Shown in pieces: positions 1 through 64,000 of a stretch of 64,000 nucleotides of DNA. Where the stretch lies: positions 124,001 through 188,000 of the forward strand of contig NZ_CP019641.1 in assembly GCF_001999905.1 (NCBI RefSeq), written 5' to 3'. The notes beneath the pieces were generated by a model. That model was not told the DNA's origin. It searched no databases and saw nothing but the letters and a program-made list of their open reading frames with translations. The number at the start of each line of letters is the position of its first letter. Within the stretch, counting starts at the first letter, position 1. Source of the stretch: Planococcus lenghuensis (lineage in GTDB: Bacteria > Bacillota > Bacilli > Bacillales_A > Planococcaceae). A program made the position numbers and the translations under genes.

Positions 1-1024
1 ATTTAATATCATCTCCGCCTTCACCGCCTGCACCACTCTTGCCTTTCATGGAATCTCTTGCGCCATGGGTAGCTTCTCGCAATGCACCCATGACCGACTG
101 ATCTTTCACAGCTCCCTTAACTGAGCCATACATACCCGCAAGTGCCGCCATGCCAAGCATAGAACCTGCCTTATTCAGACCGCCCTGCATGTCCCCTCCC
201 ATGGTCAGCAACCGACGAATCGACTCACTGATTGGTATGAAAATCATGTAGAGAATGACAGAAGCAATGAAGCTGGATTCAGCTGCAGCAATCGTAGCGA
301 CTGTCCAAAAGACAAAGGCATGGATACACTGAACAAAAATGGAACCAACCAATTCTCTAAACCATGCAGCTGTCACACTTTTGAACTGCGGCAACAGCCA
401 GAGGACCATCATTAACGGGCCAATGGCCATTAGGATGATTAGGGTTATCTTTCGCATGAGGTAATAGAAATTCGCCCAAAGCGTGAGCCCCAAGATGACA
501 AGCAAAATCGCAATCGTCCCGATGACGCCCATCGTTTGGGCAGGCCCGGGAAGAGCAGACTGGAATTTTTCAACTGTGCTCTCAAAGCGAATGATGGATT
601 GATCATCATAAGCCGTTGCAAAAATGCTGACAATATCCATATTGATGGCGAACAACAAATCATATAAAAGCGGCAGATTCACCAAGACAATCCCGACAAT
701 CAGCAAGTCTTTCAAGAATTCCATCAAAACAGACCGGCTATTCGGATTGATGCCTGCAGAACTGATCCGCATTCCGTTAATGACGATGAGCGCCAACAGA
801 AAGACTCCAGCGAGTCCCATCATGGTGTAGTACAGCGGACTGAAAGCATCGCTCAGTTCTTCGGGTTTGAATGTTCCCCAGACGGTGCTGAACGTCTCGT
901 CTGTGCCGAAAATTAATGTCTGCAGGGAGCGCAGCCCCGTAAAAGGCGTAATTAAACTGTCCATGAACCACACAAACATATTTTCGAAGATTTCGAGTAA
1001 GTTCTCTGTCACATTCCCAAACAA
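1..1024 (-). CDS. VirB6/TrbL-like conjugation membrane protein (3' end cut by window)
   Basis: Reading frame open from a TTG at 1024 to the window edge; the C-terminus is missing. An AAGGAGG lies 8 nt upstream of TTG, and no ATG fits as well. The about 341 visible residues hold five or more hydrophobic segments, including a long block around residues 155-260, followed by a Gly/Ala-rich tail with repeated small residues. This is the layout of VirB6/TrbL polytopic channel proteins of type IV secretion systems. It is the gene after the VirB4 ATPase, with a 13-bp gap, as in many Gram-positive conjugation operons. The role as part of the mating channel is inferred from topology and context; no diagnostic motif is visible. 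Confidence 0.7.
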   Translation of the reverse strand, partial: MFGNVTENLLEIFENMFVWFMDSLITPFTGLRSLQTLIFGTDETFSTVWGTFKPEELSDAFSPLYYTMMGLAGVFLLALIVINGMRISSAGINPNSRSVLMEFLKDLLIVGIVLVNLPLLYDLLFAINMDIVSIFATAYDDQSIIRFESTVEKFQSALPGPAQTMGVIGTIAILLVILGLTLWANFYYLMRKITLIILMAIGPLMMVLWLLPQFKSVTAAWFRELVGSIFVQCIHAFVFWTVATIAAAESSFIASVILYMIFIPISESIRRLLTMGGDMQGGLNKAGSMLGMAALAGMYGSVKGAVKDQSVMGALREATHGARDSMKGKSGAGGEGGDDIK

Positions 1025-1037
1025 TCAGGCCGCCTCC

Positions 1038-3113
1038 TTACTCTAAGTAGCGATCGTTTTGGAATCGCTGCCGTTTCCGGTGCTCTTCCAAATGCGCCGT
1101 GTTGCTTTCGATGAAGATCAGTTCTTCTTTAGAAGGATCGGTCTTCAGCCAAATAGAGGAACGGCCAGCCCGGAGTATGCCTTCCCCTTTATCCGGATTC
1201 TGGAACAGGGTATCGAGTTCCCCCTGCGACAAATCGAAGTTTTCCTCAATGAGCTTCAGGTCAATTCGGTTTTGCTTCAAGAAGAACACCGTATGCGCGT
1301 TTTGGATAACCGCCCGTGCCTTTTTCGATTCCAGTATGCGCTGTACGTCCTGGGAAGCGATGCGGAGACCGGCGTTCCGTTTCCGCGCCCGTCGTGCGAC
1401 TTTCTCCGCGAAGGAGACGGTCTGCTCATTGTCCACGAGTGTCCAGAATTCATCGGCATATACGATTTTCTTCTTTTTCTCGTTGTCCACGTTCTTGATG
1501 AAGTATTCCCATACATAGTTGAGAATGACATGGTAAGCGATCGGCCGAAGGAATCCTTCTTCCATCTGTGAAATGTTGAAACTCACCAGCCTTGCCGAAT
1601 GAAGATCCACATCTTCTTCCCCTAGATATGTCTGACCATCGAATATTGGTTTCGAGCCGTCCCGGAGGAACGGACGAATGGCAGCCAGGAGACGTTCGCA
1701 ATTGGTCTCTTCCCCGAAATGCTTTTTCAGGTAGTTGTATACGTCCGTCAACGTCGGTTCTGCTTTCCGGGCGCGGGACTGGACGATCATTCCGTTTACT
1801 TCTTTTGCTTTGTCTTCAAAGAGCGAAGATGGGTGTGTCGTAAATCCGAATTCCTCGAATATGTCTTTTAAGGCAATCTCGACAAAATTCCGTTCAAAGA
1901 CGGTCAGTCCTTCTTCTTCCTGGTTCTTCCCGCGGCAGATAATATCGAAGAAGCCTAGAACTTCATTGATTTTCTCCCGTATCGGCACGAAGGATATGTA
2001 GCGTTTCCCGTTTTTTTCAACGATTTCGCGCTGGTCTTCATTGTCGAGCATTTCCAATTCTTCATCGTCCGTGCTGTCATCGATCGGGATATTCGTCACG
2101 TTCATGGCAAGCGGGTTAATCCGAGTCGAACTTTCCTCTGCCAATGTGACGACTGTGCCGCCGAGCCGTTTAACGATTCGGGTGAATTCTCCCTCTACAT
2201 CGATCAGCCGCGAGTGTACGGCTAAACCGGTTGTTTCCCGGGAGAGCAGAAGTTTCAAGGCAAGGGACTTACCGGAACCGGATACGCCGAATATGGCCAT
2301 GTTATAGTTTTCCGGGCGGTTTTCAGCCGTACCAAAGGCGTTATAAAACTCCTTCTGGCCCGTGATGAGATTCTTGCCGAGCGGTATGCCGCCGTTGAAT
2401 TTCCCGCTGCCGCTGATGAATGGAGAGAATGTGGTAAGTGACCGTCTGTCCAAGTTGCGCGGAGAGTCACTGATTTCATTCATACTGAGAGGTGTGACGC
2501 TCCGGAGTCCTCGCTTCACCCGACCCCAAGTGGAGGCGACCGTGAAAAATTTAGAAGCCAACTCGTCTTCGATGTACTCGCTGTATTTGTCCAGTTCACG
2601 TTCCGAGTCGGCATACAGGGCAAAATTGATTCCGACATTGAAGGCATCATTATCGCTGAACTGGATTTCTTCCATAAGCACTTCCGTGTCTGCGATTTTC
2701 GTCTTGATATCGAGAATCTGATCCTGATTGCCCCGTTTCGCCTGGTAAGCCAGGTTTGAGTGGAGAATCGTATTTTGTTTCTGCAGCATTCGAATTGCTT
2801 CATTTTTCTTGATTTTATTTACATGAACCATGAGATCCATTTCACCGCTCGAAGTCAGGGAATACAGCCAGTTGGTCTGCATTTTCCGGGGAAACCCTTC
2901 TCGCGTCACATAGTAAGGACGGAAAAACGTCTTCGTTCCGAGTGACTGTTTCATGACCCCGTAATCATCCGATACCTTGTCGATCCGGAGACCGTCAGGA
3001 GAGATAATATCCCATATGTCGGCCACCATGTTCATCGGGAGTTTCGATTCGTCTATCGGCAGCTCCACAACTGAATCAGCTTGCTGTTTCTTGCGGCTTT
3101 TCTTTTTCAGCAC
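1038..3113 (-). CDS. VirB4-family type IV secretion ATPase
   Basis: Cytoplasmic motor ATPase of the conjugation channel. About 691 residues if translation starts at GTG 3113, which sits 9 nt after a GGGG ribosome site; a TTG at 3119 is an alternative. The N-terminal half (about 60-230) resembles the CagE/TrbE/VirB4 domain. Walker A is visible as GVSGSGKS near residue 277 and Walker B as IVYADEFW in the last third, followed by a QD-containing motif (RIASQDVQ). Length and motif order fit Gram-positive VirB4 proteins. The start overlaps the preceding gene by about 38 bp, which suggests translational coupling within the operon that starts near 4876. Confidence 0.92.
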   Translation of the reverse strand: MLKKKSRKKQQADSVVELPIDESKLPMNMVADIWDIISPDGLRIDKVSDDYGVMKQSLGTKTFFRPYYVTREGFPRKMQTNWLYSLTSSGEMDLMVHVNKIKKNEAIRMLQKQNTILHSNLAYQAKRGNQDQILDIKTKIADTEVLMEEIQFSDNDAFNVGINFALYADSERELDKYSEYIEDELASKFFTVASTWGRVKRGLRSVTPLSMNEISDSPRNLDRRSLTTFSPFISGSGKFNGGIPLGKNLITGQKEFYNAFGTAENRPENYNMAIFGVSGSGKSLALKLLLSRETTGLAVHSRLIDVEGEFTRIVKRLGGTVVTLAEESSTRINPLAMNVTNIPIDDSTDDEELEMLDNEDQREIVEKNGKRYISFVPIREKINEVLGFFDIICRGKNQEEEGLTVFERNFVEIALKDIFEEFGFTTHPSSLFEDKAKEVNGMIVQSRARKAEPTLTDVYNYLKKHFGEETNCERLLAAIRPFLRDGSKPIFDGQTYLGEEDVDLHSARLVSFNISQMEEGFLRPIAYHVILNYVWEYFIKNVDNEKKKKIVYADEFWTLVDNEQTVSFAEKVARRARKRNAGLRIASQDVQRILESKKARAVIQNAHTVFFLKQNRIDLKLIEENFDLSQGELDTLFQNPDKGEGILRAGRSSIWLKTDPSKEELIFIESNTAHLEEHRKRQRFQNDRYLE

Positions 3114-3966
3114 TCTCAATTTCCCCTTTCACACGCAGAATCTGCGCTGCCGTCTGGTCAGCGGTGACGAACATGGCCAATTTCTCTTGCTCCTCAAAAT
3201 CGCGGTACTGGCTCTTTAAAGCACGGCGTCGATTGAATTGGTAGTAAAGCGTTTCAGAGATTCCATCTGTTGTCAGCATGTGAACTTCGATATCCGCTTT
3301 CTTCAACTGCATCTTGGCAGCAGTCAGGCGGCGGTGCAGTTCATTGAATGCCTTATCGATGATTTTTTCTTCCAATTCTTCGTCCGTTTCTGCCCGGATT
3401 TCCTTCTCATCGACACGATAGTCGAATACCATGAACCGTTTCGTTTCATACCGTGGCGTGGACGATTGCCAGTTTTTCAGCTCTTCGATCAGGTTCACCC
3501 CGTACTCAATGGCATTCGGATGAAGGTCGTCCTCGGAATCCATCGTTCTTTGGATTTCTTTAATCGGTTCCGTTAAATCCACGAAGCGATTCTGCAAGTA
3601 CCAGCGGACATCCTCAACCTGGGCGAGCCATGTTTCGAATATCGCATCGACCGCATCTTGTTCCGATGGATTCATAAGAAAGTAATTCACCGGATACACT
3701 TCAGCCATCAGCGAAAATGTATTGTTGCTGTGGCGGATCATATGGTTTTCAATACCGACGACATTTGGAAAGAGTTCCTGGAAAGGTCGGGCTTCTTCTT
3801 CCTCTGTCTCAGTATTGGTCGTTTTCTTGGTTTTGCTCGTTTTCGTTTTCACTTTCGGTGTTTGCGGTTTCTTCTCTTTCCATGGCAGTATCGGTTCTTT
3901 CAACATGATGCGGTAAAAGACATAAACTGCACTTACCAGAACTGCAATAAACAGCAAATCCTTCAT
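3076..3966 (-). CDS. membrane-anchored conjugation protein, VirB4 N-domain-like
   Basis: 296 residues. One N-terminal membrane segment (about 4-22) is followed by a Lys/Thr/Glu-rich linker and a soluble domain. That domain contains NPSEQDAVDAIFETW and a Tyr/Arg-rich stretch reminiscent of the N-terminal non-ATPase domain of VirB4/TrsD-type proteins. It lies between the VirB3-like and VirB4 genes in the same operon, so a role in channel assembly is likely. The exact family is not recognised; the resemblance to VirB4 is from general pattern only. Confidence 0.6.
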   Translation of the reverse strand: MKDLLFIAVLVSAVYVFYRIMLKEPILPWKEKKPQTPKVKTKTSKTKKTTNTETEEEEARPFQELFPNVVGIENHMIRHSNNTFSLMAEVYPVNYFLMNPSEQDAVDAIFETWLAQVEDVRWYLQNRFVDLTEPIKEIQRTMDSEDDLHPNAIEYGVNLIEELKNWQSSTPRYETKRFMVFDYRVDEKEIRAETDEELEEKIIDKAFNELHRRLTAAKMQLKKADIEVHMLTTDGISETLYYQFNRRRALKSQYRDFEEQEKLAMFVTADQTAAQILRVKGEIESAEKEKPQETAS

Positions 3967-3968
3967 TC

Positions 3969-4292
3969 TTATTCTCGCCCCTTTCGCCAGCTGCCATATT
4001 GAGTCTTACGCTGGAACTTGATCCAATAGAAGTAATCGCGGTTCATGTTGTACTTCTCTACTTTGAAAAATGCGAAGAAGATGACGGCGAAGACGACGGG
4101 CAATGCGCTGATGAGGGCGACACTCGCACCAACAATCCAGCCGAATACATTAAAGAGGGTAAATACCGGAGGAATATAGGTGTAGAGCAAAATTCCGCTC
4201 ACAAGAAGGTACGTCAGCTGCCGTTTGGAAACCACGCCCATAATTTCTTTTTGCTCACTGGACATATCAATGGGTACTTTAGAGACGCGCAT
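3969..4292 (-). CDS. VirB3/PrgI-like small conjugation membrane protein
   Basis: 107 residues with a ribosome site AAAGGAG before ATG 4292. A polar N-terminus (VSKVPIDMSSEQKEIMG) is followed by two adjacent membrane segments (about 27-50 and 54-78) and a basic C-terminus ending KTQYGSWRKGRE. Size, N-terminal pattern and double membrane span match the PrgI/VirB3 group of Gram-positive T4SS, which usually sits just before VirB4. Here one extra membrane-anchored gene lies between. The function in the inner membrane complex is inferred from this position. Confidence 0.75.
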   Translation of the reverse strand: MRVSKVPIDMSSEQKEIMGVVSKRQLTYLLVSGILLYTYIPPVFTLFNVFGWIVGASVALISALPVVFAVIFFAFFKVEKYNMNRDYFYWIKFQRKTQYGSWRKGRE

Positions 4293-4388
4293 AGATTGCG
4301 AACTCCTTTCTGAAATCAGCAGTGAATGAAGAACACCCTCATTTAAAGGAAAATGAAGGTGTGCTCCACTGTCAGTACATATGAGTGC

Positions 4389-4757
4389 TTAGTTAGCAAT
4401 GCCTGTTGCCCAGCCGGCGATATCGTAGGCTTTGTAAATAACGAAGATTCCAGCAGATGCCGTAGCGAGTGCTGCAATCCCCTGTCCGCGCTTTTGCGGA
4501 TTCCCTGAGCTACCTGCCAGAAGCATGCCGCCGATTACAACGAAGGCAACCGCCCAAATCCCGCCGACTCCCATGAGGAGATATACGACATTCGTAAGAT
4601 CTTCAAAGAGACCATCCGTTTGTCCTGTACCAGTGATGCCTGCATTTGTCATCGCGTCCTGCACATTCGCAGATGCGGCCGATGCCATAGCGAACATGGA
4701 CACAGCTGCAAGGCTGTAGGCGATTGTTGATTTTGCCTTTGAAATCATTTCTTTCAC
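4389..4757 (-). CDS. VirB2/TrbC-like pilin subunit
   Basis: 122 residues. An N-terminal signal-like segment ends in ASAASANVQ, then come two membrane helices (about 57-80 and 93-115) separated by a short loop containing SGNPQKRGQ. This two-helix arrangement after a long cleavable leader is the layout of VirB2/TrbC conjugative pilins. It is the first gene of the T4SS operon, directly behind the family A leader at 4801-4876, with a GGAGGTG ribosome site. In Gram-positive systems such proteins are thought to line the channel rather than form a long pilus. Confidence 0.78.
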   Translation of the reverse strand: MKEMISKAKSTIAYSLAAVSMFAMASAASANVQDAMTNAGITGTGQTDGLFEDLTNVVYLLMGVGGIWAVAFVVIGGMLLAGSSGNPQKRGQGIAALATASAGIFVIYKAYDIAGWATGIAN

Positions 4758-4800
4758 GATCTACACCTCCATTTTTAGTGAGGAGTCCGCTTTAAAACGC

Positions 4801-4876
4801 GAAAAACCCCACTTCAAGCACGACAACGCTACACTGTGTGTAGGTCGTGATCAAAGTGGGGTGCTCCCAGTTTAGT
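4801..4876 (-). promoter_or_regulatory. family A leader attenuator of the T4SS operon, with promoter
   Basis: Upstream on the minus strand lies a TATAAT with a TTGCAA about 15-17 bp before it (roughly 4890-4920). The transcript then carries ACTAAACT followed by GGGAGCACCCC. The arms CCCCACTT (4853-4861) and AAGTGGGG (4807-4814) pair, enclosing a second stem CACGAC-CTACAC / GTGTAG-GTCGTG, and are followed by TTTTT. This is a strong intrinsic terminator placed between the promoter and the first gene, so transcription of the T4SS genes probably requires readthrough. It shares the GGGAGCACCCC core with the leaders at 20699, 32934 and 35142. Confidence 0.75.
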
Positions 4877-5004
4877 ATTCGGTTACCCTTATATTATACA
4901 ATGGACAAATTTGTTGCAACAGTTTTTAAAGTTTTTTCCTGTTTTCTATGCTTATCTATCCACGTTTACTTTCTCATAATTTCTACTCCTATATGCCCTC
5001 ATAG

Positions 5005-5036
5005 AAAAAAGCTTTCTGCATCTTGGCAGAAAGCTT
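5005..5036 (-). terminator. intrinsic terminator after the 6888-5051 genes
   Basis: Perfect inverted repeat AAGCTTTCTGC / GCAGAAAGCTT with a short loop, followed by TTTTTT on the minus strand. It begins 15 nt after the stop codon at 5051 and ends the transcription unit that starts near 7390. Confidence 0.85.
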
Positions 5037-5050
5037 CCGGAACGGTTCAG

Positions 5051-5545
5051 TTAAACAGCTTTTCTAATTCGCACAGCGTCTCTTACGACATCATAATTCT
5101 GGATAAAGACGACCGTTTCTTTCAACAAGTACCAGAAACCTTTAAGAGCGTTCCAAGTCAGTATAAAAGCGAAAATCACCGCTGCTCCGAACAAAGCACC
5201 CATCGTCAGTGACCCTCTTGTGTCCCGGCTTGAGAAGAAGTAGTCGAAGATGGAAACGAACCCAGCTACCGAAACTCCTGCTGCGCCTACCCGCAGAACC
5301 GGACCGAGCAATGAATAGCGAGCGGCAAAGTAAAAAAGCACAATGAAGATGCCCGGTCCCGCTATACTGTCAGCCGTCTCGGCGATCAGCCCTGTGAAAT
5401 TCAAGGCAACCGTCATCGGCAAGAGTGCCGTGAAGAATAGAACAGACCAGCCGGTTACCACTGAGATGAATAACCGTCTTTCCGGAGAAAAGAAATCCCC
5501 GACCCGTTTTTTGTACCCTTGAATTGTTTCTTGAATTGCATTCAT
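5051..5545 (-). CDS. polytopic membrane protein of unknown function
   Basis: 164 residues from ATG 5545, which has GGGAGGAA 8 nt upstream; the frame extends further back without a better start. Four to five hydrophobic segments are visible (about 22-45, 52-75, 80-100, 108-130), with a short amphipathic N-terminus and a basic C-terminal tail ending RDAVRIRKAV. No family is recognised. It follows the primase-like gene and ends at a terminator. Placement next to T4SS genes suggests an envelope role in transfer, but nothing in the sequence proves it. Confidence 0.6.
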   Translation of the reverse strand: MNAIQETIQGYKKRVGDFFSPERRLFISVVTGWSVLFFTALLPMTVALNFTGLIAETADSIAGPGIFIVLFYFAARYSLLGPVLRVGAAGVSVAGFVSIFDYFFSSRDTRGSLTMGALFGAAVIFAFILTWNALKGFWYLLKETVVFIQNYDVVRDAVRIRKAV

Positions 5546-5640
5546 GCTCAATTCCTCCCTAATTCTATTTATTATGTATAGAAAAAGGGAGCCGGTAATT
5601 TCGACTCCCCTCTTTTCATACTGCTTGATTGATTCTCTCA

Positions 5641-6888
5641 TCACACTTGCTTGATCTGCGGGAATTTCCCTTGGAGAAAAACATCATCAATGCCTTTTCC
5701 ATCTTCCTCACTCCACATGGACAAGTTCACTTTATACCCCTCTTCCTTCAGTTTGATAAGCATTTGCTTCGTTGCCCTCAACACATCCGGATTCGACAGC
5801 ATATCCATATCGAAGTAAATGGTGACTTCTTCCGTCCCCATCGTCTCAAGCATCGGAAGTATATTCATCCAAGTATTCACGCCGGGCAGTGCCAGCATGG
5901 TCGGTGATTCCTCCGTCAGTTCCAGTTTACCGGCACGGTGCAGGCGGGCCATATGCTCAACCGCGATATCCGCTTTCAGCGCGCCTTCCGTAATACCGAC
6001 GGATTTTGCCCGGTGCGGCGTCCCCTCCTGCCAGTCTTTCAGTTTGGCAACGGGAACGGCCACATGAACGGGCATCGGATTGCCAGCGCCGGTTCCGTTC
6101 TCTTTATTTGCACTGGAGACCCAGAAGTACCGCTGTCCTTTTTTCAATGTAACCACGCCGTAGTTGCGAAGCTCCTGAATATCCAGCCTTTCACCTTCTT
6201 CAAGGCAAGTTTCTTTGTAGACCTCACCGTTGATCTTCACCTGCACCCGGTTCGGACGTTCAATGATTTCGGCGGTCACTTTATCTTTAAAGCTCCCAGC
6301 CAGTACCGCTTTCAAGCCTGGTTCATCCACACGTACCTGAAAGCCGCCAATTTGGTTTCGTTCATTTCGGTACGGAATCAGAAGCCCTTGCATACCGGCG
6401 ATCGTCCAGCCATAGCGGTTAGTGTAAAACCCAGGAGTCCCATGAAATGCTTCCGCATCCACATAATGTTCCAGCTGTTTCGTAACTACCCATGGTTTCC
6501 TGGGAAAACTCCTGTATTCACGAATCGCCACTTCCGAATCTGTCAGCCCCCGGCTTTCGCCTGTTAACTGAGCATAATGGTTTTCTTCGAGCCTGATATT
6601 ATCCAGCAGGGCGGAATAGACCGCATTCAGCTGCGTAATGGGCGCCTTTGGCTGTGCCGGCAAATAGTCTTCCATGTCCTCGGTGTTCACACGAACCGGC
6701 TCTTTCAGGAAATGGAGCCATGATGTAAATTGCTTCGAGAAGACTTTTTTGCTCTCTATCCGAATACAGACCACACGGTTGCCGTCTGCATGGATCATAC
6801 AGCCCCCCGACTTGTGGCAGATTGGACAAGCTTCTTTTGTCACTTCATACCAGTCTTTCAATCTTGTTCGTCTGAGTGTCCCTCTCAT
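5641..6888 (-). CDS. Toprim/DUF3854-type plasmid primase-like protein
   Basis: 415 residues from ATG 6888, preceded by GGAGGGAAGG. An N-terminal zinc-binding motif CPICHKSGG...C (about 22-40) resembles CHC2-type primase fingers. The C-terminal half contains ITEGALKADIA and a late acidic motif IYFDMDM. Both are typical of the Toprim-like DUF3854 domain in plasmid and phage primases: the E of TEG and the D-x-D pair are the expected metal ligands. A role priming complementary-strand synthesis on transferred single-stranded DNA is inferred. It is the second gene of the unit driven from the family B leader at 7232-7337. Confidence 0.75.
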   Translation of the reverse strand: MRGTLRRTRLKDWYEVTKEACPICHKSGGCMIHADGNRVVCIRIESKKVFSKQFTSWLHFLKEPVRVNTEDMEDYLPAQPKAPITQLNAVYSALLDNIRLEENHYAQLTGESRGLTDSEVAIREYRSFPRKPWVVTKQLEHYVDAEAFHGTPGFYTNRYGWTIAGMQGLLIPYRNERNQIGGFQVRVDEPGLKAVLAGSFKDKVTAEIIERPNRVQVKINGEVYKETCLEEGERLDIQELRNYGVVTLKKGQRYFWVSSANKENGTGAGNPMPVHVAVPVAKLKDWQEGTPHRAKSVGITEGALKADIAVEHMARLHRAGKLELTEESPTMLALPGVNTWMNILPMLETMGTEEVTIYFDMDMLSNPDVLRATKQMLIKLKEEGYKVNLSMWSEEDGKGIDDVFLQGKFPQIKQV

Positions 6889-6904
6889 GTCCTTCCCTCC
6901 AGTC

Positions 6905-7201
6905 TTAAATGACCCGTTTGAATTTGTCAGCAATCGGCGGCATGGCCGTGATGATTTTCATCGTTCCTTTGATTTTGCCAAAGCCCACAATGACGACCAT
7001 CGGTGAATCATCCGCATCAAACCCTTCAATCACGAAGCCAAATCGCCGGTTATAGTATTGCGTTTCGGTCAATTCGCCCTGGAGAATGCAGCTGATGAGA
7101 TCTTTTCGGGTATAGCCGCGTTTCGCCATTCGTTCGCCCACATGGTCGGACATCATCATTTTGCCCTGCATGAGTCTTTTTTTGATTATCTTCATCTCCA
7201 T
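6905..7201 (-). CDS. DUF4258-like small protein
   Basis: 98 residues; ATG 7201 has AAAAGGGGTG upstream, the same ribosome-site form as all genes behind family B leaders. The pattern DHVGERMAKRGYTRKDLISCILQGELTE followed by a beta-rich core and a late VVIVGFGKI fits DUF4258, a small RelE-like fold often found on mobile elements. No antitoxin partner is evident next to it. Function is unknown. Confidence 0.6.
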   Translation of the reverse strand: MEMKIIKKRLMQGKMMMSDHVGERMAKRGYTRKDLISCILQGELTETQYYNRRFGFVIEGFDADDSPMVVIVGFGKIKGTMKIITAMPPIADKFKRVI

Positions 7202-7231
7202 CGTCCTTCACCCCTTTTCATTTTCGACATG

Positions 7232-7337
7232 AAAAAAAGCCCCCGGACTGATTGATAGGCACAGTAAAAACTGTGTGTCAAATCAGCCCAGAGGCTTGTT
7301 TTGGTCGTGTCCGTCAGAGCACATTACGCTCGACAAA
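7232..7337 (-). ncRNA. family B leader RNA, copy 1 (attenuator-like), with promoter
   Basis: Minus-strand promoter TTGTCC (7387-7392) - 17 bp - TATAGT (7364-7369). The transcript carries the conserved block TTGTCGAGCGTAATGTGCTC (from 7337) and a long hairpin with arms AAGCCTCTGGGCTGATTT and its near-complement, ending in a T-run at 7232-7238. The apical stem is CACAG/CTGTG where other copies have CATAG/CTATG, a compensatory change. The 3' outer arm of this copy is diverged compared with copies 2-5. It precedes the DUF4258 and primase-like genes. Confidence 0.8.
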
Positions 7338-7395
7338 TAATACTAAACAAAAGTTATGTTTAGACTATACCACGAGCTGAAAGACGGGACAAGGG

Positions 7396-8904
7396 TTACC
7401 GGGGGAGAAGCCAGCGGACGAAAGAGCGTTTTCTTCCCTTCGTTTCAAATGCTTTTCCGAATAAGTGACCCGTCAGAACACCAAAGGGCTGACTGAGCTG
7501 TTCGTGTACGCCACGCTGGATGTAAAAGGGTTCAGCGCGATAAATGCTCTTTTTCGCTTCGTCTCTTAAGTCCGGCAAGGAAGTTAATAATTTTAACTTC
7601 AGGCGATCCGCTGTCTGTTCGGGTTTTGAAACAGGGCGGACTTTATTTGCAATCAGATAAACGGCAGACCCTCCTTCTTTTTGCAGTTGGCGGAAGTAAT
7701 TCTCATGAACATCCCGCATAACCAGGAAATCATCGACCAGCACCCAAAGTTCGTCGAGATGATTCAATGTATGTTGGGTAATCAAGTTCATTTCTCCGCT
7801 TGGCAGGTCTACAAGGGTAACTTCCGCAATATTAGTAGTACGGATATAAGAAGTTAAAGCGCTTGGATCCCAGTCAAGCAGGTGATCCCCGTAGCCTAAC
7901 GGAAGGAAGTTCACATCTCGGTATGTCCATGCCGGTGTCTTTCCCGTTTGTGGGGCATGAAGGAAACTTGCAAGACTTTGCCAGTCCTTTGGCGGCTCGC
8001 TGTATTTTTTCAGGAGATCCAGAATGAGGTAATCTGATTTGACTCCTTCTAATACAGCGGTGTGGACGCCCTTTTCACCTAGGTAGAAAGCGAGATTCAT
8101 AACGAATGAAGTGACACCGAATTGAGGAATCAATGACCAGACACCAATTGTCTTTTTCCCTTCCCGTTTTCGGTGGGAAAGGGAGAGTTCTTGAGCAAGT
8201 AGCTCGTTCTTCCGGTATAGTGCGATTCTTTCCGCATCCGATAGATCATAATTCAGCTCGTCGGTAGGTTTTTTGTTGTTTTCACTTATTTCATCCGCGT
8301 TTATATTCGCCTCTCCTTTCTTTGATTCTCTGAGGTCAGAATCCACATCGCTATCCAGTGAAGGAGTCTTCGGTATATTTTCAGGCAAGCCATCCCCTTC
8401 TCCTACTATCGGTTCTTTAGAATCTTTCTCTTTATCGACTTCTTCTTGGGCAGCACCTTCGATTGCTTTCCTTTTTTCCGAAAGCAACAATCGATTTCGC
8501 TTCACCGCATTCTGAACAAATACTTGAAATGCCGGTTTTACTGTAAAGATATTCACTTTATTTGCGGTCTCTTCTAAGGGGGTACTGCTGGAATAGTCTA
8601 TATGGAGGCGGGTTTTCAGGTTCGGAATTTGGTTTTGAACATTGGAACCAAATAAAAATGCGAAAATATCGCCAGTTTTCCGGAGTGACGGCCAAAACGC
8701 TTCATTATTCAGCACAGAGTCAGCCAGAAGAATAAAAGGCGACCCTTCTTGAGTTAGGAGGAAATCATTAAATTTCTTTCCGTCCGTGAATACTTCCACT
8801 CTTATATTTTCCTGTTTATTTAAGAATTTCTTTAAAAGATTCGTTAATCGTTGGTCTTTGTCCCGCTCCATATAGATAGCAGCAATGCAGGCTGTCTTGC
8901 TCAC
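7396..8904 (-). CDS. CpaE/TadZ/MinD-like protein with receiver-like N-domain
   Basis: 502 residues from GTG 8904, with an AAAGGA site 10 nt upstream; GTG 8910 is also possible. The N-terminal about 130 residues look like an atypical receiver domain. Next is a long Glu/Ser/Asp-rich linker (about 170-260), then a P-loop-type domain beginning KKTIGVWSLIPQFGVTSFVMNLAFYLGEKG. The usual GKGGxGKT Lys is missing, so the nucleotide site looks degenerate. VDLPSG occupies the place of the switch DxxxG. TadZ/CpaE proteins localise pilus or secretion machines. It is transcribed from its own leader at 8933-8985. A second CpaE-like gene lies at 35230. Confidence 0.6.
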   Translation of the reverse strand: MSKTACIAAIYMERDKDQRLTNLLKKFLNKQENIRVEVFTDGKKFNDFLLTQEGSPFILLADSVLNNEAFWPSLRKTGDIFAFLFGSNVQNQIPNLKTRLHIDYSSSTPLEETANKVNIFTVKPAFQVFVQNAVKRNRLLLSEKRKAIEGAAQEEVDKEKDSKEPIVGEGDGLPENIPKTPSLDSDVDSDLRESKKGEANINADEISENNKKPTDELNYDLSDAERIALYRKNELLAQELSLSHRKREGKKTIGVWSLIPQFGVTSFVMNLAFYLGEKGVHTAVLEGVKSDYLILDLLKKYSEPPKDWQSLASFLHAPQTGKTPAWTYRDVNFLPLGYGDHLLDWDPSALTSYIRTTNIAEVTLVDLPSGEMNLITQHTLNHLDELWVLVDDFLVMRDVHENYFRQLQKEGGSAVYLIANKVRPVSKPEQTADRLKLKLLTSLPDLRDEAKKSIYRAEPFYIQRGVHEQLSQPFGVLTGHLFGKAFETKGRKRSFVRWLLPR

Positions 8905-8932
8905 ACTCACCAATTCCTTTCTTCTGATAAAA

Positions 8933-8985
8933 TAAAAAATGCTCATATCCCCGTTCCGGAATACCGGACGAGTGGATAAGAGCAG
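8933..8985 (-). promoter_or_regulatory. leader hairpin with terminator before the CpaE-like gene (divergent family A)
   Basis: On the minus strand an extended -10 (TGTTATAGT, near 9015-9025) is followed by a hairpin with arms GCTCTTATCC and GGGATATGAGC around an inner CCGG-TATT-CCGG stem, then ATTTTTTATTTT (to about 8933). The preceding bases ATACCAACAGCAAGCA loosely resemble the ACTAAAC-GGGAGCA start of family A leaders. It lies 30 nt before the ribosome site, so it is an attenuator candidate. Confidence 0.55.
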
Positions 8986-9072
8986 TGCTTGCTGTTGGTA
9001 TGTAATTGTCCCTACTATAACATGGTCCTGCAAAAGATTCATCTTCTTATTTTCATTTAATCATAAGTCATG

Positions 9073-9212
9073 TATAATGGCAGTATATTCTTTAATTTTC
9101 TTATTTGTCGAGCGTAATGTGCTCCGACGGACGCGACTAATTCAAGCCTCTGGGCTGATTTGACACATAGCATTTTTGCTATGCCTGAAAAATCTGCCCA
9201 GGGGCTTTTTTG
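9073..9212 (+). ncRNA. family B leader RNA, copy 2, with promoter
   Basis: TATAAT at 9073-9078 with a weak -35 (TTTCAT, 9051-9056). The conserved leader runs 9105-9212: TTGTCGAGCGTAATGTGCTC, GACGGACGCGACTAATTC, then hairpin arms AAGCCTCTGGGCTGATTT and AAATCTGCCCAGGGGCTT with apical CATAGCA/TGCTATG, then TTTTTTGCG. The ribosome site GGAAGGGG follows about 30 nt later. It is the leader of the Rad52-type gene. Copies 4 and 5 are nearly identical over the full length. Confidence 0.85.
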
Positions 9213-9262
9213 CGTTCTCAGAAGATTGGGAATAAAAAACGTCTTAGGAAGGGGTATGCAAC

Positions 9263-10243
9263 ATGGAAGAAAGAACAATTATGGAGACACTGAAAGCACC
9301 ATTTCAGCCTAGCGAGATCGAGTGGCGCGTGCAGTCCGCTACAAGGAATCAAAACGGAGTCAGGCTTCTGGTGGTCCCGTACATTACTGCAAGAGGGATT
9401 ATGGACCGTCTGGATGCCATACTTGGCGCCCAATGGACTTCAACCTTCCAGCAGATGAAAATCGCCGGAAAAGAAGGGTTCGGTTGTAGCCTGTCCATCA
9501 AGATTGGGGACGAATGGATTACCCGGACAGATGGCGCGGAAGTATCGGATATCGAAAGCATCAAAGGCGGACACAGCAATGCGCTCAAGCGTGCAGCTGT
9601 TCAGTGGGGAGTCGGCCGTTATCTTTACGACCTCCCGAAATTCTGGGTTCCGCTGAAAGACAGAGGAAATAACTACGTCAACGGTAAATTTAAGATCAGC
9701 GGAAAAGACGAGTACCTAAAAGGGGGCTTTGATGACCCGCAACTGCCGAAAGAGTTTTTGCCGGCGGATTTCAAGTACAGCAATTCACAGGGAAATTCAC
9801 AGCAACAACAGTCACAGCAACCGCCGCAGCGACCGTCACAGGGTAAACCTTCCGGTCAGCAGCCTTCTGCGTCGAATCAGCCGCCTGCTTCGCAAGGCAC
9901 TGATCCGAAACTGGCCGTGACCCAACTGCTGACAGACCTGCAAGTGAAACGGGAACACGTGGAGCATCTGTTCCACCGAGCAATCGGTCAAAAAATGACA
10001 GTCGGCCAGGCAACCACAGAACAGCTCCGCGAGTTATACAAAGCCCTCTATCCAGTACGGACCTACCTCAACTTCTGCCATCAGGCGGGATTGAGCATGG
10101 AAAAAGCTTTGTATTTCGCCCAAATCACCGTGAGAGAGCCGCTCAATGAGCCGCATAACCTTTTCTTCAAAATGAACAAGAGCATAGCGGACAGAACAAT
10201 CGAGATGATCAAAGAGGATATGGCGCAGCAACAGCCAGCCTAA
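9263..10243 (+). CDS. Rad52/Rad22-family single-strand annealing protein
   Basis: 326 residues, ATG 9263 behind GGAAGGGGTATGCAAC. The N-terminal about 150 residues match the Rad52/Rad22 core: RLLVVPYITARGIMDRLDAILG, GFGCSLSIKI, then SNALKRAAVQWGVGRYLYDLP, the conserved KRA..WG.GRYLYD block. A Gln/Pro/Ser-rich linker (about 172-215) leads to a C-terminal helical domain. Such proteins anneal complementary single strands and can help circularise or repair incoming plasmid DNA. It is the first gene behind family B leader copy 2 and is followed by a terminator, then dnaN. The family call is firm for the N-domain; the plasmid role is inferred. Confidence 0.85.
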   Translation: MEERTIMETLKAPFQPSEIEWRVQSATRNQNGVRLLVVPYITARGIMDRLDAILGAQWTSTFQQMKIAGKEGFGCSLSIKIGDEWITRTDGAEVSDIESIKGGHSNALKRAAVQWGVGRYLYDLPKFWVPLKDRGNNYVNGKFKISGKDEYLKGGFDDPQLPKEFLPADFKYSNSQGNSQQQQSQQPPQRPSQGKPSGQQPSASNQPPASQGTDPKLAVTQLLTDLQVKREHVEHLFHRAIGQKMTVGQATTEQLRELYKALYPVRTYLNFCHQAGLSMEKALYFAQITVREPLNEPHNLFFKMNKSIADRTIEMIKEDMAQQQPA

Positions 10244-10253
10244 GAGAGACCTG

Positions 10254-10302
10254 AACACATACACGGGAAGGAAACCCCCTTCCCTTTCGTATGTGTTTTT
10301 AT
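10254..10302 (+). terminator. terminator-like hairpin between the Rad52-type gene and dnaN
   Basis: Long inverted repeat AACACATAC-ACGGGAAGG / CCTTCCC-GTATGTGTT with a short C/A loop, followed by TTTTTATTTTTC. There is no convincing promoter between it and dnaN, so dnaN expression would need readthrough. Confidence 0.8.
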
Positions 10303-10316
10303 TTTTCAGCATATAA

Positions 10317-10336
10317 GCCTGCACCTAATGGGCAGC
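10317..10336 (+). promoter_or_regulatory. family C hairpin (putative translational operator) before dnaN
   Basis: Small stem-loop: GC, bulged C, TGC, bulged A, CC, loop TAAT, GG, GCA, GC. It lies 22 nt before ATG 10359, just ahead of the ribosome site GAAGGGAGAA. The same architecture with compensating base pairs occurs at 13129-13148 and 51755-51774. Confidence 0.75.
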
Positions 10337-10358
10337 ATTGCGAAGGGAGAAACCAACG

Positions 10359-11453
10359 ATGAAATTCACCGTTAAAAAAGAAGTCCTTGTTGACGCATTC
10401 GCCAAAATCGGAAAAGTTCTTAGCAACAAAACCACAATTCCGGTATTGCGTGGTGTGAAAGTCGAAGCGAGAGCGGATTGTATTCTACTGACGGCGAGTG
10501 ATGCTTCCGAAAGCATCATCCACCGCATTCCTGCAGATCCGGGCAAGGCGGTTATCGAATTGGAAGGTGAAGCTGTTTTCAAACGTGAAGCCCTTGAAGT
10601 GGCGTCCAAGCTCAGTGGTGATATTACATACGAACTGGAAGAGGACACCCTTCATGTGACACAGGCGAAGACGAAGTTGGACTTCTCCACGATGCCGGCA
10701 ACGGACTTTCCGAAAATCCCGACGACGAACAGCAAGCCGATTTCACTTACCGGCCAGCAGTTTTCTGACCTGATTGCCCGTACAGTTTATGCGGTATCAA
10801 AAAGCGAAGTGCGCCCAGTGCTGACAGGTGTGAACCTGAGCTTCGGCAAAGAGCTCCAGGCGGTATCGACGGATAGCCACCGGCTGTCGAAAGTCACCAT
10901 TCCGCTTGAAACCGAGATGGAGGAAATCTGCATCACGGTTCCTGGAAAAATGCTCGAGCACGCGCTAAAAGCGTTCGACTTGTCGCAAAACGTCTTCTTG
11001 ACCGCGGAACAGAACCAGATCGCCATGGTTAACGGCAACACCATCTACTTATCACGACTCATTGATGGCCAGTACCCGGCAACCGACCGACTGATTCCGA
11101 CCGATTTCAAACACGAGATGACGGCGAGCACAGAAGAACTGAAAGACACATTGACCCTGCTTGCTACCCTGTCCAAAGAAGGCGTAGTGAAAATGGAAGT
11201 GGACGGCATGTTTGTTAAATTCCAATCCCGAAGTGAAACATCCAAGGGGGAGCGGGAAATTGCCTACCACGAATACACAGGAGAGGAAGGGTTTGCGATT
11301 TCCTATTCAACGGTTTTCCTGCTGGATGCGCTGAAGCGTGTCGAAAGCGATTCCGTGAAACTGAAATTCGTTGACCCGATGCGGCCATTCATTGTGGAAG
11401 GCTTAGACGGAACGGATCAGACGCAATTGATCCTGCCTGTCCGCACATACTAA
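10359..11453 (+). CDS. dnaN: DNA polymerase III beta subunit (plasmid sliding clamp)
   Basis: 364 residues from ATG 10359, behind GAAGGGAGAA; an upstream in-frame TTG at 10338 lies inside the family C hairpin and is unlikely. The sequence follows DnaN throughout: FTVKKEVLVDAFAKIGKVL at the N-terminus, NKTTIPVLRGVKVEA, ARTVYAVSKSEVRPVLTGV in the middle domain, and a C-terminus ending in IEG-type residues then TQLILPVRTY. It forms the ring clamp that tethers polymerase and other partners to DNA. A plasmid copy is unusual. Its position next to Rad52-like and PRTRC genes suggests the clamp recruits plasmid proteins such as the QLDLF-containing product of 17648. Confidence 0.93.
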   Translation: MKFTVKKEVLVDAFAKIGKVLSNKTTIPVLRGVKVEARADCILLTASDASESIIHRIPADPGKAVIELEGEAVFKREALEVASKLSGDITYELEEDTLHVTQAKTKLDFSTMPATDFPKIPTTNSKPISLTGQQFSDLIARTVYAVSKSEVRPVLTGVNLSFGKELQAVSTDSHRLSKVTIPLETEMEEICITVPGKMLEHALKAFDLSQNVFLTAEQNQIAMVNGNTIYLSRLIDGQYPATDRLIPTDFKHEMTASTEELKDTLTLLATLSKEGVVKMEVDGMFVKFQSRSETSKGEREIAYHEYTGEEGFAISYSTVFLLDALKRVESDSVKLKFVDPMRPFIVEGLDGTDQTQLILPVRTY

Positions 11454-11466
11454 TAAACAAGAAAGA

Positions 11467-11502
11467 AACGGAGACTGCCTGAATTGGCAAGCTCCGTTTT
11501 TT
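11467..11502 (+). terminator. terminator after dnaN
   Basis: Inverted repeat ACGGAG-x-TGCC / GGCA-x-CTCCGT followed by TTTTTT. The next gene starts 18 nt later with its own ribosome site and no visible promoter. Confidence 0.85.
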
Positions 11503-11519
11503 CTTGAAAGGAGCCTTAT

Positions 11520-11861
11520 ATGATTGATTTCAATCGACTTCAAGAGGAATTCAATACGAGGAGCATTCCGGAAAGCTCGGTTCTGCCGAGGGAGGATGAG
11601 GGAGCGATTTATGTGCTTTATAGCATCTTCCATCGTCTTGATTGCGAAAGCATAGACTTTTCCAGATTTACCGATGCGGATTGCGAGAATGCCAAGGAAA
11701 GTTTCAACGACTCTGTCTGCTTCGAAGATGAAGATGAATTTGTCCATTTTGACAGAGATTCTTCTTGGGCTGCTGTCTCCTTTATCGCGAATATCACATG
11801 GAATTACAACAAATCACTTCCAAACATGAAACGGGTTCAACCGCCGTTTCCGTTGATATGA
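11520..11861 (+). CDS. unknown acidic protein
   Basis: 113 residues; ATG 11520 has GAAAGGAG upstream. Strongly acidic, soluble, with no membrane segment. Cys and Asp/Glu residues are frequent (DCESIDFSRFTDADCENAKES). No family is recognised. It lies between dnaN and the PRTRC genes and ends 10 nt before the next start, so it probably belongs to the same transcript. Confidence 0.6.
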   Translation: MIDFNRLQEEFNTRSIPESSVLPREDEGAIYVLYSIFHRLDCESIDFSRFTDADCENAKESFNDSVCFEDEDEFVHFDRDSSWAAVSFIANITWNYNKSLPNMKRVQPPFPLI

Positions 11862-11871
11862 GGTGATTTTC

Positions 11872-12393
11872 ATGGATATGCACATTGAGCAGTTTTATCA
11901 AGCCTTGGAAGTCTTTGAAAGCCTGCACTTGGCAAAAATTGCAGCTGATTACGGAATGCCGAGAGAAAAACTAAACCAGATCGACCTCTACCCTGCTTAT
12001 GAAGGTAGCTCAAATCTATTTGAGAACTTCCTTCATATTCTGAATTGGGCGTTCGACCTGGAAGACTGTAATGCCTCTAAAGCGATGGACATAAATGAAG
12101 AGATGCTCATGGGCAAGCTCAAACTCTATCCATCGCATGATGAAGGGAAAAACACGCTTGAACGATTTTACGATTGTACGATGCTCCTCTTAAAAAATTC
12201 GTACATGAGAGATATGCCAGAACATCTCGCAGATGAAATCAAAGAGGACGGCGAGAATTTCATTCTTGGGAGAACAGATGAAGGGCTTGTGGTGATCGTC
12301 GGAGATATTTATGATCCCCGAATGTTTCACGGACCCTTAAAAACACTGCTCGCTTACCAAAAGGAAGCGTTGCAAAGGAGAGAAATCGCATGA
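11872..12393 (+). CDS. unknown soluble protein upstream of PRTRC-B
   Basis: 173 residues from ATG 11872, with TGAGGTG 6 nt before; a GTG nine bases earlier is a poorer start. Predicted mostly helical and acidic in its first half (IEQFYQALEVFESLHLAKI), then ILGRTDEGLVVIVGDIYDP near the C-terminus. The stop codon overlaps the ATG of the PRTRC-B-like gene (ATGA at 12390), indicating translational coupling to it. No family recognised; a cassette accessory role is inferred from this coupling. Confidence 0.6.
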   Translation: MDMHIEQFYQALEVFESLHLAKIAADYGMPREKLNQIDLYPAYEGSSNLFENFLHILNWAFDLEDCNASKAMDINEEMLMGKLKLYPSHDEGKNTLERFYDCTMLLLKNSYMRDMPEHLADEIKEDGENFILGRTDEGLVVIVGDIYDPRMFHGPLKTLLAYQKEALQRREIA

Positions 12394-13112
12394 AATTGGT
12401 GTTTGAAATGGAGGACGTGCCGACAAATCCGAACTATCCGGTCAGGGGATTTCAATATTCCGATGCTGGAGTCCGGAGCGGCCCGAACCTGTTATCTATC
12501 CAACAGCTGATAGAAATGCTTGAACAGCGAGATCCACAAGCGGATGAACGGAGAGAAACTCGTAGAAAGTCACTTTCTTATACGCCAGTTCTTCCCACCG
12601 GCACGCTCATGTATGCAAGTGACGATGAAGGAACATTGGAACAACTTGTTTTCGAAATCCAAAGTTCCACATTCGATGTTCTTTACAAAGACGAGAAGAT
12701 ACCAATTGCCCTTCCGTTTCCACGTATGGTCGTTATCGTGGAATTGGATACAATCGGCGATCAAAAAAAAATCGACACCATGCGGGTTTTCGCAGTTGAG
12801 AATGATGGAAAGCCGATTACAGCTGATACGCCGCTGTATATGTTTCCCTATCCCAACGTGATGAAAAGTTCCGGTTCGGTTTGTTGGGGACAGAATTCCA
12901 GACTGATGGTTCAGTCGATACAGGAAGTCCGTTCCGCTTTCCTCCTGTTCTTCTCATCACCGTTCAATGAAGACCATGGTGTTCACACGACACACGGAAT
13001 ACAAAGCTTTCGTCAGCTGATGGGCAAGATTCAAGACCAGCCTTTCAATGATGAATGGCTGATCTCTTCAAAGCAGACGCTGGAAGAGAGCCTGAGAGAC
13101 CTTTCGTACTAA
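12390..13112 (+). CDS. PRTRC system protein B (E2/UBC-like, Prok-E2_D)
   Basis: 240 residues, coupled to the previous gene. The central region follows the PRTRC-B/Prok-E2_D pattern: FPRMVVIVEL, MRVFAVENDGKPITADTPLYMFPYPNV, then SGSVCWGQN. The PYPNV...G-x-VC arrangement parallels the HPN...C active-site region of ubiquitin-conjugating enzymes, with the Cys of VCWG in the catalytic place. PRTRC (ParB-related, ThiF-related cassette) systems are known from plasmids, mainly of Proteobacteria; their biochemical role is not established. An E1-like ThiF and a JAB peptidase follow in the same cluster. The family call is by motif recall, not a search. Confidence 0.78.
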   Translation: MKLVFEMEDVPTNPNYPVRGFQYSDAGVRSGPNLLSIQQLIEMLEQRDPQADERRETRRKSLSYTPVLPTGTLMYASDDEGTLEQLVFEIQSSTFDVLYKDEKIPIALPFPRMVVIVELDTIGDQKKIDTMRVFAVENDGKPITADTPLYMFPYPNVMKSSGSVCWGQNSRLMVQSIQEVRSAFLLFFSSPFNEDHGVHTTHGIQSFRQLMGKIQDQPFNDEWLISSKQTLEESLRDLSY

Positions 13113-13128
13113 TAATCAACTCGAATAA

Positions 13129-13148
13129 GCCTATACCTTACGGATAGC
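13129..13148 (+). promoter_or_regulatory. family C hairpin before the PRTRC-A gene
   Basis: Same bulged-A stem-loop as before dnaN, with the lower stem changed to TAT/ATA, upper CC/GG kept and loop TTAC. It ends 20 nt before ATG 13169; ribosome site GAAGGGAGAA lies between. Confidence 0.75.
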
Positions 13149-13168
13149 ATCGAGAAGGGAGAATATTT

Positions 13169-16100
13169 ATGTCAAAGCAAACAGATATCTTCAGCAGTGC
13201 GACACGTTCCTGACTGAAAGGATCAGGCACTAACGAAACCGTTAGTAGAACTGTTATTCCAAGAAGTCAAATGACTGGGTAACGCCAGAAAGGGCTTCCC
13301 CTAATACTCCGACATGCATGGAGATTGGCAAAAATCCGATTGTATGAAGCTCGGTGAAGTCGGCCAAAGACTACCGTAACAAGTAACGGTGACGAAATCT
13401 CTCTGGAGGTGGAGAGTGTAGTTGATAGGTCGGGGGTCTATAAAAAACCTATGATTAGAATGTTCGTAATGCCTTCATGTTCGGCTTGAACTGACGAATC
13501 TCTGAATGTAAGGCTCTATAAGATAACTGGATAGAAATGTTCAGGCACTCAAACCAAGTGGCAACTGTGGGTAAGTAAAAATTGTTGATATGAAAACCCA
13601 TACAGCGTTATAGGCGCAGTCAAGGTTGCAGGGTCAAAGGAGAAATCTAAGGGTTTATGGACAGATAGGAATAACGGAACGTGGTAAATCTGCTACGTGG
13701 AGGGTTTGCCCCCAATGAAACGGTTTAGGGAAAGCAATGGTGATAATAGCCATATGTATAACCCAATTAAAGCAGATGAAGGTGGTGGCACAGTACCAAC
13801 GAAGCGTCTAATAAGCGCTGAGGGATAGCCACTAGTCTAAACGCAGGTTAATCTGAAAACGAAAAAGTTTTTGTTTCCAACTAAGTTGTAAGGTTCGAGT
13901 AAGACTAAAAGAGGTTTATCTCCTTAATACAAGGAGGAACCAACTTATGACTAAGGAAAAGAAAGCCAAACTAAGACACGTTGAATACTTTTCACTCCAG
14001 CCTACACTAGATGAATTGTACTCACGCAGTCAAAACGGCAATAACTTTTACAACCTTATAGAGCTAATGAAAAGCGAGGAAAACATAAGACTGGCGTACA
14101 GGAATATCAAGAAAAACAAAGGGAGTATGACAGCTGGGACAGATGGACAGACAATCACAGACATCAAAAATCTCAGCGTGGAAGAAGTAGTAAGCCAAGT
14201 ACAATCCATGTTCGAATGGTATAAACCTCAATCAGTAAGAAGAGTTTTTATTCCTAAACCGAATGGAGATAAAAGGCCATTAGGAATCCCGACTATATGG
14301 GATAGAATCTTCCAACAATGCATACTACAAATCCTTGAACCCATCTGTGAGGCCAAATTTCATAAACATAATTATGGATTCAGGCCAAACCGTAGCACCC
14401 ATGATGCCATCGCACGTATGAATACCCTTATAAACAAAGGAAACAAGTATTACTGCGTGGATATTGATATCAAAGGTTTCTTTGACAACGTAAATCATGA
14501 GAAACTACTAAAACAGATTTGGACTCTTGGAATAAAAGACAAAGCATTAATTTCAATAATATCTCGTTTACTAAAGGCAGAAATAGAAGGAGAAGGCAAA
14601 CCCACTAAAGGGACACCTCAAGGGGGAATTCTTAGTCCCCTGCTCTCTAATATTGTGCTTAATGAATTTGATTGGTGGATCAGTAACCAATGGGAAACTT
14701 TCAAAACAAAGTTCTCATACCAAACTGATAAAAATAAGTTTGCCCCACTCAAAAAGACGAGGTTAAAAGAATGCTTTATCGTCAGGTATGCGGACGATTT
14801 CAAAATCTTATGTAGAGACTACCACACTGCTAAAAAGGTCTTCCATGCTACGAAAGATTTCCTTCAAGTTAGATTAAGGTTAGAAATTAATCCTCAAAAA
14901 TCTAAAGTGATAAATTTGAAGAAGCAAGGAAGCGATTTTCTTGGAATCAAAATTAAGGCAGTAGCAAAGAAGAAAAAGTACGTCGCTCAATCTAAAATGA
15001 CTGAGAAGGCGAAGAAAAATGCTAAAGCCAAAATCAAAACAGAAATCAAGAAAATCCAGAAAGACCCTACAGCAGAAAGTGTATGGAATTTTAATTCCGT
15101 AGTAATGGGAATCCACAAGTACTACTCTGTCGCCTCCCAAATCACAACCGATTTAGTAGAGATAAACCAGTCACTCAGAACCGTGCTTTACAACCGTTTA
15201 AGAGAGAATTGGACAGAAGCCTCAACAGCAGATATGACGAGAACTCTAAAAAAACGATATGGAAAATACAATCCTAAGCTATGGAAAATACAAAGGATGG
15301 TACTCGTACCTATCTACGCACAGAAAAATATACCAGCAATGAATTTCTCTCAGAACACCTCTAACTACACCATTAAAGGACGAGAAAAAATTCATTCAGG
15401 GTTAAAATGCGTAAACCAAAGAGCTCTACACCTGCTAATGAAGTCCTTCATAAAAGAGGCAAGTATTGAGTATAACGACAATAGAATCTCTAAGTATGTT
15501 GCTCAATACGGTAAATGCGCCATCTCGGGATTAGAATTAGAAATTGCTGAAATTCATTGTCATCATGTTACCCCCAAAGAATTTGGCGGAACTGATGAAT
15601 ATAGCAATTTAGTGATCGTTCACAAGGACATTCACAAACTAATCCATATGAAAGACAGGGAAAAAATAAAAGGACTTCTGAAAACACTCTCTCTAAACGA
15701 TAAGCAAATCTTAAAGTTCAATAATTTAAGATTAAAAGCACACAGAGAAGCGATATAAGGCGGAAGATTAACTGAAATTAGATGGAACGCCGTATGCGGT
15801 GAAAATCGCACGTACGGTGTGAAGCGGGGGAAAAGCCGGAGATAGCATCAAAAGCTTACCTATCGCTACTGTTCAATCTTGTAGATGAGGCTGCAGAAAA
15901 GAGAAAAGCGGAAGAAGTCGCTAAGAAAGCAGAGCAGGAAGCGAAACAGGCGAAACTGCGGGAAGAAATGGAGAAAAAGGCAGCGGCCGCTAAAAATGCG
16001 CCTGCAAGCAAGCCGGCAGATAAGAAAGCCGATGCCTTTACCCCTGACCAGGAAACAGTGATTCGGTATCTCGGTGAGCAATTCCCGATTACGGATTTCT

Positions 16101-16783
16101 TTTCTCCGGAGGAAGTCGTCGAAGGCATATTGGTTCAGAAGAAAGATGAAGATCCGGTCCGTGAACCGCTCACCGCGGAAATTGTACGGAAGCGGTTGGA
16201 GAAAGAGTTCCCCGAACTCGTCAAATCCCACACCGACCTTGTTTTCATCAAGAATAAGAACCTGATTGTCCCGATTCTGAAAGCAAAAGCGAAAGGTTGT
16301 AAAGAGGAAGCGCTGCCGTATGGCAATGCTTCCTTTTTCCCTATCCCTTTCCCGGTCATGGAGCAGTTCATTACACTTGCTGCGCAATTGAAGGACCTTG
16401 AAATCCATGCGGATGTCTACTTTCATCCCGAAAAAGGGCATTTCCTTGATATTCCTGGTCAAGAGCTTTCCAGATATCAAGTGAGAGTCAAAGAAGAAGC
16501 TTGGTCCATTGCAGAGCGGGTGGAAGATGCTATCAAATTGATGGAGATTCACTCCCATCATGGTATGGCTCCCCTTCCTTCTTCATTGGATAATGAATCG
16601 GAACGGATGCCAGGAATGGTCTATGCAATCGTCGGGCGAATAACCCGCTGGCTGCCTTCCATTACTGTCCGGACATTCCATAAGACAGAACACCGCCATG
16701 TATCACTAGATCCTTCAGATATATTTGAAAGTCCTTTTCAACAACTGCCTGATTTTGATACGTCGAAAGTCGAGGTGTTTTAA
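13169..16783 (+). CDS. PRTRC system protein A, JAB/MPN metalloprotease domain (split by group II intron)
   Basis: Two exons, 13169-13196 and 15870-16783; joining them gives an uninterrupted 313-residue frame with an ATG codon formed across the junction. Unspliced, translation stops 14 codons after ATG. Residues about 10-50 form a charged Glu/Lys/Ala coiled coil. Residues about 155-290 follow PRTRC-A: ALPYGNASFF, then the JAMM metal motif H237-x-H239, seven residues, Ser247, two residues, Asp250, as in deubiquitinase-type JAB peptidases. Residues 66-152 are less clear. The domain predicts an isopeptidase or processing protease acting with the neighbouring E1- and E2-like proteins. The stop at 16783 nearly abuts the ThiF gene. 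Confidence 0.8.
13197..15869 (+). mobile_element. group II intron 1, inserted in the PRTRC-A gene
   Basis: 2673 bp. The 5' end is GTGCGACACGTT. The ribozyme domains I-IV occupy 13197-13946, which has no gene, then comes the intron protein. Domain V lies at about 15785-15820: CGCCGTATGCGG, GAAA, CGCACGTACGG. The 3' end reads AAGCTTACCTATCGCTAC. Boundaries were set by restoring the host frame and by matching intron 2, whose junction is confirmed by the SSB protein. Same strand as its host, so it is able to splice. Confidence 0.9.
13947..15758 (+). CDS. ltrA: group II intron reverse transcriptase/maturase with HNH endonuclease
   Basis: 603 residues; ATG 13947 follows AAGGAGG. Reverse transcriptase blocks: PKPNGDKRPLGIPTIWDRI, YGFRPNRSTHDAI, DIDIKGFFDNV, TPQGGILSPLLSN, and the catalytic RYADD near residue 280. 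Maturase domain X follows. The C-terminus holds an HNH/zinc-type endonuclease (KCAISG...HCHHVTPKEFGG...H). All blocks are intact, so it should support splicing and mobility of intron 1. Gene symbol is used in the generic LtrA-like sense. Confidence 0.93.
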   Translation: MTKEKKAKLRHVEYFSLQPTLDELYSRSQNGNNFYNLIELMKSEENIRLAYRNIKKNKGSMTAGTDGQTITDIKNLSVEEVVSQVQSMFEWYKPQSVRRVFIPKPNGDKRPLGIPTIWDRIFQQCILQILEPICEAKFHKHNYGFRPNRSTHDAIARMNTLINKGNKYYCVDIDIKGFFDNVNHEKLLKQIWTLGIKDKALISIISRLLKAEIEGEGKPTKGTPQGGILSPLLSNIVLNEFDWWISNQWETFKTKFSYQTDKNKFAPLKKTRLKECFIVRYADDFKILCRDYHTAKKVFHATKDFLQVRLRLEINPQKSKVINLKKQGSDFLGIKIKAVAKKKKYVAQSKMTEKAKKNAKAKIKTEIKKIQKDPTAESVWNFNSVVMGIHKYYSVASQITTDLVEINQSLRTVLYNRLRENWTEASTADMTRTLKKRYGKYNPKLWKIQRMVLVPIYAQKNIPAMNFSQNTSNYTIKGREKIHSGLKCVNQRALHLLMKSFIKEASIEYNDNRISKYVAQYGKCAISGLELEIAEIHCHHVTPKEFGGTDEYSNLVIVHKDIHKLIHMKDREKIKGLLKTLSLNDKQILKFNNLRLKAHREAI

Positions 16784-16784
16784 G

Positions 16785-17651
16785 CTGATCGACTTGAAGA
16801 AGAAGGATAAGACGAGTTGGAACGACTATGAGGAAATCTTTCCTTTCATCGTTCAAATTGGAACAGGCGGGACAGGCGGTTACTTGGTTCAGCATATCGC
16901 CCAACTGTTAGGTACGACCGGACAGCCGGCTACCTATGTCGTGGCAGACCCGGATGTTATCGAGGAAAAGAATTTGGGGAACCAACTATTTCTGAAATCC
17001 GAAGTCGGCATGAAGAAAGCGGAAGTTCTTGCGCAGCGCTATTCCTATGCGTACAACTTGGACATCCGCAGCTTCACAGACCGGTACATTGAATCGGTAG
17101 AGGATATTCGTTCCCTGTTCAATCAAGACTATATGGACGTGGGCCAGGGCGGATTCAGCAATAAGCTACTCCTCCCCATCTTGATCGGCTGCGTGGATAA
17201 TAACTTCTCACGGCAAATCATGCATGAATTCTTTCAGCAGTATCCAGGCATCTACATCGATGCAGGGAACGAAGCGACAGAAGTGCCTGCCGACTGGCAG
17301 ACACGAGCTAAGTCTGAATGGACAGAAGCGGAATTGCAGACATTCAAGGAAAGCGGATGGAGCGGTCAGGTAGTCACAGGCGTTAACCTGAACCTGGCCA
17401 AACTTCCGGCGGTTGGCGAAGTGTATCCGGATATCCTCGAAGATAACGGCAGCATACGTCCCAGCTCCCTCTCCTGTACGCAATTGACCGCCAGTGAACC
17501 TCAACGCCTTATCGTGAATAAATTCGCGGCTACGGCGATTCTGAGCGTCCTGACAGAGATTGTGGAAGACCATACCGTAAGCCGGCATGTCACCTTCTTC
17601 CATGCGAAGAAAGGCTACATGCGTTCGACAGAGGCAGGTGTAGAGGCATGA
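16785..17651 (+). CDS. PRTRC-type ThiF/E1-like adenylating protein
   Basis: About 288 residues. The start is uncertain: CTG 16785 (9 nt after GAGGTG) or TTG 16794. An in-frame TTG at 16725 would overlap PRTRC-A. The Rossmann nucleotide motif FIVQIGTGGTGGYLV is near the N-terminus, VVADPDVIEEKNLGNQLF gives the acidic and Arg/Asn-type ATP site elements, and SSLSCTQL carries a candidate catalytic Cys at the position where PRTRC ThiF proteins have SC, followed by a conserved VNKFAATAIL helix. E1/ThiF/MoeB proteins adenylate the C-terminus of ubiquitin-like proteins. It overlaps the next gene by 4 bp. Confidence 0.85.
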   Translation: MIDLKKKDKTSWNDYEEIFPFIVQIGTGGTGGYLVQHIAQLLGTTGQPATYVVADPDVIEEKNLGNQLFLKSEVGMKKAEVLAQRYSYAYNLDIRSFTDRYIESVEDIRSLFNQDYMDVGQGGFSNKLLLPILIGCVDNNFSRQIMHEFFQQYPGIYIDAGNEATEVPADWQTRAKSEWTEAELQTFKESGWSGQVVTGVNLNLAKLPAVGEVYPDILEDNGSIRPSSLSCTQLTASEPQRLIVNKFAATAILSVLTEIVEDHTVSRHVTFFHAKKGYMRSTEAGVEA

Positions 17652-18028
17652 CGCAGCTCGACTTGTTTGATGCGCCCCCTACCCCGCTCAAACAGCTGGA
17701 ACAGAAATTCCGGCAGTTCATCGAACAGAACGGGTTGCCGTATGATCTGGTCGCCATCAACAAATCCCATGACGAATCGGCATTGATTTTTGACCGAGAG
17801 CGTGAAAGTCTGCATTACATCAACGTCTATGGCGGGAAAATCAAGTATACCTACCATGCCCCGAATTGCGGCGAGTTCGGCACGAATTTTCATCTCCTGG
17901 ATAACCGCTTCGAGAAATACGAATCGGTCAGGCTGATAAACGATAAAGGCGAGTTTATCTCCAGAGGGAAAATGTATGTAGCTGCTGAACTGGCGCGGGG
18001 CTGGCGGATTATGGACACTTTCCGTTAA
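17648..18028 (+). CDS. unknown protein with N-terminal QLDLF clamp-binding motif
   Basis: 126 residues, start overlapping the ThiF stop (ATGA). The N-terminus reads MTQLDLFDAP. QLDLF is a near-perfect match to the bacterial sliding-clamp-binding pentapeptide (QL[SD]LF). The rest is a mixed alpha/beta domain with INVYGGKIKYTYHAPNCGEFGTNF and no recognised family. Because the same gene cluster encodes a sliding clamp, recruitment of this protein, and perhaps the PRTRC enzymes, to the plasmid clamp is a reasonable inference. Confidence 0.65.
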   Translation: MTQLDLFDAPPTPLKQLEQKFRQFIEQNGLPYDLVAINKSHDESALIFDRERESLHYINVYGGKIKYTYHAPNCGEFGTNFHLLDNRFEKYESVRLINDKGEFISRGKMYVAAELARGWRIMDTFR

Positions 18029-18064
18029 TCGAAAGACAGCTGGACTAAAAAAGGAGAGATTAAC

Positions 18065-18433
18065 ATGGCAATTTTTGAAGCAAACCGGATGATCGCATTG
18101 GCAAAGAAGGATAAACTGATTGCGATGATGATCAAGGATTTGGGCAAGGACGAGAGGGCGTTGAAAGCCATTTTTAACAGTGAAGTGTTTGGTGACAGTG
18201 CGATGGAGCACAGTTACCGCACTTGCATGAAGCCCATCCAGGAAGAAGCGCCCGTGAAGGAATACGAGTTCCAGACGAAGATTCAGCACGGGAATAAAGT
18301 AGAAGAAACCGTACTTTACGGTTTCGGAGCAACTGAAGAACAAGCCAGAGAGGACGCTCATCACGAGTTTTGCCATCTTCAGCAAATACCACGGAGCATG
18401 GTGACCATCGGAAAAGTCCTTTCAATCAAATGA
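18065..18433 (+). CDS. unknown protein, last gene of the dnaN-PRTRC cluster
   Basis: 122 residues; ATG 18065 behind AAAAAAGGAGAG. The N-terminal half is helical and basic (MIALAKKDKLIAMMIKDLG). The C-terminal half has ATEEQAREDAHHEFCHLQQIP, with His and Cys residues that could bind metal. No family recognised, and it does not look like a ubiquitin-like protein (no Gly-Gly or KG end; it ends in VLSIK). It is followed directly by a terminator. Confidence 0.6.
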   Translation: MAIFEANRMIALAKKDKLIAMMIKDLGKDERALKAIFNSEVFGDSAMEHSYRTCMKPIQEEAPVKEYEFQTKIQHGNKVEETVLYGFGATEEQAREDAHHEFCHLQQIPRSMVTIGKVLSIK

Positions 18434-18442
18434 ACCGCAAAA

Positions 18443-18477
18443 ACCGCTGCCGACAATTTAGTCGGAGCGGTTTTTTT
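18443..18477. terminator. bidirectional terminator between convergent units
   Basis: ACCGCTGCCGAC / GTCGGAGCGGT hairpin with a TTTTTTT run on the plus strand and an AAAAA run before it, so it can serve both the plus cluster ending at 18433 and the minus gene ending at 18493. Confidence 0.85.
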
Positions 18478-18492
18478 GTTTTCGGATTCGGT

Positions 18493-19338
18493 TTAACTGC
18501 CTGCCGATTCGATGAATAGCGGGTCAAACGATGAGACGACGTAGAAATGAATAATTGTATTTGCGTGCTTTTCTTCAGGAATGGCCGCAATCAGGTGATT
18601 AACAATTTCGATCCGTTCGTCCTGTATCAGCTGATCGGATAATTTGATATCGAATAAGGTATGGTTGCCATCAATAGCTTGCGTTACTTGCACATCGCCC
18701 AACCAATCCAGTCCTGCAACGGTATTGACAGCTTGCAGCGTCCATTTCTGCACACTTTCCGTGACGGTCATCGGCTGCATATACACTTGCGGATTCAAGA
18801 AGGTGAAGTCAGTATAGCTGGCGATTCCGCCTGTCGGTTCTTTCAGGCCGGCCGGCTGATAGCGGTTATCCCCGATAAAAGCGTAATACGCACCGATGGC
18901 CAGTGTATCTTTCCGCATTTGGACAGTCGCTTCATAAGCCGGATAAATTTCATCCAGGATATGTCGGGTGAATTTTTTCTCTCCGTCCGACCGCTGCCAC
19001 TCACTCTCCGTTTCGCTCATCACATTTTCAAGAAGGTCAAAGACTTCATTGCGGATGACGCCCTTGCTGAGCGTCCACGTTGCGCTCTCCAACACGAATT
19101 CGGGATCTGCGAGTATTTCTGTCATCAGAAAGTAACCGAGCGTGAATTGGCTGCTGACGGCTTTGGAAAGCTCGTCCTCGATGTACTTCTTCTTGGTATC
19201 GCTATCGGCTAGGGGCAGAAGTTTCCGGGCGTAGTAGCGGATAATTTCATCTGTTTCCTGTTTAAAGTCTTCATCGGTCCGGTACCGTTCTTCTAAGACG
19301 TTACTGACTGCGTTTATATCCGATTTTGATTTAATCAT
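18493..19338 (-). CDS. unknown protein of lipoprotein operon
   Basis: 281 residues. The best start is ATG 19338, which overlaps the TAA of the lipoprotein gene and has AGAGGAT 9 nt upstream; an ATG at 19350 lies further inside. Soluble, acidic, no signal peptide. The N-terminal half is helical (NVLEERYRTDEDFKQETDEIIRYY), with a C-terminal alpha/beta part. No family recognised. Third gene of the operon from the family A leader at 20699-20766. Confidence 0.6.
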   Translation of the reverse strand: MIKSKSDINAVSNVLEERYRTDEDFKQETDEIIRYYARKLLPLADSDTKKKYIEDELSKAVSSQFTLGYFLMTEILADPEFVLESATWTLSKGVIRNEVFDLLENVMSETESEWQRSDGEKKFTRHILDEIYPAYEATVQMRKDTLAIGAYYAFIGDNRYQPAGLKEPTGGIASYTDFTFLNPQVYMQPMTVTESVQKWTLQAVNTVAGLDWLGDVQVTQAIDGNHTLFDIKLSDQLIQDERIEIVNHLIAAIPEEKHANTIIHFYVVSSFDPLFIESAGS

Positions 19339-20050
19339 TTGCTGTATCATCCTCTTTCTCTAAGTCCGCTTCTATAACGGGCGTGATTTCGACAGGAGGA
19401 GCCGGGCTGTCATCAAAGAGCAGCCATTGCGAACCTTCCTGAATCAAAACAGTTTGATAATAGATCGGCTGCTGGTCATTCGCCAGTTCATATTTCCGAT
19501 AGAACATGGCTTCTCCAGCTCGTTCCGAATATGTACTCGAAGTTAGCTGATACGACTCTATCGGCTCTTTTAAATGCTGCCGGAAAACCGCTTGCAGGTT
19601 CTCAAACGTCTCACGTTGAAGCTCTTCCCCATCTGGCAGCATGGAGAGGAAATTCTCATGAAGGTGAGGACGGATCCGGTCATAGAATTTATCGGCTCCT
19701 AAGTCCCCTTTGTGATAGAGAAAGAAGAGATGGGAAACGTATTGGGCCAATTTCTCACTGGAATCAAAAGTATCTTGCTGCGCTAGCAGTTTAATTGCAA
19801 CTTCCTCTTTCGTTTCCGACAGTTTCCCCGCGGCTTCTTCCGGTGTGACAGCTTCTGTCTCGGTTAAGACTTCTTTTTGTTCTTCGCTTAGTTCCACATC
19901 TTCCGGATCTGTTTCAGTATCTTCCTGTTGTTCGACAAGCTGTTCATTTTCTTGTTCCGCCTTTTCTACTTCCTCGGCTATCGGTTTCGGCAGGCAACCA
20001 GTCAACAACAGAATCGAACAAAGCGGAATGGCCATCATGGATTTACGCAT
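19331..20050 (-). CDS. predicted lipoprotein with acidic linker
   Basis: 239 residues. The N-terminus is basic, then hydrophobic, ending in the lipobox LLTGC at about residues 15-19, so it should be a membrane-anchored lipoprotein. A Glu/Gln-rich linker (about 27-70) is followed by a globular domain ending in DDSPAPPVEITPVIEADLEKEDD. The latter half resembles NTF2-like/TcpC-type extracellular domains in general shape only. Overlaps both neighbours by a few bases, indicating one translationally coupled operon. A cell-surface role in mating or maintenance is possible. Confidence 0.65.
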   Translation of the reverse strand: MRKSMMAIPLCSILLLTGCLPKPIAEEVEKAEQENEQLVEQQEDTETDPEDVELSEEQKEVLTETEAVTPEEAAGKLSETKEEVAIKLLAQQDTFDSSEKLAQYVSHLFFLYHKGDLGADKFYDRIRPHLHENFLSMLPDGEELQRETFENLQAVFRQHLKEPIESYQLTSSTYSERAGEAMFYRKYELANDQQPIYYQTVLIQEGSQWLLFDDSPAPPVEITPVIEADLEKEDDTAND

Positions 20051-20651
20051 TCCGTATCTCTCCCTCTTCCTCCAATTTCAGCATGATTTTTCGAACTCTT
20101 CTCTTGTCGCTGTCACTAAGCATGTATGAAAATTCCCCGGTTTCCATGACAGGACGCTTATGAATGATCGACAACAGGAATACTTCAAGAAATGGCTGAA
20201 TCTGAAAGGCTTTCCCATTACTGACCAACTTTGCTGATTCAATGTATTTGCTGAAAAGCACTTCAAATGTAATCTGCAGTTTTGGTGACAAGCCGGTCGG
20301 TACCACCACTCCAAACTCCCGCCTCTGCGCAAATAACGCAGTCCAGACAAACAATGTACTCATTCGGATATCAGCAGGATTGAGGGCGTTGACATTGCCA
20401 TTTACCGTCCATTCTCTCAGCTTCTGTTCAAGCATTAGATTCGGACGGATTAAAAAAGTTTTGTCTTCTGCATTGAGTTCAACAAGTCCAGTTAGTGCAT
20501 GGTGTTCAAGATAATCTGTTAAGTATTGCATTTTGTCTTCGACTATCGGGACACGCATGCCCCATTGGTTATTTAATTTAGTTAGCTCATACGAATTCAG
20601 GAAACTCGCAACGATTAAGTCATCCATTCCTTTTATTTGTAGTGTAGACAA
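20043..20651 (-). CDS. unknown DNA-binding-like protein, first gene of the lipoprotein operon
   Basis: 202 residues with TTG 20651 as start (ATG 20627 is an alternative; a TGA lies just upstream of the TTG). The C-terminal 50 residues include ETGEFSYMLSDSDKRRVRKIMLKLEEEGEIRN, which resembles a winged-helix segment. No family recognised. A perfect 8-bp hairpin (20658-20681) lies immediately upstream of the TTG, behind a run of G residues that may serve as the ribosome site. Confidence 0.55.
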   Translation of the reverse strand: MSTLQIKGMDDLIVASFLNSYELTKLNNQWGMRVPIVEDKMQYLTDYLEHHALTGLVELNAEDKTFLIRPNLMLEQKLREWTVNGNVNALNPADIRMSTLFVWTALFAQRREFGVVVPTGLSPKLQITFEVLFSKYIESAKLVSNGKAFQIQPFLEVFLLSIIHKRPVMETGEFSYMLSDSDKRRVRKIMLKLEEEGEIRNA

Positions 20652-20698
20652 TCGTTTCTTACATCACATGGGCGATGTAAGTTCCCCCCTTCCACTCC

Positions 20699-20766
20699 AA
20701 AAAAAGAGCACCCCATATAAGACAGGCCGAAGCCTGGCATATAAGTGGGGTGCTCCCAGTTAGTAT
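20699..20766 (-). promoter_or_regulatory. family A leader attenuator with promoter inside the upstream gene
   Basis: Minus-strand promoter TTGAAC (20809-20814) - 17 bp - TATACT (20786-20791), located in the 3' end of the recombinase-like gene. The transcript carries ATACTAACT, then GGGAGCACCCCACTTATAT, an inner GCCAGGC-TTCG-GCCTGTC stem, ATATGGGGTGCTC and TTTTTTT. It can act as terminator for the recombinase gene and as attenuator for the operon 20651-18493. Confidence 0.75.
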
Positions 20767-20770
20767 TTTG

Positions 20771-21640
20771 TTAGTTAGTAACAACAGTATAGTCGATGTT
20801 TTTATAGAGTTCAAGAACTGTTTGCAAAGAACGGGTAAACCCAGCGGGTGTAAGCCCTAGAATCGCAGCCATTTCTTCAACGGTATGCTCCCCTTTTTTA
20901 TACAGGTGGAAGATATAAGCATTCCGCACTTCCTCTGTCCGAAATTTTTGCGGAAGAACGCTGTTCAACTTTCCGAATAGATCTTGGGAATTCATTTTTA
21001 CATAGGCAGGACCGTGTTTTTTCGTACTGGAGATGATATAGTCATGCTCCCGGAACAGCGCCCGCTCGATAACCTGAAGCAACAGGGCGACTTCCTCACT
21101 CTCTTGGAATACGGTACGGAATATGACACCGCTCTCCATTTCATAACGGAGTTCAACCCGATCGCTCAAATCATTTAAATGGACCGTCCGGAGCTGTTCG
21201 ATATCCCGCATCTTCAAGCCACGCATGGCAAAAAGGAAATACAGCCGGTAATTAACAGGCAGGGAATCATTTCGCAGAAGCCCTGGTTGCTCAGCGAGAA
21301 ACGTTTCATACAGCAGCGTCGCTTCCCGTTCATCTACTGGAACGTCAAACTGAAATTTGGGCATAAAATCCACGGGGAGTTTTCCGGTTTCCCATAGGAA
21401 GTGAAAGAACTGGCGCAGGATGGTCAGCTTCCGATTCAAGGTACTGCCATGCAATCCCTTTTCCATTTCCCGCTCCATGTATGCACGGACGTCTTTCGGA
21501 CGAATTTCGAAAGGTTCCGGTTTACGGCCATATTGCAGGTTCAGGAAGTGAAGGAAGTGTTTTAGTGTATCCAGTTCCAAAACAAGTGTATTTGGATGAA
21601 TCCCCTTATCCAAGCGGTACTTTTCATAAATCTTTAGCAT
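20771..21640 (-). CDS. tyrosine recombinase/integrase-like protein (atypical catalytic region)
   Basis: 289 residues from ATG 21640 with AAAGGAGGGG upstream. The N-terminal about 90 residues resemble the SAM-like core-binding domain of XerC/D recombinases (TLKHFLHFLNLQYG, LHGSTLNRKLTILRQFFHFLWETGKLP). The middle contains FLFAMRGLKMRDIEQLRTVHLND, like the Arg I region. The end, RNAYIFHLYKKGEHTVEEMAAILGLTPAGFTRSL, is like HxLR...G...I...LGH, but the usual His/Arg box and nucleophilic Tyr are not clear. It could be a resolvase for plasmid dimers or an inactive DNA-binding relative. Confidence 0.6.
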   Translation of the reverse strand: MLKIYEKYRLDKGIHPNTLVLELDTLKHFLHFLNLQYGRKPEPFEIRPKDVRAYMEREMEKGLHGSTLNRKLTILRQFFHFLWETGKLPVDFMPKFQFDVPVDEREATLLYETFLAEQPGLLRNDSLPVNYRLYFLFAMRGLKMRDIEQLRTVHLNDLSDRVELRYEMESGVIFRTVFQESEEVALLLQVIERALFREHDYIISSTKKHGPAYVKMNSQDLFGKLNSVLPQKFRTEEVRNAYIFHLYKKGEHTVEEMAAILGLTPAGFTRSLQTVLELYKNIDYTVVTN

Positions 21641-21667
21641 ATCCACCCCTCCTTTATCTCTTTCCAT

Positions 21668-22151
21668 TTTACCATGCTACCGTAGTTTTTAGGTTTTAAA
21701 GCAATTAATAAATAGCGAAGCGGAGATTATTAGTGATTTATCTAAAATTACTAAAAGTATACCTTTTTGAATTCCTAAGAGAAACACCTTTAAAGAATAA
21801 CTAAGGAAAAATGAAGAACCGAACGAGCGCAGGAGTATCAAGGACTTTAAGCAACAAGCCCAAAATGATTTTTTTTAGTTATCCAATCCGTTCCCTGGAT
21901 AGCGGACAACTTATCCTACAATTTAATCTTCTCCCCCATTATTAGAACTTTAAAAACATATTTTACCAATTTGAGGCTTGAAGAGACGAATAAGTGGAGA
22001 TTTTGAGTTTCTGCCTGGACGGTAGCTTATTAAATTCGGTATTGTCCAATACTCGAATTGATCCCCCGGTGGAACGGTATTTCCTAAACAACGACAAATA
22101 GACCTTTTCCAGTAGGGGAAAAAGCCAGAATTTCAAGATTCTCAGTTTTAT
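21668..22151. other. intergenic region with no supported gene
   Basis: AT-rich stretch between the recombinase-like and winged-helix genes. Only weak inverted repeats are seen (for example AGAAT-TTCAAG-ATTCT near 22130, followed by GGCTTTTT on the minus strand, a poor terminator for the gene ending at 22152 only if read loosely). No ORF with a ribosome site was found. Confidence 0.4.
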
Positions 22152-23642
22152 TTAATTGCGGTCTTCAAGCCAGTTGTAAAAAGGAACTTTCGGCTCGGGT
22201 TTCGAGTTTTCCAGTTTCGGTTCCCACTTAGTCAGAAAGTGGATTCGCAGATGCCGCTCTACGAGTCGATTATACTCCTCTTGTTGGATGAGCAAACGTT
22301 TCTCTGCAGCTGATAACAAGAATTCTTCACATTCTTCGTCCGTCATAACGTCTCCAGATAAAGCTAGGAGATTTGCTTTTAGTTTTTCTGCTCTTATTTG
22401 AATACGGAGCCACTGTCCGGAAGTTGAAACAAGCAATTCAATTTGAATGCCGGCATCCCTTAAGGCAGCTCTAAGAAACATCTCATATTCCGGTGTGCCA
22501 ATCTCCAGAAAGTAATCCAAAAGTATTTCGAAATGCCTGTGCGTAATGGTTCCATGAGAGGTTTCGTATTGAACAGATGAAACGTACCCCGACCTTTTGT
22601 TGCATTCAGCTACTTCAAGCAAAACCGATTGTATTTCTTTCAAAAGGTAGTTGTTCCGCATGACATCATAAACTTTATATTCCTGATCATCATGGTAAGA
22701 AGCCAAAAAACAATTTTCGTGGCAATAGGACTCCATGGCTTTTCTGTAAATGGACAGACCGGTTTCCCCCACTTTGTTGAATAAAGTGTTTTTGGCACCG
22801 ATTAGCTGCTGAATTGTCTCCTCAGAAAGTTCCTCGATATAGAGATCATAGCGATTTAACATCATATCGAGTTCCGCTGTATTCGCAGATACGGCTACTT
22901 TTTCTGAAATGAACAAATCGGTCAGGCGGATGGATAGTACATGATTTTCCGCTTTAATGCTTGATGTGCGTGAACGTTTAGGTGATTCAGAGTCAGTCAG
23001 CCCGAGATAGCTGTATAGCGCCTTCTCTGCTTCCTCTCCGCTCCCTCTTGGAAGTAAGAGAGCATCTTGTCCGCGGCCAAGCCAAATGGAGATCACGTCG
23101 TCTTGTATAAGCTTCAGCAAGGCTGCTGCCGCTTCCTTCGCGTCGTAAAAGTAATCGATTCCTGCCAGCCCGGTATGTAATTGATTGCGATAAAGGTTTT
23201 CAAATTTCACTCTATGTACTTTGCCAGGCATTTTTGCTGATAGAAAATAGCTGATTAGCCGATTCACTCGAAGACTGTGTTTCTTCATGGAACCGTCAAC
23301 GATTTTTTTATAGTTCTGAATGAATTGAGTCTCTCCACTTTTTCCAAAGGTATGCGCCAGACTGTAGTAGTGGTCCCCTCTCCGCTCAATCAGACCCTCT
23401 GTTTCCAGCCGTGTAAGCGCACATTTTAATTGCGACCGCTGAATATCCAACTTTCGGCGGACAGCTTCAAAATCAGCTTGGATCCGTCCGTCCAAATCGA
23501 CAAAAGGGCTAATCATCAAAAACACATTGAAAGCCACTTTTGGGATGTTGCGATGATTCAATCCAAATTCACGGACTACCTTACTTTTCAATCGAGCTGT
23601 AATCGCCATCGGTTTTTTATGTTTCGTTGCTAATGCTGACAT
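22152..23642 (-). CDS. winged-helix protein, candidate plasmid replication initiator
   Basis: 496 residues from ATG 23642, which has TTGGAGG 8 nt upstream; an in-frame start at 23669 has no good site. The N-terminal 110 residues contain a winged-helix pattern (FEAVRRKLDIQRSQLKCALTRLETEGLIERRGDHYYSL). The rest is helical with no recognised domain. Being a large DNA-binding-type protein next to a long untranslated region and a partition locus, it could be the Rep protein, but this is inference from position. It could equally be a large regulator. Confidence 0.5.
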   Translation of the reverse strand: MSALATKHKKPMAITARLKSKVVREFGLNHRNIPKVAFNVFLMISPFVDLDGRIQADFEAVRRKLDIQRSQLKCALTRLETEGLIERRGDHYYSLAHTFGKSGETQFIQNYKKIVDGSMKKHSLRVNRLISYFLSAKMPGKVHRVKFENLYRNQLHTGLAGIDYFYDAKEAAAALLKLIQDDVISIWLGRGQDALLLPRGSGEEAEKALYSYLGLTDSESPKRSRTSSIKAENHVLSIRLTDLFISEKVAVSANTAELDMMLNRYDLYIEELSEETIQQLIGAKNTLFNKVGETGLSIYRKAMESYCHENCFLASYHDDQEYKVYDVMRNNYLLKEIQSVLLEVAECNKRSGYVSSVQYETSHGTITHRHFEILLDYFLEIGTPEYEMFLRAALRDAGIQIELLVSTSGQWLRIQIRAEKLKANLLALSGDVMTDEECEEFLLSAAEKRLLIQQEEYNRLVERHLRIHFLTKWEPKLENSKPEPKVPFYNWLEDRN

Positions 23643-24044
23643 TATGTAATCCTCCAATCGGGTGAGCATTTCTTCATCTTGGTAGTATTTTTTTGAGGTA
23701 TTTATAAATCCTTATACTTCAAAACGTATGAGGAACAAATATAAAACCTAAATTCCCAACAAGACAAAATACGAATAAAAGTCAGGGAACAATCAAAATA
23801 ACTACTGAATTGAGCCTCTTGCCCCACTTATTCACCTTGCAACCATCCAATGGATTTGATAACATAAGTTTATATGTGGGATTGCCTTTTTTGGCAATAA
23901 GAAACCGGGCCTGTGAAACCTCATTTTTAAAAAGGTTTCCAAGCTGTTGCGTTTTCCCTCGGCACTTAATGCTAGGAGCTTTATTAGTGAAGCTTTGTGA
24001 GTGAAACTTAGCGAGTGCACCTTGCCTTGATGAGTGGAGTTAAG

Positions 24045-24158
24045 TTGCAGCCAACAACTTGATCTCCAGAACACGGATTGAAACTGAATCGCATTGCCGA
24101 TCGAGTGGGGACTCGATCCAAGGAACTTGCTGCCAGGCAAGTTCTTTTTCTTTTGTCT
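24045..24158 (+). ncRNA. candidate structured RNA upstream of the possible rep gene
   Basis: Within the about 1-kb gene-free region 23643-24637, three consecutive stem-loops occur: AAGTTG/CAACTT (near 24052-24070), GATCGAGT-GGGG-ACTCGATC (near 24100-24120) and GAACTTGC-TGCCAG-GCAAGTTC followed by TTTTTCTTTT (near 24120-24157). The final hairpin plus T-run works as a terminator on the plus strand, antisense to the 5' region of the gene at 22152-23642. This is the arrangement expected of a countertranscript controlling replication. No clear promoter was identified, so the call is tentative. The remainder of the region shows only weak AAGCTTCACT-type repeats. Confidence 0.4.
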
Positions 24159-24586
24159 ACCGGTTAGTTTCGACCAAATAAAATACCCATTTCCCGCTGA
24201 TTATTTACTTGGCAGTTACTTTTCGTAAGTGGGTACACGAAAATAAACGTTTCAATCAGCAGTTTTCAGCCTTTAAAAAAAGACAGAACATGCCCATTGA
24301 TACGCCCCCGATAGCCACTTTCCATGTTAGCAAAGAAATCTAACTACGGCAAACTAATTTTTGTAAAAGAACGTTCCAGGAGGGAAATTCCGGATCTTCG
24401 CCTTTTCTATATCGGTTGAATGGCCATTATTAATTAGGCTATTTTCGCCTGAATATAACAGTTGTGTTAAGAAAAAGCACATCTCGTTGCCTTTTCCGAA
24501 TTGCTATGATATGCTTTCCATACAATTAAAAAGGATTATCTTGAGAACCCTTTCACCTGATGTTCTCTTGGTATCCCCAATAGCCA

Positions 24587-24620
24587 AGAAAGCCCGGTGT
24601 CTTCGGACACCGGGCTTTCT
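24587..24620. terminator. perfect hairpin terminator after the TubY-like/small ORF unit
   Basis: Fourteen-base arms AGAAAGCCCGGTGT / ACACCGGGCTTTCT around loop CTTCGG. The T-run on the minus side is short (TTTCTT). It lies 18 nt after the small ORF stop at 24638. Confidence 0.75.
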
Positions 24621-24637
24621 GTTTGTCTTATTCAGGA

Positions 24638-24733
24638 TTAGAGGAAGTAAAGGACACTGGCGGCAATCGCGCAGCTGCTGATGACTGCAGTAAGGGCGTA
24701 TTCTAGTTTGACGAATGCGTTATGTACTCTCAT
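24638..24733 (-). CDS. 31-residue predicted membrane peptide
   Basis: ATG 24733 is preceded by a very strong AAGGAGGGG site at 8 nt, overlapping the end of the TubY-like gene by 14 bp. The peptide is short: a charged N-terminus (MRVHNAFVKLEY) and one hydrophobic helix (ALTAVISSCAIAASVLYFL). Size, strong ribosome site and single helix make a real small protein likely. It could be a small toxin or a regulator, with no further evidence. Confidence 0.5.
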   Translation of the reverse strand: MRVHNAFVKLEYALTAVISSCAIAASVLYFL

Positions 24734-25436
24734 CACTCTTCCCCTCCTTCTTGATTCCTTCGTTAACGTGTTCTCTAACATATTTTTTTATAAATGCATC
24801 TCGGCCAGCAAGATCTTCTTCCTTTCGCTTAAAGAGAAACCCGCCAACTTTACGATATCTCTTCTCTTCCGGAAGCTTGTTCCACTCAGCCAATGCCTCA
24901 TCTTCTAGTTTAATCATGAAAGCAGAAGATTTAAGAACGCTTTGTTGATCGAGAGCCGAAGTTTCCGTAGACGATGGAGGACTTGGCAGCCGTTTCAATA
25001 CATTCTGCTGTAATTCTTCATATCGCTGATCAAACCGTTCGATAAGCTTTTTCTCAAGCTCCTGATAATGCTGACGCATTTCCTGTCTTAACTGCTCTAG
25101 GTCATTTCCGCCATTATATTCTTGAGGTAAGGGAAAATCGTCGGGAAATGGCCGTGTCATTTCACTTTTCGTCATCACATTCTTGATTGCTTCCAGTGTG
25201 AACTTTTTTTCCCTTAGTTCCATCAATAGCATGGCAACAGTTAAATCTTGTTCATCGTAAACCTTTTTCTCAGCAGCTCTTTGAACATAATGCACGCTTT
25301 GGTTCTCTAAATCTGTAAACCAGCGATCAATCGTATTTTGGTGGACCGTGAATTTTTTAGTTTTGCCATCATTATATTTTTCATTAACCAGCCGCGCGAA
25401 TTCGCTGATTAACCAATGTTTTTGTTCAGTTTCGAT
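24720..25436 (-). CDS. tubY: TubY-like MerR-family regulator with coiled coil, apparent AUC start
   Basis: 238 residues if read from an ATC at 25436, 9 nt after a perfect AAGGAGG; there is no ATG, GTG or TTG between there and GTG 25295. Starting at 25295 would delete the DNA-binding helix-turn-helix (KKFTVHQNTIDRWFTDL), yet the rest of the MerR-type domain (VQRAAEKKVYDEQDLTVAMLL) continues after it. A coiled coil (about 120-160) follows. TubY proteins of TubZ partition systems are MerR-like with a coiled coil, and this gene sits beside tubZ-tubR. It likely tunes tubRZ expression. Confidence 0.6.
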   Translation of the reverse strand: METEQKHWLISEFARLVNEKYNDGKTKKFTVHQNTIDRWFTDLENQSVHYVQRAAEKKVYDEQDLTVAMLLMELREKKFTLEAIKNVMTKSEMTRPFPDDFPLPQEYNGGNDLEQLRQEMRQHYQELEKKLIERFDQRYEELQQNVLKRLPSPPSSTETSALDQQSVLKSSAFMIKLEDEALAEWNKLPEEKRYRKVGGFLFKRKEEDLAGRDAFIKKYVREHVNEGIKKEGKSDEST

Positions 25437-25587
25437 TTGTCTCCCCCTCCTTTTCTAAAATATCTACAGAAAACATTTATATTAAACATAAAGGAAATTT
25501 CAATAAGATACAAAACATTTTTTCGTATTTCCGAATGCTCTATATGTAAACTGTCGGCATCTAAAAGTATACCATTGATGATTTAAT

Positions 25588-25855
25588 AGTAGACTACTAA
25601 AATTATACTAGTAGACCCACGACCACTAGTAGACCCTTAAATTATAAAAGGATCGCTGTTTTACAAGGTTTCGACTGATTAAAAAATTAGGCCACGATTG
25701 AGAATAACAGAACGATGCAAACGCTATTAGTAAATAAATAGTTCATTACTAATAAATTGTTATTAAATCACTAGTGTTATATTAGTAGGGTAACGGGTAC
25801 TAGTAGATTACTAAAATGACTCTACTAGTAGACCCACGACCACTAGTAGACAACC
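25588..25855. repeat. CTAGTAG-rich direct repeats between tubY- and tubZ-like genes
   Basis: An identical 29-bp word occurs at 25606-25634 and 25823-25851, each built as TACTAGTAGAC, CCACGAC, then CACTAGTAGAC. Both are preceded by related AGTAGA-TACTAAAAT sequence, so the homology spans about 48 bp. Further ACTAGT/ATTAGTA motifs lie between (25755-25812). The region 25437-25892 has no gene. A protein-binding array is likely. Confidence 0.6.
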
Positions 25856-25892
25856 AAACGGAACATGAAAGGCTCAAAGGACAAGGCATTTA

Positions 25893-25925
25893 GAATCCAC
25901 TAGTACGAAAATGACTAGTGGATCC
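25893..25925 (-). terminator. hairpin after tubZ
   Basis: GGATCCACTAGT / ACTAGTGGATTC arms with a 9-nt loop, 14 bp beyond the tubZ stop. It shares the ACTAGT word with the neighbouring repeats, so it may double as a binding site. There is no long T-run. Confidence 0.55.
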
Positions 25926-25938
25926 TATTTATCTTGAT

Positions 25939-27246
25939 TTAGTTACCAAACATTCTTGCGAAATCATCGTCTTTAGCAGGTTTTTTATCATCTGCTGTTT
26001 TCGTTTTCTTATCTCCGAATAAATCATCAAAGCTTACGTCATCATCCTGCTGCTCATTGGAAGGAGAGAGTGACTCCATGTCAGCAAATGGATCCACTTC
26101 GTTCGACTGTTTTTCTTCTACCATCCGTGCAAGTCGTTTGCCTTCTTGAACGAGCTCACCAACACGTTTTGGTAACTTTAATCCCGCAAAAACAGCATAA
26201 AAGTATACCTCTGAAATATCTTTGTTTTGATACACATAGTGTGCGACCGGTTTTTCATTTGCAAAAGGAGCTAACTCATTCACTTCGGATTCTATTGCAT
26301 TAACGAATTCGAAATTGAATAGCCGGTTTGCTGTCGGTTTATTTGCAAGAATACTTACGGCCAGGCGAGTAGCGTCTGATAGATCATAACCTTCAGACAG
26401 AACTCCTTCGTTAATTTGGTCCTTCAAACGACCTGCATGAGAGATGCTTTGTGCGGAATCGAGCTCACTTGCTTTAGAAGTAAAGCGAGCGAAGTGGAGG
26501 ACGCCAGGCGTTTTAATTAAATTCTCAAATTCCGAAACGTCAAAGTGATTTTCGCCGACCGGATTGAAGCTGGAAGTCACGATATTCAACTCGTGTAAGG
26601 TTTCCGCAATAAAATTGTTTGAGTAACTCAGGTATTCAGAAACAGTAGCAGTTGGTTGATTCTTACTGAAATGAGAATAGAGTTTCTGATTATCAACAAG
26701 AATAATTGAACCTAATGCGGTCATAGCGCCGTTGATCTTCTGTAAGCGCTGCAGTGCATTGTTTAGCACTGTCTGTCCTTCGCTGGAACGTGGCAGTGTC
26801 ATAATCAAACCAAATCGTTTCTTGAAGCCGTTTTCCATCATCGTTCGTATAGCTTCGATCACGGAGCCGGTTCCAGTTCCGCCGCCAAGACCCACAACTA
26901 TCCATACAAAATCAGTGTTAGAGAATTGCTTTTGGACAGCTTCTCCGATTATTTCGGCATCTTCTTGATACATTTGTTCTCCTAATTTGATATTTCTGCC
27001 GGCTCCTTTACCTGAGCCAATAATCATTTTCTGTGTGTTTGGATTAATGGTGTCGATCTTATCAAGATCAATTCGGTTTGTATTAACAAGAAGAGCTGAG
27101 TAAGGAAATCGGTTATTTTGGACATTCGTTGAAATGTCAGCACATGCAGCTGCGATAGAGCTGCCGCCCATGCCAAGTCCTAGGAATCCAAATCGAAGGC
27201 TTAGTGAAATGTCTGTGTTTTTTAGAATTGAACGCTGGTTCTCCAT
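25939..27246 (-). CDS. tubZ: TubZ-like tubulin/FtsZ-family partition GTPase
   Basis: 435 residues from ATG 27246 (a GTG at 27258 is an alternative). The N-terminus RFGFLGLGMGGSSIAAACADI is the nucleotide-binding start of the tubulin/FtsZ fold. The signature GLGGGTGTGSV is near residue 113, and NTQKMIIGSGKGAGRN fits the loop between. The C-terminus is a charged tail (DDDVSFDDLFGDKKTK...DDDFARMFGN). TubZ filaments move plasmids in type III partition systems of Bacillus plasmids such as pXO1 and pBtoxis. TubR and tubC iterons are immediately upstream, which makes the assignment firm. Confidence 0.9.
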   Translation of the reverse strand: MENQRSILKNTDISLSLRFGFLGLGMGGSSIAAACADISTNVQNNRFPYSALLVNTNRIDLDKIDTINPNTQKMIIGSGKGAGRNIKLGEQMYQEDAEIIGEAVQKQFSNTDFVWIVVGLGGGTGTGSVIEAIRTMMENGFKKRFGLIMTLPRSSEGQTVLNNALQRLQKINGAMTALGSIILVDNQKLYSHFSKNQPTATVSEYLSYSNNFIAETLHELNIVTSSFNPVGENHFDVSEFENLIKTPGVLHFARFTSKASELDSAQSISHAGRLKDQINEGVLSEGYDLSDATRLAVSILANKPTANRLFNFEFVNAIESEVNELAPFANEKPVAHYVYQNKDISEVYFYAVFAGLKLPKRVGELVQEGKRLARMVEEKQSNEVDPFADMESLSPSNEQQDDDVSFDDLFGDKKTKTADDKKPAKDDDFARMFGN

Positions 27247-27273
27247 GTATGTAAACACTCGCTTTCTATTGAG

Positions 27274-27621
27274 TTAAGAATTTTTTTTGCTTATTGTCCG
27301 AGCGTGCTCAAGGACTTCTTTTCCTAATGACGTCATCATGTATAACCGCGTACGTCCATGTGTACTGAGCTCAATAAGACCGGCGCCTTCACAGCGCGCT
27401 GTATGGATGTCCAGGACATAGCGAGATGAAAGAAGTTCCTTTTCCTTGCCGGTCTGTTCAAGATAATACTCATTCGCTAACTTCCAAAGCATTTCTTTAT
27501 TTAGCGGTTTCTCATACAAAGACAATGTGTATAGAAGTAGCCGGCTTTCATCAGACAGGTTTCGGTTCAGCATATCTATAAACTCTTTTGGATAGGGAGA
27601 ACTCATTTCTTTTTGATTCAC
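27274..27621 (-). CDS. tubR: TubR-like winged-helix partition adaptor
   Basis: 115 residues from GTG 27621, which has TGAGGAGGTG at 6 nt; the frame runs further upstream but lacks a comparable site. A compact winged-helix pattern is visible: SRLLLYTLSLYEKPLNKEMLWKLANEYYL, then CEGAGLIELSTHGRTRLYMMTSLGKEVLEH. TubR binds tubC iterons and links them to TubZ filaments, and represses its own operon. The order tubC-tubR-tubZ matches known type III partition loci. Confidence 0.85.
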   Translation of the reverse strand: MNQKEMSSPYPKEFIDMLNRNLSDESRLLLYTLSLYEKPLNKEMLWKLANEYYLEQTGKEKELLSSRYVLDIHTARCEGAGLIELSTHGRTRLYMMTSLGKEVLEHARTISKKNS

Positions 27622-27684
27622 TTGTAACACCTCCTCACCTAAAAGTAATTCAAAAATTCGTAGAGACCTTGATATATTCACAGT

Positions 27685-27879
27685 ATTACGGTAATAATTA
27701 CGGTAGTTATTACGGTAATACTGCTGTTGTTCCCTACTATACTAACAGTTTCTAAGATTTGCAACCTCTAATCCATTGAAATACAAGGGTTTTTTATTGC
27801 GGTAATAATTACGGTAATAATTACGGTAATAAAGTGAATGTTTATTACAATAATCATTACGGTAATTACTACGGTAATT
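27685..27879. repeat. tubC: tubC centromere: nine 12-bp iterons in three triplets
   Basis: Consensus ATTACGGTAATA repeated head-to-tail without gaps in three groups of three: 27685-27720, 27796-27831 and 27844-27879. Variant units include ATTACGGTAGTT, ATTGCGGTAATA, ATTACAATAATC and ACTACGGTAATT. Twelve-base iterons upstream of tubR are the hallmark of tubC. The tubRZ promoter sits between the first and second groups. Confidence 0.9.
27736..27764 (-). promoter_or_regulatory. tubRZ promoter
   Basis: TTGCAA (27759-27764) - 17 bp - TATAGT (27736-27741) on the minus strand. It is flanked on both sides by tubC iterons, so TubR binding would block it: autoregulation as known in other TubZRC systems. 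Confidence 0.75.
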
Positions 27880-28318
27880 GCATGGCTACATCAATTGTCG
27901 AGTAAGTAGAGCAATATCTGAAAATTAATTGCGGATTTATCGGCATAAAAGGGCAAGTCATACTTCTGGATAGGCAATCACTGAAAGAACTGGTGTGCTT
28001 GTGGACTGAAAGTAAGACAAGAACGAAGGGAGGATGTGAAAACCTTATAGAGATGCATAGCAAGATGCACAGCACTTTTTCTGGCCATATAACTGGAGGA
28101 TGCTTTTTAGGCGTAAAAGCTTCCAATGCATAGCCTGCTGAGACATTTACGTTTGGCTCAATTTCTCTAAATTGAGAAAGAAAGGATAGATTGACAAATA
28201 TGTTTCTATATACACATTAACACGATATGCTCCAGTAAACATTTACATTAGTATTTTAATATAATAGTTTTACCGGATATGAGTGATGGCCAGCTTAATT
28301 GGGAGCTTATAGTGAAAT

Positions 28319-28394
28319 GACCCTCCCTTACGCGCCCCCTAAATTCATCGGCAAAAGGGGGGCGCCTAGGGAGGGGGGTCCTCTGACACCCCCC
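28319..28394. repeat. GC-rich nested inverted repeats, candidate oriT
   Basis: An imperfect inverted repeat pairs GACCCTCCCTTACGCGCCCC (from 28319) with the complement ending at 28380. It overlaps a second perfect hairpin GGGGGGT (28373-28379), loop CCTCTGAC, ACCCCCC (28388-28394). It stands out sharply from the AT-rich surroundings. It lies about 340 bp before a Replic_Relax-family gene and the coupling protein gene, the usual place of a transfer origin. A replication origin is an alternative. The rest of 27880-28590 holds no gene. Confidence 0.5.
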
Positions 28395-28591
28395 TGAATC
28401 CATTGGTAGTAAAGGGTTTTCAGCTGAAATAGAAGCCCTACAATATCCTCTATAAAGAAGTCCTAATTGACCAAAATTCCCCCTGTTGACTGCTGTGTCT
28501 ATTTTTGGCTATTTCGGAGTTCTTTTTTTGAGTTTTCGTAGGCTAAAATCCATGAAAGTTAGACGCCAGCAGCGGCTTTGTAAATTTGTAT

Positions 28592-28714
28592 TTGTTATAG
28601 CCTAATCACTGTGTTAGACTTCGAATCAAGAACTACACAACTAAAAGCAAACCAGGAGCACCCTGTTTCGGAAAGAGTCCATTTGCGACTCTTCTTCGTC
28701 CAGGGTGTTTTTTT
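28592..28714 (+). promoter_or_regulatory. family A leader attenuator before the Replic_Relax gene
   Basis: Promoter candidate TTGTTA (28592-28597) - 17 bp - TAGACT (28615-28620). The leader contains ACTAAAAGCAAACCAGGAGCACCCTG, an inner AGAGTC/GACTCT stem, CAGGGTG and TTTTTTT ending near 28714. Only CACCCTG/CAGGGTG pair here, a variant of the family A outer stem. The ribosome site of the next gene follows within 10 nt. Confidence 0.7.
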
Positions 28715-28735
28715 GTTTGAGAGGAGTGATCTTGA

Positions 28736-30070
28736 GTGGCAACAAAACACCTCTCTGCCGATAGCCGGTATCGAGGAATTGTTTTAACCGAGCGCGAACT
28801 TTCGTTGCTCTACTTCATCCATGAAGCGAAGGTGCTCAGTTCTGCTAATATCCATCTGTATTACGAAGCAGTATCCGACCCGGTACGAACACGCCGATCG
28901 ATTACCAAGCGGTTGAAAAAATTCACGGACGCAGGCGTTCTCGTGCAAATGGATGATGGAGGAAGAGGGCATGGCAAGGGATTCAAACGCTATTTTTATC
29001 GTTTGGGGATGCGGGGCTTTGACCTTCTTTATGACGAAAAACGGATCTCGCAGAAGGAGTATCAGAAAGGGAAACTTTATAGCACCACTTACAAGCTGCC
29101 GTCAGCACATAATATCGCGCTATCCAGTCTAATTACGGAGTTGGCCATCAAACTGTATTTCACTGACAAGGACTTGTTTGGTAAGCCGATATTTTCAAAA
29201 CGCGGGGAACGGCACCGCCTATTCCTAATTGAGACTGGAAAAGGGAGCCCTACACAAATCGTTCCTGATTGGGTCATTGAAACGGATGAACGAATTGTCT
29301 GTGTGGAAATGGATACAGGGACGCAGCCGCTCAACACACTGACCAGTAAATTCAGCCGTTACCGGAAAGTGGCGGAAGCGGGCGATAAACCCATTCACGT
29401 TCTTTTCGTTTGCGACAATGAGCGCACAGAGAGGGGAGGACCGAGATATCGGGAAAGACGGGTTGGCAACATCAAGGAACTGATGGCCCTCGACGTAAAG
29501 TGGCCGAAGAATCTACACATTAACGTAGCGGGCGGTGAGCGGGGCGGCGAAAATCTTTACCGTCTTGTCGAAGAGTTAGCGAGAGAGAGACTTGCCATTT
29601 TTGAAGATCCGCTCGCCGTAGCGAATCATTGGCTTCAACTTGCATCTAAGGCATCAAAGAATCATCACCCGATCGAATCCTTAAATAAGCAGGAACCAAC
29701 TGTACTTCTTCACGCTCAGAATATTTCCATGCTCGTGGAAGTGAGAAAGAGTGCAACGTACAAAGTTCCATTTGCGGTGATTCCAGTCATGGAGGGGTCT
29801 GTCCGTGACCATCAGAAAGTCCGTAAGGCAATGGCGCAGATTTCTGAATGGAACCGGACAAACCCGTGGGATGAACCGATATCATTACTCCTGATTTATT
29901 CGGATTCGCTCGAAATGTCATTTGATGTACTGGGGATTGCCGATGACTGTCCGATCTATCTCACGAATCTTGAATACGCCGAGTTTGCAGCAGAGAATCC
30001 CGAAGATGGCTACCCGCCGCTTCAATACGTTAAAACACCTTATACAAGGGAGGTCAGTACCCTCTTATGA
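28736..30070 (+). CDS. Replic_Relax (replication-relaxation) family protein, candidate relaxase
   Basis: 444 residues from GTG 28736, behind GAGAGGAG. The N-terminus has a winged-helix pattern (LTERELSLLYFIHEAKVLSSANIHLYY...RRSITKRLKKFTDAGVLV). The centre, QIVPDWVIETDERIVCVEMDTGTQ, is the PD..(D/E)xK-like acidic core typical of the Replic_Relax family, in which some members act as plasmid relaxases or relaxosome proteins. It overlaps the coupling-protein gene by 4 bp, the expected partner of a relaxase. A catalytic Tyr or His triad is not obvious, so relaxase activity is inferred. Confidence 0.7.
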   Translation: MATKHLSADSRYRGIVLTERELSLLYFIHEAKVLSSANIHLYYEAVSDPVRTRRSITKRLKKFTDAGVLVQMDDGGRGHGKGFKRYFYRLGMRGFDLLYDEKRISQKEYQKGKLYSTTYKLPSAHNIALSSLITELAIKLYFTDKDLFGKPIFSKRGERHRLFLIETGKGSPTQIVPDWVIETDERIVCVEMDTGTQPLNTLTSKFSRYRKVAEAGDKPIHVLFVCDNERTERGGPRYRERRVGNIKELMALDVKWPKNLHINVAGGERGGENLYRLVEELARERLAIFEDPLAVANHWLQLASKASKNHHPIESLNKQEPTVLLHAQNISMLVEVRKSATYKVPFAVIPVMEGSVRDHQKVRKAMAQISEWNRTNPWDEPISLLLIYSDSLEMSFDVLGIADDCPIYLTNLEYAEFAAENPEDGYPPLQYVKTPYTREVSTLL

Positions 30071-32847
30071 AAAAGTTCATAGCGAAACTGAAGGAGTTTA
30101 CCAATGCCCACAAACACCGGCTACCGCTGCTAAGCGTGAACATCGGATTTTTGGTTATACTCGCATTTTCCATTACGTTCTGGCTGAATCTTTATCAGTT
30201 ATTCAGTGCAGCAAGCTTCGGAAAAGGAAATGAGCTGCTTGATCAGCTACTCGGATCAGATTACTCCCTGTCCCCATTTTTCACGCTGATCTTCGCTTTC
30301 ATCGCTTTCCGGATATTCGATGTGGCTACAAGAGTAAACTTCTACAAAAAGAAATGGCCACGGTTACTAAGTTTTCAAATGGTGATGATCGGTATTGTTG
30401 GAGCCGCATGCAACAGCGCAGTCGGCACCGTCTACTACATGGTCGTGCCTTTCTTGGAAGAGAAAGTGGCGAGCATCGGCGTACCGACTTCTTATATTGC
30501 AGTTTTTGCAACGGAGCAGTCAGGCATGCTGAGTTTTTCGCTGATGGGAATTCCGGTCATTGCCTTTGCCTTTTTGGGGCTGTTTCTGAAAAACGAGTAC
30601 ATGAACCACGAACTTGAACTGAAAGAAGCCTTCTTTGAACAGGAGATGAAGTCGAGATGGCACCAGCCATTTACTGACCTTCAAAAGACTGGCGATAAAT
30701 GGCCGGACATCAAGCTAGGCCGGGACCTGAAGACAAAGGAAATGGTGACACTGCCAGGATTCGACCGGGCGCTGAACACGGTAATCGTCGGCGGTATCGG
30801 TACGGGTAAAACCGCTGCACTCGGTCTTCCGATCACAAACCAGGACCTGCACCATATGGCAGACTTCATCAACAACTACCCAAAGCTCCGGGAACGGCCT
30901 GACTTCCGCAACAAGAACGTATTTGGCAGACACCTGAACGGGATATCTGTTATTGAACCGTCCAATGACCTTTGCCAAAAGGTGCTACAACTTGCGAAAG
31001 CGCATGGCATTCCAGACGAACTCATCACCTATATCAATCCGCTTGATCAAAACACGCATAAGATCAATCCAATGCGCGGTCCGGTTGATAAGGTAGCGGA
31101 AGTGTTCACCCAAGTAATTGCTGGACTCAACAATTCACAGGCGGCCGGGAACTTCTTCTTCGAACAATCTCAGCGTAACCATTTGAAGCAGCACATTTAT
31201 TTGCTGAAACTTCATGACCCGGAGAAAAATGTAACGCTCGACATGCTTTTGGATATGTACAAGAATCCGAATCTGGTACATAAAATGCATGTGCAACTTA
31301 AGAAATCCCTTCCGAGCAACATAGATGATATTGAAGATAACGAAGAGCGGATTCACTGGAAAATCATAAAAGGCGTCGATGAATGGTTTGATTTAACGAT
31401 TCTCCCGCAACGAGAACGCTCTGGTCCTGGAATGAAGGATGTGTATACGCCTAACGGAGAGCAGCAGTTCTATGATGCAAAGGCGGAATATGTACAAGGG
31501 CTACGGAATATTCTTGATGACCTCGGAGCCAACCGTCTTGTGCGGCGGGTATTGTTTGGCGACAGCCATTTCGATTTTGATGAGCATCTTGCTAAAGGCG
31601 GGGTGCTGTTAGTCAATACTGCAAAGGGGGAACTGGTCGAGCTGGCAAATGTCCTCGGTAAAATCGTTCTGATGAATCTTCAGGCAGCGACATTCCGCCG
31701 AGAACCGGACATTTCACCATTCCATTCCATTATTGTCGATGAATCACCAGACTACTTCTACGAAGGATTCAGGGAGTTTCCTGTGCAATCCCGTAAATAT
31801 AAAGTTATGCTCACACCGATTATGCAGACCATTTCTCAGCTGGCAGACAAATATGGTGAATTCTATATGAATACACTAATAGCCGGTCTTCGAAACCGCA
31901 TGGTCTATGCCGATGTGCCACCATATGACGCTAAGTATTTCAGCGAGCTATTCGGTGAAAGTTTGCGTTTTGAAGAAGGTCAGTCCGAAATGAGTGTCTC
32001 TCCGCTTCAGCAAGATCCGGTGGCCCGCGGCGGCAGTTCGTACACCCGTGTCCGGGAACAGACGATGACGGCTGGAGACATCATGTTTCAGAAAGCATTC
32101 GTCGCTGCCGTCAAACTTGTTGTTAACAATGAGACACAACCCGTCCGTCAGATTTCCGCTAACTTTGTACCGGCAGAGGAGTTTGAGACTGCTACGGTAC
32201 AAGTCGATCCGGAAGCATTGGATGTTCTGCTGAAAGACCGTAAGGCTGGGGAAATCATAATTAACGCTCCGAAGCCTTTGCCACTGATAGTTGATGGCGA
32301 AAATCAGCTATTGGACATGGAAGAGGATAAAAAGCGGGAAGAAGAGGAACTTCTCAATACCAATAATCAGCTTCCGATTATGCCTGTCGAAAACACTTCC
32401 CACCTGTATGCGCCGAGTGATCCGTATCCTCGGGGTAAGGAAAACGAGTCCAAGTTCTTCATCGACCAACGCGTGGGGGAACAAGCGCCTGCAGCATCAT
32501 TTGTAGAAGTGGAGTTGCAGGAAATGTCGGAACGGCATCAAAAAGAGCAGGCATCACCTGCACAAAGGGCTGAAGGTGATCCGCTCCCGCCGCAAGAACC
32601 CAAATTGGCAAATGAAGAAGTTGCCGCGGTAATAGAAGCGGAACCTGTAAAGGCGCATCCTGAAAAATTTCCAACGGCAAAAAAATCCTTCATGGAGACC
32701 TTCAGTAAACCCTATGTACCGGGGGAAAGCGAAGCGGTTAGAGCAGAGGATGCTCACTATGAGGAAAGCCGTCCTTCTTTGGAGGAAAAGAAGCTATTCG
32801 ATGAGATGATTCAGGAAGTAAACGGGAAAGAACAGGATAAAAAGTAA
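30067..32847 (+). CDS. VirD4/TraG-type conjugation coupling protein
   Basis: 926 residues. Four membrane segments in the first 175 residues are followed by a RecA-like motor domain with Walker A GGIGTGKTAAL near residue 241 and Walker B SIIVDESPDYFY near residue 560. A long acidic, low-complexity tail (about 740-926) is rich in Glu, Pro and Gln. These hexameric ATPases hand the relaxosome to the T4SS. It is longer than typical VirD4 because of the tail, which could dock plasmid-specific substrates. Translationally coupled to the Replic_Relax gene. Confidence 0.9.
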   Translation: MKKFIAKLKEFTNAHKHRLPLLSVNIGFLVILAFSITFWLNLYQLFSAASFGKGNELLDQLLGSDYSLSPFFTLIFAFIAFRIFDVATRVNFYKKKWPRLLSFQMVMIGIVGAACNSAVGTVYYMVVPFLEEKVASIGVPTSYIAVFATEQSGMLSFSLMGIPVIAFAFLGLFLKNEYMNHELELKEAFFEQEMKSRWHQPFTDLQKTGDKWPDIKLGRDLKTKEMVTLPGFDRALNTVIVGGIGTGKTAALGLPITNQDLHHMADFINNYPKLRERPDFRNKNVFGRHLNGISVIEPSNDLCQKVLQLAKAHGIPDELITYINPLDQNTHKINPMRGPVDKVAEVFTQVIAGLNNSQAAGNFFFEQSQRNHLKQHIYLLKLHDPEKNVTLDMLLDMYKNPNLVHKMHVQLKKSLPSNIDDIEDNEERIHWKIIKGVDEWFDLTILPQRERSGPGMKDVYTPNGEQQFYDAKAEYVQGLRNILDDLGANRLVRRVLFGDSHFDFDEHLAKGGVLLVNTAKGELVELANVLGKIVLMNLQAATFRREPDISPFHSIIVDESPDYFYEGFREFPVQSRKYKVMLTPIMQTISQLADKYGEFYMNTLIAGLRNRMVYADVPPYDAKYFSELFGESLRFEEGQSEMSVSPLQQDPVARGGSSYTRVREQTMTAGDIMFQKAFVAAVKLVVNNETQPVRQISANFVPAEEFETATVQVDPEALDVLLKDRKAGEIIINAPKPLPLIVDGENQLLDMEEDKKREEEELLNTNNQLPIMPVENTSHLYAPSDPYPRGKENESKFFIDQRVGEQAPAASFVEVELQEMSERHQKEQASPAQRAEGDPLPPQEPKLANEEVAAVIEAEPVKAHPEKFPTAKKSFMETFSKPYVPGESEAVRAEDAHYEESRPSLEEKKLFDEMIQEVNGKEQDKK

Positions 32848-32865
32848 GAAAAACTAAAAAAAGAC

Positions 32866-32992
32866 TTGCCAAATTTCCGGAATTAGGTCTAAACTAATAA
32901 CAATTCAGAACTTCCACGAATTTCATACTAAACAGGGAGCACCCCTTTTCCGAAGTAGCGAAAGCTGCTTTTGAATTGGGGTGCTCTTTTTT
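32866..32992 (+). promoter_or_regulatory. family A leader attenuator before the S1-domain gene
   Basis: Promoter TTGCCA (32866-32871) - 18 bp - TAAACT (32890-32895). The leader has ATACTAAACA, GGGAGCACCCC (from 32935), an inner AGTAGC-GAAA-GCTGCT stem, GGGGTGCTC and TTTTTT ending at 32992. The outer stem is perfect. The ribosome site AAGGAGAGG of the next gene lies about 75 nt downstream. Confidence 0.8.
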
Positions 32993-33079
32993 GGCAAAGC
33001 GGGCAGGCTGGATAGATAACTAACAGGTATAAGAGACTCAGCACTCAAAGAATAACGAAAAAGAGAAGGAGAGGAAATC

Positions 33080-33970
33080 ATGGTCGTAAAATCATGGTCG
33101 AATGATCACACATTAGAGGAACTGACAAAGGCGCACCGTACCCGTCAACTGATTACGGGGGTTATCCGGAGTATTAAAGAAATGCAACTTCCTGCACCGG
33201 CCGCTGATGGCAGCGTAAAAGTACAGAAGACCGATACGCTGGTTGTCGCGCTGCCAGGAGGTGTGACAGGATACTGTCCGTCCTTCGAGTTCCGGGAGCA
33301 TAAATTCCGTAGCTATGCCCGATTTGTCGGTACAAAAGAGAGATTTGTCATTACCCGTCTGGATCTCGAGAACAAAGTGGCTTACCTATCAGGCTTAGAG
33401 GCTGATTCGCAACTTGCTGATGAGCTTTGGCAGGAACTATCTGAACGGGAAGCAGCTGGAACGCTCGCAGAAAAGGACTACCCAGCGATTGTGAATGGAA
33501 TCAATGCAGCAAAAGGTATTATTCACCTTCGTTTCAGAGGCCAGGACGCGTTCATGTTCCGTTCCGAATGGTCATGGAATGACCGGGAAGCGATAGATGC
33601 AGATGTAGGGGAAACCATTTATGTGAAAATACTCAAAGTGGATACAGCGAATCGACTGGTGAAGGTTTCCCGGAAAGCCACATTGACGGACCCAATGGAT
33701 TTCTTGAACCAGCTGAAGCAAAACGATATTATTGCCGGCCGAGTCACTGGTGTTTCTTCTTTGCATGGCATCTTCGTCGAAATTGAAAATGGCGTCGTAT
33801 TGAAAGGTACTCTTCCACGGAGATTAGAAGACCCGGAAGAAGGCGATATCGTCACTTGCCGTGTGTCGAAAGTAGATGCCAAAAAACGGCGGGGGCGAGT
33901 CGTCATCATCGATTACCCACAAGGGAAACGAAAGAAAAAAGACGTGGGCTCGTTCTTATTCGAGGATTAA
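33080..33970 (+). CDS. S1-like RNA-binding repeat protein
   Basis: 296 residues, ATG 33080 after GAGAAGGAGAGG. At least two S1-type OB repeats are recognisable in the C-terminal half: IDADVGETIYVKILKVDTANRLVKVSRK and NDIIAGRVTGVSSLHGIFVEIENGVVLKGTLP...GDIVTCRVSKVDAKKRRGRVVI. An N-terminal segment (about 20-100) may be a third. S1 domains bind RNA or single-stranded nucleic acid. Given the many terminator-bearing leaders on this element, an RNA-binding antiterminator or translational regulator is an attractive inference but unproven. Confidence 0.7.
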   Translation: MVVKSWSNDHTLEELTKAHRTRQLITGVIRSIKEMQLPAPAADGSVKVQKTDTLVVALPGGVTGYCPSFEFREHKFRSYARFVGTKERFVITRLDLENKVAYLSGLEADSQLADELWQELSEREAAGTLAEKDYPAIVNGINAAKGIIHLRFRGQDAFMFRSEWSWNDREAIDADVGETIYVKILKVDTANRLVKVSRKATLTDPMDFLNQLKQNDIIAGRVTGVSSLHGIFVEIENGVVLKGTLPRRLEDPEEGDIVTCRVSKVDAKKRRGRVVIIDYPQGKRKKKDVGSFLFED

Positions 33971-33973
33971 GTT

Positions 33974-34951
33974 ATGGGTGAACCGAAAGGAGTCAATACC
34001 GCACCGCCAATCGAAGAATCAACCCAAGTGTTCCCGAAAGCGGACGGCACGATTTCCTACTGGGACCATCCCAGCTTTAAATCGGCTCACCACTTGCCGA
34101 ACGGAAAATATCGCCCATTCCGTTCTTCGTTGCAGGCAAGGGAATGGTTAGAGCGATCGGGGCAATATGAGGAAATTGTGACTTTGCTCAAAGTCATCGG
34201 AGATGCGTTCTGTGTTAGCGAGGCGCAACTTAGACGATACATGCGGAAACTTCAGTCATTCTCGCAAACGAGCAAACTGCTGGAACAGCTACGGACAAAT
34301 GATTTCGTGCAGCGCCACCAATGCTGGCTCATATTTAAGGAGGACGCCGGAGAGCGGAAACCTTCGAATCTGTTTGTGCTTGGAACTGCCGGCCACCTGT
34401 TCATCAAATCATCGTATCCCAGACAAGAATTCCAGAAACCTGACTACTGGCTGGAAAACAGCCTAGCTGCCCAACGATATGTAGCCGCAAATGAAATCCG
34501 GTGTACCGGTGTCGAAACGAAAAAAATCCGGCAGTGGGCATGGCATCCAGCAGTGGGCGGCCATCCGAATTACAAAAAACCGCTTGCTGTTCTGGAAACG
34601 AAAGAAAATGAGGTCACACCGGCTCTTCAATTGCTGATCGAGCGGGTACAGATGCGCCAGCCTTTCCTGGATTATCTCCGGAGACGGCTGAAGACCTATG
34701 AATACCTGCTTAATCGATACGGTCAGATTAAAGTCGAAGGATTCAGCAGGAAAGTAGCGCAAGCCGTCCTGATTCACGTTTCAAGTGTCAGCATGGCAGA
34801 CTTTATCCAACAACAGCTCCGTCCACATGAATATTCCTATGATGTGATTTATATGATTGATGAATGGTTCGAAGAAACAAGGGAACTTGCTACTTCCGTT
34901 GCTGCCAGTCAGCCGGAGGGTGTCATTCGCATCAATTTCAGCGGGTTTTAA
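33974..34951 (+). CDS. unknown protein with helix-turn-helix-like N-region
   Basis: 325 residues, ATG 33974 three bases after the S1 gene stop, with only a weak ribosome site in the upstream gene end. Residues about 45-95 (WLERSGQYEEIVTLLKVIGDAFCVSEAQLRRYMRKL) could form a helix-turn-helix. The rest is alpha/beta with LFVLGTAGHLFIKSSYP and many aromatic residues. No family recognised. Probably co-transcribed with the S1 protein. Confidence 0.55.
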   Translation: MGEPKGVNTAPPIEESTQVFPKADGTISYWDHPSFKSAHHLPNGKYRPFRSSLQAREWLERSGQYEEIVTLLKVIGDAFCVSEAQLRRYMRKLQSFSQTSKLLEQLRTNDFVQRHQCWLIFKEDAGERKPSNLFVLGTAGHLFIKSSYPRQEFQKPDYWLENSLAAQRYVAANEIRCTGVETKKIRQWAWHPAVGGHPNYKKPLAVLETKENEVTPALQLLIERVQMRQPFLDYLRRRLKTYEYLLNRYGQIKVEGFSRKVAQAVLIHVSSVSMADFIQQQLRPHEYSYDVIYMIDEWFEETRELATSVAASQPEGVIRINFSGF

Positions 34952-34991
34952 TTGTGCTGATAAAAGTTTTTAAAATTCATTATAGGTCTGC

Positions 34992-35207
34992 TTGACTACT
35001 TATCCGCCCTATGGTAATTTGGAGATACCCTTTCTAAGAGTTTTTTTACCACTCTTGGAGAAGAATGGGGTTGGAGCGGAAACTCCAACTCCTTTCCTAA
35101 TTTAGAATTTGCTACACACAGTTACATATATGAGACACCAAAGGGAGCACCCTAGTCTACCAGAAACGTTTCTAACGTTTCCCGTGGATTAGGGTGCTCT
35201 TTTTTTG
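34992..35207 (+). promoter_or_regulatory. promoter and family A leader attenuator of the Tad pilus operon
   Basis: Promoter candidate TTGACT (34992-34997) - 17 bp - TAATTT (35015-35020). A first hairpin GGTTGGAG-CGGAAA-CTCCAACTCC lies near 35070-35093. The family A element spans 35142-35207: GGGAGCACCCTA, inner GAAACGT/ACGTTTC stem, TAGGGTGCTC, TTTTTTT. The outer stem is CCCTA/TAGGG where other copies have CCCCA or CCCC, a compensatory difference. It is followed 20 nt later by the first pilus gene. Confidence 0.75.
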
Positions 35208-35229
35208 TCAGAAAGTTGAGGTATCGACA

Positions 35230-36699
35230 TTGCGCATTCTTTTGGCGATCGGTGAGAAACACTTATCTGAATTGTTGCGGCAGCATTTGACGCAGGCTTC
35301 ATTCCAAGTGCTAAAAGACGAAGTGCTGCACCGGCAATTCCTAGATGAAACGATTGAAATTGAGCGACCGGATTTGCTGATCCTTCACGAAAGTCATTTG
35401 CCGGGGGAAGCGGAAACGCAGTCACCCCGGGAAGAAGGACTTTTGCGGTTGATTGAATCCTGGCGTCGGCGATACGACCGGAACCTTCGTGTCTGTATCA
35501 TGTGTGAACGTGAACGGCATGATCCGTTTCTCAGCAAACTGGTTGCCCATGGCGTTTTTGATATTTTCAGCGATCGGCAGATTCCCATCATCCGCTTCAT
35601 CGAGCAGCTGAGCCAGCCGCCTGTTTATGAGAACGTCTCCAAATACGGCATCGGTGAAATTGAAGCGGACGTGCTGAAAGAGGAAGAGACGGAACCGGAA
35701 ACGGATGATCGGAAGAAGGAAGAGAAATGCTCCCAATTCAAACAGGTCTTTGACCGGTTGCCGAAAGCACCGCCGAAACTACAGATTCATGTTCACCGGC
35801 CAAGTATCGAAAAAGAGTCACTCGCCCTTATGCAGCGGCGCATCATATTGGTGGTGAGTCCACACCAGCGAACCGGAAGCACGTTCGTCTCCCATTTGCT
35901 CGCCCAGCAAATAGCGGAAACCGGCACGAACGTCCGGTATTTCGAAAATCCATTCAAGGAACCGTACTCCTATGACCGATTTGCCGGCCATTTGGAAGCA
36001 CCGAATTATCACAGCTTCTACAATGAACTGCCGAATGATGCCGCCTATGGCAAAGCATATGAGCGGGACTGGAAGGTGGATGGGGTAAGCCTGCAGGTGT
36101 TGAATCCGAACCATGAGGAACTGGTGACAGAAGAAGAATTCTCTGCGACACGTTTCTTCCGGATGCTTTTGGCTTCCGGAGACATGCCTTATCTCATCTT
36201 GGATATCGGTTCGGACACACCAAAGACGGTCTATGACGAACTGGCGGAAATCGCAAATCAGATTCTGGTCGTATTCGACAATGACTTGGCGAAGAATGAA
36301 ATATTCGAGCAGTACAAGCTGGAAAGGCGGTACAGCTGGATCCATAACATCATCCGTCAAGAAAAGACCGCCATTGTCATCAACCGCTATGTAAAAGGCG
36401 CTGAAAAACCGTTTCAACTAAAAAACTACATCGGGATTCCACCCTTTGAAGCCGGGTGGGTATTTCAAGCTCAGCTGGACGGTACAATCCAGTTCAGCTC
36501 AAAGGCGGGAAGGGAACAGCAGCAAGCAGCCGCAGCAGACCTTCTTGATTTAGTGCTTGACGAACAGACCCGAAAACTGGCCAGGAAAAACCGGAAACGG
36601 AACAAACGTTGGCTGACCAAACTCCAGCTGTCGATAAAGCCGGAGAGTGAACATGAAGTACAGAGCGAACAAGAGGAAGAGAGGATGGAAACGAATTGA
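35230..36699 (+). CDS. CpaE/TadZ-like pilus localisation protein
   Basis: 489 residues from TTG 35230, which has TTGAGG 8 nt upstream; the frame extends into the leader hairpin, so the longer start is unlikely. The N-terminus RILLAIGEKHLSELLRQHL is receiver-like, an acidic linker lies near 155-185, then a degenerate P-loop ATPase domain begins RRIILVVSPHQRTGSTFVSHLLA, with GS-T in place of GKT. LILDIGSDTP follows as the switch. CpaE/TadZ proteins place the Tad machine at the membrane. First gene of the pilus operon. Confidence 0.7.
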   Translation: MRILLAIGEKHLSELLRQHLTQASFQVLKDEVLHRQFLDETIEIERPDLLILHESHLPGEAETQSPREEGLLRLIESWRRRYDRNLRVCIMCERERHDPFLSKLVAHGVFDIFSDRQIPIIRFIEQLSQPPVYENVSKYGIGEIEADVLKEEETEPETDDRKKEEKCSQFKQVFDRLPKAPPKLQIHVHRPSIEKESLALMQRRIILVVSPHQRTGSTFVSHLLAQQIAETGTNVRYFENPFKEPYSYDRFAGHLEAPNYHSFYNELPNDAAYGKAYERDWKVDGVSLQVLNPNHEELVTEEEFSATRFFRMLLASGDMPYLILDIGSDTPKTVYDELAEIANQILVVFDNDLAKNEIFEQYKLERRYSWIHNIIRQEKTAIVINRYVKGAEKPFQLKNYIGIPPFEAGWVFQAQLDGTIQFSSKAGREQQQAAAADLLDLVLDEQTRKLARKNRKRNKRWLTKLQLSIKPESEHEVQSEQEEERMETN

Positions 36700-37472
36700 A
36701 AACATTTTTACGACTATTGATGGTCGTCTTGCTCGTCGCGGCAGGCGTCGGATTCGTGTTTGCGTTTGAATTCTACATAAAGGATGAAATCGGCACCACG
36801 GAAGTGATCATCGCCAAAGAGACTATCGACTTTAAGGAACGCATAACCGCAAATAATATCGAGGTCATTCATGTTCGACAGGGAACGGAAGTGGAAAATG
36901 CTTATCCCAAAACACACTTTGAGAGCCTGATGGGGAAATACGCTTCCGTCAAAATCGAGAAAGGCGCCCAGCTCTATCCAGAACTGATCGACACCTATGA
37001 TCTTGTGCCGGATGCTTCAAAGGGCGAGTTTGTGGCTCCAATACCGACCCACTGGCTTTTCGCGGTCCCGGGAAGCCTACGGCGCACCTTTGTCGCTGAT
37101 ATCTACGCCATCGGTACGGAAGACCAAAAAATCATTTCCAAACTGAAAGAAGATGCTGCCAAAGAAGCTGGTAAAGATCCGGAGGAAGTCGTAGTTGAAC
37201 CAACTCCGACAAGTGAACCGATTCTCAAAAACCTGCGCATCACATCGGTTAAGGATTCCGGTAACCAGGAAGTCAAAGAGTCGGAAGAGACGAATGAAGC
37301 GACCGGGACGGTTGCGGCACTGGAATTCATCGGAACCGAGGAAATGCTGAATACGATGAAAGATTACACCAGCAAGGGCTTCAAGCTCTACGTGGTCTAC
37401 AAATTTGAGCGGTCAGAGCAGCTGGCCGCCGAAACCGAAACAGCGAAGGCGGGTGAATCAAATGCTGAATAA
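36696..37472 (+). CDS. CpaB/RcpC-like pilus assembly protein (SAF domain)
   Basis: 258 residues, TTG 36696 overlapping the previous stop. One N-terminal membrane segment (about 7-28) is followed by a SAF/CpaB-type domain (VIIAKETIDFKERITANNIEVIHV, LMGKYASVKIEKGAQLYPELID). In Gram-negative Tad systems CpaB/RcpC is periplasmic and works with the secretin; here it is probably a membrane-anchored extracellular protein. A Glu/Thr/Pro insert (about 150-200) interrupts the C-terminal part. Confidence 0.75.
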   Translation: MKTFLRLLMVVLLVAAGVGFVFAFEFYIKDEIGTTEVIIAKETIDFKERITANNIEVIHVRQGTEVENAYPKTHFESLMGKYASVKIEKGAQLYPELIDTYDLVPDASKGEFVAPIPTHWLFAVPGSLRRTFVADIYAIGTEDQKIISKLKEDAAKEAGKDPEEVVVEPTPTSEPILKNLRITSVKDSGNQEVKESEETNEATGTVAALEFIGTEEMLNTMKDYTSKGFKLYVVYKFERSEQLAAETETAKAGESNAE

Positions 37473-38277
37473 CACTGTCGTGACCTTCTTTTCCTCCAAC
37501 GGAAACACAGGGCTCACGAACACCGTTTTCTCCGTGGGACAGGCAATTGCCAAACGGACGCACGCAAAAGTAGGTGTCCTTTGTCTGAGCGGTCTGGATG
37601 ACAGCACTGACTACTTCACAGACCCGCCCGCTTACTTGGACACCCTGAAACCTCGTCTCGCGGGAAAAATGCTTGGCGACGATGCTGATTTTCTCAGTCG
37701 ATTCAAGGAAGTGGAGGATGGCCAACTGTTCATCCTTGCCGGTAATTCCAGCCGGCGCCTTGATCGCGTCTATACCGTTTCTGAAATTGGGTACCTGATT
37801 GAACGGGCAAAGGAAGTCTTCGATATCGTACTGATTGATGCCGGCTCCCAACTGGATAACGCACAAAGCGTCCAAGCCATCTATGCGGCAGACTTCCGCT
37901 ACGCGGTCCTGACACAGCAGCCAAAATCGATTAAACGCTACCTGCAATTGCAAGGCGACATTCTATCTGCCCTATCAATCAAAAGAGAACACGTCACATT
38001 CATCCTGAACCAATATCAGGAGAAAGCGACCCTGATGTCTGAAAAGCAAATCGCAAAAGAAGTCGATGTTCCGGAAATGTTCACCCTCCCTTATACCGAC
38101 CATGGCGTGATCAGCGAAATTGAGAACCGAATCCTCTATGCCTATCAGCAACCGAAATACCAGGATGCCGTGAATCAATTAGCAGATTCCATTGCTCGCA
38201 GTGTCGCCTTGGTGTTCAAGGATATGGAATCCGGCAAACGGGGTATCGGCCGACTGTTCGGTAAGAAAACAGGTTAA
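37462..38277 (+). CDS. MinD/ParA-like ATPase of the pilus operon, degenerate P-loop
   Basis: 271 residues from ATG 37462, overlapping the CpaB-like gene. The fold of MinD/CpaE ATPases is apparent: NNTVVTFFSSNGNTGLTNTVFSVGQAIAKRT at the start, FDIVLIDAGSQLD as Walker B/switch, then RYAVLTQQPKSIKRY. The Walker A Lys is missing (GNTGLTNT for GKGGVGKT), so ATP hydrolysis is doubtful. It may form a pair with the CpaE-like protein at 35230. Confidence 0.65.
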   Translation: MLNNTVVTFFSSNGNTGLTNTVFSVGQAIAKRTHAKVGVLCLSGLDDSTDYFTDPPAYLDTLKPRLAGKMLGDDADFLSRFKEVEDGQLFILAGNSSRRLDRVYTVSEIGYLIERAKEVFDIVLIDAGSQLDNAQSVQAIYAADFRYAVLTQQPKSIKRYLQLQGDILSALSIKREHVTFILNQYQEKATLMSEKQIAKEVDVPEMFTLPYTDHGVISEIENRILYAYQQPKYQDAVNQLADSIARSVALVFKDMESGKRGIGRLFGKKTG

Positions 38278-38297
38278 CTGAAACGAGGTGAAACGAT

Positions 38298-39824
38298 ATG
38301 ACCACAATTATTCGTGAAGAAGAACAAGAGGAACAAAGCCGCTTCCCTATTGGTATTCAGGAACGGCTCTCCGGTGAATTTGACCTGAATCAGTTCCTTG
38401 TGGAAAAAGGCGGCGAGAAAAACCGGCTCCGGCTGCAGAACGAATCACCTTCACAGTCACGGGCAAATCACAATGATTTCCAGGGGCTGAAAGAAAGTGT
38501 CCAAAACTTTTTCCATGAGAAGATCCAGGACCAGAACATCACAGAGGAAGAACGGGATGAACGCCTGCGGATTCAGCACAGCGCGACAATCGGTGACGCA
38601 GAAGCGATGAACATGCTGGTAGATGAGATTACGACGTATCTACGCAATTCCTCACTGCAGAACATTCCGTACGATCCGATGTTCGATTCACTGGCACATG
38701 CGCTTTTTGAACACATTTTCCGTTTTAAGAACTTTTATAAGTGGCAGCTCCATCCGGAATCGCCATCCGCAAAGATTTCAGGGAAGGAAATCTGGTTTAA
38801 GATTAACGGTCAATTCGTGAAGCAGGAAGAGGAATTCGAGAGCGTTAAAGAAGTTGAGCAGCTGATCCGACTACTGCAGCAGAGCAACAAGAATTTCACC
38901 ATTAACGAACAACATCCGCAAGGGGAGCTGGACTTGGAGGATGGGACACGGGTCACACTGACCATCCCGCCCCGTACGCTGTACCCGACGATTGTATTCA
39001 GACGGTTCATCGTCAACCAGTTCAGCTTTGAGGAACAGGCAAGCCGAGGAACCATCCATCCGAACGATGTGCCGCTCTTTCAGACACTTGCAAAAGTCAG
39101 ACGAAATACGGTAATCGCCGGTGCAGTGGAGTCAGGGAAATCAACCATGCTGAAAACCTTCTATGCCGAGCGGCCGAGTGGTCTTGTGGCATTGATGATT
39201 GAAGAGCATCCCGAAACCTTCCTGAAAAGGGACTTTCCGGATCGGCTCGTACATGAATTCTCCATCAAGGACGGAGACATTCAACGGGTATTGCGGACGG
39301 TTCTGCGATTTGACCACGATTACGTCATCATGCAGGAAGTCCGGGGAGTGGAAGCGGATGCAGCCATGGACGGTGCGAGCCGTGGAGCAAATGGTCTTCT
39401 GATGACCTATCATGTCACCGAGCCAAGCAAGGTATGTGAACAGCTCGCCCAGCATGTGCTCGATGCCTATCCGAATCGCCGGTATATCAATGAAGTGCGG
39501 CGGGTGTCACAGACACTGGAACTCGGCGTGACGATGAAAACATTCCCCGGCAACAAGAAGCGGGTAACCAGTGTTTTTGAAGTCAACTATGATTATGACA
39601 CCGATCGCGCCTGGATTTCCTATCTGATCCGCTTCAACCCGATTGTAGGGAAGTGGGAATACAATGACCACATTTCTGAGAAGTTTCAGGAACAGCTGCT
39701 GGAAATCGGAAAGGAAGAACATGATTCCTTCTGCCAGCTGTTAAGTGAGCGCACAGCCGCTTCCCCACTTTCAACCGAAGCGGTCCAACCCATTTTGTTC
39801 AAAGATGCGGGGGAAGGCGAATGA
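38298..39824 (+). CDS. CpaF/TadA-type secretion ATPase
   Basis: 508 residues, ATG 38298 behind AACGAGGTG. The Walker A motif is AGAVESGKSTMLKTF near residue 280. The Asp and His boxes of the secretion superfamily follow: IEEHPETF, HDYVIMQEVRGVEADAAMDGASRGANGLLMTYH. It is the hexameric motor that powers Tad pilus assembly, probably with the TadB/TadC-like membrane proteins encoded next. The N-terminal 250 residues are a less conserved region with a coiled-coil start. Confidence 0.88.
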   Translation: MTTIIREEEQEEQSRFPIGIQERLSGEFDLNQFLVEKGGEKNRLRLQNESPSQSRANHNDFQGLKESVQNFFHEKIQDQNITEEERDERLRIQHSATIGDAEAMNMLVDEITTYLRNSSLQNIPYDPMFDSLAHALFEHIFRFKNFYKWQLHPESPSAKISGKEIWFKINGQFVKQEEEFESVKEVEQLIRLLQQSNKNFTINEQHPQGELDLEDGTRVTLTIPPRTLYPTIVFRRFIVNQFSFEEQASRGTIHPNDVPLFQTLAKVRRNTVIAGAVESGKSTMLKTFYAERPSGLVALMIEEHPETFLKRDFPDRLVHEFSIKDGDIQRVLRTVLRFDHDYVIMQEVRGVEADAAMDGASRGANGLLMTYHVTEPSKVCEQLAQHVLDAYPNRRYINEVRRVSQTLELGVTMKTFPGNKKRVTSVFEVNYDYDTDRAWISYLIRFNPIVGKWEYNDHISEKFQEQLLEIGKEEHDSFCQLLSERTAASPLSTEAVQPILFKDAGEGE

Positions 39825-40774
39825 TTCTGTTCGCGGAAGTGCTGTTCAAAGTCATCGGTTATCTGCTGGTCTTTGTCGGTTTGTGGAAAGCGGCATGGCC
39901 GTTCCTACGGGACGCACGACGCTTTCGGCTAAGAAAGAACCGCATCCGGAAAATACAGCGGAAAGGCCAGGCGGAAGTTTATCGGAGGAAAGAACGGCCA
40001 CTGTTCGTTCATATCCGGAAACTGGTTTACGCACTTTCGAAAAAAGACGCTGATCAGCGGCTCTCGTACTTTTACGGCATGACCCTCGGCTCCTTCATCG
40101 TCACGATGACGACACTGGTGCTGTTGCTGAAGTCCTTCATGCTGCCGTTGCTTGTCGCAGTCACGGTCGCATCCTTACCGTATATCCTGCTCCGGTTCCG
40201 ATTGGCAAATCTGCGGATTGAGGCATCCATCGCACTGATGAAGGAATTCCACTTGATTCTGCAAAGTTATCAGCAGAACAAGGACGTATATCACACACTG
40301 ATGGCCGTATCGCCTGAACTGCGGGATAAATGGCTACGGAACGCCTTTCAGCGGTTACTTTCCAGTATGCAGAAAGACCGGTCAGATGAAGCGTTCGTTG
40401 AAGCGGTACAGCTGTTGTCCTTTACGGTTGGTTCTTCTTTCGCCGCTCGGCTCGCCAATCTGCTGATTAAGTCGTACCGGGAGCAGGTGGACATTTCAGA
40501 AGCCTTGTTCGATCTGCATATGGATCTGCAGAAACGGGAGAAGGATATGGCCGCCATGAAAACCAAACGGATGGAAACCATCGTTCTCGGTTTCCTCCCG
40601 ATCGTGATTCTTCCGATTTTTGTGGTGATGGCTTACCGGATGTCGATGCAGTATTCCATGAGCTACATGCTCGATAATTCCAATGCACTTGCCACGCTTG
40701 TTCTAGCGTTTGTGCTGTCGGTGCTCAGTGCGCTGTTCGCATTCCTGTTCAGTAAACCGAAAGCCGACTTTTAA
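39821..40774 (+). CDS. TadB-like pilus platform protein
   Basis: 317 residues, ATG overlapping the CpaF stop. An N-terminal membrane segment is followed by a basic stretch, a pair of membrane helices (about 85-125), a cytoplasmic helical domain (KEFHLILQSYQQNKDVYHTLMAVS...LSFTVGSSFAARLANLLIKSYREQVDISEALFDL) and two C-terminal membrane helices. This is the T2SSF/TadB arrangement of the inner-membrane platform. Confidence 0.8.
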   Translation: MILFAEVLFKVIGYLLVFVGLWKAAWPFLRDARRFRLRKNRIRKIQRKGQAEVYRRKERPLFVHIRKLVYALSKKDADQRLSYFYGMTLGSFIVTMTTLVLLLKSFMLPLLVAVTVASLPYILLRFRLANLRIEASIALMKEFHLILQSYQQNKDVYHTLMAVSPELRDKWLRNAFQRLLSSMQKDRSDEAFVEAVQLLSFTVGSSFAARLANLLIKSYREQVDISEALFDLHMDLQKREKDMAAMKTKRMETIVLGFLPIVILPIFVVMAYRMSMQYSMSYMLDNSNALATLVLAFVLSVLSALFAFLFSKPKADF

Positions 40775-40801
40775 AACCAAATCATTTAAGGAGGTGGTGC
40801 G

Positions 40802-41659
40802 ATGAGTGCGTATGGTTTGCTCCTCATCCAGTATGGCGTCTTCACAGTAATTTTGGCACTCGCTACGGGATTCGCTTATTCGGCCTTATGGACGACGGAT
40901 GAACGTGTTTTCCTGCGGAACCGAATGATGCGCACATGGACCAATCAATCGAAAGCCCTTCAGGTAAAGGCGAAAGAATCCGAAGTGACGCTTCTCTTCA
41001 AGCAAGCTGGGTACAGCTGGATGACCAGTATCCGGTGGATGTTAATTCGGACGGGCGTCCTGGTGATCGGTGTTGCTTATCTGATGACCACGCAGTCCAT
41101 GTCTACAACTTTGCTTTTTGTGGGCGTCTGGCTTATCGCAACGGAACCGGTACTCAAATTTTCCATGATCCGTTTGCTATTGAAGTTTCAGACGGAAGCG
41201 GTCAGACGCAAGAAGGAATCCGAGCTGTTCAGCCTGTTTGCACTGATCAAGACAGACCTGATGGCGAATCGGTCGGACCAGATTAACGTGTATCACCTGA
41301 TCCGGGAGACATTGCCGTACTTTTCATCGATTAAGCCGGTTTTGTTCGCTTTCCTGGAAAAATGGTCGGAATCTCCGGAAGAAGCCGGAAAAGTGTTCGA
41401 AAAAGAGCTCGGGAGCGATACCGCCCAATTCGTCGGTGATACATTGGCACAGCTACATAAGCTTCCCCGACAGAAAGCAATTCAGCTTCTATCCGAGCAA
41501 GGTAAGGTTTTTGTGTACAAGCGTTCGGAACTTGCGATGCAGCAAGCAGAGATGCAGCGAAACTTTTTCTTCATCTTCTTCTTCCTCGCTGGATTCGGCG
41601 TCATTCTATGGTTCATGTGGTTCGCGTACTCAATGAGCATGAGTTCGATGAACTTCTGA
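40802..41659 (+). CDS. TadC-like pilus platform protein
   Basis: 285 residues, ATG 40802 with AAGGAGGTGG. Membrane helices at about 8-28, 78-110 and 255-278 enclose a cytoplasmic helical domain (FSLFALIKTDLMANRSDQINVYHLIRETLPYF). It pairs with the TadB-like protein before it and lies just ahead of the pilin genes. Assigned by position and topology. Confidence 0.75.
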   Translation: MSAYGLLLIQYGVFTVILALATGFAYSALWTTDERVFLRNRMMRTWTNQSKALQVKAKESEVTLLFKQAGYSWMTSIRWMLIRTGVLVIGVAYLMTTQSMSTTLLFVGVWLIATEPVLKFSMIRLLLKFQTEAVRRKKESELFSLFALIKTDLMANRSDQINVYHLIRETLPYFSSIKPVLFAFLEKWSESPEEAGKVFEKELGSDTAQFVGDTLAQLHKLPRQKAIQLLSEQGKVFVYKRSELAMQQAEMQRNFFFIFFFLAGFGVILWFMWFAYSMSMSSMNF

Positions 41660-41694
41660 TAAAAAATAAAAAAACACATTGGAGGAACTTTCAA

Positions 41695-41844
41695 ATGGAT
41701 AAATTAATGGCAATCGTCGTTTCAATCGTAGCTGTCGTCGCAATCGCATCGGTCATTCTCTTCAACGGCCTTCTGCCGGCAATGGATGCTAAAACAGACG
41801 CATTCCAGACGCAAATGACCAACTCCAACTACACAGGTAACTAA
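41695..41844 (+). CDS. mini-pilin, copy 1
   Basis: 49 residues, ATG 41695 with TTGGAGG upstream. The peptide is one N-terminal hydrophobic helix (LMAIVVSIVAVVAIASVILFNGLLP) and a short polar tail (AFQTQMTNSNYTGN). Size and position after TadC match Flp-type pilins, but no class III leader (G/xxxxE) is visible and no prepilin peptidase is in the window. Nearly identical to the next gene. Confidence 0.7.
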   Translation: MDKLMAIVVSIVAVVAIASVILFNGLLPAMDAKTDAFQTQMTNSNYTGN

Positions 41845-41912
41845 GTTGCTTTTGAATTAGCACTGGCCGCGGTCGAAACAAAAAACTCAATAATCAGGGG
41901 GATAACAATCAA

Positions 41913-42062
41913 ATGGATAAATTAATGGCAATCGTCGTCTCAATCGTAGCAGTCGTCGCAATCGCATCGGTCATTCTCTTCAACGGTCTTCTGCCAGCAA
42001 TGGATACGAAGACAGACACGTTCCAGACGCAAATGACGAACTCGAATTACACGGGTAACTAA
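41913..42062 (+). CDS. mini-pilin, copy 2
   Basis: 49 residues, ATG 41913 behind CAGGGGG. It differs from copy 1 at only two residues (AKTDAF becomes TKTDTF), while several silent changes exist, so the protein is under purifying selection after duplication. Two copies would raise subunit supply or let two variants mix in the fibre. Confidence 0.7.
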   Translation: MDKLMAIVVSIVAVVAIASVILFNGLLPAMDTKTDTFQTQMTNSNYTGN

Positions 42063-42147
42063 TCTACTCTATGTGTTCCGGACAGAAAGGGGGAGGGCGT
42101 CAAACGCCTTTCCCGCTTTCTGATTTTATGTAGAAAGGAAAAATGCA

Positions 42148-42546
42148 ATGGCTCAACTAGTCGCAACAGTTCTTACCCTCCCGCTTATTTTATGGACGGT
42201 CTTTCAGCCAATCATGTACCACAATGCTTCCATGACACAGGAAACCGTGAAATTCGCCATTTATGAAATCAGCAAAGAAGCGGCGATGCAAGGACAATTT
42301 AACACCGATCTATACGCCGAATTCAAAGACCTGCTTGTACAGAATCATGGTTATAACCCCGATTGCATTCAAATCACCGGTACGGAGACTTTGACGAACC
42401 GCGGTGGGGAACTCGCAGTGGAAGTAACCGTACCCAAACCGGTATTAAGTCCGTGGGATGCCGTATCCGTCAGCAGCTGCTCGCGTCCTGACAGCTACAC
42501 GCCTTATACCATCAAGCAAGTCATCAAGAGTGAATACATTCCTTAA
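42148..42546 (+). CDS. minor pilin/TadE-like protein
   Basis: 132 residues, ATG 42148 after TAGAAAGGAAA. The N-terminal hydrophobic helix (QLVATVLTLPLILWTVFQPIMY) leads into an extracellular domain with two Cys residues (PDCIQITG, SVSSCSRP) that could form a disulfide. The AIYEISKEAAMQGQFN segment resembles TadE-type helices. Probably a minor subunit of the pilus. Confidence 0.65.
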   Translation: MAQLVATVLTLPLILWTVFQPIMYHNASMTQETVKFAIYEISKEAAMQGQFNTDLYAEFKDLLVQNHGYNPDCIQITGTETLTNRGGELAVEVTVPKPVLSPWDAVSVSSCSRPDSYTPYTIKQVIKSEYIP

Positions 42547-42560
42547 GGAAGGAGATTTTT

Positions 42561-43460
42561 ATGGCAGTCATATTGCGGATGGTACTGATCGCTTTTGTCG
42601 CTGTTACTGGAATGGTCATGAATCAAGACCTGACCACGCGGGCTCAAACACTCCATTATCTGAAAGAAGATTTGGAGATAGCAGTCCACGATGCAGCGCT
42701 GGAAGTAGACGCATCTGAATTCTCAAATCAGCGGATAGTCTTCGACCAGGCAAGAGCGATGACTACCCTGCGCACGAGCTTTGAAGCCAATTCCCGTCTA
42801 TCCTCGACTGAATATGAAATCGTTGATGTTCAGTTTTTCGATCATTCAACGGTACCGGCGTTTCCGGTTACATACACAGCTGCCGGTACGACATTCGATG
42901 ATGTTTTTACAGGGCCCACTGTCGTGGCACTTATCAAAACCTCCTCAAATGCATACTTTACAGATAATAGTGCGAATTCCTATACGCAAGTCGCCAGCTA
43001 CAGTTATCGGGAGAATACGAGAGCTGCGCCTATCATACCCGGTGAAATCATCGGTACGCCAAATTCTCAAGGATTCGTCTGGCCGGTTCCTTACACCACA
43101 AATGTGACTTCTCCTTTTGGGTACCGGACGCACCCAATCACTGGCGACTATACTCTCCATACAGGAACAGACATAACGGCGGCAGGAGCAGAAAACACCC
43201 CGATTGTCGCGGCAAAATCTGGCACGGTCATTTTTACAGGAGCGCTTGGTTCCTACGGCAATCTGGTTGTCATTGATCACGGGAGCGGCATCGAGACCCG
43301 ATATGCCCATCTAAATGCGATTCAGACGGCAGTAGGAGCATCAGTCAGTGCGGGCCAAGTCATAGGGCTAATGGGGAACACGGGCGGAAGTACAGGTGCG
43401 CATCTGCACTTTGAGATTCGATATGGAGGAACACCGTATGATCCAATGCAATTCTACTAA
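42561..43460 (+). CDS. minor pilin fused to M23 (LytM) peptidoglycan endopeptidase
   Basis: 299 residues, ATG 42561 behind AAGGAAGGAG. The N-terminal membrane helix (AVILRMVLIAFVAVTGMVM) and the following pilin-like part (about 25-155) precede a complete M23 domain: SPFGYRTHPITG, LHTGTDI (His and Asp zinc ligands), YAHLNAI and HLHFEIR (catalytic HxH). The enzyme would cut peptide cross-bridges in the cell wall. Fusion to a pilus-type helix suggests it opens the wall locally for the pilus or for mating. Confidence 0.8.
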   Translation: MAVILRMVLIAFVAVTGMVMNQDLTTRAQTLHYLKEDLEIAVHDAALEVDASEFSNQRIVFDQARAMTTLRTSFEANSRLSSTEYEIVDVQFFDHSTVPAFPVTYTAAGTTFDDVFTGPTVVALIKTSSNAYFTDNSANSYTQVASYSYRENTRAAPIIPGEIIGTPNSQGFVWPVPYTTNVTSPFGYRTHPITGDYTLHTGTDITAAGAENTPIVAAKSGTVIFTGALGSYGNLVVIDHGSGIETRYAHLNAIQTAVGASVSAGQVIGLMGNTGGSTGAHLHFEIRYGGTPYDPMQFY

Positions 43461-43554
43461 GCTTGAACATAGCCAACGAGCAGACAGTAAAATAAATTAT
43501 GTAAAATGTTTTAAAATATTCCATTCAAAGCTCGCTTTCCTGCAACTTACCCTG

Positions 43555-43578
43555 TACAATATAGGTATAAATACCTAT
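43555..43578 (+). promoter_or_regulatory. promoter with palindromic operator before the surface-protein genes
   Basis: TACAAT (43555-43560) as -10 with a weak -35, followed at once by the perfect 18-bp palindrome ATAGGTAT-AA-ATACCTAT (43561-43578) over the expected transcription start. A repressor site is likely. Confidence 0.55.
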
Positions 43579-43633
43579 GTATTTCTATAAGGGAGTTTTC
43601 AAATCCAAGAGGTAAGAAAGGGAGAGGGTTAAA

Positions 43634-44557
43634 ATGAGTAAAAAATTTAAGAGTGGATTGGCGGCAATGGTTCTGACACTAGCAGGATTAGGGATTGCTC
43701 CTGCTGTCTCGGCAAATGAAACTTGTGCAATGACAATTGATGCCAATAAGCACACTTTCAGCAATAAGGCGCCTGCATCGGGTGTCTGTGCCGGGTGGGT
43801 CGGTGGTTATTATGTACCTGATATGAAACAGTTTAATTTTACTGGATCCAAAACTGCAAATGTTGCCTATAGCGGTGAAGTATTTACTTTTTATTTGCCT
43901 GATGTAGCAGGAGAAGTAGTCATGACGGTTTACACAGTACTACCTGCAGCACCAGCGCCGAAGCCGGAACCCGCTCCTGCACCAGCGCCAGAACCGGCTC
44001 CTGCACCAACACCTAATCCGAAGCCAGAACCAGCGCCAGAACCGGCTCCTGCACCAACACCTGATCCGAAGCCAGAACCGGCTCCTGCACCAGCACCAGC
44101 GCCGAAGCCGGAACCGACTCCTGCACCAGAACCAAAACCGGCGCCAGTGTCAGCACCTGCACCAGCACCGAAGCCGAAATCGGCTCCTGTCCCGGCTCCT
44201 GAAGTGAAGAATGATACTAAGAAGGGGACAACCCCAGCAGAAAGTAAGAAAACAGAAACCACAACAGTAGCGGTTACTGATAAAGAAAATAAAGTGGATG
44301 ATATCGAAGGCGAGAAGGCCGAGGACGATAAGGAGCCGGCGACGGAGCCGAAAGAAGGCTCGGAAACTCCGCTCGAAGAAGAGCCTAAAGCTGATGACAC
44401 AGAAGTCAAAGTGATAGATACGGCCGCTAAAGTTAGCCCAAAAACATCGGAAAAGGAATTTGATTATGCTGATATCGGTTATCTAATCTTGACACTCTTG
44501 CTGATCGGAGGTTTAGGATTTGGCGGATATAAACTTTATAAAAATCAGAAACAGTAA
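43634..44557 (+). CDS. surface protein with Pro-rich repeats and C-terminal membrane anchor
   Basis: 307 residues. The signal peptide ends near VSANE. A small globular part (about 30-95) contains two Cys. Residues about 98-190 are Pro/Ala repeats of the PAPAPEP/PTPxPKPEP type that can span the cell wall. An acidic region follows, then KVSPKTSEKEFDYADIGY, a hydrophobic helix and a basic tail (KLYKNQKQ). The end resembles a sortase signal, but the LPxTG box is only SPKTS, so it may be membrane-anchored instead. Own promoter/operator at 43555-43578. Confidence 0.75.
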   Translation: MSKKFKSGLAAMVLTLAGLGIAPAVSANETCAMTIDANKHTFSNKAPASGVCAGWVGGYYVPDMKQFNFTGSKTANVAYSGEVFTFYLPDVAGEVVMTVYTVLPAAPAPKPEPAPAPAPEPAPAPTPNPKPEPAPEPAPAPTPDPKPEPAPAPAPAPKPEPTPAPEPKPAPVSAPAPAPKPKSAPVPAPEVKNDTKKGTTPAESKKTETTTVAVTDKENKVDDIEGEKAEDDKEPATEPKEGSETPLEEEPKADDTEVKVIDTAAKVSPKTSEKEFDYADIGYLILTLLLIGGLGFGGYKLYKNQKQ

Positions 44558-44572
44558 GCGGGGTGGCGTCAC

Positions 44573-47500
44573 ATGAATAGGATGCGACTGCCTTTCCTCC
44601 TGCTGCTGGCGCTAATCATCTTTCTCACATTGGGGCGAAATCCAACAGAAGTAGAAGCAGCCGGCTCGCCTTATGATGTTGAAAGCAGTGTGAAATCCGG
44701 CTGGAAAAACACCTATGGCGGCAAAGGCTACTTGATGGAATCCGGAAGGCAATTAATTTACGACATTTATTCCCATAAGTACACGTCGGGCGGTTATAAC
44801 ATCGCTTATAAAGATTTCGGGAATGGATATCAGCCATATGTTCGGTTCCAGGGATGGTCCATAATATTTGGTCACAAACGCCATACCTCCACCAATCATG
44901 AGACCTATATTACCGCTGTGAATACTGCTAATCCCGCAGAAGTGAAAATATACGGCACAATGCCTTACGGCAACTTATCAGCCAGTGAAGACCTGGAATA
45001 CAATAAGAGTGCCTCAACATCAACATCGGTTTATAACGAGTGTTATTATACAGCCACAAACAGATCTAACGTAGACTGTAATATGACATATTCGAATGTC
45101 GGTTTTGATGCGTGGTTGCCGATTAATGAACTTTACCCTGATCAAACTGTAAGTAAAAAATGGAAATTGTACATTATGAAACGAGTAGATTCCCATATCG
45201 TTTATACTGAGTTGAATCTTCCGTTTGAATTTAGTGATTTAAAGATGGAAGGCGGAACAATCAATCTCAGTAGCGGTATTGAGGCAAAAAACCTTGTCAT
45301 GAATTCTTACCCAGTAATTCGTCGTTCCTATGCGAGAAGTTCTCAGTCGGGTTATACAATGGGGTATTTTTCGCAAGGGGGCTCATATCGCTCTGTCAGT
45401 TCTGAAGAAACTGGAACAGTCGTTTGGTTTGGAGTTAGCAGTCCTCATGACGGCGGAGCAACTCGCTATGCAGCTTCGGCTTATTGGACTTTTGGTGGCG
45501 ATCAGGCGGTATTGAGTTTTACTCCCAATGCCCCGCCAACTCATAAAGCGAATAGCATGTCCGCTACTTACCTGAATGGCAACGATTATTGGGTCCAGCC
45601 AGGGACAGACGTAAACATATATTTGAAACAGTATGACCTGGAAGGGGACAATTCAAGGCAATATTTGAGGCTTTACGGCAGCGGTGAGGATGTGAGACGG
45701 CAGCATCGCTTCAATGAAAGCTCCTTATACAACCATTACGAGGTCTTTGCCAATACTTCTAACGTTGCAATCAATTCGGCATATCGTTTAGAGAACACGC
45801 AATATGGCAGTGTAAGATGGAACGCAACCCCTTATACCCATGGCCATAACTACAGTGTCTTGTATTACTACGCGGACGCATTTGGAAACACGGTCGGCTA
45901 TGGGGATACGGGTATGAACTTACGAGTTGACGGAGTCGCCCCAACAAATATCAGTGACACCATATCCGGTGCTCGTCATGTGACCGGCAGTACGTACTGG
46001 GCGCAATCAGAAGACTTGCTGACAGTCAATATCCGGCAGCATGATTCGGATTCGGGAAACAATGCCGTATGGCTGCGTACTCTAAACAACAGTACGGATA
46101 ACCGGACTTGGGCTTCTGGCATCGTCACCCGGAACACGCACAATTTCCATAATGCATCCACTGCGCTCTCAACCGAAATCAGTAATGCGAACTTCACTGT
46201 AAATTCGGTAACCCGGACAGAAAGCACAGCTTACGGAACAACGTCGTGGAAAGTAACACCGCGCGCCCATGACAGCATTTTTAATGTCCAGACTTACTTC
46301 AGGGACAATGTGGATAATGAATCCGGGACGTACTTCAATATCGGCGCCATCCGAGTGGATGATGTGAATCCGGTTGTCGCGTACCGAAACACAGCGGATA
46401 CAGCGAATTTCACATCAAACAGTCCGGATAACGCCACGAACGTATCGGTCCGACTGAAATTCTCGGATGCGGATTCCGGCTATCAGCGTTCTCGCTATGG
46501 TTGGTCAACTTCCTCGACAACCGGCCCGACTTCATGGTCTGCCTGGACAACGGATGCGGACTATACCGTAAAGCAGAACAATCCGGGCGGCTATTATTTG
46601 TGGGTACAAGCATATGACAATACGGACAATCTCGTGACAACGAAGCAGGGTCCGTTTTACGCTTACATGAACCAGCCACCGACAGCGGGGATTACGCACA
46701 GTCCTGCGACAGTTTACAATAATACGAACGTCACGCTTTACAGCAATGCGAGCGATCCGGACGGAGATGCCCTGACTTATCAGTGGGCGTATCAAGCTCC
46801 AGGGACGACAACATGGGTGAACTTCTCGACAGCTGCTAATCCTTCAAGAGTATTTAATGAGAAAGGGCAGTGGGATTTCCGCCTGACGGTTTCGGATGGA
46901 CTTGAAGCGGTTTATGATTATCACACCTTCAATGTAGTGAACCGGCCGCCAGCAGGAAATATTTCTTACAGTCCAACGCCGGTCTATAACGATACCACGA
47001 TTCAGTTCTACAGCAATTCGAGCGATCAGGACGGAGACGGCCTCACCTATCAGTGGGCGTATCAGACGCCGGGTTCTACGTCTTGGGTGAATTTCTCGAC
47101 TGCTGCGAATCCGACACGGGTGTTCAATCAGAAAGGCACATGGAATGTGCGACTCGTTGTGTCCGATGGCATTACATCGATTACGGATATACAGGCGGTT
47201 CCAGTGGTCAACCGAGCACCGCTCGCAAGCTTCACTTGGAATCCATCTACCGTCTACAATGACACAACTGTCACATTTACAAACGGCTCGAGTGATGCGG
47301 ACAGGGACGGCCTCACCTATCAGTGGGCGTATCAAGCCCCTGGTTCGACAACGTGGGTCAACTTCTCAACTGCTTTGAATCCTGCTAGGATCTTTAATCA
47401 GCAGGGGAATTGGACTATCCGTCTAATCACTTCTGATGGAACTGCAACGGATACGGAAATCAAAACGCTAGTGATCAGCAACCGAGCACCGGTCTCCGAT

Positions 47501-48436
47501 TTCACTTGGAGCCCTTCGTCGATTTACACGGATATGACCGTCACTTTCACGAACCGGACAACAGATGCAGATGGAGATCCACTGACGTATCAGTGGGCAT
47601 ATCAGAAGCCGGGAACAACAACCTGGACGGATTTCTCGACTGGCCAGCATCCAAGCTCGATATTTGATGAAAAAGGCACATGGCAAATTCTTCTCACCAC
47701 GTTAGATGGACGAACGACACACACAGCCACAAAGCCGCTGACCGTCCTCAATACGCCGCCGCAAGTGACACTCACTTATGCGCCGACAACTCTGTATGAG
47801 GGCGATACGGTTACGTTGACTGCAGTTCCGACCGATATTGACGGGGATGCGATGACGGTCATCTTAGAAGAAAGCATAAACGGTATATGGACCGAGCTGA
47901 AGCGACAGACAGGTGTGACGAGCAGTCAAAACGTCACCCATTCGTTCATCGTAACGCCCCGGCAGTATACCATCCGCGTTCGGGCAATCGACCCGGATAA
48001 TGGAGTGGCCACTCAGCAAGTGACCTTCACGCCAACAGCGTTGGAGATCAAAGGCTTTGTAAACCATACACCTGAATGGCAGGCCGTCCATGATGAAGCA
48101 GGACACGAAAAAAATCAGTTCTGCGCGGGTGAAATTTTCCTGACAGAAGCACTGGTCACGGATTATCCGATCGATTCCGTTACCGTCACTTTCAGCGGAA
48201 AGCAGATCGATGGGCAGGAATTGATTCTGCGGCAGAACATGGCTGCCGCTCATCCGAAATATACTGCAACCGTCCATGATGACCGAATGGGAGATCCGGA
48301 AACGCATCTGCAGGAAGGGCTTGTCTACTTCCTCTTCACAGCGAAATGGTCGAATGGAGCGACGAAAGACGTTCTAGTCGGCGTGAATATCGTTGATACC
48401 ATGTACGGAAGTTACGATTTCTACCGGTCAAACTAA
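44573..48436 (+). CDS. large secreted adhesin-like protein with PKD-type repeats
   Basis: 1287 residues. The signal peptide (LPFLLLLALIIFLTLG) ends near residue 30. An N-terminal region rich in Tyr, Ser and Gly with two Cys (about 150-175) is followed by Asn/Thr-rich domains. From about residue 700 four close 90-residue PKD-like repeats and a fifth divergent one begin, each with a Ca-binding-like DPDGD/DADGD and TYQWAY. The C-terminal about 130 residues are unique. No LPxTG or membrane anchor is seen, so it may attach to the pilus or its Pro-rich neighbour. Confidence 0.75.
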   Translation: MNRMRLPFLLLLALIIFLTLGRNPTEVEAAGSPYDVESSVKSGWKNTYGGKGYLMESGRQLIYDIYSHKYTSGGYNIAYKDFGNGYQPYVRFQGWSIIFGHKRHTSTNHETYITAVNTANPAEVKIYGTMPYGNLSASEDLEYNKSASTSTSVYNECYYTATNRSNVDCNMTYSNVGFDAWLPINELYPDQTVSKKWKLYIMKRVDSHIVYTELNLPFEFSDLKMEGGTINLSSGIEAKNLVMNSYPVIRRSYARSSQSGYTMGYFSQGGSYRSVSSEETGTVVWFGVSSPHDGGATRYAASAYWTFGGDQAVLSFTPNAPPTHKANSMSATYLNGNDYWVQPGTDVNIYLKQYDLEGDNSRQYLRLYGSGEDVRRQHRFNESSLYNHYEVFANTSNVAINSAYRLENTQYGSVRWNATPYTHGHNYSVLYYYADAFGNTVGYGDTGMNLRVDGVAPTNISDTISGARHVTGSTYWAQSEDLLTVNIRQHDSDSGNNAVWLRTLNNSTDNRTWASGIVTRNTHNFHNASTALSTEISNANFTVNSVTRTESTAYGTTSWKVTPRAHDSIFNVQTYFRDNVDNESGTYFNIGAIRVDDVNPVVAYRNTADTANFTSNSPDNATNVSVRLKFSDADSGYQRSRYGWSTSSTTGPTSWSAWTTDADYTVKQNNPGGYYLWVQAYDNTDNLVTTKQGPFYAYMNQPPTAGITHSPATVYNNTNVTLYSNASDPDGDALTYQWAYQAPGTTTWVNFSTAANPSRVFNEKGQWDFRLTVSDGLEAVYDYHTFNVVNRPPAGNISYSPTPVYNDTTIQFYSNSSDQDGDGLTYQWAYQTPGSTSWVNFSTAANPTRVFNQKGTWNVRLVVSDGITSITDIQAVPVVNRAPLASFTWNPSTVYNDTTVTFTNGSSDADRDGLTYQWAYQAPGSTTWVNFSTALNPARIFNQQGNWTIRLITSDGTATDTEIKTLVISNRAPVSDFTWSPSSIYTDMTVTFTNRTTDADGDPLTYQWAYQKPGTTTWTDFSTGQHPSSIFDEKGTWQILLTTLDGRTTHTATKPLTVLNTPPQVTLTYAPTTLYEGDTVTLTAVPTDIDGDAMTVILEESINGIWTELKRQTGVTSSQNVTHSFIVTPRQYTIRVRAIDPDNGVATQQVTFTPTALEIKGFVNHTPEWQAVHDEAGHEKNQFCAGEIFLTEALVTDYPIDSVTVTFSGKQIDGQELILRQNMAAAHPKYTATVHDDRMGDPETHLQEGLVYFLFTAKWSNGATKDVLVGVNIVDTMYGSYDFYRSN
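46675..47990 (+). repeat. tandem PKD-like coding repeats, about 270 bp each
   Basis: Units start near 46675, 46945, 47215, 47485 and 47755. The block encoding LTYQWAYQxPGxTTW is nearly identical at DNA level in units 1-4, which indicates recent duplication or gene conversion. Unit 5 keeps DIDGDAMT but has lost the rest. Confidence 0.75.
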
Positions 48437-48462
48437 AAAAGCACCCCTCGGGGTGTTTTTTT
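48437..48462 (+). terminator. terminator after the adhesin gene
   Basis: GCACCCC-TCG-GGGTG hairpin and TTTTTTT, directly after the stop codon. The CACCCC/GGGGTG arms match the outer stem of family A leaders. The next 246 bp hold no gene. Confidence 0.9.
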
Positions 48463-48708
48463 GTTTCACATAGAATACTTCCCGTTTTTGGGTGGGGAGT
48501 AAAAACCGGATAGACTCCACTGACCACAAATCCCCTGTTATTTGGTAAACCTTTCAATATACTTTATTGACCTAAAGTATTATACTATTAGAAATAATAA
48601 TGCCTAAAGTCCTTAAAACCAGTTTTATTACACATTGCAATTTTTTGGTATAAAACGTAGTATAAAAAAATATATAGAGCGTATTCTAAAAGGAATTGGA
48701 GTGAGGGT

Positions 48709-49011
48709 ATGCAGGAAGAGGACTATATTTATACGCGGTCAAAAGATGTATTTAAAAATGGTAATGAAAAATTGTTTTTGTTTGCTGGCCTAAGTAAAAA
48801 AGAATACCGACGAGAAGGAGAAGAACTGGTTTCCCGCTTTGTTCCGCTTGATGGAACCTACATCCGCAAACTTGTAGAGAAAGCTGACCCTGATTTTTTA
48901 GCGCTACCTGACAAAACAATAGAAATTCCAATTACATACGACGAATATCTTAGGTTGGAAACGCTGAGAATTGAAGAGAAAAAGGAGTTCTTTCTCTATC
49001 AAGGGAAATGA
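48709..49011 (+). CDS. unknown small acidic protein
   Basis: 100 residues, ATG 48709 after TTGGAGTGAGGG. Charged, soluble, helical C-terminus (YDEYLRLETLRIEEKKEFFLYQ). No family recognised. It stands alone between the pilus locus terminator and family B leader copy 3. Codon use is more AT-rich than in the pilus genes. Confidence 0.5.
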   Translation: MQEEDYIYTRSKDVFKNGNEKLFLFAGLSKKEYRREGEELVSRFVPLDGTYIRKLVEKADPDFLALPDKTIEIPITYDEYLRLETLRIEEKKEFFLYQGK

Positions 49012-49027
49012 TAATTCATTTCCTTTA

Positions 49028-49189
49028 TTGCAGGGGGAAAGCCCTTTTGCTACTATGAATACATACCTATTTTTGAATTTCAGTTGTCGAGCGTAATGTG
49101 CTCTGACGGACATGACCAACACAAGCCTCTGGGCTGATTTGATACACAGTTTTTTTGCTGTGAAGACAAATCGCCCAGGGGCTTTTTTG
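49028..49189 (+). ncRNA. family B leader RNA, copy 3, with promoter
   Basis: Promoter TTGCAG (49028-49033) - 17 bp - TACTAT (49051-49056). The conserved leader spans 49084-49189. Differences from other copies keep pairing: CTGAC for CCGAC in the 5' hairpin still pairs as G-U, and the apical stem is ACACAG/CTGTG. TTTTTTGCGTTC ends it. The ribosome site AGAAAGGGTG follows. Confidence 0.88.
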
Positions 49190-49231
49190 CGTTCAAAAAT
49201 AGCGTAAAAAAACTTAGAAAGGGTGTAAGAC

Positions 49232-49327
49232 ATGTTTGTAACTAAGAAGAAGGGGCAATCTGTTCGCTGCAATGTGGGCAGTGGAGAAAGTTGTAGAAAG
49301 AAGCGGGGTGAGCGTCATACGCTTTAA
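49232..49327 (+). CDS. 31-codon ORF directly behind leader copy 3 (leader peptide or frameshifted start)
   Basis: ATG 49232 has the perfect AGAAAGGGTG site used by all family B genes, but its frame closes at TAA 49325-49327 after VTKKKGQSVRC...GERHTL. The larger gene lies in another frame and overlaps it. Either it is a short translated leader coupled to that gene, or a frameshift separates the true start from the body. Sequence alone cannot decide. Confidence 0.4.
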   Translation: MFVTKKKGQSVRCNVGSGESCRKKRGERHTL

Positions 49328-49847
49328 AGTCACCTGCTTCTTTAAAGAAGAACCGGAGCGCCTGTTCACCATCCTGTCGGCCAAGCATTTTCAGCGCCGC
49401 AATAAAGATACGGTGATCTGGACACACCGGAAGAATACATTGGAGATTGTGGCGTTCTCGCACCGGGGACGGGAGACGAATGGATACCGCTGCTACTTTG
49501 AAGGCAATACTGAAGTCTTCCAGTATGCGTTTGACAACCTGTCCGCCAATCTTCAACCCACCATCACTGGTATCGAATGTACGATCGAGACTGGTAAACC
49601 GCAACAAGAACTGGTACGGATGGCCGAGAAAGCCGGGTACCACCGCTGTTCCATGTACGGGCTCTATGAGAAAGATGGGGTAGGCATTGTCCTTCTGAAG
49701 AACGGCGAAGTGAATTTCCAGCTTCGGAACCGTCATTTCTCTGTTGGACGTCTCCATGAAACCATTCGATTGATCAGCAAGACGTACCAGCCGCTCGTCC
49801 GTGAAGTGCCGCAGCAGAACCAATTGGATTGGGGGCTGCTCGCATGA
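49272..49847 (+). CDS. unknown protein of the leading-region-like cluster
   Basis: 191 residues from ATG 49272; the ribosome site is poor, and GTG 49308 is an alternative start near the end of the overlapping short ORF. Soluble, beta-rich middle (DTVIWTHRKNTLEIVAFSHRG), with several Cys and Arg residues. Four-base overlap with the next gene (ATGA at 49844). No family recognised. Confidence 0.55.
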   Translation: MWAVEKVVERSGVSVIRFKVTCFFKEEPERLFTILSAKHFQRRNKDTVIWTHRKNTLEIVAFSHRGRETNGYRCYFEGNTEVFQYAFDNLSANLQPTITGIECTIETGKPQQELVRMAEKAGYHRCSMYGLYEKDGVGIVLLKNGEVNFQLRNRHFSVGRLHETIRLISKTYQPLVREVPQQNQLDWGLLA

Positions 49848-50656
49848 ACGGCATGGAGCAGTTCGAATGTTTCCTATTAGACGGACACTACGGACGTATG
49901 AAAGCGACAGCCGCTTTCCTGGATGCTGCCAAGGCCGAACTTCGCCAACTCCTGGAAGGGCAGCCTGAACGCCGTATCGAATACAGTGACCTAGGCATGG
50001 TTGCAAAATTTGTGCCCAAACCTGTCAGCCAAGTCAACCAGCAGCAGCTGATTGAAGACCTGTCAGATTATTTTTGGACCACAGAACTTCATCCGCTGAT
50101 TCAGTTGGATCCGAAGAAGCTGAGCGATTCACAGAAAGAGGAACTGGCAGGCTTTCTCCTGCCTGCTACATACTATGCAAAACCGTCCCTCAATAAGAAG
50201 GGGAAAGCGTATGTCCAGATTCCGGATATTCTATTTGGCGGCCAGAGTGAAGAAGAGCTTGTCGCCGAAATTCGGAATGTGACCTTTCAGAAGGAAGGCT
50301 ACAGCAAACGCTATGAAGAGATCAAAGAAGCTCTGCTAAATGATTTAAGCTTGCGGCGCGAAAAGAAGATCAAACGGGACTGGTGCAGTTTTTCCTATGT
50401 GGAGCATAAGCCGGCATATGATATGGAGCGTTTATTGGCGGAATTGCCATTCGATTTCATTATCGAGCATGGGAAAGTGCAGATGACCGAATTGAAAGAA
50501 TGGATTGGGCGCGGCCGGCTGAGCAAGTCGGTTTTGAAGGCGAACCAGGAACTTGTGGACCTGCAGCTCTCTTTCGTGGTCATGAGCCTGGAATCGGAAA
50601 GGAAAATGCTGAGCGGCATGGAATACAGACGAAATCAGTTGCGCATCGCGCAATGA
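49844..50656 (+). CDS. unknown protein
   Basis: 270 residues from ATG 49844, coupled to the previous stop. Mixed alpha/beta, no membrane segment; ends in a charged helix (SFVVMSLESERKMLSGMEYRRNQLRIAQ). No family recognised. Part of the operon behind leader copy 3. Confidence 0.55.
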   Translation: MNGMEQFECFLLDGHYGRMKATAAFLDAAKAELRQLLEGQPERRIEYSDLGMVAKFVPKPVSQVNQQQLIEDLSDYFWTTELHPLIQLDPKKLSDSQKEELAGFLLPATYYAKPSLNKKGKAYVQIPDILFGGQSEEELVAEIRNVTFQKEGYSKRYEEIKEALLNDLSLRREKKIKRDWCSFSYVEHKPAYDMERLLAELPFDFIIEHGKVQMTELKEWIGRGRLSKSVLKANQELVDLQLSFVVMSLESERKMLSGMEYRRNQLRIAQ

Positions 50657-50684
50657 AAGCCGTCAACAAAAGGAGAGGAATGCA

Positions 50685-51065
50685 ATGGAAATTGTAAAGA
50701 ACCGCAGACTTGCGCCCGGACAACGGGTGCAGGTCTACTATAATCTGCATCAAGGCGGCTATTCCATTAAGGATAAGGCAACGGGACTAGTCGTCGCGTA
50801 TGCTGACACTGTGCTGATCACCAATTGTCGGTTCAGAGTGCAGCAGGCAGGAAGACAAAAGACCATCAACGAAAAGCGGAAACGGGTACATGCCTATGTA
50901 GAAGGAGATTTTCACGCTACAGATATCGAAAGGGAGCGCAGTCAATTGAACAAGGTTTACTATAATCCGTATACCACGGAGCAGTTTACTGACGTGAAAG
51001 ACGGTTCCCCTGTTCTTGAACGGGCGCTTGTCTTTCTCGCAGATAAAGCATGCTACACAAACTGA
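50685..51065 (+). CDS. unknown basic protein
   Basis: 126 residues, ATG 50685 behind AAAGGAGAGG. A beta-rich N-half (RVQVYYNLHQGGYSIKDKATGLVVAYADTVLITNCRFRVQQAG) and a basic stretch INEKRKRVHAYVEG suggest nucleic-acid binding. No family recognised. Last gene before leader copy 4. Confidence 0.55.
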   Translation: MEIVKNRRLAPGQRVQVYYNLHQGGYSIKDKATGLVVAYADTVLITNCRFRVQQAGRQKTINEKRKRVHAYVEGDFHATDIERERSQLNKVYYNPYTTEQFTDVKDGSPVLERALVFLADKACYTN

Positions 51066-51111
51066 ATTACGATAGAGTCGAAGGACACAGGAAAATTCCT
51101 TGCAAATCCCT

Positions 51112-51272
51112 TTGACCTAGAACAAAGCTTAGGCTACAATTAGGACATACCACTTTTTTATTTTATTTGTCGAGCGTAATGTGCTCTGACGGACGCGACT
51201 AATTCAAGCCTCTGGGCTGATTTGACACATAGTGTTTTCACTATGCCGAAAAATCTGCCCAGGGGCTTTTTT
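51112..51272 (+). ncRNA. family B leader RNA, copy 4, with consensus promoter
   Basis: Near-perfect promoter TTGACC (51112-51117) - 17 bp - TACAAT (51135-51140). The leader runs 51167-51272. The apical stem is CATAGTG/CACTATG where copies 2 and 5 have CATAGCA/TGCTATG: two compensating pairs. It ends TTTTTTGCGTTCTC, followed by GGGAAAGGGTG before the next ATG. Confidence 0.9.
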
Positions 51273-51323
51273 GCGTTCTCTTAAAAGAGTTGGTAAAAAA
51301 ACTTGGGAAAGGGTGTTGTCCAC

Positions 51324-51722
51324 ATGGACGCGAACAAAATCAGAAAAGAGGCTATCAGCAGTTTTTCAAATGCAAAACTGGCTGAACAAAACGAAGGAGA
51401 TCATCTTTACCGCGCTGCCCGAAACACTGCAGACAAAGTGAACGATTATTTTCTGAAGAAACGCATCGCAAGTTGTAGCGACTTTCGAGTGGAGATCAAG
51501 ACGCCTGATGGCAGAAATCTTCACTATACGCTGACTGGCGATATTGAAGAGAAAGCTCGGCAGCAAGCAGAGAATCTTGTTGATGAGCTGGCCCATTCCT
51601 ACGGTTATGACCGGACGGCATGGAAGCTGAACTGCGATAACCGCTGGACATTCCAAGGGGCTTTGCAGAAGCGTCAGACATTCATCGACAAGATCCTGGA
51701 TTTCTTCTTTGTTGCTGAATGA
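51324..51722 (+). CDS. unknown protein upstream of ssb
   Basis: 132 residues from ATG 51324, with GGGAAAGGGTG upstream; the frame extends upstream past the ribosome site. Helical, charged (AENLVDELAHSYGYDRTAWKLN). No family recognised. First gene behind leader copy 4, 72 bp before ssb. Confidence 0.55.
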   Translation: MDANKIRKEAISSFSNAKLAEQNEGDHLYRAARNTADKVNDYFLKKRIASCSDFRVEIKTPDGRNLHYTLTGDIEEKARQQAENLVDELAHSYGYDRTAWKLNCDNRWTFQGALQKRQTFIDKILDFFFVAE

Positions 51723-51754
51723 CCACGGATACCCAATGAACAAGCGAGCGATAA

Positions 51755-51774
51755 GCCCATATCTTCGGAATGGC
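51755..51774 (+). promoter_or_regulatory. family C hairpin before ssb
   Basis: Bulged-A stem-loop with lower stem CAT/ATG, upper TC/GA and loop TTCG: every variable pair differs from the dnaN copy yet still pairs. It ends 20 nt before ATG 51795; the ribosome site is GAGAGGAGA. Confidence 0.78.
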
Positions 51775-51794
51775 TCGCCGAGAGGAGACTAATC

Positions 51795-54700
51795 ATGATT
51801 AACAGATCAATTCTTGTCGGTAGACTTACGAAAGACCCGGAACTCCGCTATACGCGTGCGTCACGTTCTGCCTAACCACGAATTTGTGGGAACAGCAGCG
51901 GATTTCTCCTACTAAGTATTATAGAAGAAATCAAGAACTCTAACATTGAATTTTCTCGTGAAAACCGAGAATCGCACAGAATCTTGCGTAAATTTAATTA
52001 ACCTACCTCCTTATGGACGTTTAAGAAAATTTACGTGTGCGCAGTCTAATACCCCTACATGCGGCGACAATCTGACAATTGAAACCGTGTGAAGCTAGGT
52101 GAGGTCGTAGCCCAAGTAACCTAAGTCGTAAAAGATATGGCGAAAGTGGTGCGGGACTCCTTAAAAACTTTGTCTATGGCTACCAACTTTAGTGGGAACT
52201 CATGCAGTCTCGTTACGTAGATTTAATTCGGAAACGAGTTTGAAAGTAATCAGCGGTTTGTTGTTGTGTGTTCAACTTACTGCCCCATTCCTTGAAACAG
52301 GGTGGGAAATACAGCACTTAACTAAAGATTCAGAGCTGTATTAAGGATTACCGGGATAGGGTGAGAGTCTAAGGATAAGTAAATAAAGGGATAGATGTTA
52401 GGGAACGTGAGAGAGCCTGTCAGAAGAAGGGTGTCAGCCTTATGATAACTGATAGGAAGTCAGGTCCCTCATAGTAGTGTTGAAGCAGATGTAATGTCTG
52501 TGGAGCGAAGGGGGGAAGTCGGTTCTAAGAGATAGACTTTTTCACTTAAAAGAAAAATAAAGACTATACAAAACGTCATTTGGTTAACGTTATGGGTATT
52601 GTACAGTACTCATAATAATCGCTAATCCACCTATAACCTAGCCTCGTATTTCTCAGGAAGGTTGTGTGTACAAAGGTGGAGGTTAATTGCCAAATCAAGT
52701 CCGAAAAGGACTTGAAGCTGACTCTGGACTCCATGTATCAAGAGTCCAAAGAGGGAAAATCCCTAAATGGATTGTATGAAGTCATTATTAATGACCAAAC
52801 TATCATAACTGCAATACACGACATAAAGTCGAATAAGGGCAGTATGACAGCGGGCATTGATAATAAGACCATCAACCATTTTCTACAAATGCCCAGAGAG
52901 AAACTCATTCGGACGGTACGGAGAGCGATGGAGAACTATAATCCTCAACCCGCCAGAAGAAAACATATTCCGAAAGGAAATACGGGTAAAACTAGACCCC
53001 TCGGTATTCCAACTATGTTGGATAGAATCATCCAACAGTGCATTAAAATTGTTATAGAACCCATAATAGAGGCAAAACTCTACGAGCATAGTTACGGATT
53101 TAGACCTTACAGGTCTACACACCATGCTATCGCAAGAGTTGCTCATCTAATTAACATTGGGAGATATGAATACGTCATTGAAGGAGATATAAAAGGCTAC
53201 TTCGATAATATTGACCATGCTGTGCTAATGCGTAAATTGCACAAAATTGGGATTATTGATAAACGCGTTCTCGCGTTAATCAAGAAAATGCTGAAATCGG
53301 GGATTATCGAGGAAGATTTCAAATTCCACGATACCGACAAAGGTACACCGCAAGGTGGTATTATCAGCCCTATTCTCGCAAATGTGTATTTGAACGATTT
53401 TGATTGGACTGTCTCCAGCAGGTATGAAAATCCATACTTTGCGGATGAATTCTCGAACGTCAAAAATGCTCGTAGGAAATTTCGGAAGGTAGGTAGGCAA
53501 CCTGTATTTCTAGTTAGATACGCAGATGACTGGGTGATCTTCACGAAAACGAAAGAACAAGCCGAAAAGCAATTGGAGTATCTGAAAAGATACTTCAAGG
53601 CGAAATTGAATCTTGAACTTTCGGAAGAAAAGACTGTCATCACTGACCTTAAAGAAAATAGAATGAAATTTCTCGGCTTCCAAGTTGAATTGGCCAAACC
53701 TCGAAAGAGCATAGGCAGAACTGGAAATGCTAAGAAACATGAGTTATATGCCAGAATTCTACCTGATATGAAAAAGGTTAGAACAAAAACGGCAGAGATT
53801 CTAAAGGACATTAAGCAGATTAGGAGAACACAATGCGACTATCAGAAAGCTGTGATAATCGAGAAAGTGAACTCTAAAATCGTTGGTTTATCTGAATATT
53901 ACAAGACAGCGGTCTGGACAGAAATTTTTGACTCCTTAGACCATAAAGTCTTCGTTACCAGTCACTACACGTGGAAGAAACTCTATCGCAACCAGAACAA
54001 TGGTAAAAATAAAGCTAAACTGAAAAGATATTCCGAACTTTCTAACCGACGCAAGAGACACGAAGGCTATACCGCCGAAACTCATGCAGTGGAAGTAGAA
54101 GGAGAATGGGTTGGAATTACAAAATTCCTACACACGAAATCGGAAGACCCACAGTGCTTTAATCAGAATTTAACCCCTTATACGGTTGAAGGACGAGAAC
54201 TTTACTACAAGAATGCGAAAAAGAATCAGAGTCTTAACAGACTCCCACTCTATGACAAGAACGAAGACGTATTCCGAATAGCCAAACGAAACATGCTGAA
54301 ATCCGATAAAAAGAATCTTAGAAAGTATAACTTTGAATTCTATATGAACAGGGAATATGCGTTCAACAGAGATAGAGGAAAATGTAAAGTATGTGCCGGC
54401 GATATTTTACCAGTGGAGCTACAATGCCACCATATCAGCCCTACCTTACCACTCGACGAAGTAAACAAAATTACTAATCTCGCTAGCCTCCACAAGAAAT
54501 GTCATGAACTAGTACATGGCACTTCCGTGCCGGAGGACACAAAAATAGCGAAGAAAGTCGAGAAATACAGAGCGAAACTCATAGGTGACATTAGCTAAGA
54601 CGTATAGTATGGCACTATCTCGTCTAAGGATTGATAATCCTTGGATTGAATCCCATAAAACAGGATTAATTAGAATCGATGGCGTGCCGTGTGCGGTGAA

Positions 54701-55209
54701 AATCGCACGCACGGTACTCAGGAGGGGAAAAGCTGGAGATTACTTCAAAAGTTTACCTATTCCTATCGAACGGCGTGGCAGCCTGTACATTCACACTTGC
54801 TGTTAACCGTACATTTACGAATGCCAGCGGTGAAAAAGAAGCGGATTTCATCAATTGTGTAACGTGGCGGAAACAGGCTGAAAACACGGCGAACTTTCTG
54901 AAAAAAGGAAGCCTTGCCGGTGTGGAAGGCCGCATTCAGACACGTTCTTACGAGAAGGATGGCCAACGCGTCTATGTGACAGAAGTTGTTGCGGACAGCG
55001 TTCAGTTCCTGGAACCGAAAAGTGCTCGAAGTGAGCAGCAAGGGAACCAAGGTGGCCAACAGAATCAAAACTCTGGTTACAATCAGGGCAATATAAACCG
55101 AAATCAGCAGAATGGGAATTCGACTCCTGCTTATTCCGGTGGCGGGTACAGCAGCGGCGGCGGACAGCAAGAACCGTTCACCGTCTCTGATGATGATTTG
55201 CCATTCTGA
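51795..55209 (+). CDS. ssb: single-stranded DNA-binding protein, split by group II intron 2
   Basis: Exons 51795-51855 and 54767-55209 join to a 167-residue SSB. Exon 1 gives [20 protein letters not shown] and the junction restores [17 protein letters not shown], the standard SSB sequence. The OB fold (1-105) is followed by a Gln/Asn/Gly-rich linker and the acidic tip DDDLPF that binds partner proteins. Plasmid SSB protects incoming single strands. Intron removal is required for function. Preceded by a family C hairpin. Confidence 0.95.
51856..54766 (+). mobile_element. group II intron 2, inserted in ssb
   Basis: 2911 bp. 5' end GTGCGTCACGTT; domain V near 54684-54717 (GTGCCGTGTGCGG, GAAA, CGCACGCACGG); 3' end AAGTTTACCTATTCCTAT. 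Both boundaries are fixed by the SSB protein sequence. The untranslated ribozyme part is 51856-52663. Confidence 0.94.
52664..54598 (+). CDS. ltrA: group II intron reverse transcriptase/maturase with HNH endonuclease
   Basis: 644 residues from GTG 52664, behind CAGGAAGG. RT blocks: [56 protein letters not shown], and RYADD near residue 290. Domain X follows, and the C-terminal HNH region has KCKVCAG...LQCHHISP...CHELVHG. Intact. Related to but clearly diverged from the intron 1 protein. Confidence 0.93.
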   Translation: MCTKVEVNCQIKSEKDLKLTLDSMYQESKEGKSLNGLYEVIINDQTIITAIHDIKSNKGSMTAGIDNKTINHFLQMPREKLIRTVRRAMENYNPQPARRKHIPKGNTGKTRPLGIPTMLDRIIQQCIKIVIEPIIEAKLYEHSYGFRPYRSTHHAIARVAHLINIGRYEYVIEGDIKGYFDNIDHAVLMRKLHKIGIIDKRVLALIKKMLKSGIIEEDFKFHDTDKGTPQGGIISPILANVYLNDFDWTVSSRYENPYFADEFSNVKNARRKFRKVGRQPVFLVRYADDWVIFTKTKEQAEKQLEYLKRYFKAKLNLELSEEKTVITDLKENRMKFLGFQVELAKPRKSIGRTGNAKKHELYARILPDMKKVRTKTAEILKDIKQIRRTQCDYQKAVIIEKVNSKIVGLSEYYKTAVWTEIFDSLDHKVFVTSHYTWKKLYRNQNNGKNKAKLKRYSELSNRRKRHEGYTAETHAVEVEGEWVGITKFLHTKSEDPQCFNQNLTPYTVEGRELYYKNAKKNQSLNRLPLYDKNEDVFRIAKRNMLKSDKKNLRKYNFEFYMNREYAFNRDRGKCKVCAGDILPVELQCHHISPTLPLDEVNKITNLASLHKKCHELVHGTSVPEDTKIAKKVEKYRAKLIGDIS

Positions 55210-55224
55210 GAACCGAGTGCAAAT

Positions 55225-55258
55225 GGGGCGACTGCATAAAAGCAGCCGCTCCTTTTTT
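55225..55258 (+). terminator. terminator-like hairpin after ssb
   Basis: GGGGCG-ACTGC / GCAG-CCGCTCC arms and TTTTTT, 16 nt after the ssb stop. The following DUF3846 genes have no evident promoter of their own. Confidence 0.8.
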
Positions 55259-55312
55259 GTTTCTGACCGACTACCAACACACGTCCTTAAAGGGACCGAG
55301 AGGAGCTTTTTC

Positions 55313-55726
55313 ATGGAAAAGGAAAACACACATACATTTTTGGGCCGCAAACCCGGAGAATCCGGCTGGATAGAAGTGGGACTGAAAGATTTGAGCGATA
55401 TGCAGGCATTTGTTGAAGGGTACATCGAACGCATTGAAATCGGGTGCGGCATCGACCTTTGGGTAAATGACAGCTTTCTTGCTCATGCTGCTTCCGATAC
55501 GCTTTCGCTGATGATCAAGCGAGAGGATGCAAAATTACAAACGGTCTACGGGAACGTCTTCGTGGCCACCAGCAATGATGAGGGAGATATCGTTCCCCTG
55601 TCGAAAGACCAGATGAAGTGGTTTACATTCCGCTTCAAAGAAATCAAGCAGTTGTTCAGTGATCCATTTCTGCTGATTACTGATATTCAGTCCTTCCGGA
55701 AAGTGGGGGAACTGTTATGGCAGTAA
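55313..55726 (+). CDS. DUF3846-like protein 1
   Basis: 137 residues, ATG 55313 after GAGAGGAG. Pattern of DUF3846: MQAFVEGYIERIEIGCGIDLWVNDSFL, then YGNVFVATSNDEGDIVPLSKDQMKW. The family is common on Gram-positive plasmids and its function is unknown. First of three consecutive paralogues; overlaps the second by 10 bp. Confidence 0.65.
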   Translation: MEKENTHTFLGRKPGESGWIEVGLKDLSDMQAFVEGYIERIEIGCGIDLWVNDSFLAHAASDTLSLMIKREDAKLQTVYGNVFVATSNDEGDIVPLSKDQMKWFTFRFKEIKQLFSDPFLLITDIQSFRKVGELLWQ

Positions 55727-56079
55727 TCATGGGTTGTCGAACAGACGAACAAGCATGGAATGAACTTCCGTTCCAAACGGAGGAAGCCCTGAGTGAATAC
55801 GTCAATGGCCGAGTGGATACGCTACCGGTCGGAATGGGCGTCCATCTGTTTTTCAATGATGGGCTCCTGACGCCAATGGAAGACCTGCCGTTCAACCTGG
55901 ATCTCCACTTCAAATGGGGAGAGACAGGCGTGTACGGAAACATCGCCGCTGCCGCTCAGGATGAAGAGGGCCGAATACAACCGCTCACAGAGGAACAGGT
56001 GAAATTCATTCAGGCATCTTCTATTTTAGTCCCTGAATGCCGCCTTTTCCGAACAGCGCTTGTAGGAGGTGCTTCCTGA
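55717..56079 (+). CDS. DUF3846-like protein 2
   Basis: 120 residues. Keeps the pattern ALSEYVNGRVDTLPVGMGVHLFFNDGLL...YGNIAAAAQDEEGRIQPLTEEQVKF. Strongly diverged from its neighbours, so the triplication is old. Its stop overlaps the next ATG. Confidence 0.6.
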   Translation: MAVIMGCRTDEQAWNELPFQTEEALSEYVNGRVDTLPVGMGVHLFFNDGLLTPMEDLPFNLDLHFKWGETGVYGNIAAAAQDEEGRIQPLTEEQVKFIQASSILVPECRLFRTALVGGAS

Positions 56080-56462
56080 TGGGTGCGTACCTTTGCAGAT
56101 CCGCTGGTGATTCCGGATGGCGCAAACTGCCCCTGCTCGATGAACGGAACTATCAGCAGATTCTAGGGAAAGATACAGACCGCTCCAGCCTGACGGACGG
56201 CATCGCCCTTTGCTATGACAAGGAAGCACAGATGCCTTACCGCGATGAAAGCGTGAACCTGATATGCGACACACAATTCGGTCGGGAACACATTCGTGGC
56301 AATATCATTGTCGCTGGAGTGGACGGACAGGGAAGACTCACTCCGCTTTCAAACGAGCAGCAGCAGTCGATCATCGACTCAACGGATGAACATGACGTGG
56401 GCCGAGGGCTGACCGTCTACCATCTTGTGCTTGATGACCATAAAGCGGAACAGACAGCGTAA
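56079..56462 (+). CDS. DUF3846-like protein 3
   Basis: 127 residues from ATG 56079, with TAGGAGGTG upstream. Keeps GIALCYDKEAQMPY...RGNIIVAGVDGQGRLTPLSNEQQQ. The N-terminal motif (NYQQILGKDTDRSS) is less typical. Followed by a GC-rich hairpin (56478-56501). Confidence 0.6.
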   Translation: MGAYLCRSAGDSGWRKLPLLDERNYQQILGKDTDRSSLTDGIALCYDKEAQMPYRDESVNLICDTQFGREHIRGNIIVAGVDGQGRLTPLSNEQQQSIIDSTDEHDVGRGLTVYHLVLDDHKAEQTA

Positions 56463-56477
56463 ACAAAAATAATCTGC

Positions 56478-56501
56478 CGCTCCCGAATAACAGGGAGCGG
56501 T
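56478..56501 (+). terminator. hairpin between the DUF3846 and methyltransferase-like genes
   Basis: Perfect CCGCTCCC-GAATAACA-GGGAGCGG stem followed by only TTT. Weak as a terminator; it could be a processing or attenuation site just before the ribosome site GGGAGGAAA. Confidence 0.5.
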
Positions 56502-56518
56502 TTGGGAGGAAACCATTC

Positions 56519-57568
56519 ATGTCTCAAATTGGGAATAAATTGCGCGCCGGCTTTTTTGCCACACCGCCGCGCCAGGGAGAATACTTACGGCAGTTGCTGC
56601 AGTTTCCGGAAGAAACAGCTGCGCTCGATCCCACTTGCGGAGAAGGGCTCATTTTAAAGCAGCTGACCGAAAATCAAACTGAAACCGTCATGACCTATGG
56701 GGTGGAACTGGATAAGCGACGGGCGCTGACAGCGGCCGAGAATCTGGATCGACTGGTGCAAGCGCCAATCGAATCCATGGTTATCTCCAATGATGCGTTT
56801 GGTTTCGTCTTTCTGAATCCACCGTATGACCACACGATGAAGGCTTACGGGGATGAGAAGTCGGAGCGGAAGGAATACACGGAACTGGTCCGCGGCACCC
56901 GTTATCTGGCGCCGGGCGGCATCATGTTGTACATCATTCCGTCTTACCGCTTCAGCGACAGACAGATTGCCCGCTTTCTTGCTACCCACTTTGAAGACGT
57001 GGCGCTGACACGATTCACCGATGAGGATTATCCGGATTTCCGGCAGTGTATTTTCATCGGGAAGAAAAAGGAATCGAAAACAAAGCGGTTCGATGAACTG
57101 CTCTATCAGAAATTCCTGGATTGTAACAGTGAACACTTCATTGAAACGGAAGTGAAACCGGCAGACCAACTGATCGGCGAGCAAACGTGGACGGTTCCAG
57201 CAGTGAAGCCGGAGGTTGCGACGTTCTACACAAGAATCGAGCAGAAAGAGGAGTTTTATTCGCTCATTCACAACAACAAAGGCTTTACCGCTTTTAAAGA
57301 GCGCACCCGGCCAAAAAGCTTGTCCATCGGCGGAGATCCGATCATCAATATTGCACAGGGTCAGATGGCCTTGCTGCTTGCTTCAGGCGCTGTAAATGGC
57401 GTCCTGGGCGAAGGTGAGCGGCTACATGTCGTGCAGGGCATGGAAGTGGTGACACAAGTGGTAACCGAAGAGAAAACGGAGCATTCCACCATTACGAAAT
57501 CCCGTACGAAGCGAGAGGTGTCCGTAAAGGTCATTACGCCAAAAGGGATAGTCAAGAAACTGATGTAA
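56519..57568 (+). CDS. DUF6094-type DNA adenine methyltransferase-like protein
   Basis: 349 residues, ATG 56519 after TGGGAGGAAA. The SAM-binding region shows LDPTCGEGLILKQL (motif I) and YGVELDKRRA (acidic loop). The catalytic motif IV is FVFLNPPYDH, the NPPY of N6-adenine methyltransferases. MLYIIPSYRF follows as motif V/VI. The DUF6094 group is found on plasmids and phages. It could protect plasmid DNA from restriction after entry; no partner nuclease is present. Confidence 0.75.
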   Translation: MSQIGNKLRAGFFATPPRQGEYLRQLLQFPEETAALDPTCGEGLILKQLTENQTETVMTYGVELDKRRALTAAENLDRLVQAPIESMVISNDAFGFVFLNPPYDHTMKAYGDEKSERKEYTELVRGTRYLAPGGIMLYIIPSYRFSDRQIARFLATHFEDVALTRFTDEDYPDFRQCIFIGKKKESKTKRFDELLYQKFLDCNSEHFIETEVKPADQLIGEQTWTVPAVKPEVATFYTRIEQKEEFYSLIHNNKGFTAFKERTRPKSLSIGGDPIINIAQGQMALLLASGAVNGVLGEGERLHVVQGMEVVTQVVTEEKTEHSTITKSRTKREVSVKVITPKGIVKKLM

Positions 57569-57574
57569 GAGAAT

Positions 57575-57609
57575 GGGCTTGCAGTATCCACGGTATGGAC
57601 TGTAAGCCC
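57575..57609 (+). other. hairpin after the methyltransferase-like gene
   Basis: GGGCTTGCAGTATCC / GGACTGTAAGCCC arms with loop ACGGTAT. No T-run follows. Possibly a regulatory element for the two small ORFs downstream. Confidence 0.45.
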
Positions 57610-57648
57610 GCTTTCTACTAAAAGCATGAAGCGAGGAGCCAGAAGACC

Positions 57649-57732
57649 ATGAATGACCAAAAATGTTACTTCTGCGGAAAAAAGGCAGGTGTAGAGATTC
57701 GGCTGGGGGAAAACGTTTTGAAAATTGCATGA
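57649..57732 (+). CDS. 27-residue ORF with a CxxC knuckle
   Basis: ATG 57649 after GCGAGGAG. It encodes a start like a zinc ribbon (MNDQKCYFCGKKAGVEIRLG) and then stops at 57730-57732. Only one CxxC pair is present, so it may be the remnant of a longer zinc-finger protein. The stop overlaps the next ATG (ATGA). Confidence 0.4.
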   Translation: MNDQKCYFCGKKAGVEIRLGENVLKIA

Positions 57733-57839
57733 CGACTGATATTCAATTCAGTCCTCCTGTCCGAAGCGAACTCAGTTTGAAAGAACAAGCGAAACGACTA
57801 CGCATACTGATCCGGACATTTAATGACCTGTTTCAGTAG
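57729..57839 (+). CDS. 36-residue basic ORF
   Basis: ATG 57729 overlaps the previous stop. The peptide has a basic helix (LSLKEQAKRLRILIRTFNDLF). It has no recognised family. Coupling makes translation plausible. Confidence 0.35.
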   Translation: MTTDIQFSPPVRSELSLKEQAKRLRILIRTFNDLFQ

Positions 57840-57853
57840 AAAGGGAGAGACGG

Positions 57854-58153
57854 ATGTCTAACGAAGAGATGATACAGGAGTACCGAGCCTTAAAAAAAGA
57901 AGCGAAAGCGGCTTCGGAAGCTGAAGATTGGGATACTCGGGAACAACTTCTCGATCGCACTACCGAACTGGCCTATGCCATTGATTGGGGATTTCGGGTA
58001 GGTGATGTGGTGGAACGTCGCGCGAAAAAGAGATGGGTTCGCGATACCATCCTGAAAATCGAAGGCGTTACCTATACCTTCAAGACAATCATTGTGCCAA
58101 TTGATTTTGTGAGGTCCGCTACCGAAAAACACGAGCAGCTGACGTTGCTATGA
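57854..58153 (+). CDS. unknown small protein
   Basis: 99 residues, ATG 57854 behind AAAGGGAGAG. Helical acidic N-half (KKEAKAASEAEDWDTREQLLDRTTELAYAI), beta-like C-half with VGDVVERRAKKRWVRDTILKIEG. Unknown family. Leads an operon of small genes. Confidence 0.5.
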   Translation: MSNEEMIQEYRALKKEAKAASEAEDWDTREQLLDRTTELAYAIDWGFRVGDVVERRAKKRWVRDTILKIEGVTYTFKTIIVPIDFVRSATEKHEQLTLL

Positions 58154-58167
58154 GAGGGGAAATAAGC

Positions 58168-58350
58168 ATGCAGACAGAAAATGTCGGGAAGACACTGAAA
58201 ACAATGGAGGAGTTACGGGATGGAAAATGTCTGATTGTGGCGACCCGGAGTGGCATCACGGCCAGATTCAATGCCCATTACGATAGAGGGCTTGAAGTCG
58301 TTTTCTGCGTCATGCCAGATACCTACCGTATTATAGGGTATGAGCAATAG
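58168..58350 (+). CDS. unknown 60-residue protein
   Basis: Start chosen at ATG 58168, which has AGAGGGGAA at 7 nt; an ATG at 58150 overlaps the previous stop and is possible. Small beta-rich protein (KCLIVATRSGITARFNAHYDRGLEVVFCVMP). No family recognised. Confidence 0.45.
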   Translation: MQTENVGKTLKTMEELRDGKCLIVATRSGITARFNAHYDRGLEVVFCVMPDTYRIIGYEQ

Positions 58351-58378
58351 AGACTGTTAATGGGGAGAGAACCAGCAA

Positions 58379-58996
58379 TTGAAGACAAAAACGAGAAAAT
58401 TTATCGAACAACCTTACTGGTTTCATGGAACTTCTTTACACGCAGTAAGAGAGATACAAAAATACGGTATTTCAGTTGATTATAATAGGGGAAATGAACT
58501 GGATTTCGGTCCTGGATTTTATTTGTCTCCCAAATTTAAATGGGCAGCTGATTTCATTATTCGAGTTTTAAATAGCAGGGCGGATGCTCTAGAATCAGTT
58601 GGTATAGAAACTAACCCAGCAATGAGATTACCAGTCGTCATTAAATATAATTTCGATGTCAGGAAATAATTGTTGGCAACAAAAACGCCACTGAGAGTCT
58701 ATGAGAAATATAATGATGCATTTGCAGAATTTGTTTTTAATAATCGAGCAGAAGCAGACAAAGGATTGAATCACCCTTGTCCACTAATCTACGGAGTCGT
58801 ATGTGATAGCCGCCCATCTATCTTAATGGAGAAATACCGAGAGGGCGAAATATCGAAGGAACAAGCGAAAGAGGAGATTCTTGCTGGTCCTGTAGGAGCA
58901 AGACAACTCTCTATTTATCGACAATCTATTTGTGATAAACTGATATTAGAAAAGGTTTATTCGGCTATCGATGGAAGGGAGATGAAATTATCATGA
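58379..58996 (+). pseudogene. DUF3990 (ADP-ribosyltransferase-like) gene split by an in-frame stop
   Basis: Two frames, 58379-58669 and 58670-58996, lie in the same phase, separated only by TAA 58667-58669. Together they give the DUF3990 pattern: YWFHGTSLHAVREIQKYGI, LDFGPGFYLSPKFKWAADF, then after the stop YNDAFAEFVFNNRAEADKGLNHPCPLIYGVVCDS and ARQLSIYRQSICDKLI. The first start codon is TTG 58379. DUF3990 is related to toxin-like mono-ADP-ribosyltransferases. It is likely inactivated, unless the stop is read through or translation restarts at TTG 58670, which has AGGA 5 nt upstream. Confidence 0.65.
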
Positions 58997-59211
58997 TTAC
59001 ACTTACAGATCGTGATGCTGAACGCATGTGCGAAAGTCTACAGCAAGCATTGGTTTCCATGTCAAATGGACGTATCAAGGAATCTGAAGCAAAAGATATG
59101 GCCAGAAAAGTTTTGGACCGTATTGGTCTTGATAATGTAATCTTCGCTCATAAAGGCCCACGTTGGCTTGCACGCCAGATTATAGATCATCTTCCAAGTA
59201 CATCGCAATAA
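58993..59211 (+). CDS. small partner of the DUF3990 gene (possible antitoxin)
   Basis: 72 residues, ATG overlapping the DUF3990 stop. Helical, with MARKVLDRIGLDNVIFAHKGPRWLARQI. DUF3990 genes are often paired with a small helical gene, so an antitoxin-like role is possible. More AT-rich codon use than the surrounding genes, as for the DUF3990 gene, suggests the pair was acquired together. Confidence 0.45.
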   Translation: MITLTDRDAERMCESLQQALVSMSNGRIKESEAKDMARKVLDRIGLDNVIFAHKGPRWLARQIIDHLPSTSQ

Positions 59212-59234
59212 CGATTCGAACTTGAATTAGAGCA

Positions 59235-59268
59235 AAGAGCAACCAGCTAAGTCGGTTGCTCTTTTTTA
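59235..59268 (+). terminator. terminator after the DUF3990 pair
   Basis: AGAGCAACC / GGTTGCTCT hairpin with loop AGCTAAGTC and TTTTTT. Confidence 0.88.
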
Positions 59269-59347
59269 TTTCTCCGATTCCTTGTTTCCAGTCCCTTTCC
59301 TAACATTAAGGTATTCTCAGGAACCTTCCATTACCCTTGGAATCTGC

Positions 59348-59463
59348 TATAATGAAATTACTAATTAGTAGCGACGTTTTCGTTGTCCGCTGGATCGAAC
59401 AAATGGAGCTCTCTGGAGCCAACGACCCTCAAGGGGGAAGTCTGGTTTCATGAGCTTTTTTTG
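59348..59463 (+). promoter_or_regulatory. promoter and divergent leader attenuator
   Basis: Extended -10 TGCTATAAT (TATAAT at 59348-59353). The leader contains AAATGGAGCTCTCTGGAGCC and, after a CCCTC-AAG-GGGG stem, TGGTTTCATGAGC and TTTTTTT (to 59463). GAGCTC pairs with GAGC before the T-run. This resembles family A in position and in the GGAGC word but not in the CACCCC core. Confidence 0.5.
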
Positions 59464-59483
59464 TTGAAAGGAGAAGATCCAGC

Positions 59484-59717
59484 ATGGACAGGGAATTGGA
59501 TTATGTGAAGGTGCGGGAGATCGGTTCATTGGAATTCGGTTTTTTTACGAACTGGATTGGCCGGGAACTGGTCATTGAAGTGATTGCGGCCGACCAGAAC
59601 AGAAGTACAGTCAGGAAAATCGGAGAAGCTTATACTCTCCTGGGTGCAAAGCAAGTCCTGGAACAAGAATTGACAAGAGGCTTTATGGTGTTTTCTCAAA
59701 ACGCCCAACGCCTGTAG
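59484..59717 (+). CDS. unknown 77-residue protein
   Basis: ATG 59484 behind AAAGGAGAAG. Small alpha/beta protein (FFTNWIGRELVIEVIAADQNRSTVRKIGEAYTLLG). No family recognised. Single gene between two leader-bearing promoters. Confidence 0.5.
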   Translation: MDRELDYVKVREIGSLEFGFFTNWIGRELVIEVIAADQNRSTVRKIGEAYTLLGAKQVLEQELTRGFMVFSQNAQRL

Positions 59718-59772
59718 GTTCAAAGTACGAATGATTTTCACGCTTCATATGGCATTTCGAAAACCTTTCCGT

Positions 59773-59910
59773 TATACTGAAGGTATAACTTTTCTCTTAT
59801 TTATTTGTCGAGCGTAATGTGCTCCGACGGACGCGACTAATTCAAGCCTCTGGGCTGATTTGACACATAGCATTTTTGCTATGCCGAAAAATCTGCCCAG
59901 GGGCTTTTTT
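59773..59910 (+). ncRNA. family B leader RNA, copy 5, with promoter
   Basis: -10 TATACT at 59773-59778 (weak -35). The leader 59805-59910 is almost identical to copy 2, including CATAGCA/TGCTATG and TTTTTTGCGTTCTC, and is followed by GGGAAAGGGTG before the ArdC-like gene. Confidence 0.88.
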
Positions 59911-59960
59911 GCGTTCTCTAAGAGAAAGGTGAAAAAACTTTTGGGAAAGGGTGCATCATC

Positions 59961-60851
59961 ATGCCGAAACCGGCGAAGAAGAAGGGGTTTATAAAGAAAA
60001 CCGTAGAAGAAAAAAAACAGGAAGTCGAGCAGTTATTACAGATGCTTGATGCAGGAGTAAAGGAATTTGTCGGAAATCCCGAAAAGTTCAAGGCGTTGCT
60101 TGAGATGCAGGCGATGTTTTATAACTACTCCATCCGGAACGTCATGCTTGTCATGAAGCAGTACCCAAACGCTTCGTACATCGCTTCATTCAAAAGATGG
60201 AAAGAACTGAACCGGAGCGTCAAAAAAGGCGAGAAAGCCCTTCGTATCCTCGCTCCACGAATTAAGCGAGAAGATGATGAGGTGACGGGTGAAGAGAAAT
60301 CGAAAGTCGTAGGCTTTGTCACCTGTCCGGTCTTTGACCTATCACAGACAGAGGGTGAACCGCTGCCGATTGAAAAGTACCGACTGGCACTGGACGGTGA
60401 ATCCGATGAAGCGGAACAGATTTTCGCTTGGGTTAAGACGCTGGCGGAAGAGGATGATTGTAGTGTGTCGATCGCATCAGCAAATGGGGCAAACGGCTAT
60501 TATGCGCCGGCACTCCATCAGATTGTGATCGACCCGAAATTGTCCGTCAATCACCGCGCCAAGACCATGGTTCACGAGTACGTCCACTCCCAGCTCCATC
60601 GCTACGATAAATCGTCAGCAGAAGAAAGGGAATGCGTTGCGGAAGGTGTTGCCTTCATCGTCTGTTCCTACTTCGGCCTTGATACGTCCGAATACTCATT
60701 CGAGTATGTGAAGGGCTGGTCATCCGATGGCGGGCAGACATTGATGAAGTACGCTTCTTCCATGCAGAAAGCGGCCAATACCATCATCCAGGACGTAGAA
60801 CGGATTGCAGGCGGCTTACCGACTCCTGCGCCATTAGAACAAGCAGTCTGA
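59961..60851 (+). CDS. ArdC-like antirestriction protein (ssDNA-binding N-domain plus zincin)
   Basis: 296 residues, ATG 59961 behind GGGAAAGGGTG. The N-domain (about 15-150) has the ArdC pattern YNYSIRNVMLVMKQYPNASYIASFKRWKELNRSVKKGEKALRILAP. The C-domain is an ImmA/IrrE-like metallopeptidase with HEYVHSQLH (HExxH) and downstream ERECVAEGVAF supplying the third ligand. ArdC proteins are early-expressed conjugative proteins that bind single strands and protect against type I restriction. This supports reading the region as a leading region. Confidence 0.85.
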   Translation: MPKPAKKKGFIKKTVEEKKQEVEQLLQMLDAGVKEFVGNPEKFKALLEMQAMFYNYSIRNVMLVMKQYPNASYIASFKRWKELNRSVKKGEKALRILAPRIKREDDEVTGEEKSKVVGFVTCPVFDLSQTEGEPLPIEKYRLALDGESDEAEQIFAWVKTLAEEDDCSVSIASANGANGYYAPALHQIVIDPKLSVNHRAKTMVHEYVHSQLHRYDKSSAEERECVAEGVAFIVCSYFGLDTSEYSFEYVKGWSSDGGQTLMKYASSMQKAANTIIQDVERIAGGLPTPAPLEQAV

Positions 60852-60869
60852 ATCAGACTGAGAGACCGA

Positions 60870-60918
60870 ACCGATTGATTGCTCCCTGCTTCTGCAGCGG
60901 GGCGGTCAGTCGGTTTTA
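60870..60918 (+). terminator. imperfect hairpin between the ArdC-like and helicase genes
   Basis: ACCGATTGATTGC...CCCTGC-TTCT-GCAG...GTCAGTCGGT with a short TTTT. Another terminator-like structure inside an apparent operon. Confidence 0.55.
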
Positions 60919-60934
60919 CTATTAGGAGGCTATT

Positions 60935-61823
60935 ATGAATAGACCATACAAATTAGAGACAGAAGACAATCCGAAATTCATGGAGATCTATATCAATCAG
61001 GCATGGCATCAGGTGTTTTGCTATGCAATGGCGTTTGCAGACCGGGGACGCGACGATATGCTGCTGTTCACCATCGTGAGCGGCAGCGACTCGGCGCTCC
61101 AATCCCTGAAAGCCGCCATTGATATCGGTACGAGAAGCGGCCTTCGTTTTGGCTATGGCGAAAAGTCGCTGACCGGGTATGAATTTCGAAGCGAACGAAC
61201 GCTCATGTCTGAGAAAGGCAAATATGTGAAGTTTCCCATGACGCTGAGCCAGAACCGGAAGGCGCTGGCCATCGTACACGAATCCGTCCTCAACAATACG
61301 GAATTTGTGCTTTCCTTCAATGCCGATCCGGCACAGGAAGTCGTACAGCTCCTTGGCGGTGGCCAGTACGGGCTTCATATTCTTCCGGAATGGCAGCGTC
61401 CCGTCCTGCAGGAACTGATGAACCAGAATTACCTGGTCAATCATGACCTCTATTATGACGAGAAGCTATTCACGGATGGATTATCCCTACTGTCGATTGA
61501 CCTGGACGAAGAAGAGGCGGACCGCTTCATCGAAGAAATGGTGAAAGGCGAGAAGCTGAAGTTTCCGAAGTCAGGGGAAGGGCAGCAAGTGGAAGAAACA
61601 GCGGATCTCACCTCCTATCTTCTGAATTTCAATACCGATATGGTGGAGAAACTGTCAGAGACCGTGACACCTACTCATAACCCGATGGAAGACGAACCGC
61701 TTGAACCGTTCAATCACTATAACCGTGAACTGTTCCCGGTTCAGTCCCACGCTGCCACTGCGGTAGCCAAACGGCTGCGGGAACAGAAAGCGGTGATCCT
61801 GCAGGGAGAGATGAGCACTGGAA
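60935..61823 (+). CDS. SNF2/DEAD-like helicase, 5' exon (split by group II intron 3)
   Basis: 296 codons plus one base from ATG 60935 (TTAGGAGG upstream). The exon ends in the middle of the Walker A motif: AVILQGEMSTG followed by A, which with AG from the downstream exon would give Lys (GEMSTGK). The preceding VQSHAATAVAKRL resembles the Q-motif region of SNF2/superfamily 2 helicases. The 290-residue N-extension is of unknown type. The remaining exon lies beyond the window. Its context suggests a role in plasmid DNA remodelling or defence evasion. Confidence 0.7.
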
Positions 61824-64000
61824 GTGCGGCACGTTGCACTATAAGCCAGTAAAAGGCGAAGTGTGCGGGCTTTTCTTGTAAAACAAAGAAGAGTTACAAC
61901 TCTTTACATGATTTATAGGGGGAAGCTCCCTATCCAGACCAATATTCCAACGGGCTGGTCTATGAGACTCCTACATGCTGATTCATTCCATTAATGATGA
62001 GGTGTGAAGCTAGGTGAAGTCGTCCTTGAAGCGGACTCGTAAAACGTGGATTTAGGGCGGTAGGCTTTAAAAACATTCTATGATGAGCGAAAGCGAACCC
62101 TTGTATGTACGCTCCGTTACTCATTCCCTAACCTAATTACGAGATATATGGTTAGGTCTCGCGCGAAGAGGAATTTCTCTTGCCTGTGGAAATTCCCGAC
62201 TGCACAAGTCTTTCCTGTGCTTGTGTAGTACCCATCAGAGTTAGGAATAGTCTCCTGATGGACAAGTACCGCCGGAGTATAAAGGGCATCTAAGGAATGT
62301 AAATAAAGGGCTAATGTAAAGGGAACGTGCGAGAGTCGATACATGGAGAGATTGGACTCAATAATGTGTATTGACAGTCAGAGACACCATAGTACCAATG
62401 ATGAGCAGCCGGTTGTATTCCAGCTATAAGGTCACCGACCGAAATGCGGAAGAGGATAAAACTGCTCTAGGGAAGGGTGTTAGTCAGTAAGTGTTTCGAT
62501 GAGCGGATTTGTTTAAACGAACCATGTGGGAGTTAAAGAGTTAATTCATCTGGGTTAGTCCGTTTCCTCTAATCAAGGGGGGCGAACCAATTAAATGATG
62601 AAGGATAAAAAACAAAATCCTAAAAACGAAAACGAGTTAAAGACAATTCTCGATAGTATGTATCAAATCGCCAAAGATACTGAAAAGCCATTCTTCAATT
62701 TGATTGAGCTTATGAAAAATGAGCAGACAATCATGACGGCGGTTCACAATATCAAAGGCAACAAGGGAAGCAAGACGCCTGGGATAGATGGAAAGACTAT
62801 CGATGACTACTTGCAATTGAGCAGAGCAGAACTTCTTTCTTTAATAAGAAGAAGCATCAATAACTACAATCCGAGCCCGGTAAGAAGAAAATACATCCCA
62901 AAAGCAAATAAGGGTAAACGACCGCTGGGAATTCCCACAATAATGGACCGAATCATCCAAGAAATTACGAAAGTCGTACTCGAACCAATAGCAGAAGCTA
63001 AATTCTATCATTACAGTTTTGGCTTCAGACCTATGCGATCCGCTGAACAAGCAATCGCAGAAATATTGGAGCGGATACGGCGCAGTAAGACGTACTGGAT
63101 AATTGAAGGAGACATCAAAGGTTTCTTCGACAACATCAACCATAACAAGCTGATAGAGATGTTATGGACAATGGGCATTCGGGACAAACGAGTGCTGATG
63201 ATGATTAAGAAGATGCTGAAAGCGGGGGTCATGGAAGAAGGTAATGTTAGAGATAGCATGACCGGTACTCCACAAGGCGGCATCATTTCACCGCTCTTGG
63301 CGAATATTTACCTTAACTATTTTGATTGGGAAGTGGCAAAGATGTTCCAGGAGCATCCTGCCAGATACAAAGTGAAAGATGTATCTCGCAATGGACTACA
63401 AAGGGTTCGTCAGCGTCATGAAGATATTTTCTTGGTCCGGTACGCAGATGATTGGGTTGTACTCTGCCAAACGGAAGAAAAAGCCAAAAAGGTTCTAACG
63501 AAGATTGAAAAATATTTCTCGCATAAGCTCAGCCTTGAACTCTCTAAGGAAAAGACCGTCATCACAGACATCCGTGAGGATAGGGCCTCATTCTTAGGCT
63601 ACTGGATATATGCTGAACACGACCGTCTCAATAAAGGCAAGATGCAAGGTAAGGCGATACCCAATATGGATAGAGCGAAAGAAAAAATCCGCGAAATCAA
63701 CAAGGAAATCAGGCGGCTTTATACTTTTCGCGGCAATGTCCCGATTCAGGTGGAAATCATCGAAAGAATAAATGCCAAAATCGTTGGAGTATCCAATTAC
63801 TACAAAATTGCCAATGTCTCCTCCATCTTTCGAGGGTTGGATAAACGTATTTTCTACAATCAATGGCGGACGTGGTTACGAATGAATAACCTTCGAGGAC
63901 GATATCACTCGCTAACCACTCCCGCTAAGAACCTTGCGAATAGAAGAGACAGACATAAAGACAGGAATTGCAGACTGTTCTACGTTGAAGAGCTTGGCGT
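61824..64000 (+). mobile_element. group II intron 3 (3' end beyond window)
   Basis: 5' end GTGCGGCACGTT matches introns 1 and 2. The ribozyme part 61824-62594 has no gene except short chance frames. The intron protein begins at 62595 and continues past 64000, so domains V-VI and the 3' junction are outside the window. Confidence 0.88.
62595..64000 (+). CDS. ltrA: group II intron reverse transcriptase/maturase, partial (3' end beyond window)
   Basis: Open from ATG 62595 to the window edge (468 codons visible); AAGGGGGGCG lies upstream. RT blocks: [61 protein letters not shown] near residue 280. Domain X has started at the edge. Closer in pattern to the intron 2 protein than to that of intron 1. 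Confidence 0.92.
   Translation, partial: MMKDKKQNPKNENELKTILDSMYQIAKDTEKPFFNLIELMKNEQTIMTAVHNIKGNKGSKTPGIDGKTIDDYLQLSRAELLSLIRRSINNYNPSPVRRKYIPKANKGKRPLGIPTIMDRIIQEITKVVLEPIAEAKFYHYSFGFRPMRSAEQAIAEILERIRRSKTYWIIEGDIKGFFDNINHNKLIEMLWTMGIRDKRVLMMIKKMLKAGVMEEGNVRDSMTGTPQGGIISPLLANIYLNYFDWEVAKMFQEHPARYKVKDVSRNGLQRVRQRHEDIFLVRYADDWVVLCQTEEKAKKVLTKIEKYFSHKLSLELSKEKTVITDIREDRASFLGYWIYAEHDRLNKGKMQGKAIPNMDRAKEKIREINKEIRRLYTFRGNVPIQVEIIERINAKIVGVSNYYKIANVSSIFRGLDKRIFYNQWRTWLRMNNLRGRYHSLTTPAKNLANRRDRHKDRNCRLFYVEELG

What the first reader, a model, noticed from the sequence alone, without database searches (positions are those of the whole stretch)
11872..18433. PRTRC-type E1/E2/JAB cassette on a Gram-positive conjugative plasmid, next to its own sliding clamp
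Seen: an E2-like protein (PYPNV...VCWG), a JAB protein with an intact HxH-x7-S-xx-D motif and a ThiF with GTGGTGG lie in one cluster after dnaN. Established: PRTRC cassettes carry these three families and are known mainly from proteobacterial plasmids; their function is unsolved. Inference: this is a clamp-associated ubiquitin-like modification system acting on plasmid replication or repair proteins. No ParB and no obvious stand-alone Ub-like protein is present, so the modifier, if any, is unknown.
Basis: partly seen in the sequence, partly recalled or inferred. Interest (0 to 1): 0.88.

Follow-up and report, generated by a model that had tools for sequence, protein, structure and literature searches.

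The report
Plasmid ubiquitin-like tag with clamp address
A large plasmid of a Gram-positive bacterium carries a ubiquitin-like tagging kit in which the tag appears to be made as part of its own cutting enzyme and carries a short address for the DNA sliding clamp, which makes the long-unknown job of such plasmid kits directly testable.

Summary
The E2, JAB and ThiF (E1) genes are really there, directly downstream of a plasmid rad52-dnaN pair, an arrangement that recurs in Bacillales. (1) A group II intron (13197-15869) interrupts the JAB gene after nine codons; splicing would restore one frame. Four relatives have an intron at the same site. (2) The "missing" modifier sits inside the JAB protein: a ubiquitin-like domain ending in a conserved ..K-G, homologous to stand-alone relatives that end exactly there. 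In 11 of 13 searched records with such a ready-made Ubl no Prok-JAB gene was found; with a fused or tailed Ubl, 7 of 7 had one. (3) The arm before the Ubl carries Q-x-x-[LIM]-F, close to the beta-clamp-binding motif, in 30 of 44 nonredundant arms (shuffles average 0.6). Best reading: a PRTRC-like pathway whose JAB matures the modifier, whose E1/E2 conjugate it, and whose tag brings clamp affinity. Nothing is shown biochemically. NCBI's PRTRC cut-offs are not met, the Ubl fold match is weak, most fused Ubls miss Pfam's Prok_Ub, and the JAB/tail relation is not significant once descent is considered.

The parts
9263..10243 (+). Rad52-family recombination protein, first gene of the conserved neighbourhood
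   Evidence: Pfam Rad52_Rad22 70.5 bits; family present in 10 of 19 plasmid and 17 of 34 genome loci
10359..11453 (+). plasmid-borne DnaN (beta sliding clamp), second copy besides the one on contig C1
   Evidence: TIGR00663 246 bits; other copy at C1:1523-2653; keeps the TDSHRL, YPxTxRLIP and LILPVR stretches that the C1 copy also has
11520..11861 (+). conserved small cassette protein (113 aa); most relatives end in a hydrophobic C-terminus (..DDFI, here ..FPLI); function unknown
   Evidence: family in 17 of 19 plasmid loci; alignment
11863..12393 (+). conserved cassette protein (176 aa), in the position of PRTRC-F; function unknown
   Evidence: family in 16 of 19 plasmid loci
12390..13112 (+). 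E2-like protein, Prok-E2_D, catalytic Cys165 (codon 12882-12884)
   Evidence: Pfam 50.2 bits; Cys invariant in 23 of 23
13169..13196 (+). exon 1 of the Ubl-JAB gene: codes MSKQTDIFS plus one base; QTDIF (13178-13192) is the putative clamp-binding motif
   Evidence: in-frame join, boundaries; motif statistics
13197..15869 (+). group II intron (GTGCG..AC) with maturase/RT-HNH ORF 13947-15758
   Evidence: Rfam RF02004 167.7 bits and RF00029 58.7 bits; TIGR04416 358 bits; same site in L014, L035, L036, L040
15870..16783 (+). exon 2 of the Ubl-JAB gene (linker, Ubl, JAB)
   Evidence: spliced product 313 aa
16037..16297 (+). ubiquitin-like domain ending ..KAKG; predicted maturation point after Gly (codon 16295-16297)
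   Evidence: HHalign of the fused set to stand-alone Ubls P 98.9; AF2 pLDDT 89.8; VIA-align rows nearly all Ub-like, Z 4.5 or less; Gly invariant in 19 of 19
16316..16762 (+). JAB/JAMM metalloprotease domain
   Evidence: JAMM residues invariant in 19 of 19; Z 14.5 to PfJAMM1
16785..17651 (+). ThiF/E1-like adenylating enzyme, invariant Cys231 (start codon uncertain)
   Evidence: Pfam ThiF 34.4, PRTRC_ThiF 85.8 bits; invariant residues in 17 of 17; nearest solved relative by profile: ubiquitin E1
17648..18433 (+). two ORFs (17648-18028 begins MTQLDLF, a consensus clamp motif; 18065-18433) inside the finding's interval but not conserved; membership doubtful
   Evidence: no relative in the loci searched

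Best explanation
It is a Bacillota branch of the plasmid Ub-like cassettes (type 6d of Iyer et al. 2006; NCBI's PRTRC is the branch described from Proteobacteria). Proposed working: the transcript is spliced (inferred from sequence); the Ubl-JAB polyprotein is cut by JAB after ..KAKG (inferred), giving a mature modifier made of an N-terminal arm with a clamp-binding motif, a flexible linker and a Ubl with C-terminal Gly; ThiF adenylates it and E2 Cys165 passes it to lysines of partner proteins (inferred from families). Because the clamp motif sits on the arm of the modifier, upstream of the conjugated glycine, every conjugate would gain affinity for the sliding clamp: the tag would be an address that sends or holds replication or recombination proteins at the plasmid's (or host's) DnaN, or that marks the clamp itself; JAB can reverse it.
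For: Conserved order rad52-dnaN-s113-s176-E2-UblJAB-ThiF across genera. Ubl: HHalign P 98.9 to stand-alone Ubls, those P 85.6 to PRTRC-C, 20 control comparisons at 4.9 or less; Pfam Prok_Ub, below cut-off but on this domain, in L064, L024 (itself a Ubl-JAB fusion), L023, L062 and L065; VIA-align rows nearly all Ub-like with model about 4-86 on Ub 1-76. Maturation: 11 records whose Ubl ends exactly at ..KG have no Prok-JAB match; 7 of 7 with a fused or tailed Ubl have; the linker after KAKG is predicted disordered. Clamp motif: 30 of 44 arms against 0.58 expected, 29 of 44 against 0.21 for Q-x-[DSNAT]-[LIM]-F; consensus QL[S/D]LF/QxxLF from PMC12309361 (passages). dnaN elsewhere on the same plasmid in 6 of the 8 plasmid loci without adjacent dnaN. 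E1 profile closest to ubiquitin E1.
Against: No biochemistry. Foldseek gives the Ubl model no match with E up to 0.001; VIA-align Z is only 3.9-4.5, a level at which the tool warns of common arrangements. Fused Ubl against PRTRC-C directly scores only P 3.7, Paenibacillus-type subset 27.2. Prok_Ub is not among the 25 families listed for the 19 fused proteins nor listed for L008, L010, L018, L051, L058, L063, L025, L026, L027. 14 of 44 arms lack the first-position Gln, among them the near relative L028 (MTNIF); the window and most Bacillaceae have Ile, not Leu, at position 4. L021 and L022 have a ready-made Ubl and still a JAB; L053, L054, L059 have a Ubl ending ..EKNN plus a tail, without KG. 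L026 and L027 are called Ubls mainly by place, size and ..KG end (profile E 0.011 and 0.083). Only 2 supported independent pairs back the JAB/tail relation (median sign-test p 0.5). dnaN is not adjacent in 8 of 19 plasmid and 15 of 34 genome loci (L057 and L060 are fragments) and not found on two plasmids (W15, W19).
Confidence: 0.5

Rival explanations
1. A Ubl conjugation pathway as above, but the QxDIF peptide is not a clamp motif: it docks E1, E2 or the JAB domain, or keeps the precursor inactive. The dnaN linkage would then only reflect shared plasmid backbone.
For: The conserved stretch is longer than the pentapeptide in Bacillaceae (QTDIFSMF), position 4 is Ile there, and Gln is missing in 14 of 44 arms.
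Against: The motif lies at different places in low-complexity arms and reads QLSLF, QFSLF, QLALF, QSDLF in distant members; dnaN is on the plasmid of 12 of 14 Bacillota and cyanobacterial plasmid records searched.
Confidence: 0.22
2. An anti-phage or anti-plasmid defence system like Bil, Bub or type II CBASS.
For: PADLOC E1-E2 models hit ThiF weakly (31 bits); same activities as Bil; found on mobile replicons.
Against: Of the cassette proteins scanned, none but ThiF hits a related defence model (JAB: AbiEi 13.4 bits, negligible; the maturase hits RT models); nearby genes are of replication and recombination type.
Confidence: 0.13
3. A sulfur-carrier route: ThiF makes a thiocarboxylate on the Ubl for a modification of DNA, RNA or a cofactor.
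For: ThiF/ThiS kinship (weak ThiS hit in L064); PAPS-reductase-family genes close by in L008 and L011.
Against: An E2 with Cys invariant in 23 of 23; E1 profile nearer to ubiquitin E1 (E 2.8e-9) than to ThiF (3.7e-6); no such sulfur gene among the window proteins that I scanned, which was only a part of them.
Confidence: 0.1
4. In this host the cassette is dead because the intron breaks the gene.
For: The ORF is interrupted in DNA.
Against: Intron ends, D5/D6 and a full-length maturase are present, joining restores the conserved peptide exactly, and four relatives (two of them close kin, L014 and L040) carry an intron at the same base.
Confidence: 0.05

Closest known systems
PRTRC cassette (NCBIfam TIGR03735 A, TIGR03737 B, TIGR03738 C, TIGR03736 ThiF)
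   Same: E2 family D, JAB and ThiF in the same order B-A-ThiF; small Ubl; dnaN directly upstream in two betaproteobacterial loci
   Different: scores below the NCBI cut-offs; no ParB outside contig C1; Ubl fused to JAB; clamp-like motif on the Ubl arm; s113/s176 proteins
Type 6d operon of Iyer, Burroughs, Aravind 2006 (PMC1779556; section 14 and passages read)
   Same: Ub-like protein with conserved C-terminal Gly, JAB, E1, E2 and an alpha-helical protein; row 6d already lists Low-GC Gram positives
   Different: section 14 describes a stand-alone Ubl for this type; 'polymerase III' does not occur in the text and 'clamp' only as an author's name in the reference list
BilABCD / Bub pathways
   Same: E1, E2, JAMM protease, Ubl; BilC exposes the C-terminal Gly of BilA (PMC11354881, passages); the bacterial Ubl-deubiquitinase complex 8tyx is close to the JAB model (Z 13.4)
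   Different: separate genes, two-domain BilA; no clamp motif known to me (recalled)
Phage tail TapI/TapK (Ubl and JAB)
   Same: one prophage has TapI fused to the JAB (PMC1779556, passage)
   Different: tail assembly context; that row lists no E1 or E2
Ubiquitin/SUMO on PCNA (recalled)
   Same: Ub-like chemistry acting at a sliding clamp
   Different: in eukaryotes the clamp is the substrate and the modifier has no clamp-binding peptide (recalled)

Membership tests
PRTRC system | members A, B, ThiF over NCBI's curated cut-offs | tested here: not met
   18.3/101.8, 44.4/131.45, 85.8/144.75 bits
PRTRC system | PRTRC-C (stand-alone Prok_Ub) | tested here: not met
   no PF14454 match in the whole genome at E up to 10; a domain related through stand-alone Ubls is fused to JAB
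PRTRC system | ParB-family member in the cassette | tested here: not met
   the one ParB_N match of the genome is on contig C1, not on C2
Type 6d Ub-like operon (Iyer 2006) | E2 + JAB + E1 + Ubl with C-terminal Gly + alpha-helical protein | tested here: inconclusive
   E2, JAB, E1 met; Ubl present but its Gly is internal until processed; helical nature of s176 not modelled
Prok-E2_D (PF14460) | Pfam gathering score and catalytic Cys | tested here: met
   50.2 over 25 bits; Cys165 in 23 of 23
JAB/JAMM protease | E-x(n)-H-S/T-H-x7-S-x2-D motif and fold | tested here: met
   motif wording from the abstract start of PMC300881 (listing); Prok-JAB score itself 22.4, under 25
Ubiquitin-like beta-grasp modifier | beta-grasp fold over full length with C-terminal Gly | tested here: inconclusive
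   VIA-align rows nearly all Ub-like but Z 4.5 or less; Foldseek none at E up to 0.001; Gly invariant in 19 of 19
Beta-clamp-binding protein | QL[S/D]LF / QxxLF motif in a flexible segment | tested here: inconclusive
   window has QTDIF, Ile at position 4; Q-x-x-[LIM]-F in 30 of 44 arms, consensus-like QLSLF, QFSLF, QSDLF in several relatives
Beta-clamp-binding protein | measured binding to DnaN | not testable with these tools
   needs a peptide binding assay
Bil/Bub/CBASS defence | match to defence models | tested here: inconclusive
   only ThiF, weakly (31 bits, E1-E2 models); PADLOC shows no curated cut-off

The most novel reading that the evidence does not exclude
A post-translational 'clamp address': a ubiquitin-like modifier that itself carries a sliding-clamp-binding peptide, so that conjugation recruits any target protein to DnaN on the replicating plasmid, with the modifier made as a self-maturing fusion to its own JAMM protease.
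Probability: 0.33. Interest if true: 0.93.

Novelty: new variant of a known kind. Interest (0 to 1): 0.82.

Why it matters
PRTRC-type cassettes have been annotated on plasmids for years; none of the 26 papers listed for the word (several unrelated) is about their function by its title. This locus gives a modifier, a predicted cut site, two candidate catalytic cysteines and a concrete partner (DnaN), so the pathway can be reconstituted and its targets sought. If the tag is a clamp address, it would be a form of Ub-like signalling that I know of nowhere else, working at bacterial replication forks.

Tried and rejected
Stand-alone Prok_Ub in the window's genome: none. 17648-18433 as cassette members: no relatives found. 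Clamp motif on canonical PRTRC: PRTRC-E of L021/L022 ends ..TAELF and the E-like protein of cyanobacterium L026 ..QLSLF, but those of Cupriavidus (..LASLL), P. nitroreducens (..LAASF) and Deinococcus (..FFQPRP) do not fit, so no general claim. The E2 profile against solved structures gave nothing credible (best E 0.081); the Ubl-JAB profile only a Mov34/MPN protein at E 0.12. Foldseek on the Ubl model returned chance-level ribosomal proteins first (E 0.29). JAB against Ubl tails: Fisher p 4.6e-4 on unfused cases (7 tailed with JAB: L048, L051-L054, L059, L073, three of them without KG; 13 exact: 2 with, 11 without JAB), but not significant with descent taken into account. For the whole-genome records (L048, L051-L053) a Prok-JAB match need not be the cassette's own; the locus check shows one beside each. 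JAB families other than PF14464 were not searched there. Paper searches for a clamp link listed nothing on this subject; only open-licence PubMed Central text was searched and few papers were opened.

Rows dropped: the clamp-motif count left out seven ORFs whose N-terminus is missing (intron 3' exons, frameshift, internal stop), ORFs of L021, L022, L066, L070, L057 and JAB-only ORFs, and collapsed 54 arms to 44 at 70% identity; L026 (no arm) and L027 (MNFTELF) were not in that set; one of the 30 hits (L049 QPLLF) is unlike the rest and may lie before the true start. The tree left out seven near copies by hand and loci with ThiF under 200 aa, L058 among them, leaving 58 rows. Of 25 E2 plasmid hits, 19 were fetched. 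The dnaN co-occurrence count (25 of 37 Bacillota records; 24 of 27 under 400 kb) uses only the 60 rows shown of 323 and of 207.
Full report
What is there. The window is G000:C2:124001-188000. Downstream of a Rad52 gene (9263-10243) and a plasmid dnaN (10359-11453) lie two small conserved genes, an E2 of Pfam family Prok-E2_D (50.2 bits), a JAB gene and a ThiF gene. The host has a second dnaN on contig C1. E2 Cys165 is invariant in 23 of 23 aligned sequences, two proteobacterial PRTRC-B included. ThiF keeps glycines 26, 28, 31, Asp57, Lys78, Arg85, Asp138 and Cys231 in 17 of 17, and its profile is closest among solved structures to yeast ubiquitin E1 (E 2.8e-9); E. coli ThiF follows at 3.7e-6. 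On a quick tree of 58 ThiF proteins the window lies with Planococcus, Sporosarcina and Bacillaceae, in a group of 49 rows split from proteobacterial, Deinococcus and cyanobacterial rows (SH-aLRT 98).

The JAB gene carries an intron. Rfam finds group II intron parts at 13246-13444 and 15785-15869, with a maturase ORF at 13947-15758 (TIGR04416, 358 bits). Boundaries GTGCG..AC at 13197 and 15869 join ATG TCA AAG CAA ACA GAT ATC TTC AGC A|TG TTC.. in frame, giving MSKQTDIFSMFNLVDE.. and a 313-aa protein. I examined six loci with a large gap between E2 and JAB or a shortened JAB: five (window, L014, L035, L036, L040) have an intron at exactly this site, the sixth (L032) does not. Uninterrupted relatives read QTDIFSMF there (L017, L020).

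The modifier is inside the JAB protein. Before the JAMM domain lies a domain of about 72-89 residues that ends in ..K-G (..N-G in L005); Gly110 of the exon-2 ORF and the JAMM residues E145, H195, H197, S205, D208 are among only 13 invariant columns in 19 sequences. In other Bacillota replicons a related domain is a protein of its own: L023 and L062-L065 end exactly in ..KKG. HHalign gives fused against these stand-alone Ubls P 98.9 (E 1.7e-17), stand-alone against PRTRC-C P 85.6 (E 5.6e-6), fused against PRTRC-C directly only P 3.7 (27.2 for the Paenibacillus-type subset); 20 control comparisons with other cassette families stay at 4.9 or less. Pfam Prok_Ub matches, all below its cut-off of 25 bits, fall on this domain in L064 (E 1.8e-4), L024 (5.7e-4; a Ubl-JAB fusion that also hits Prok-JAB at 34.3 bits), L023 (0.0054), L062 and L065 (about 0.1); none is listed for the window, and Prok_Ub is not among the families listed for the 19 fused proteins. 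AlphaFold2 models the window's domain with pLDDT 89.8. Foldseek finds nothing at E up to 0.001; VIA-align of its candidates (484 aligned) lists ubiquitin, SUMO, ISG15 or other Ub-like chains in nearly all of the 50 rows shown (one, 6px3, cannot be told from its title), Z 3.9-4.5, rmsd mostly about 3 A, model about 4-86 on ubiquitin 1-76; the tool warns that such Z values are common. I take the domain as a Ubl with good, not complete, certainty. The JAB half is a clear JAMM fold (PfJAMM1:SAMP2 Z 14.5; bacterial Ubl-deubiquitinase 8tyx Z 13.4), and residues 110-121, just after KAKG, are predicted disordered.

Why JAB probably matures the Ubl. Three layouts exist: fusion (window and most Bacillales loci fetched), adjacent genes whose Ubl has a short tail (L048 ..KKG-SEKYE, L051 ..AKG-LM, L052 ..EKG-AS), and stand-alone Ubls that end at ..KG. 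A search of 20 whole records or genomes for Prok-JAB (E up to 0.01) found none in 11 with a ready-made Ubl (L023, L025, L026, L027, L058, L062-L065, L074, L075), at least one in 7 of 7 with a fused or tailed Ubl (L002, L017, L048, L051, L052, L053, L073), and one each in L021 and L022, which have a ready-made Ubl too (locus check). L053, L054 and L059 do not fit well: their Ubl ends ..EKNN with a tail. L026 and L027 are Ubls mainly by place, size and ..KG end. JAB families other than PF14464 were not searched, and viral records may be fragments. On the ThiF tree JAB and tail each change four times; only two supported independent pairs exist, so the relation is not significant after correction. 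Precedent: BilC exposes the glycine of BilA (PMC11354881, passage).

The clamp link. In front of the Ubl is a low-complexity arm. Q-x-x-[LIM]-F occurs in 30 of 44 nonredundant arms; 1000 shuffles average 0.58, maximum 3. Q-x-[DSNAT]-[LIM]-F occurs in 29 of 44 (0.21 expected), a looser form in 44 of 44 (3.6 expected). Shuffles do not remove shared descent. In other cassette proteins, over their whole length, the strict motif is rare: E2 5 of 65, ThiF 1 of 77, s113 2 of 51, s176 9 of 43, DnaN 2 of 35, Rad52 0 of 31. The bacterial clamp-binding consensus is QL[S/D]LF or QxxLF (PMC12309361, passages). Distant members show QLSLF (L052), QFSLF (L051, L062), QLALF (L023), QSSLF (L024), QSDLF (L055), at different places in the arm. 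Against it: 14 of 44 lack Gln, including the near relative L028 (MTNIF), and the window and most Bacillaceae have Ile at position 4. Both DnaN copies of the host keep TDSHRL, YPxTxRLIP and LILPVR, which I recall as parts of the binding groove.

dnaN linkage. dnaN lies within 6 kb upstream of E2 in 11 of 19 plasmid loci, 19 of 34 genome loci and 0 of 9 viral-collection loci. Of the 8 plasmid loci without it, six have a dnaN elsewhere on the plasmid (L006, L007, L008, L010, L013, L018; three of these under the family's curated cut-off, E 1e-36 or better) and in two none was found (L009, L011). Two betaproteobacterial PRTRC loci and an Alicyclobacillus locus also have dnaN upstream; on the plasmids of the ParB-type loci of Cupriavidus and P. 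nitroreducens and of the Deinococcus locus none was found. In the 60 rows shown of a dnaN search, 25 of 37 Bacillota records, and 24 of 27 under 400 kb, also appear among the 60 rows shown for ThiF.

How it most likely works. Shown by sequence: gene content, intron, Ubl-JAB fusion, conserved motif, conserved catalytic residues. Inferred: splicing, cut after ..KAKG, E1/E2 transfer, DnaN binding, targets. Since the clamp motif precedes the Ubl and the conjugated glycine follows it, mature modifier and conjugates keep the motif; the simplest consequence is that conjugation confers clamp affinity on the target, or that the clamp concentrates the modifier so that clamp-bound proteins or DnaN itself are modified. 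The neighbours (Rad52, DnaN; SSB, RecA and a uracil-DNA-glycosylase-family gene at L023; helicases at Paenibacillaceae loci) suggest replication or recombination proteins as targets.

Membership. It fails three PRTRC criteria (cut-offs, stand-alone PRTRC-C, ParB) and fits, with one change, the broader type 6d description of Iyer et al. 2006 (PMC1779556; section 14 and passages read), which already listed B. cereus and B. thuringiensis. I therefore file it as a new variant of that kind. New here, as far as the searches show (listings; passages of four papers opened), are the Ubl-JAB fusion in this context, the clamp motif and the JAB/tail relation.

Noticed in passing
window 13197-15869; L014 6555, L035 5424, L036 5357, L040 5347: Group II introns start at the same base, inside the codons of the conserved QTDIFS|MF peptide, in five loci (L014 and L040 are close kin); the intron may use the motif's conserved DNA as homing site.
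   Followed up: partly
L011 8426-10948, L015 8436-11197: The ThiF gene of the same cassette is interrupted in Paenibacillus lautus and Bacillaceae bacterium C02 by insertions whose 3' ends match Rfam group II introns.
   Followed up: partly
window 51933-54766 and 61895-62071: Further group II intron pieces, with a second long ORF at 52664-54598 between the first two.
   Followed up: no
window 17648-18028: Orphan 126-aa ORF right after ThiF begins MTQLDLF, a clamp-binding consensus; no relative found in the loci searched.
   Followed up: partly
window 11520-11861 and family: Most members of the 113-aa family end in an acidic-hydrophobic tail (..DDFI..VQFF..EDVFI), reminiscent of SSB C-terminal tips (recalled).
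   Followed up: no
L026 3680-4378; L051 1084-1368: Proteins near the cassette end in QLSLF, i.e. a C-terminal clamp motif.
   Followed up: no
L062-L070: Nine IMG/VR contigs, some about 200 kb, carry ThiF and E2 of this type; L062-L065 resemble the Bacillus halotolerans plasmid type (ready-made Ubl, no JAB found) and may be phage-plasmids.
   Followed up: partly
L002 9777-10017; L016 4575-5569: The Ubl-JAB gene has an in-frame stop in Planococcus MB-3u-03 and is split over two frames in C. pseudoceanisediminis: decay or sequencing error.
   Followed up: no
L008 11060-11893, L011 11745-12495: PAPS-reductase-family genes close to the cassette in two Paenibacillus plasmids.
   Followed up: no
window 25939-27258, 59961-60851: TubZ tubulin-like protein and an ArdC-like antirestriction protein on the same plasmid.
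   Followed up: no
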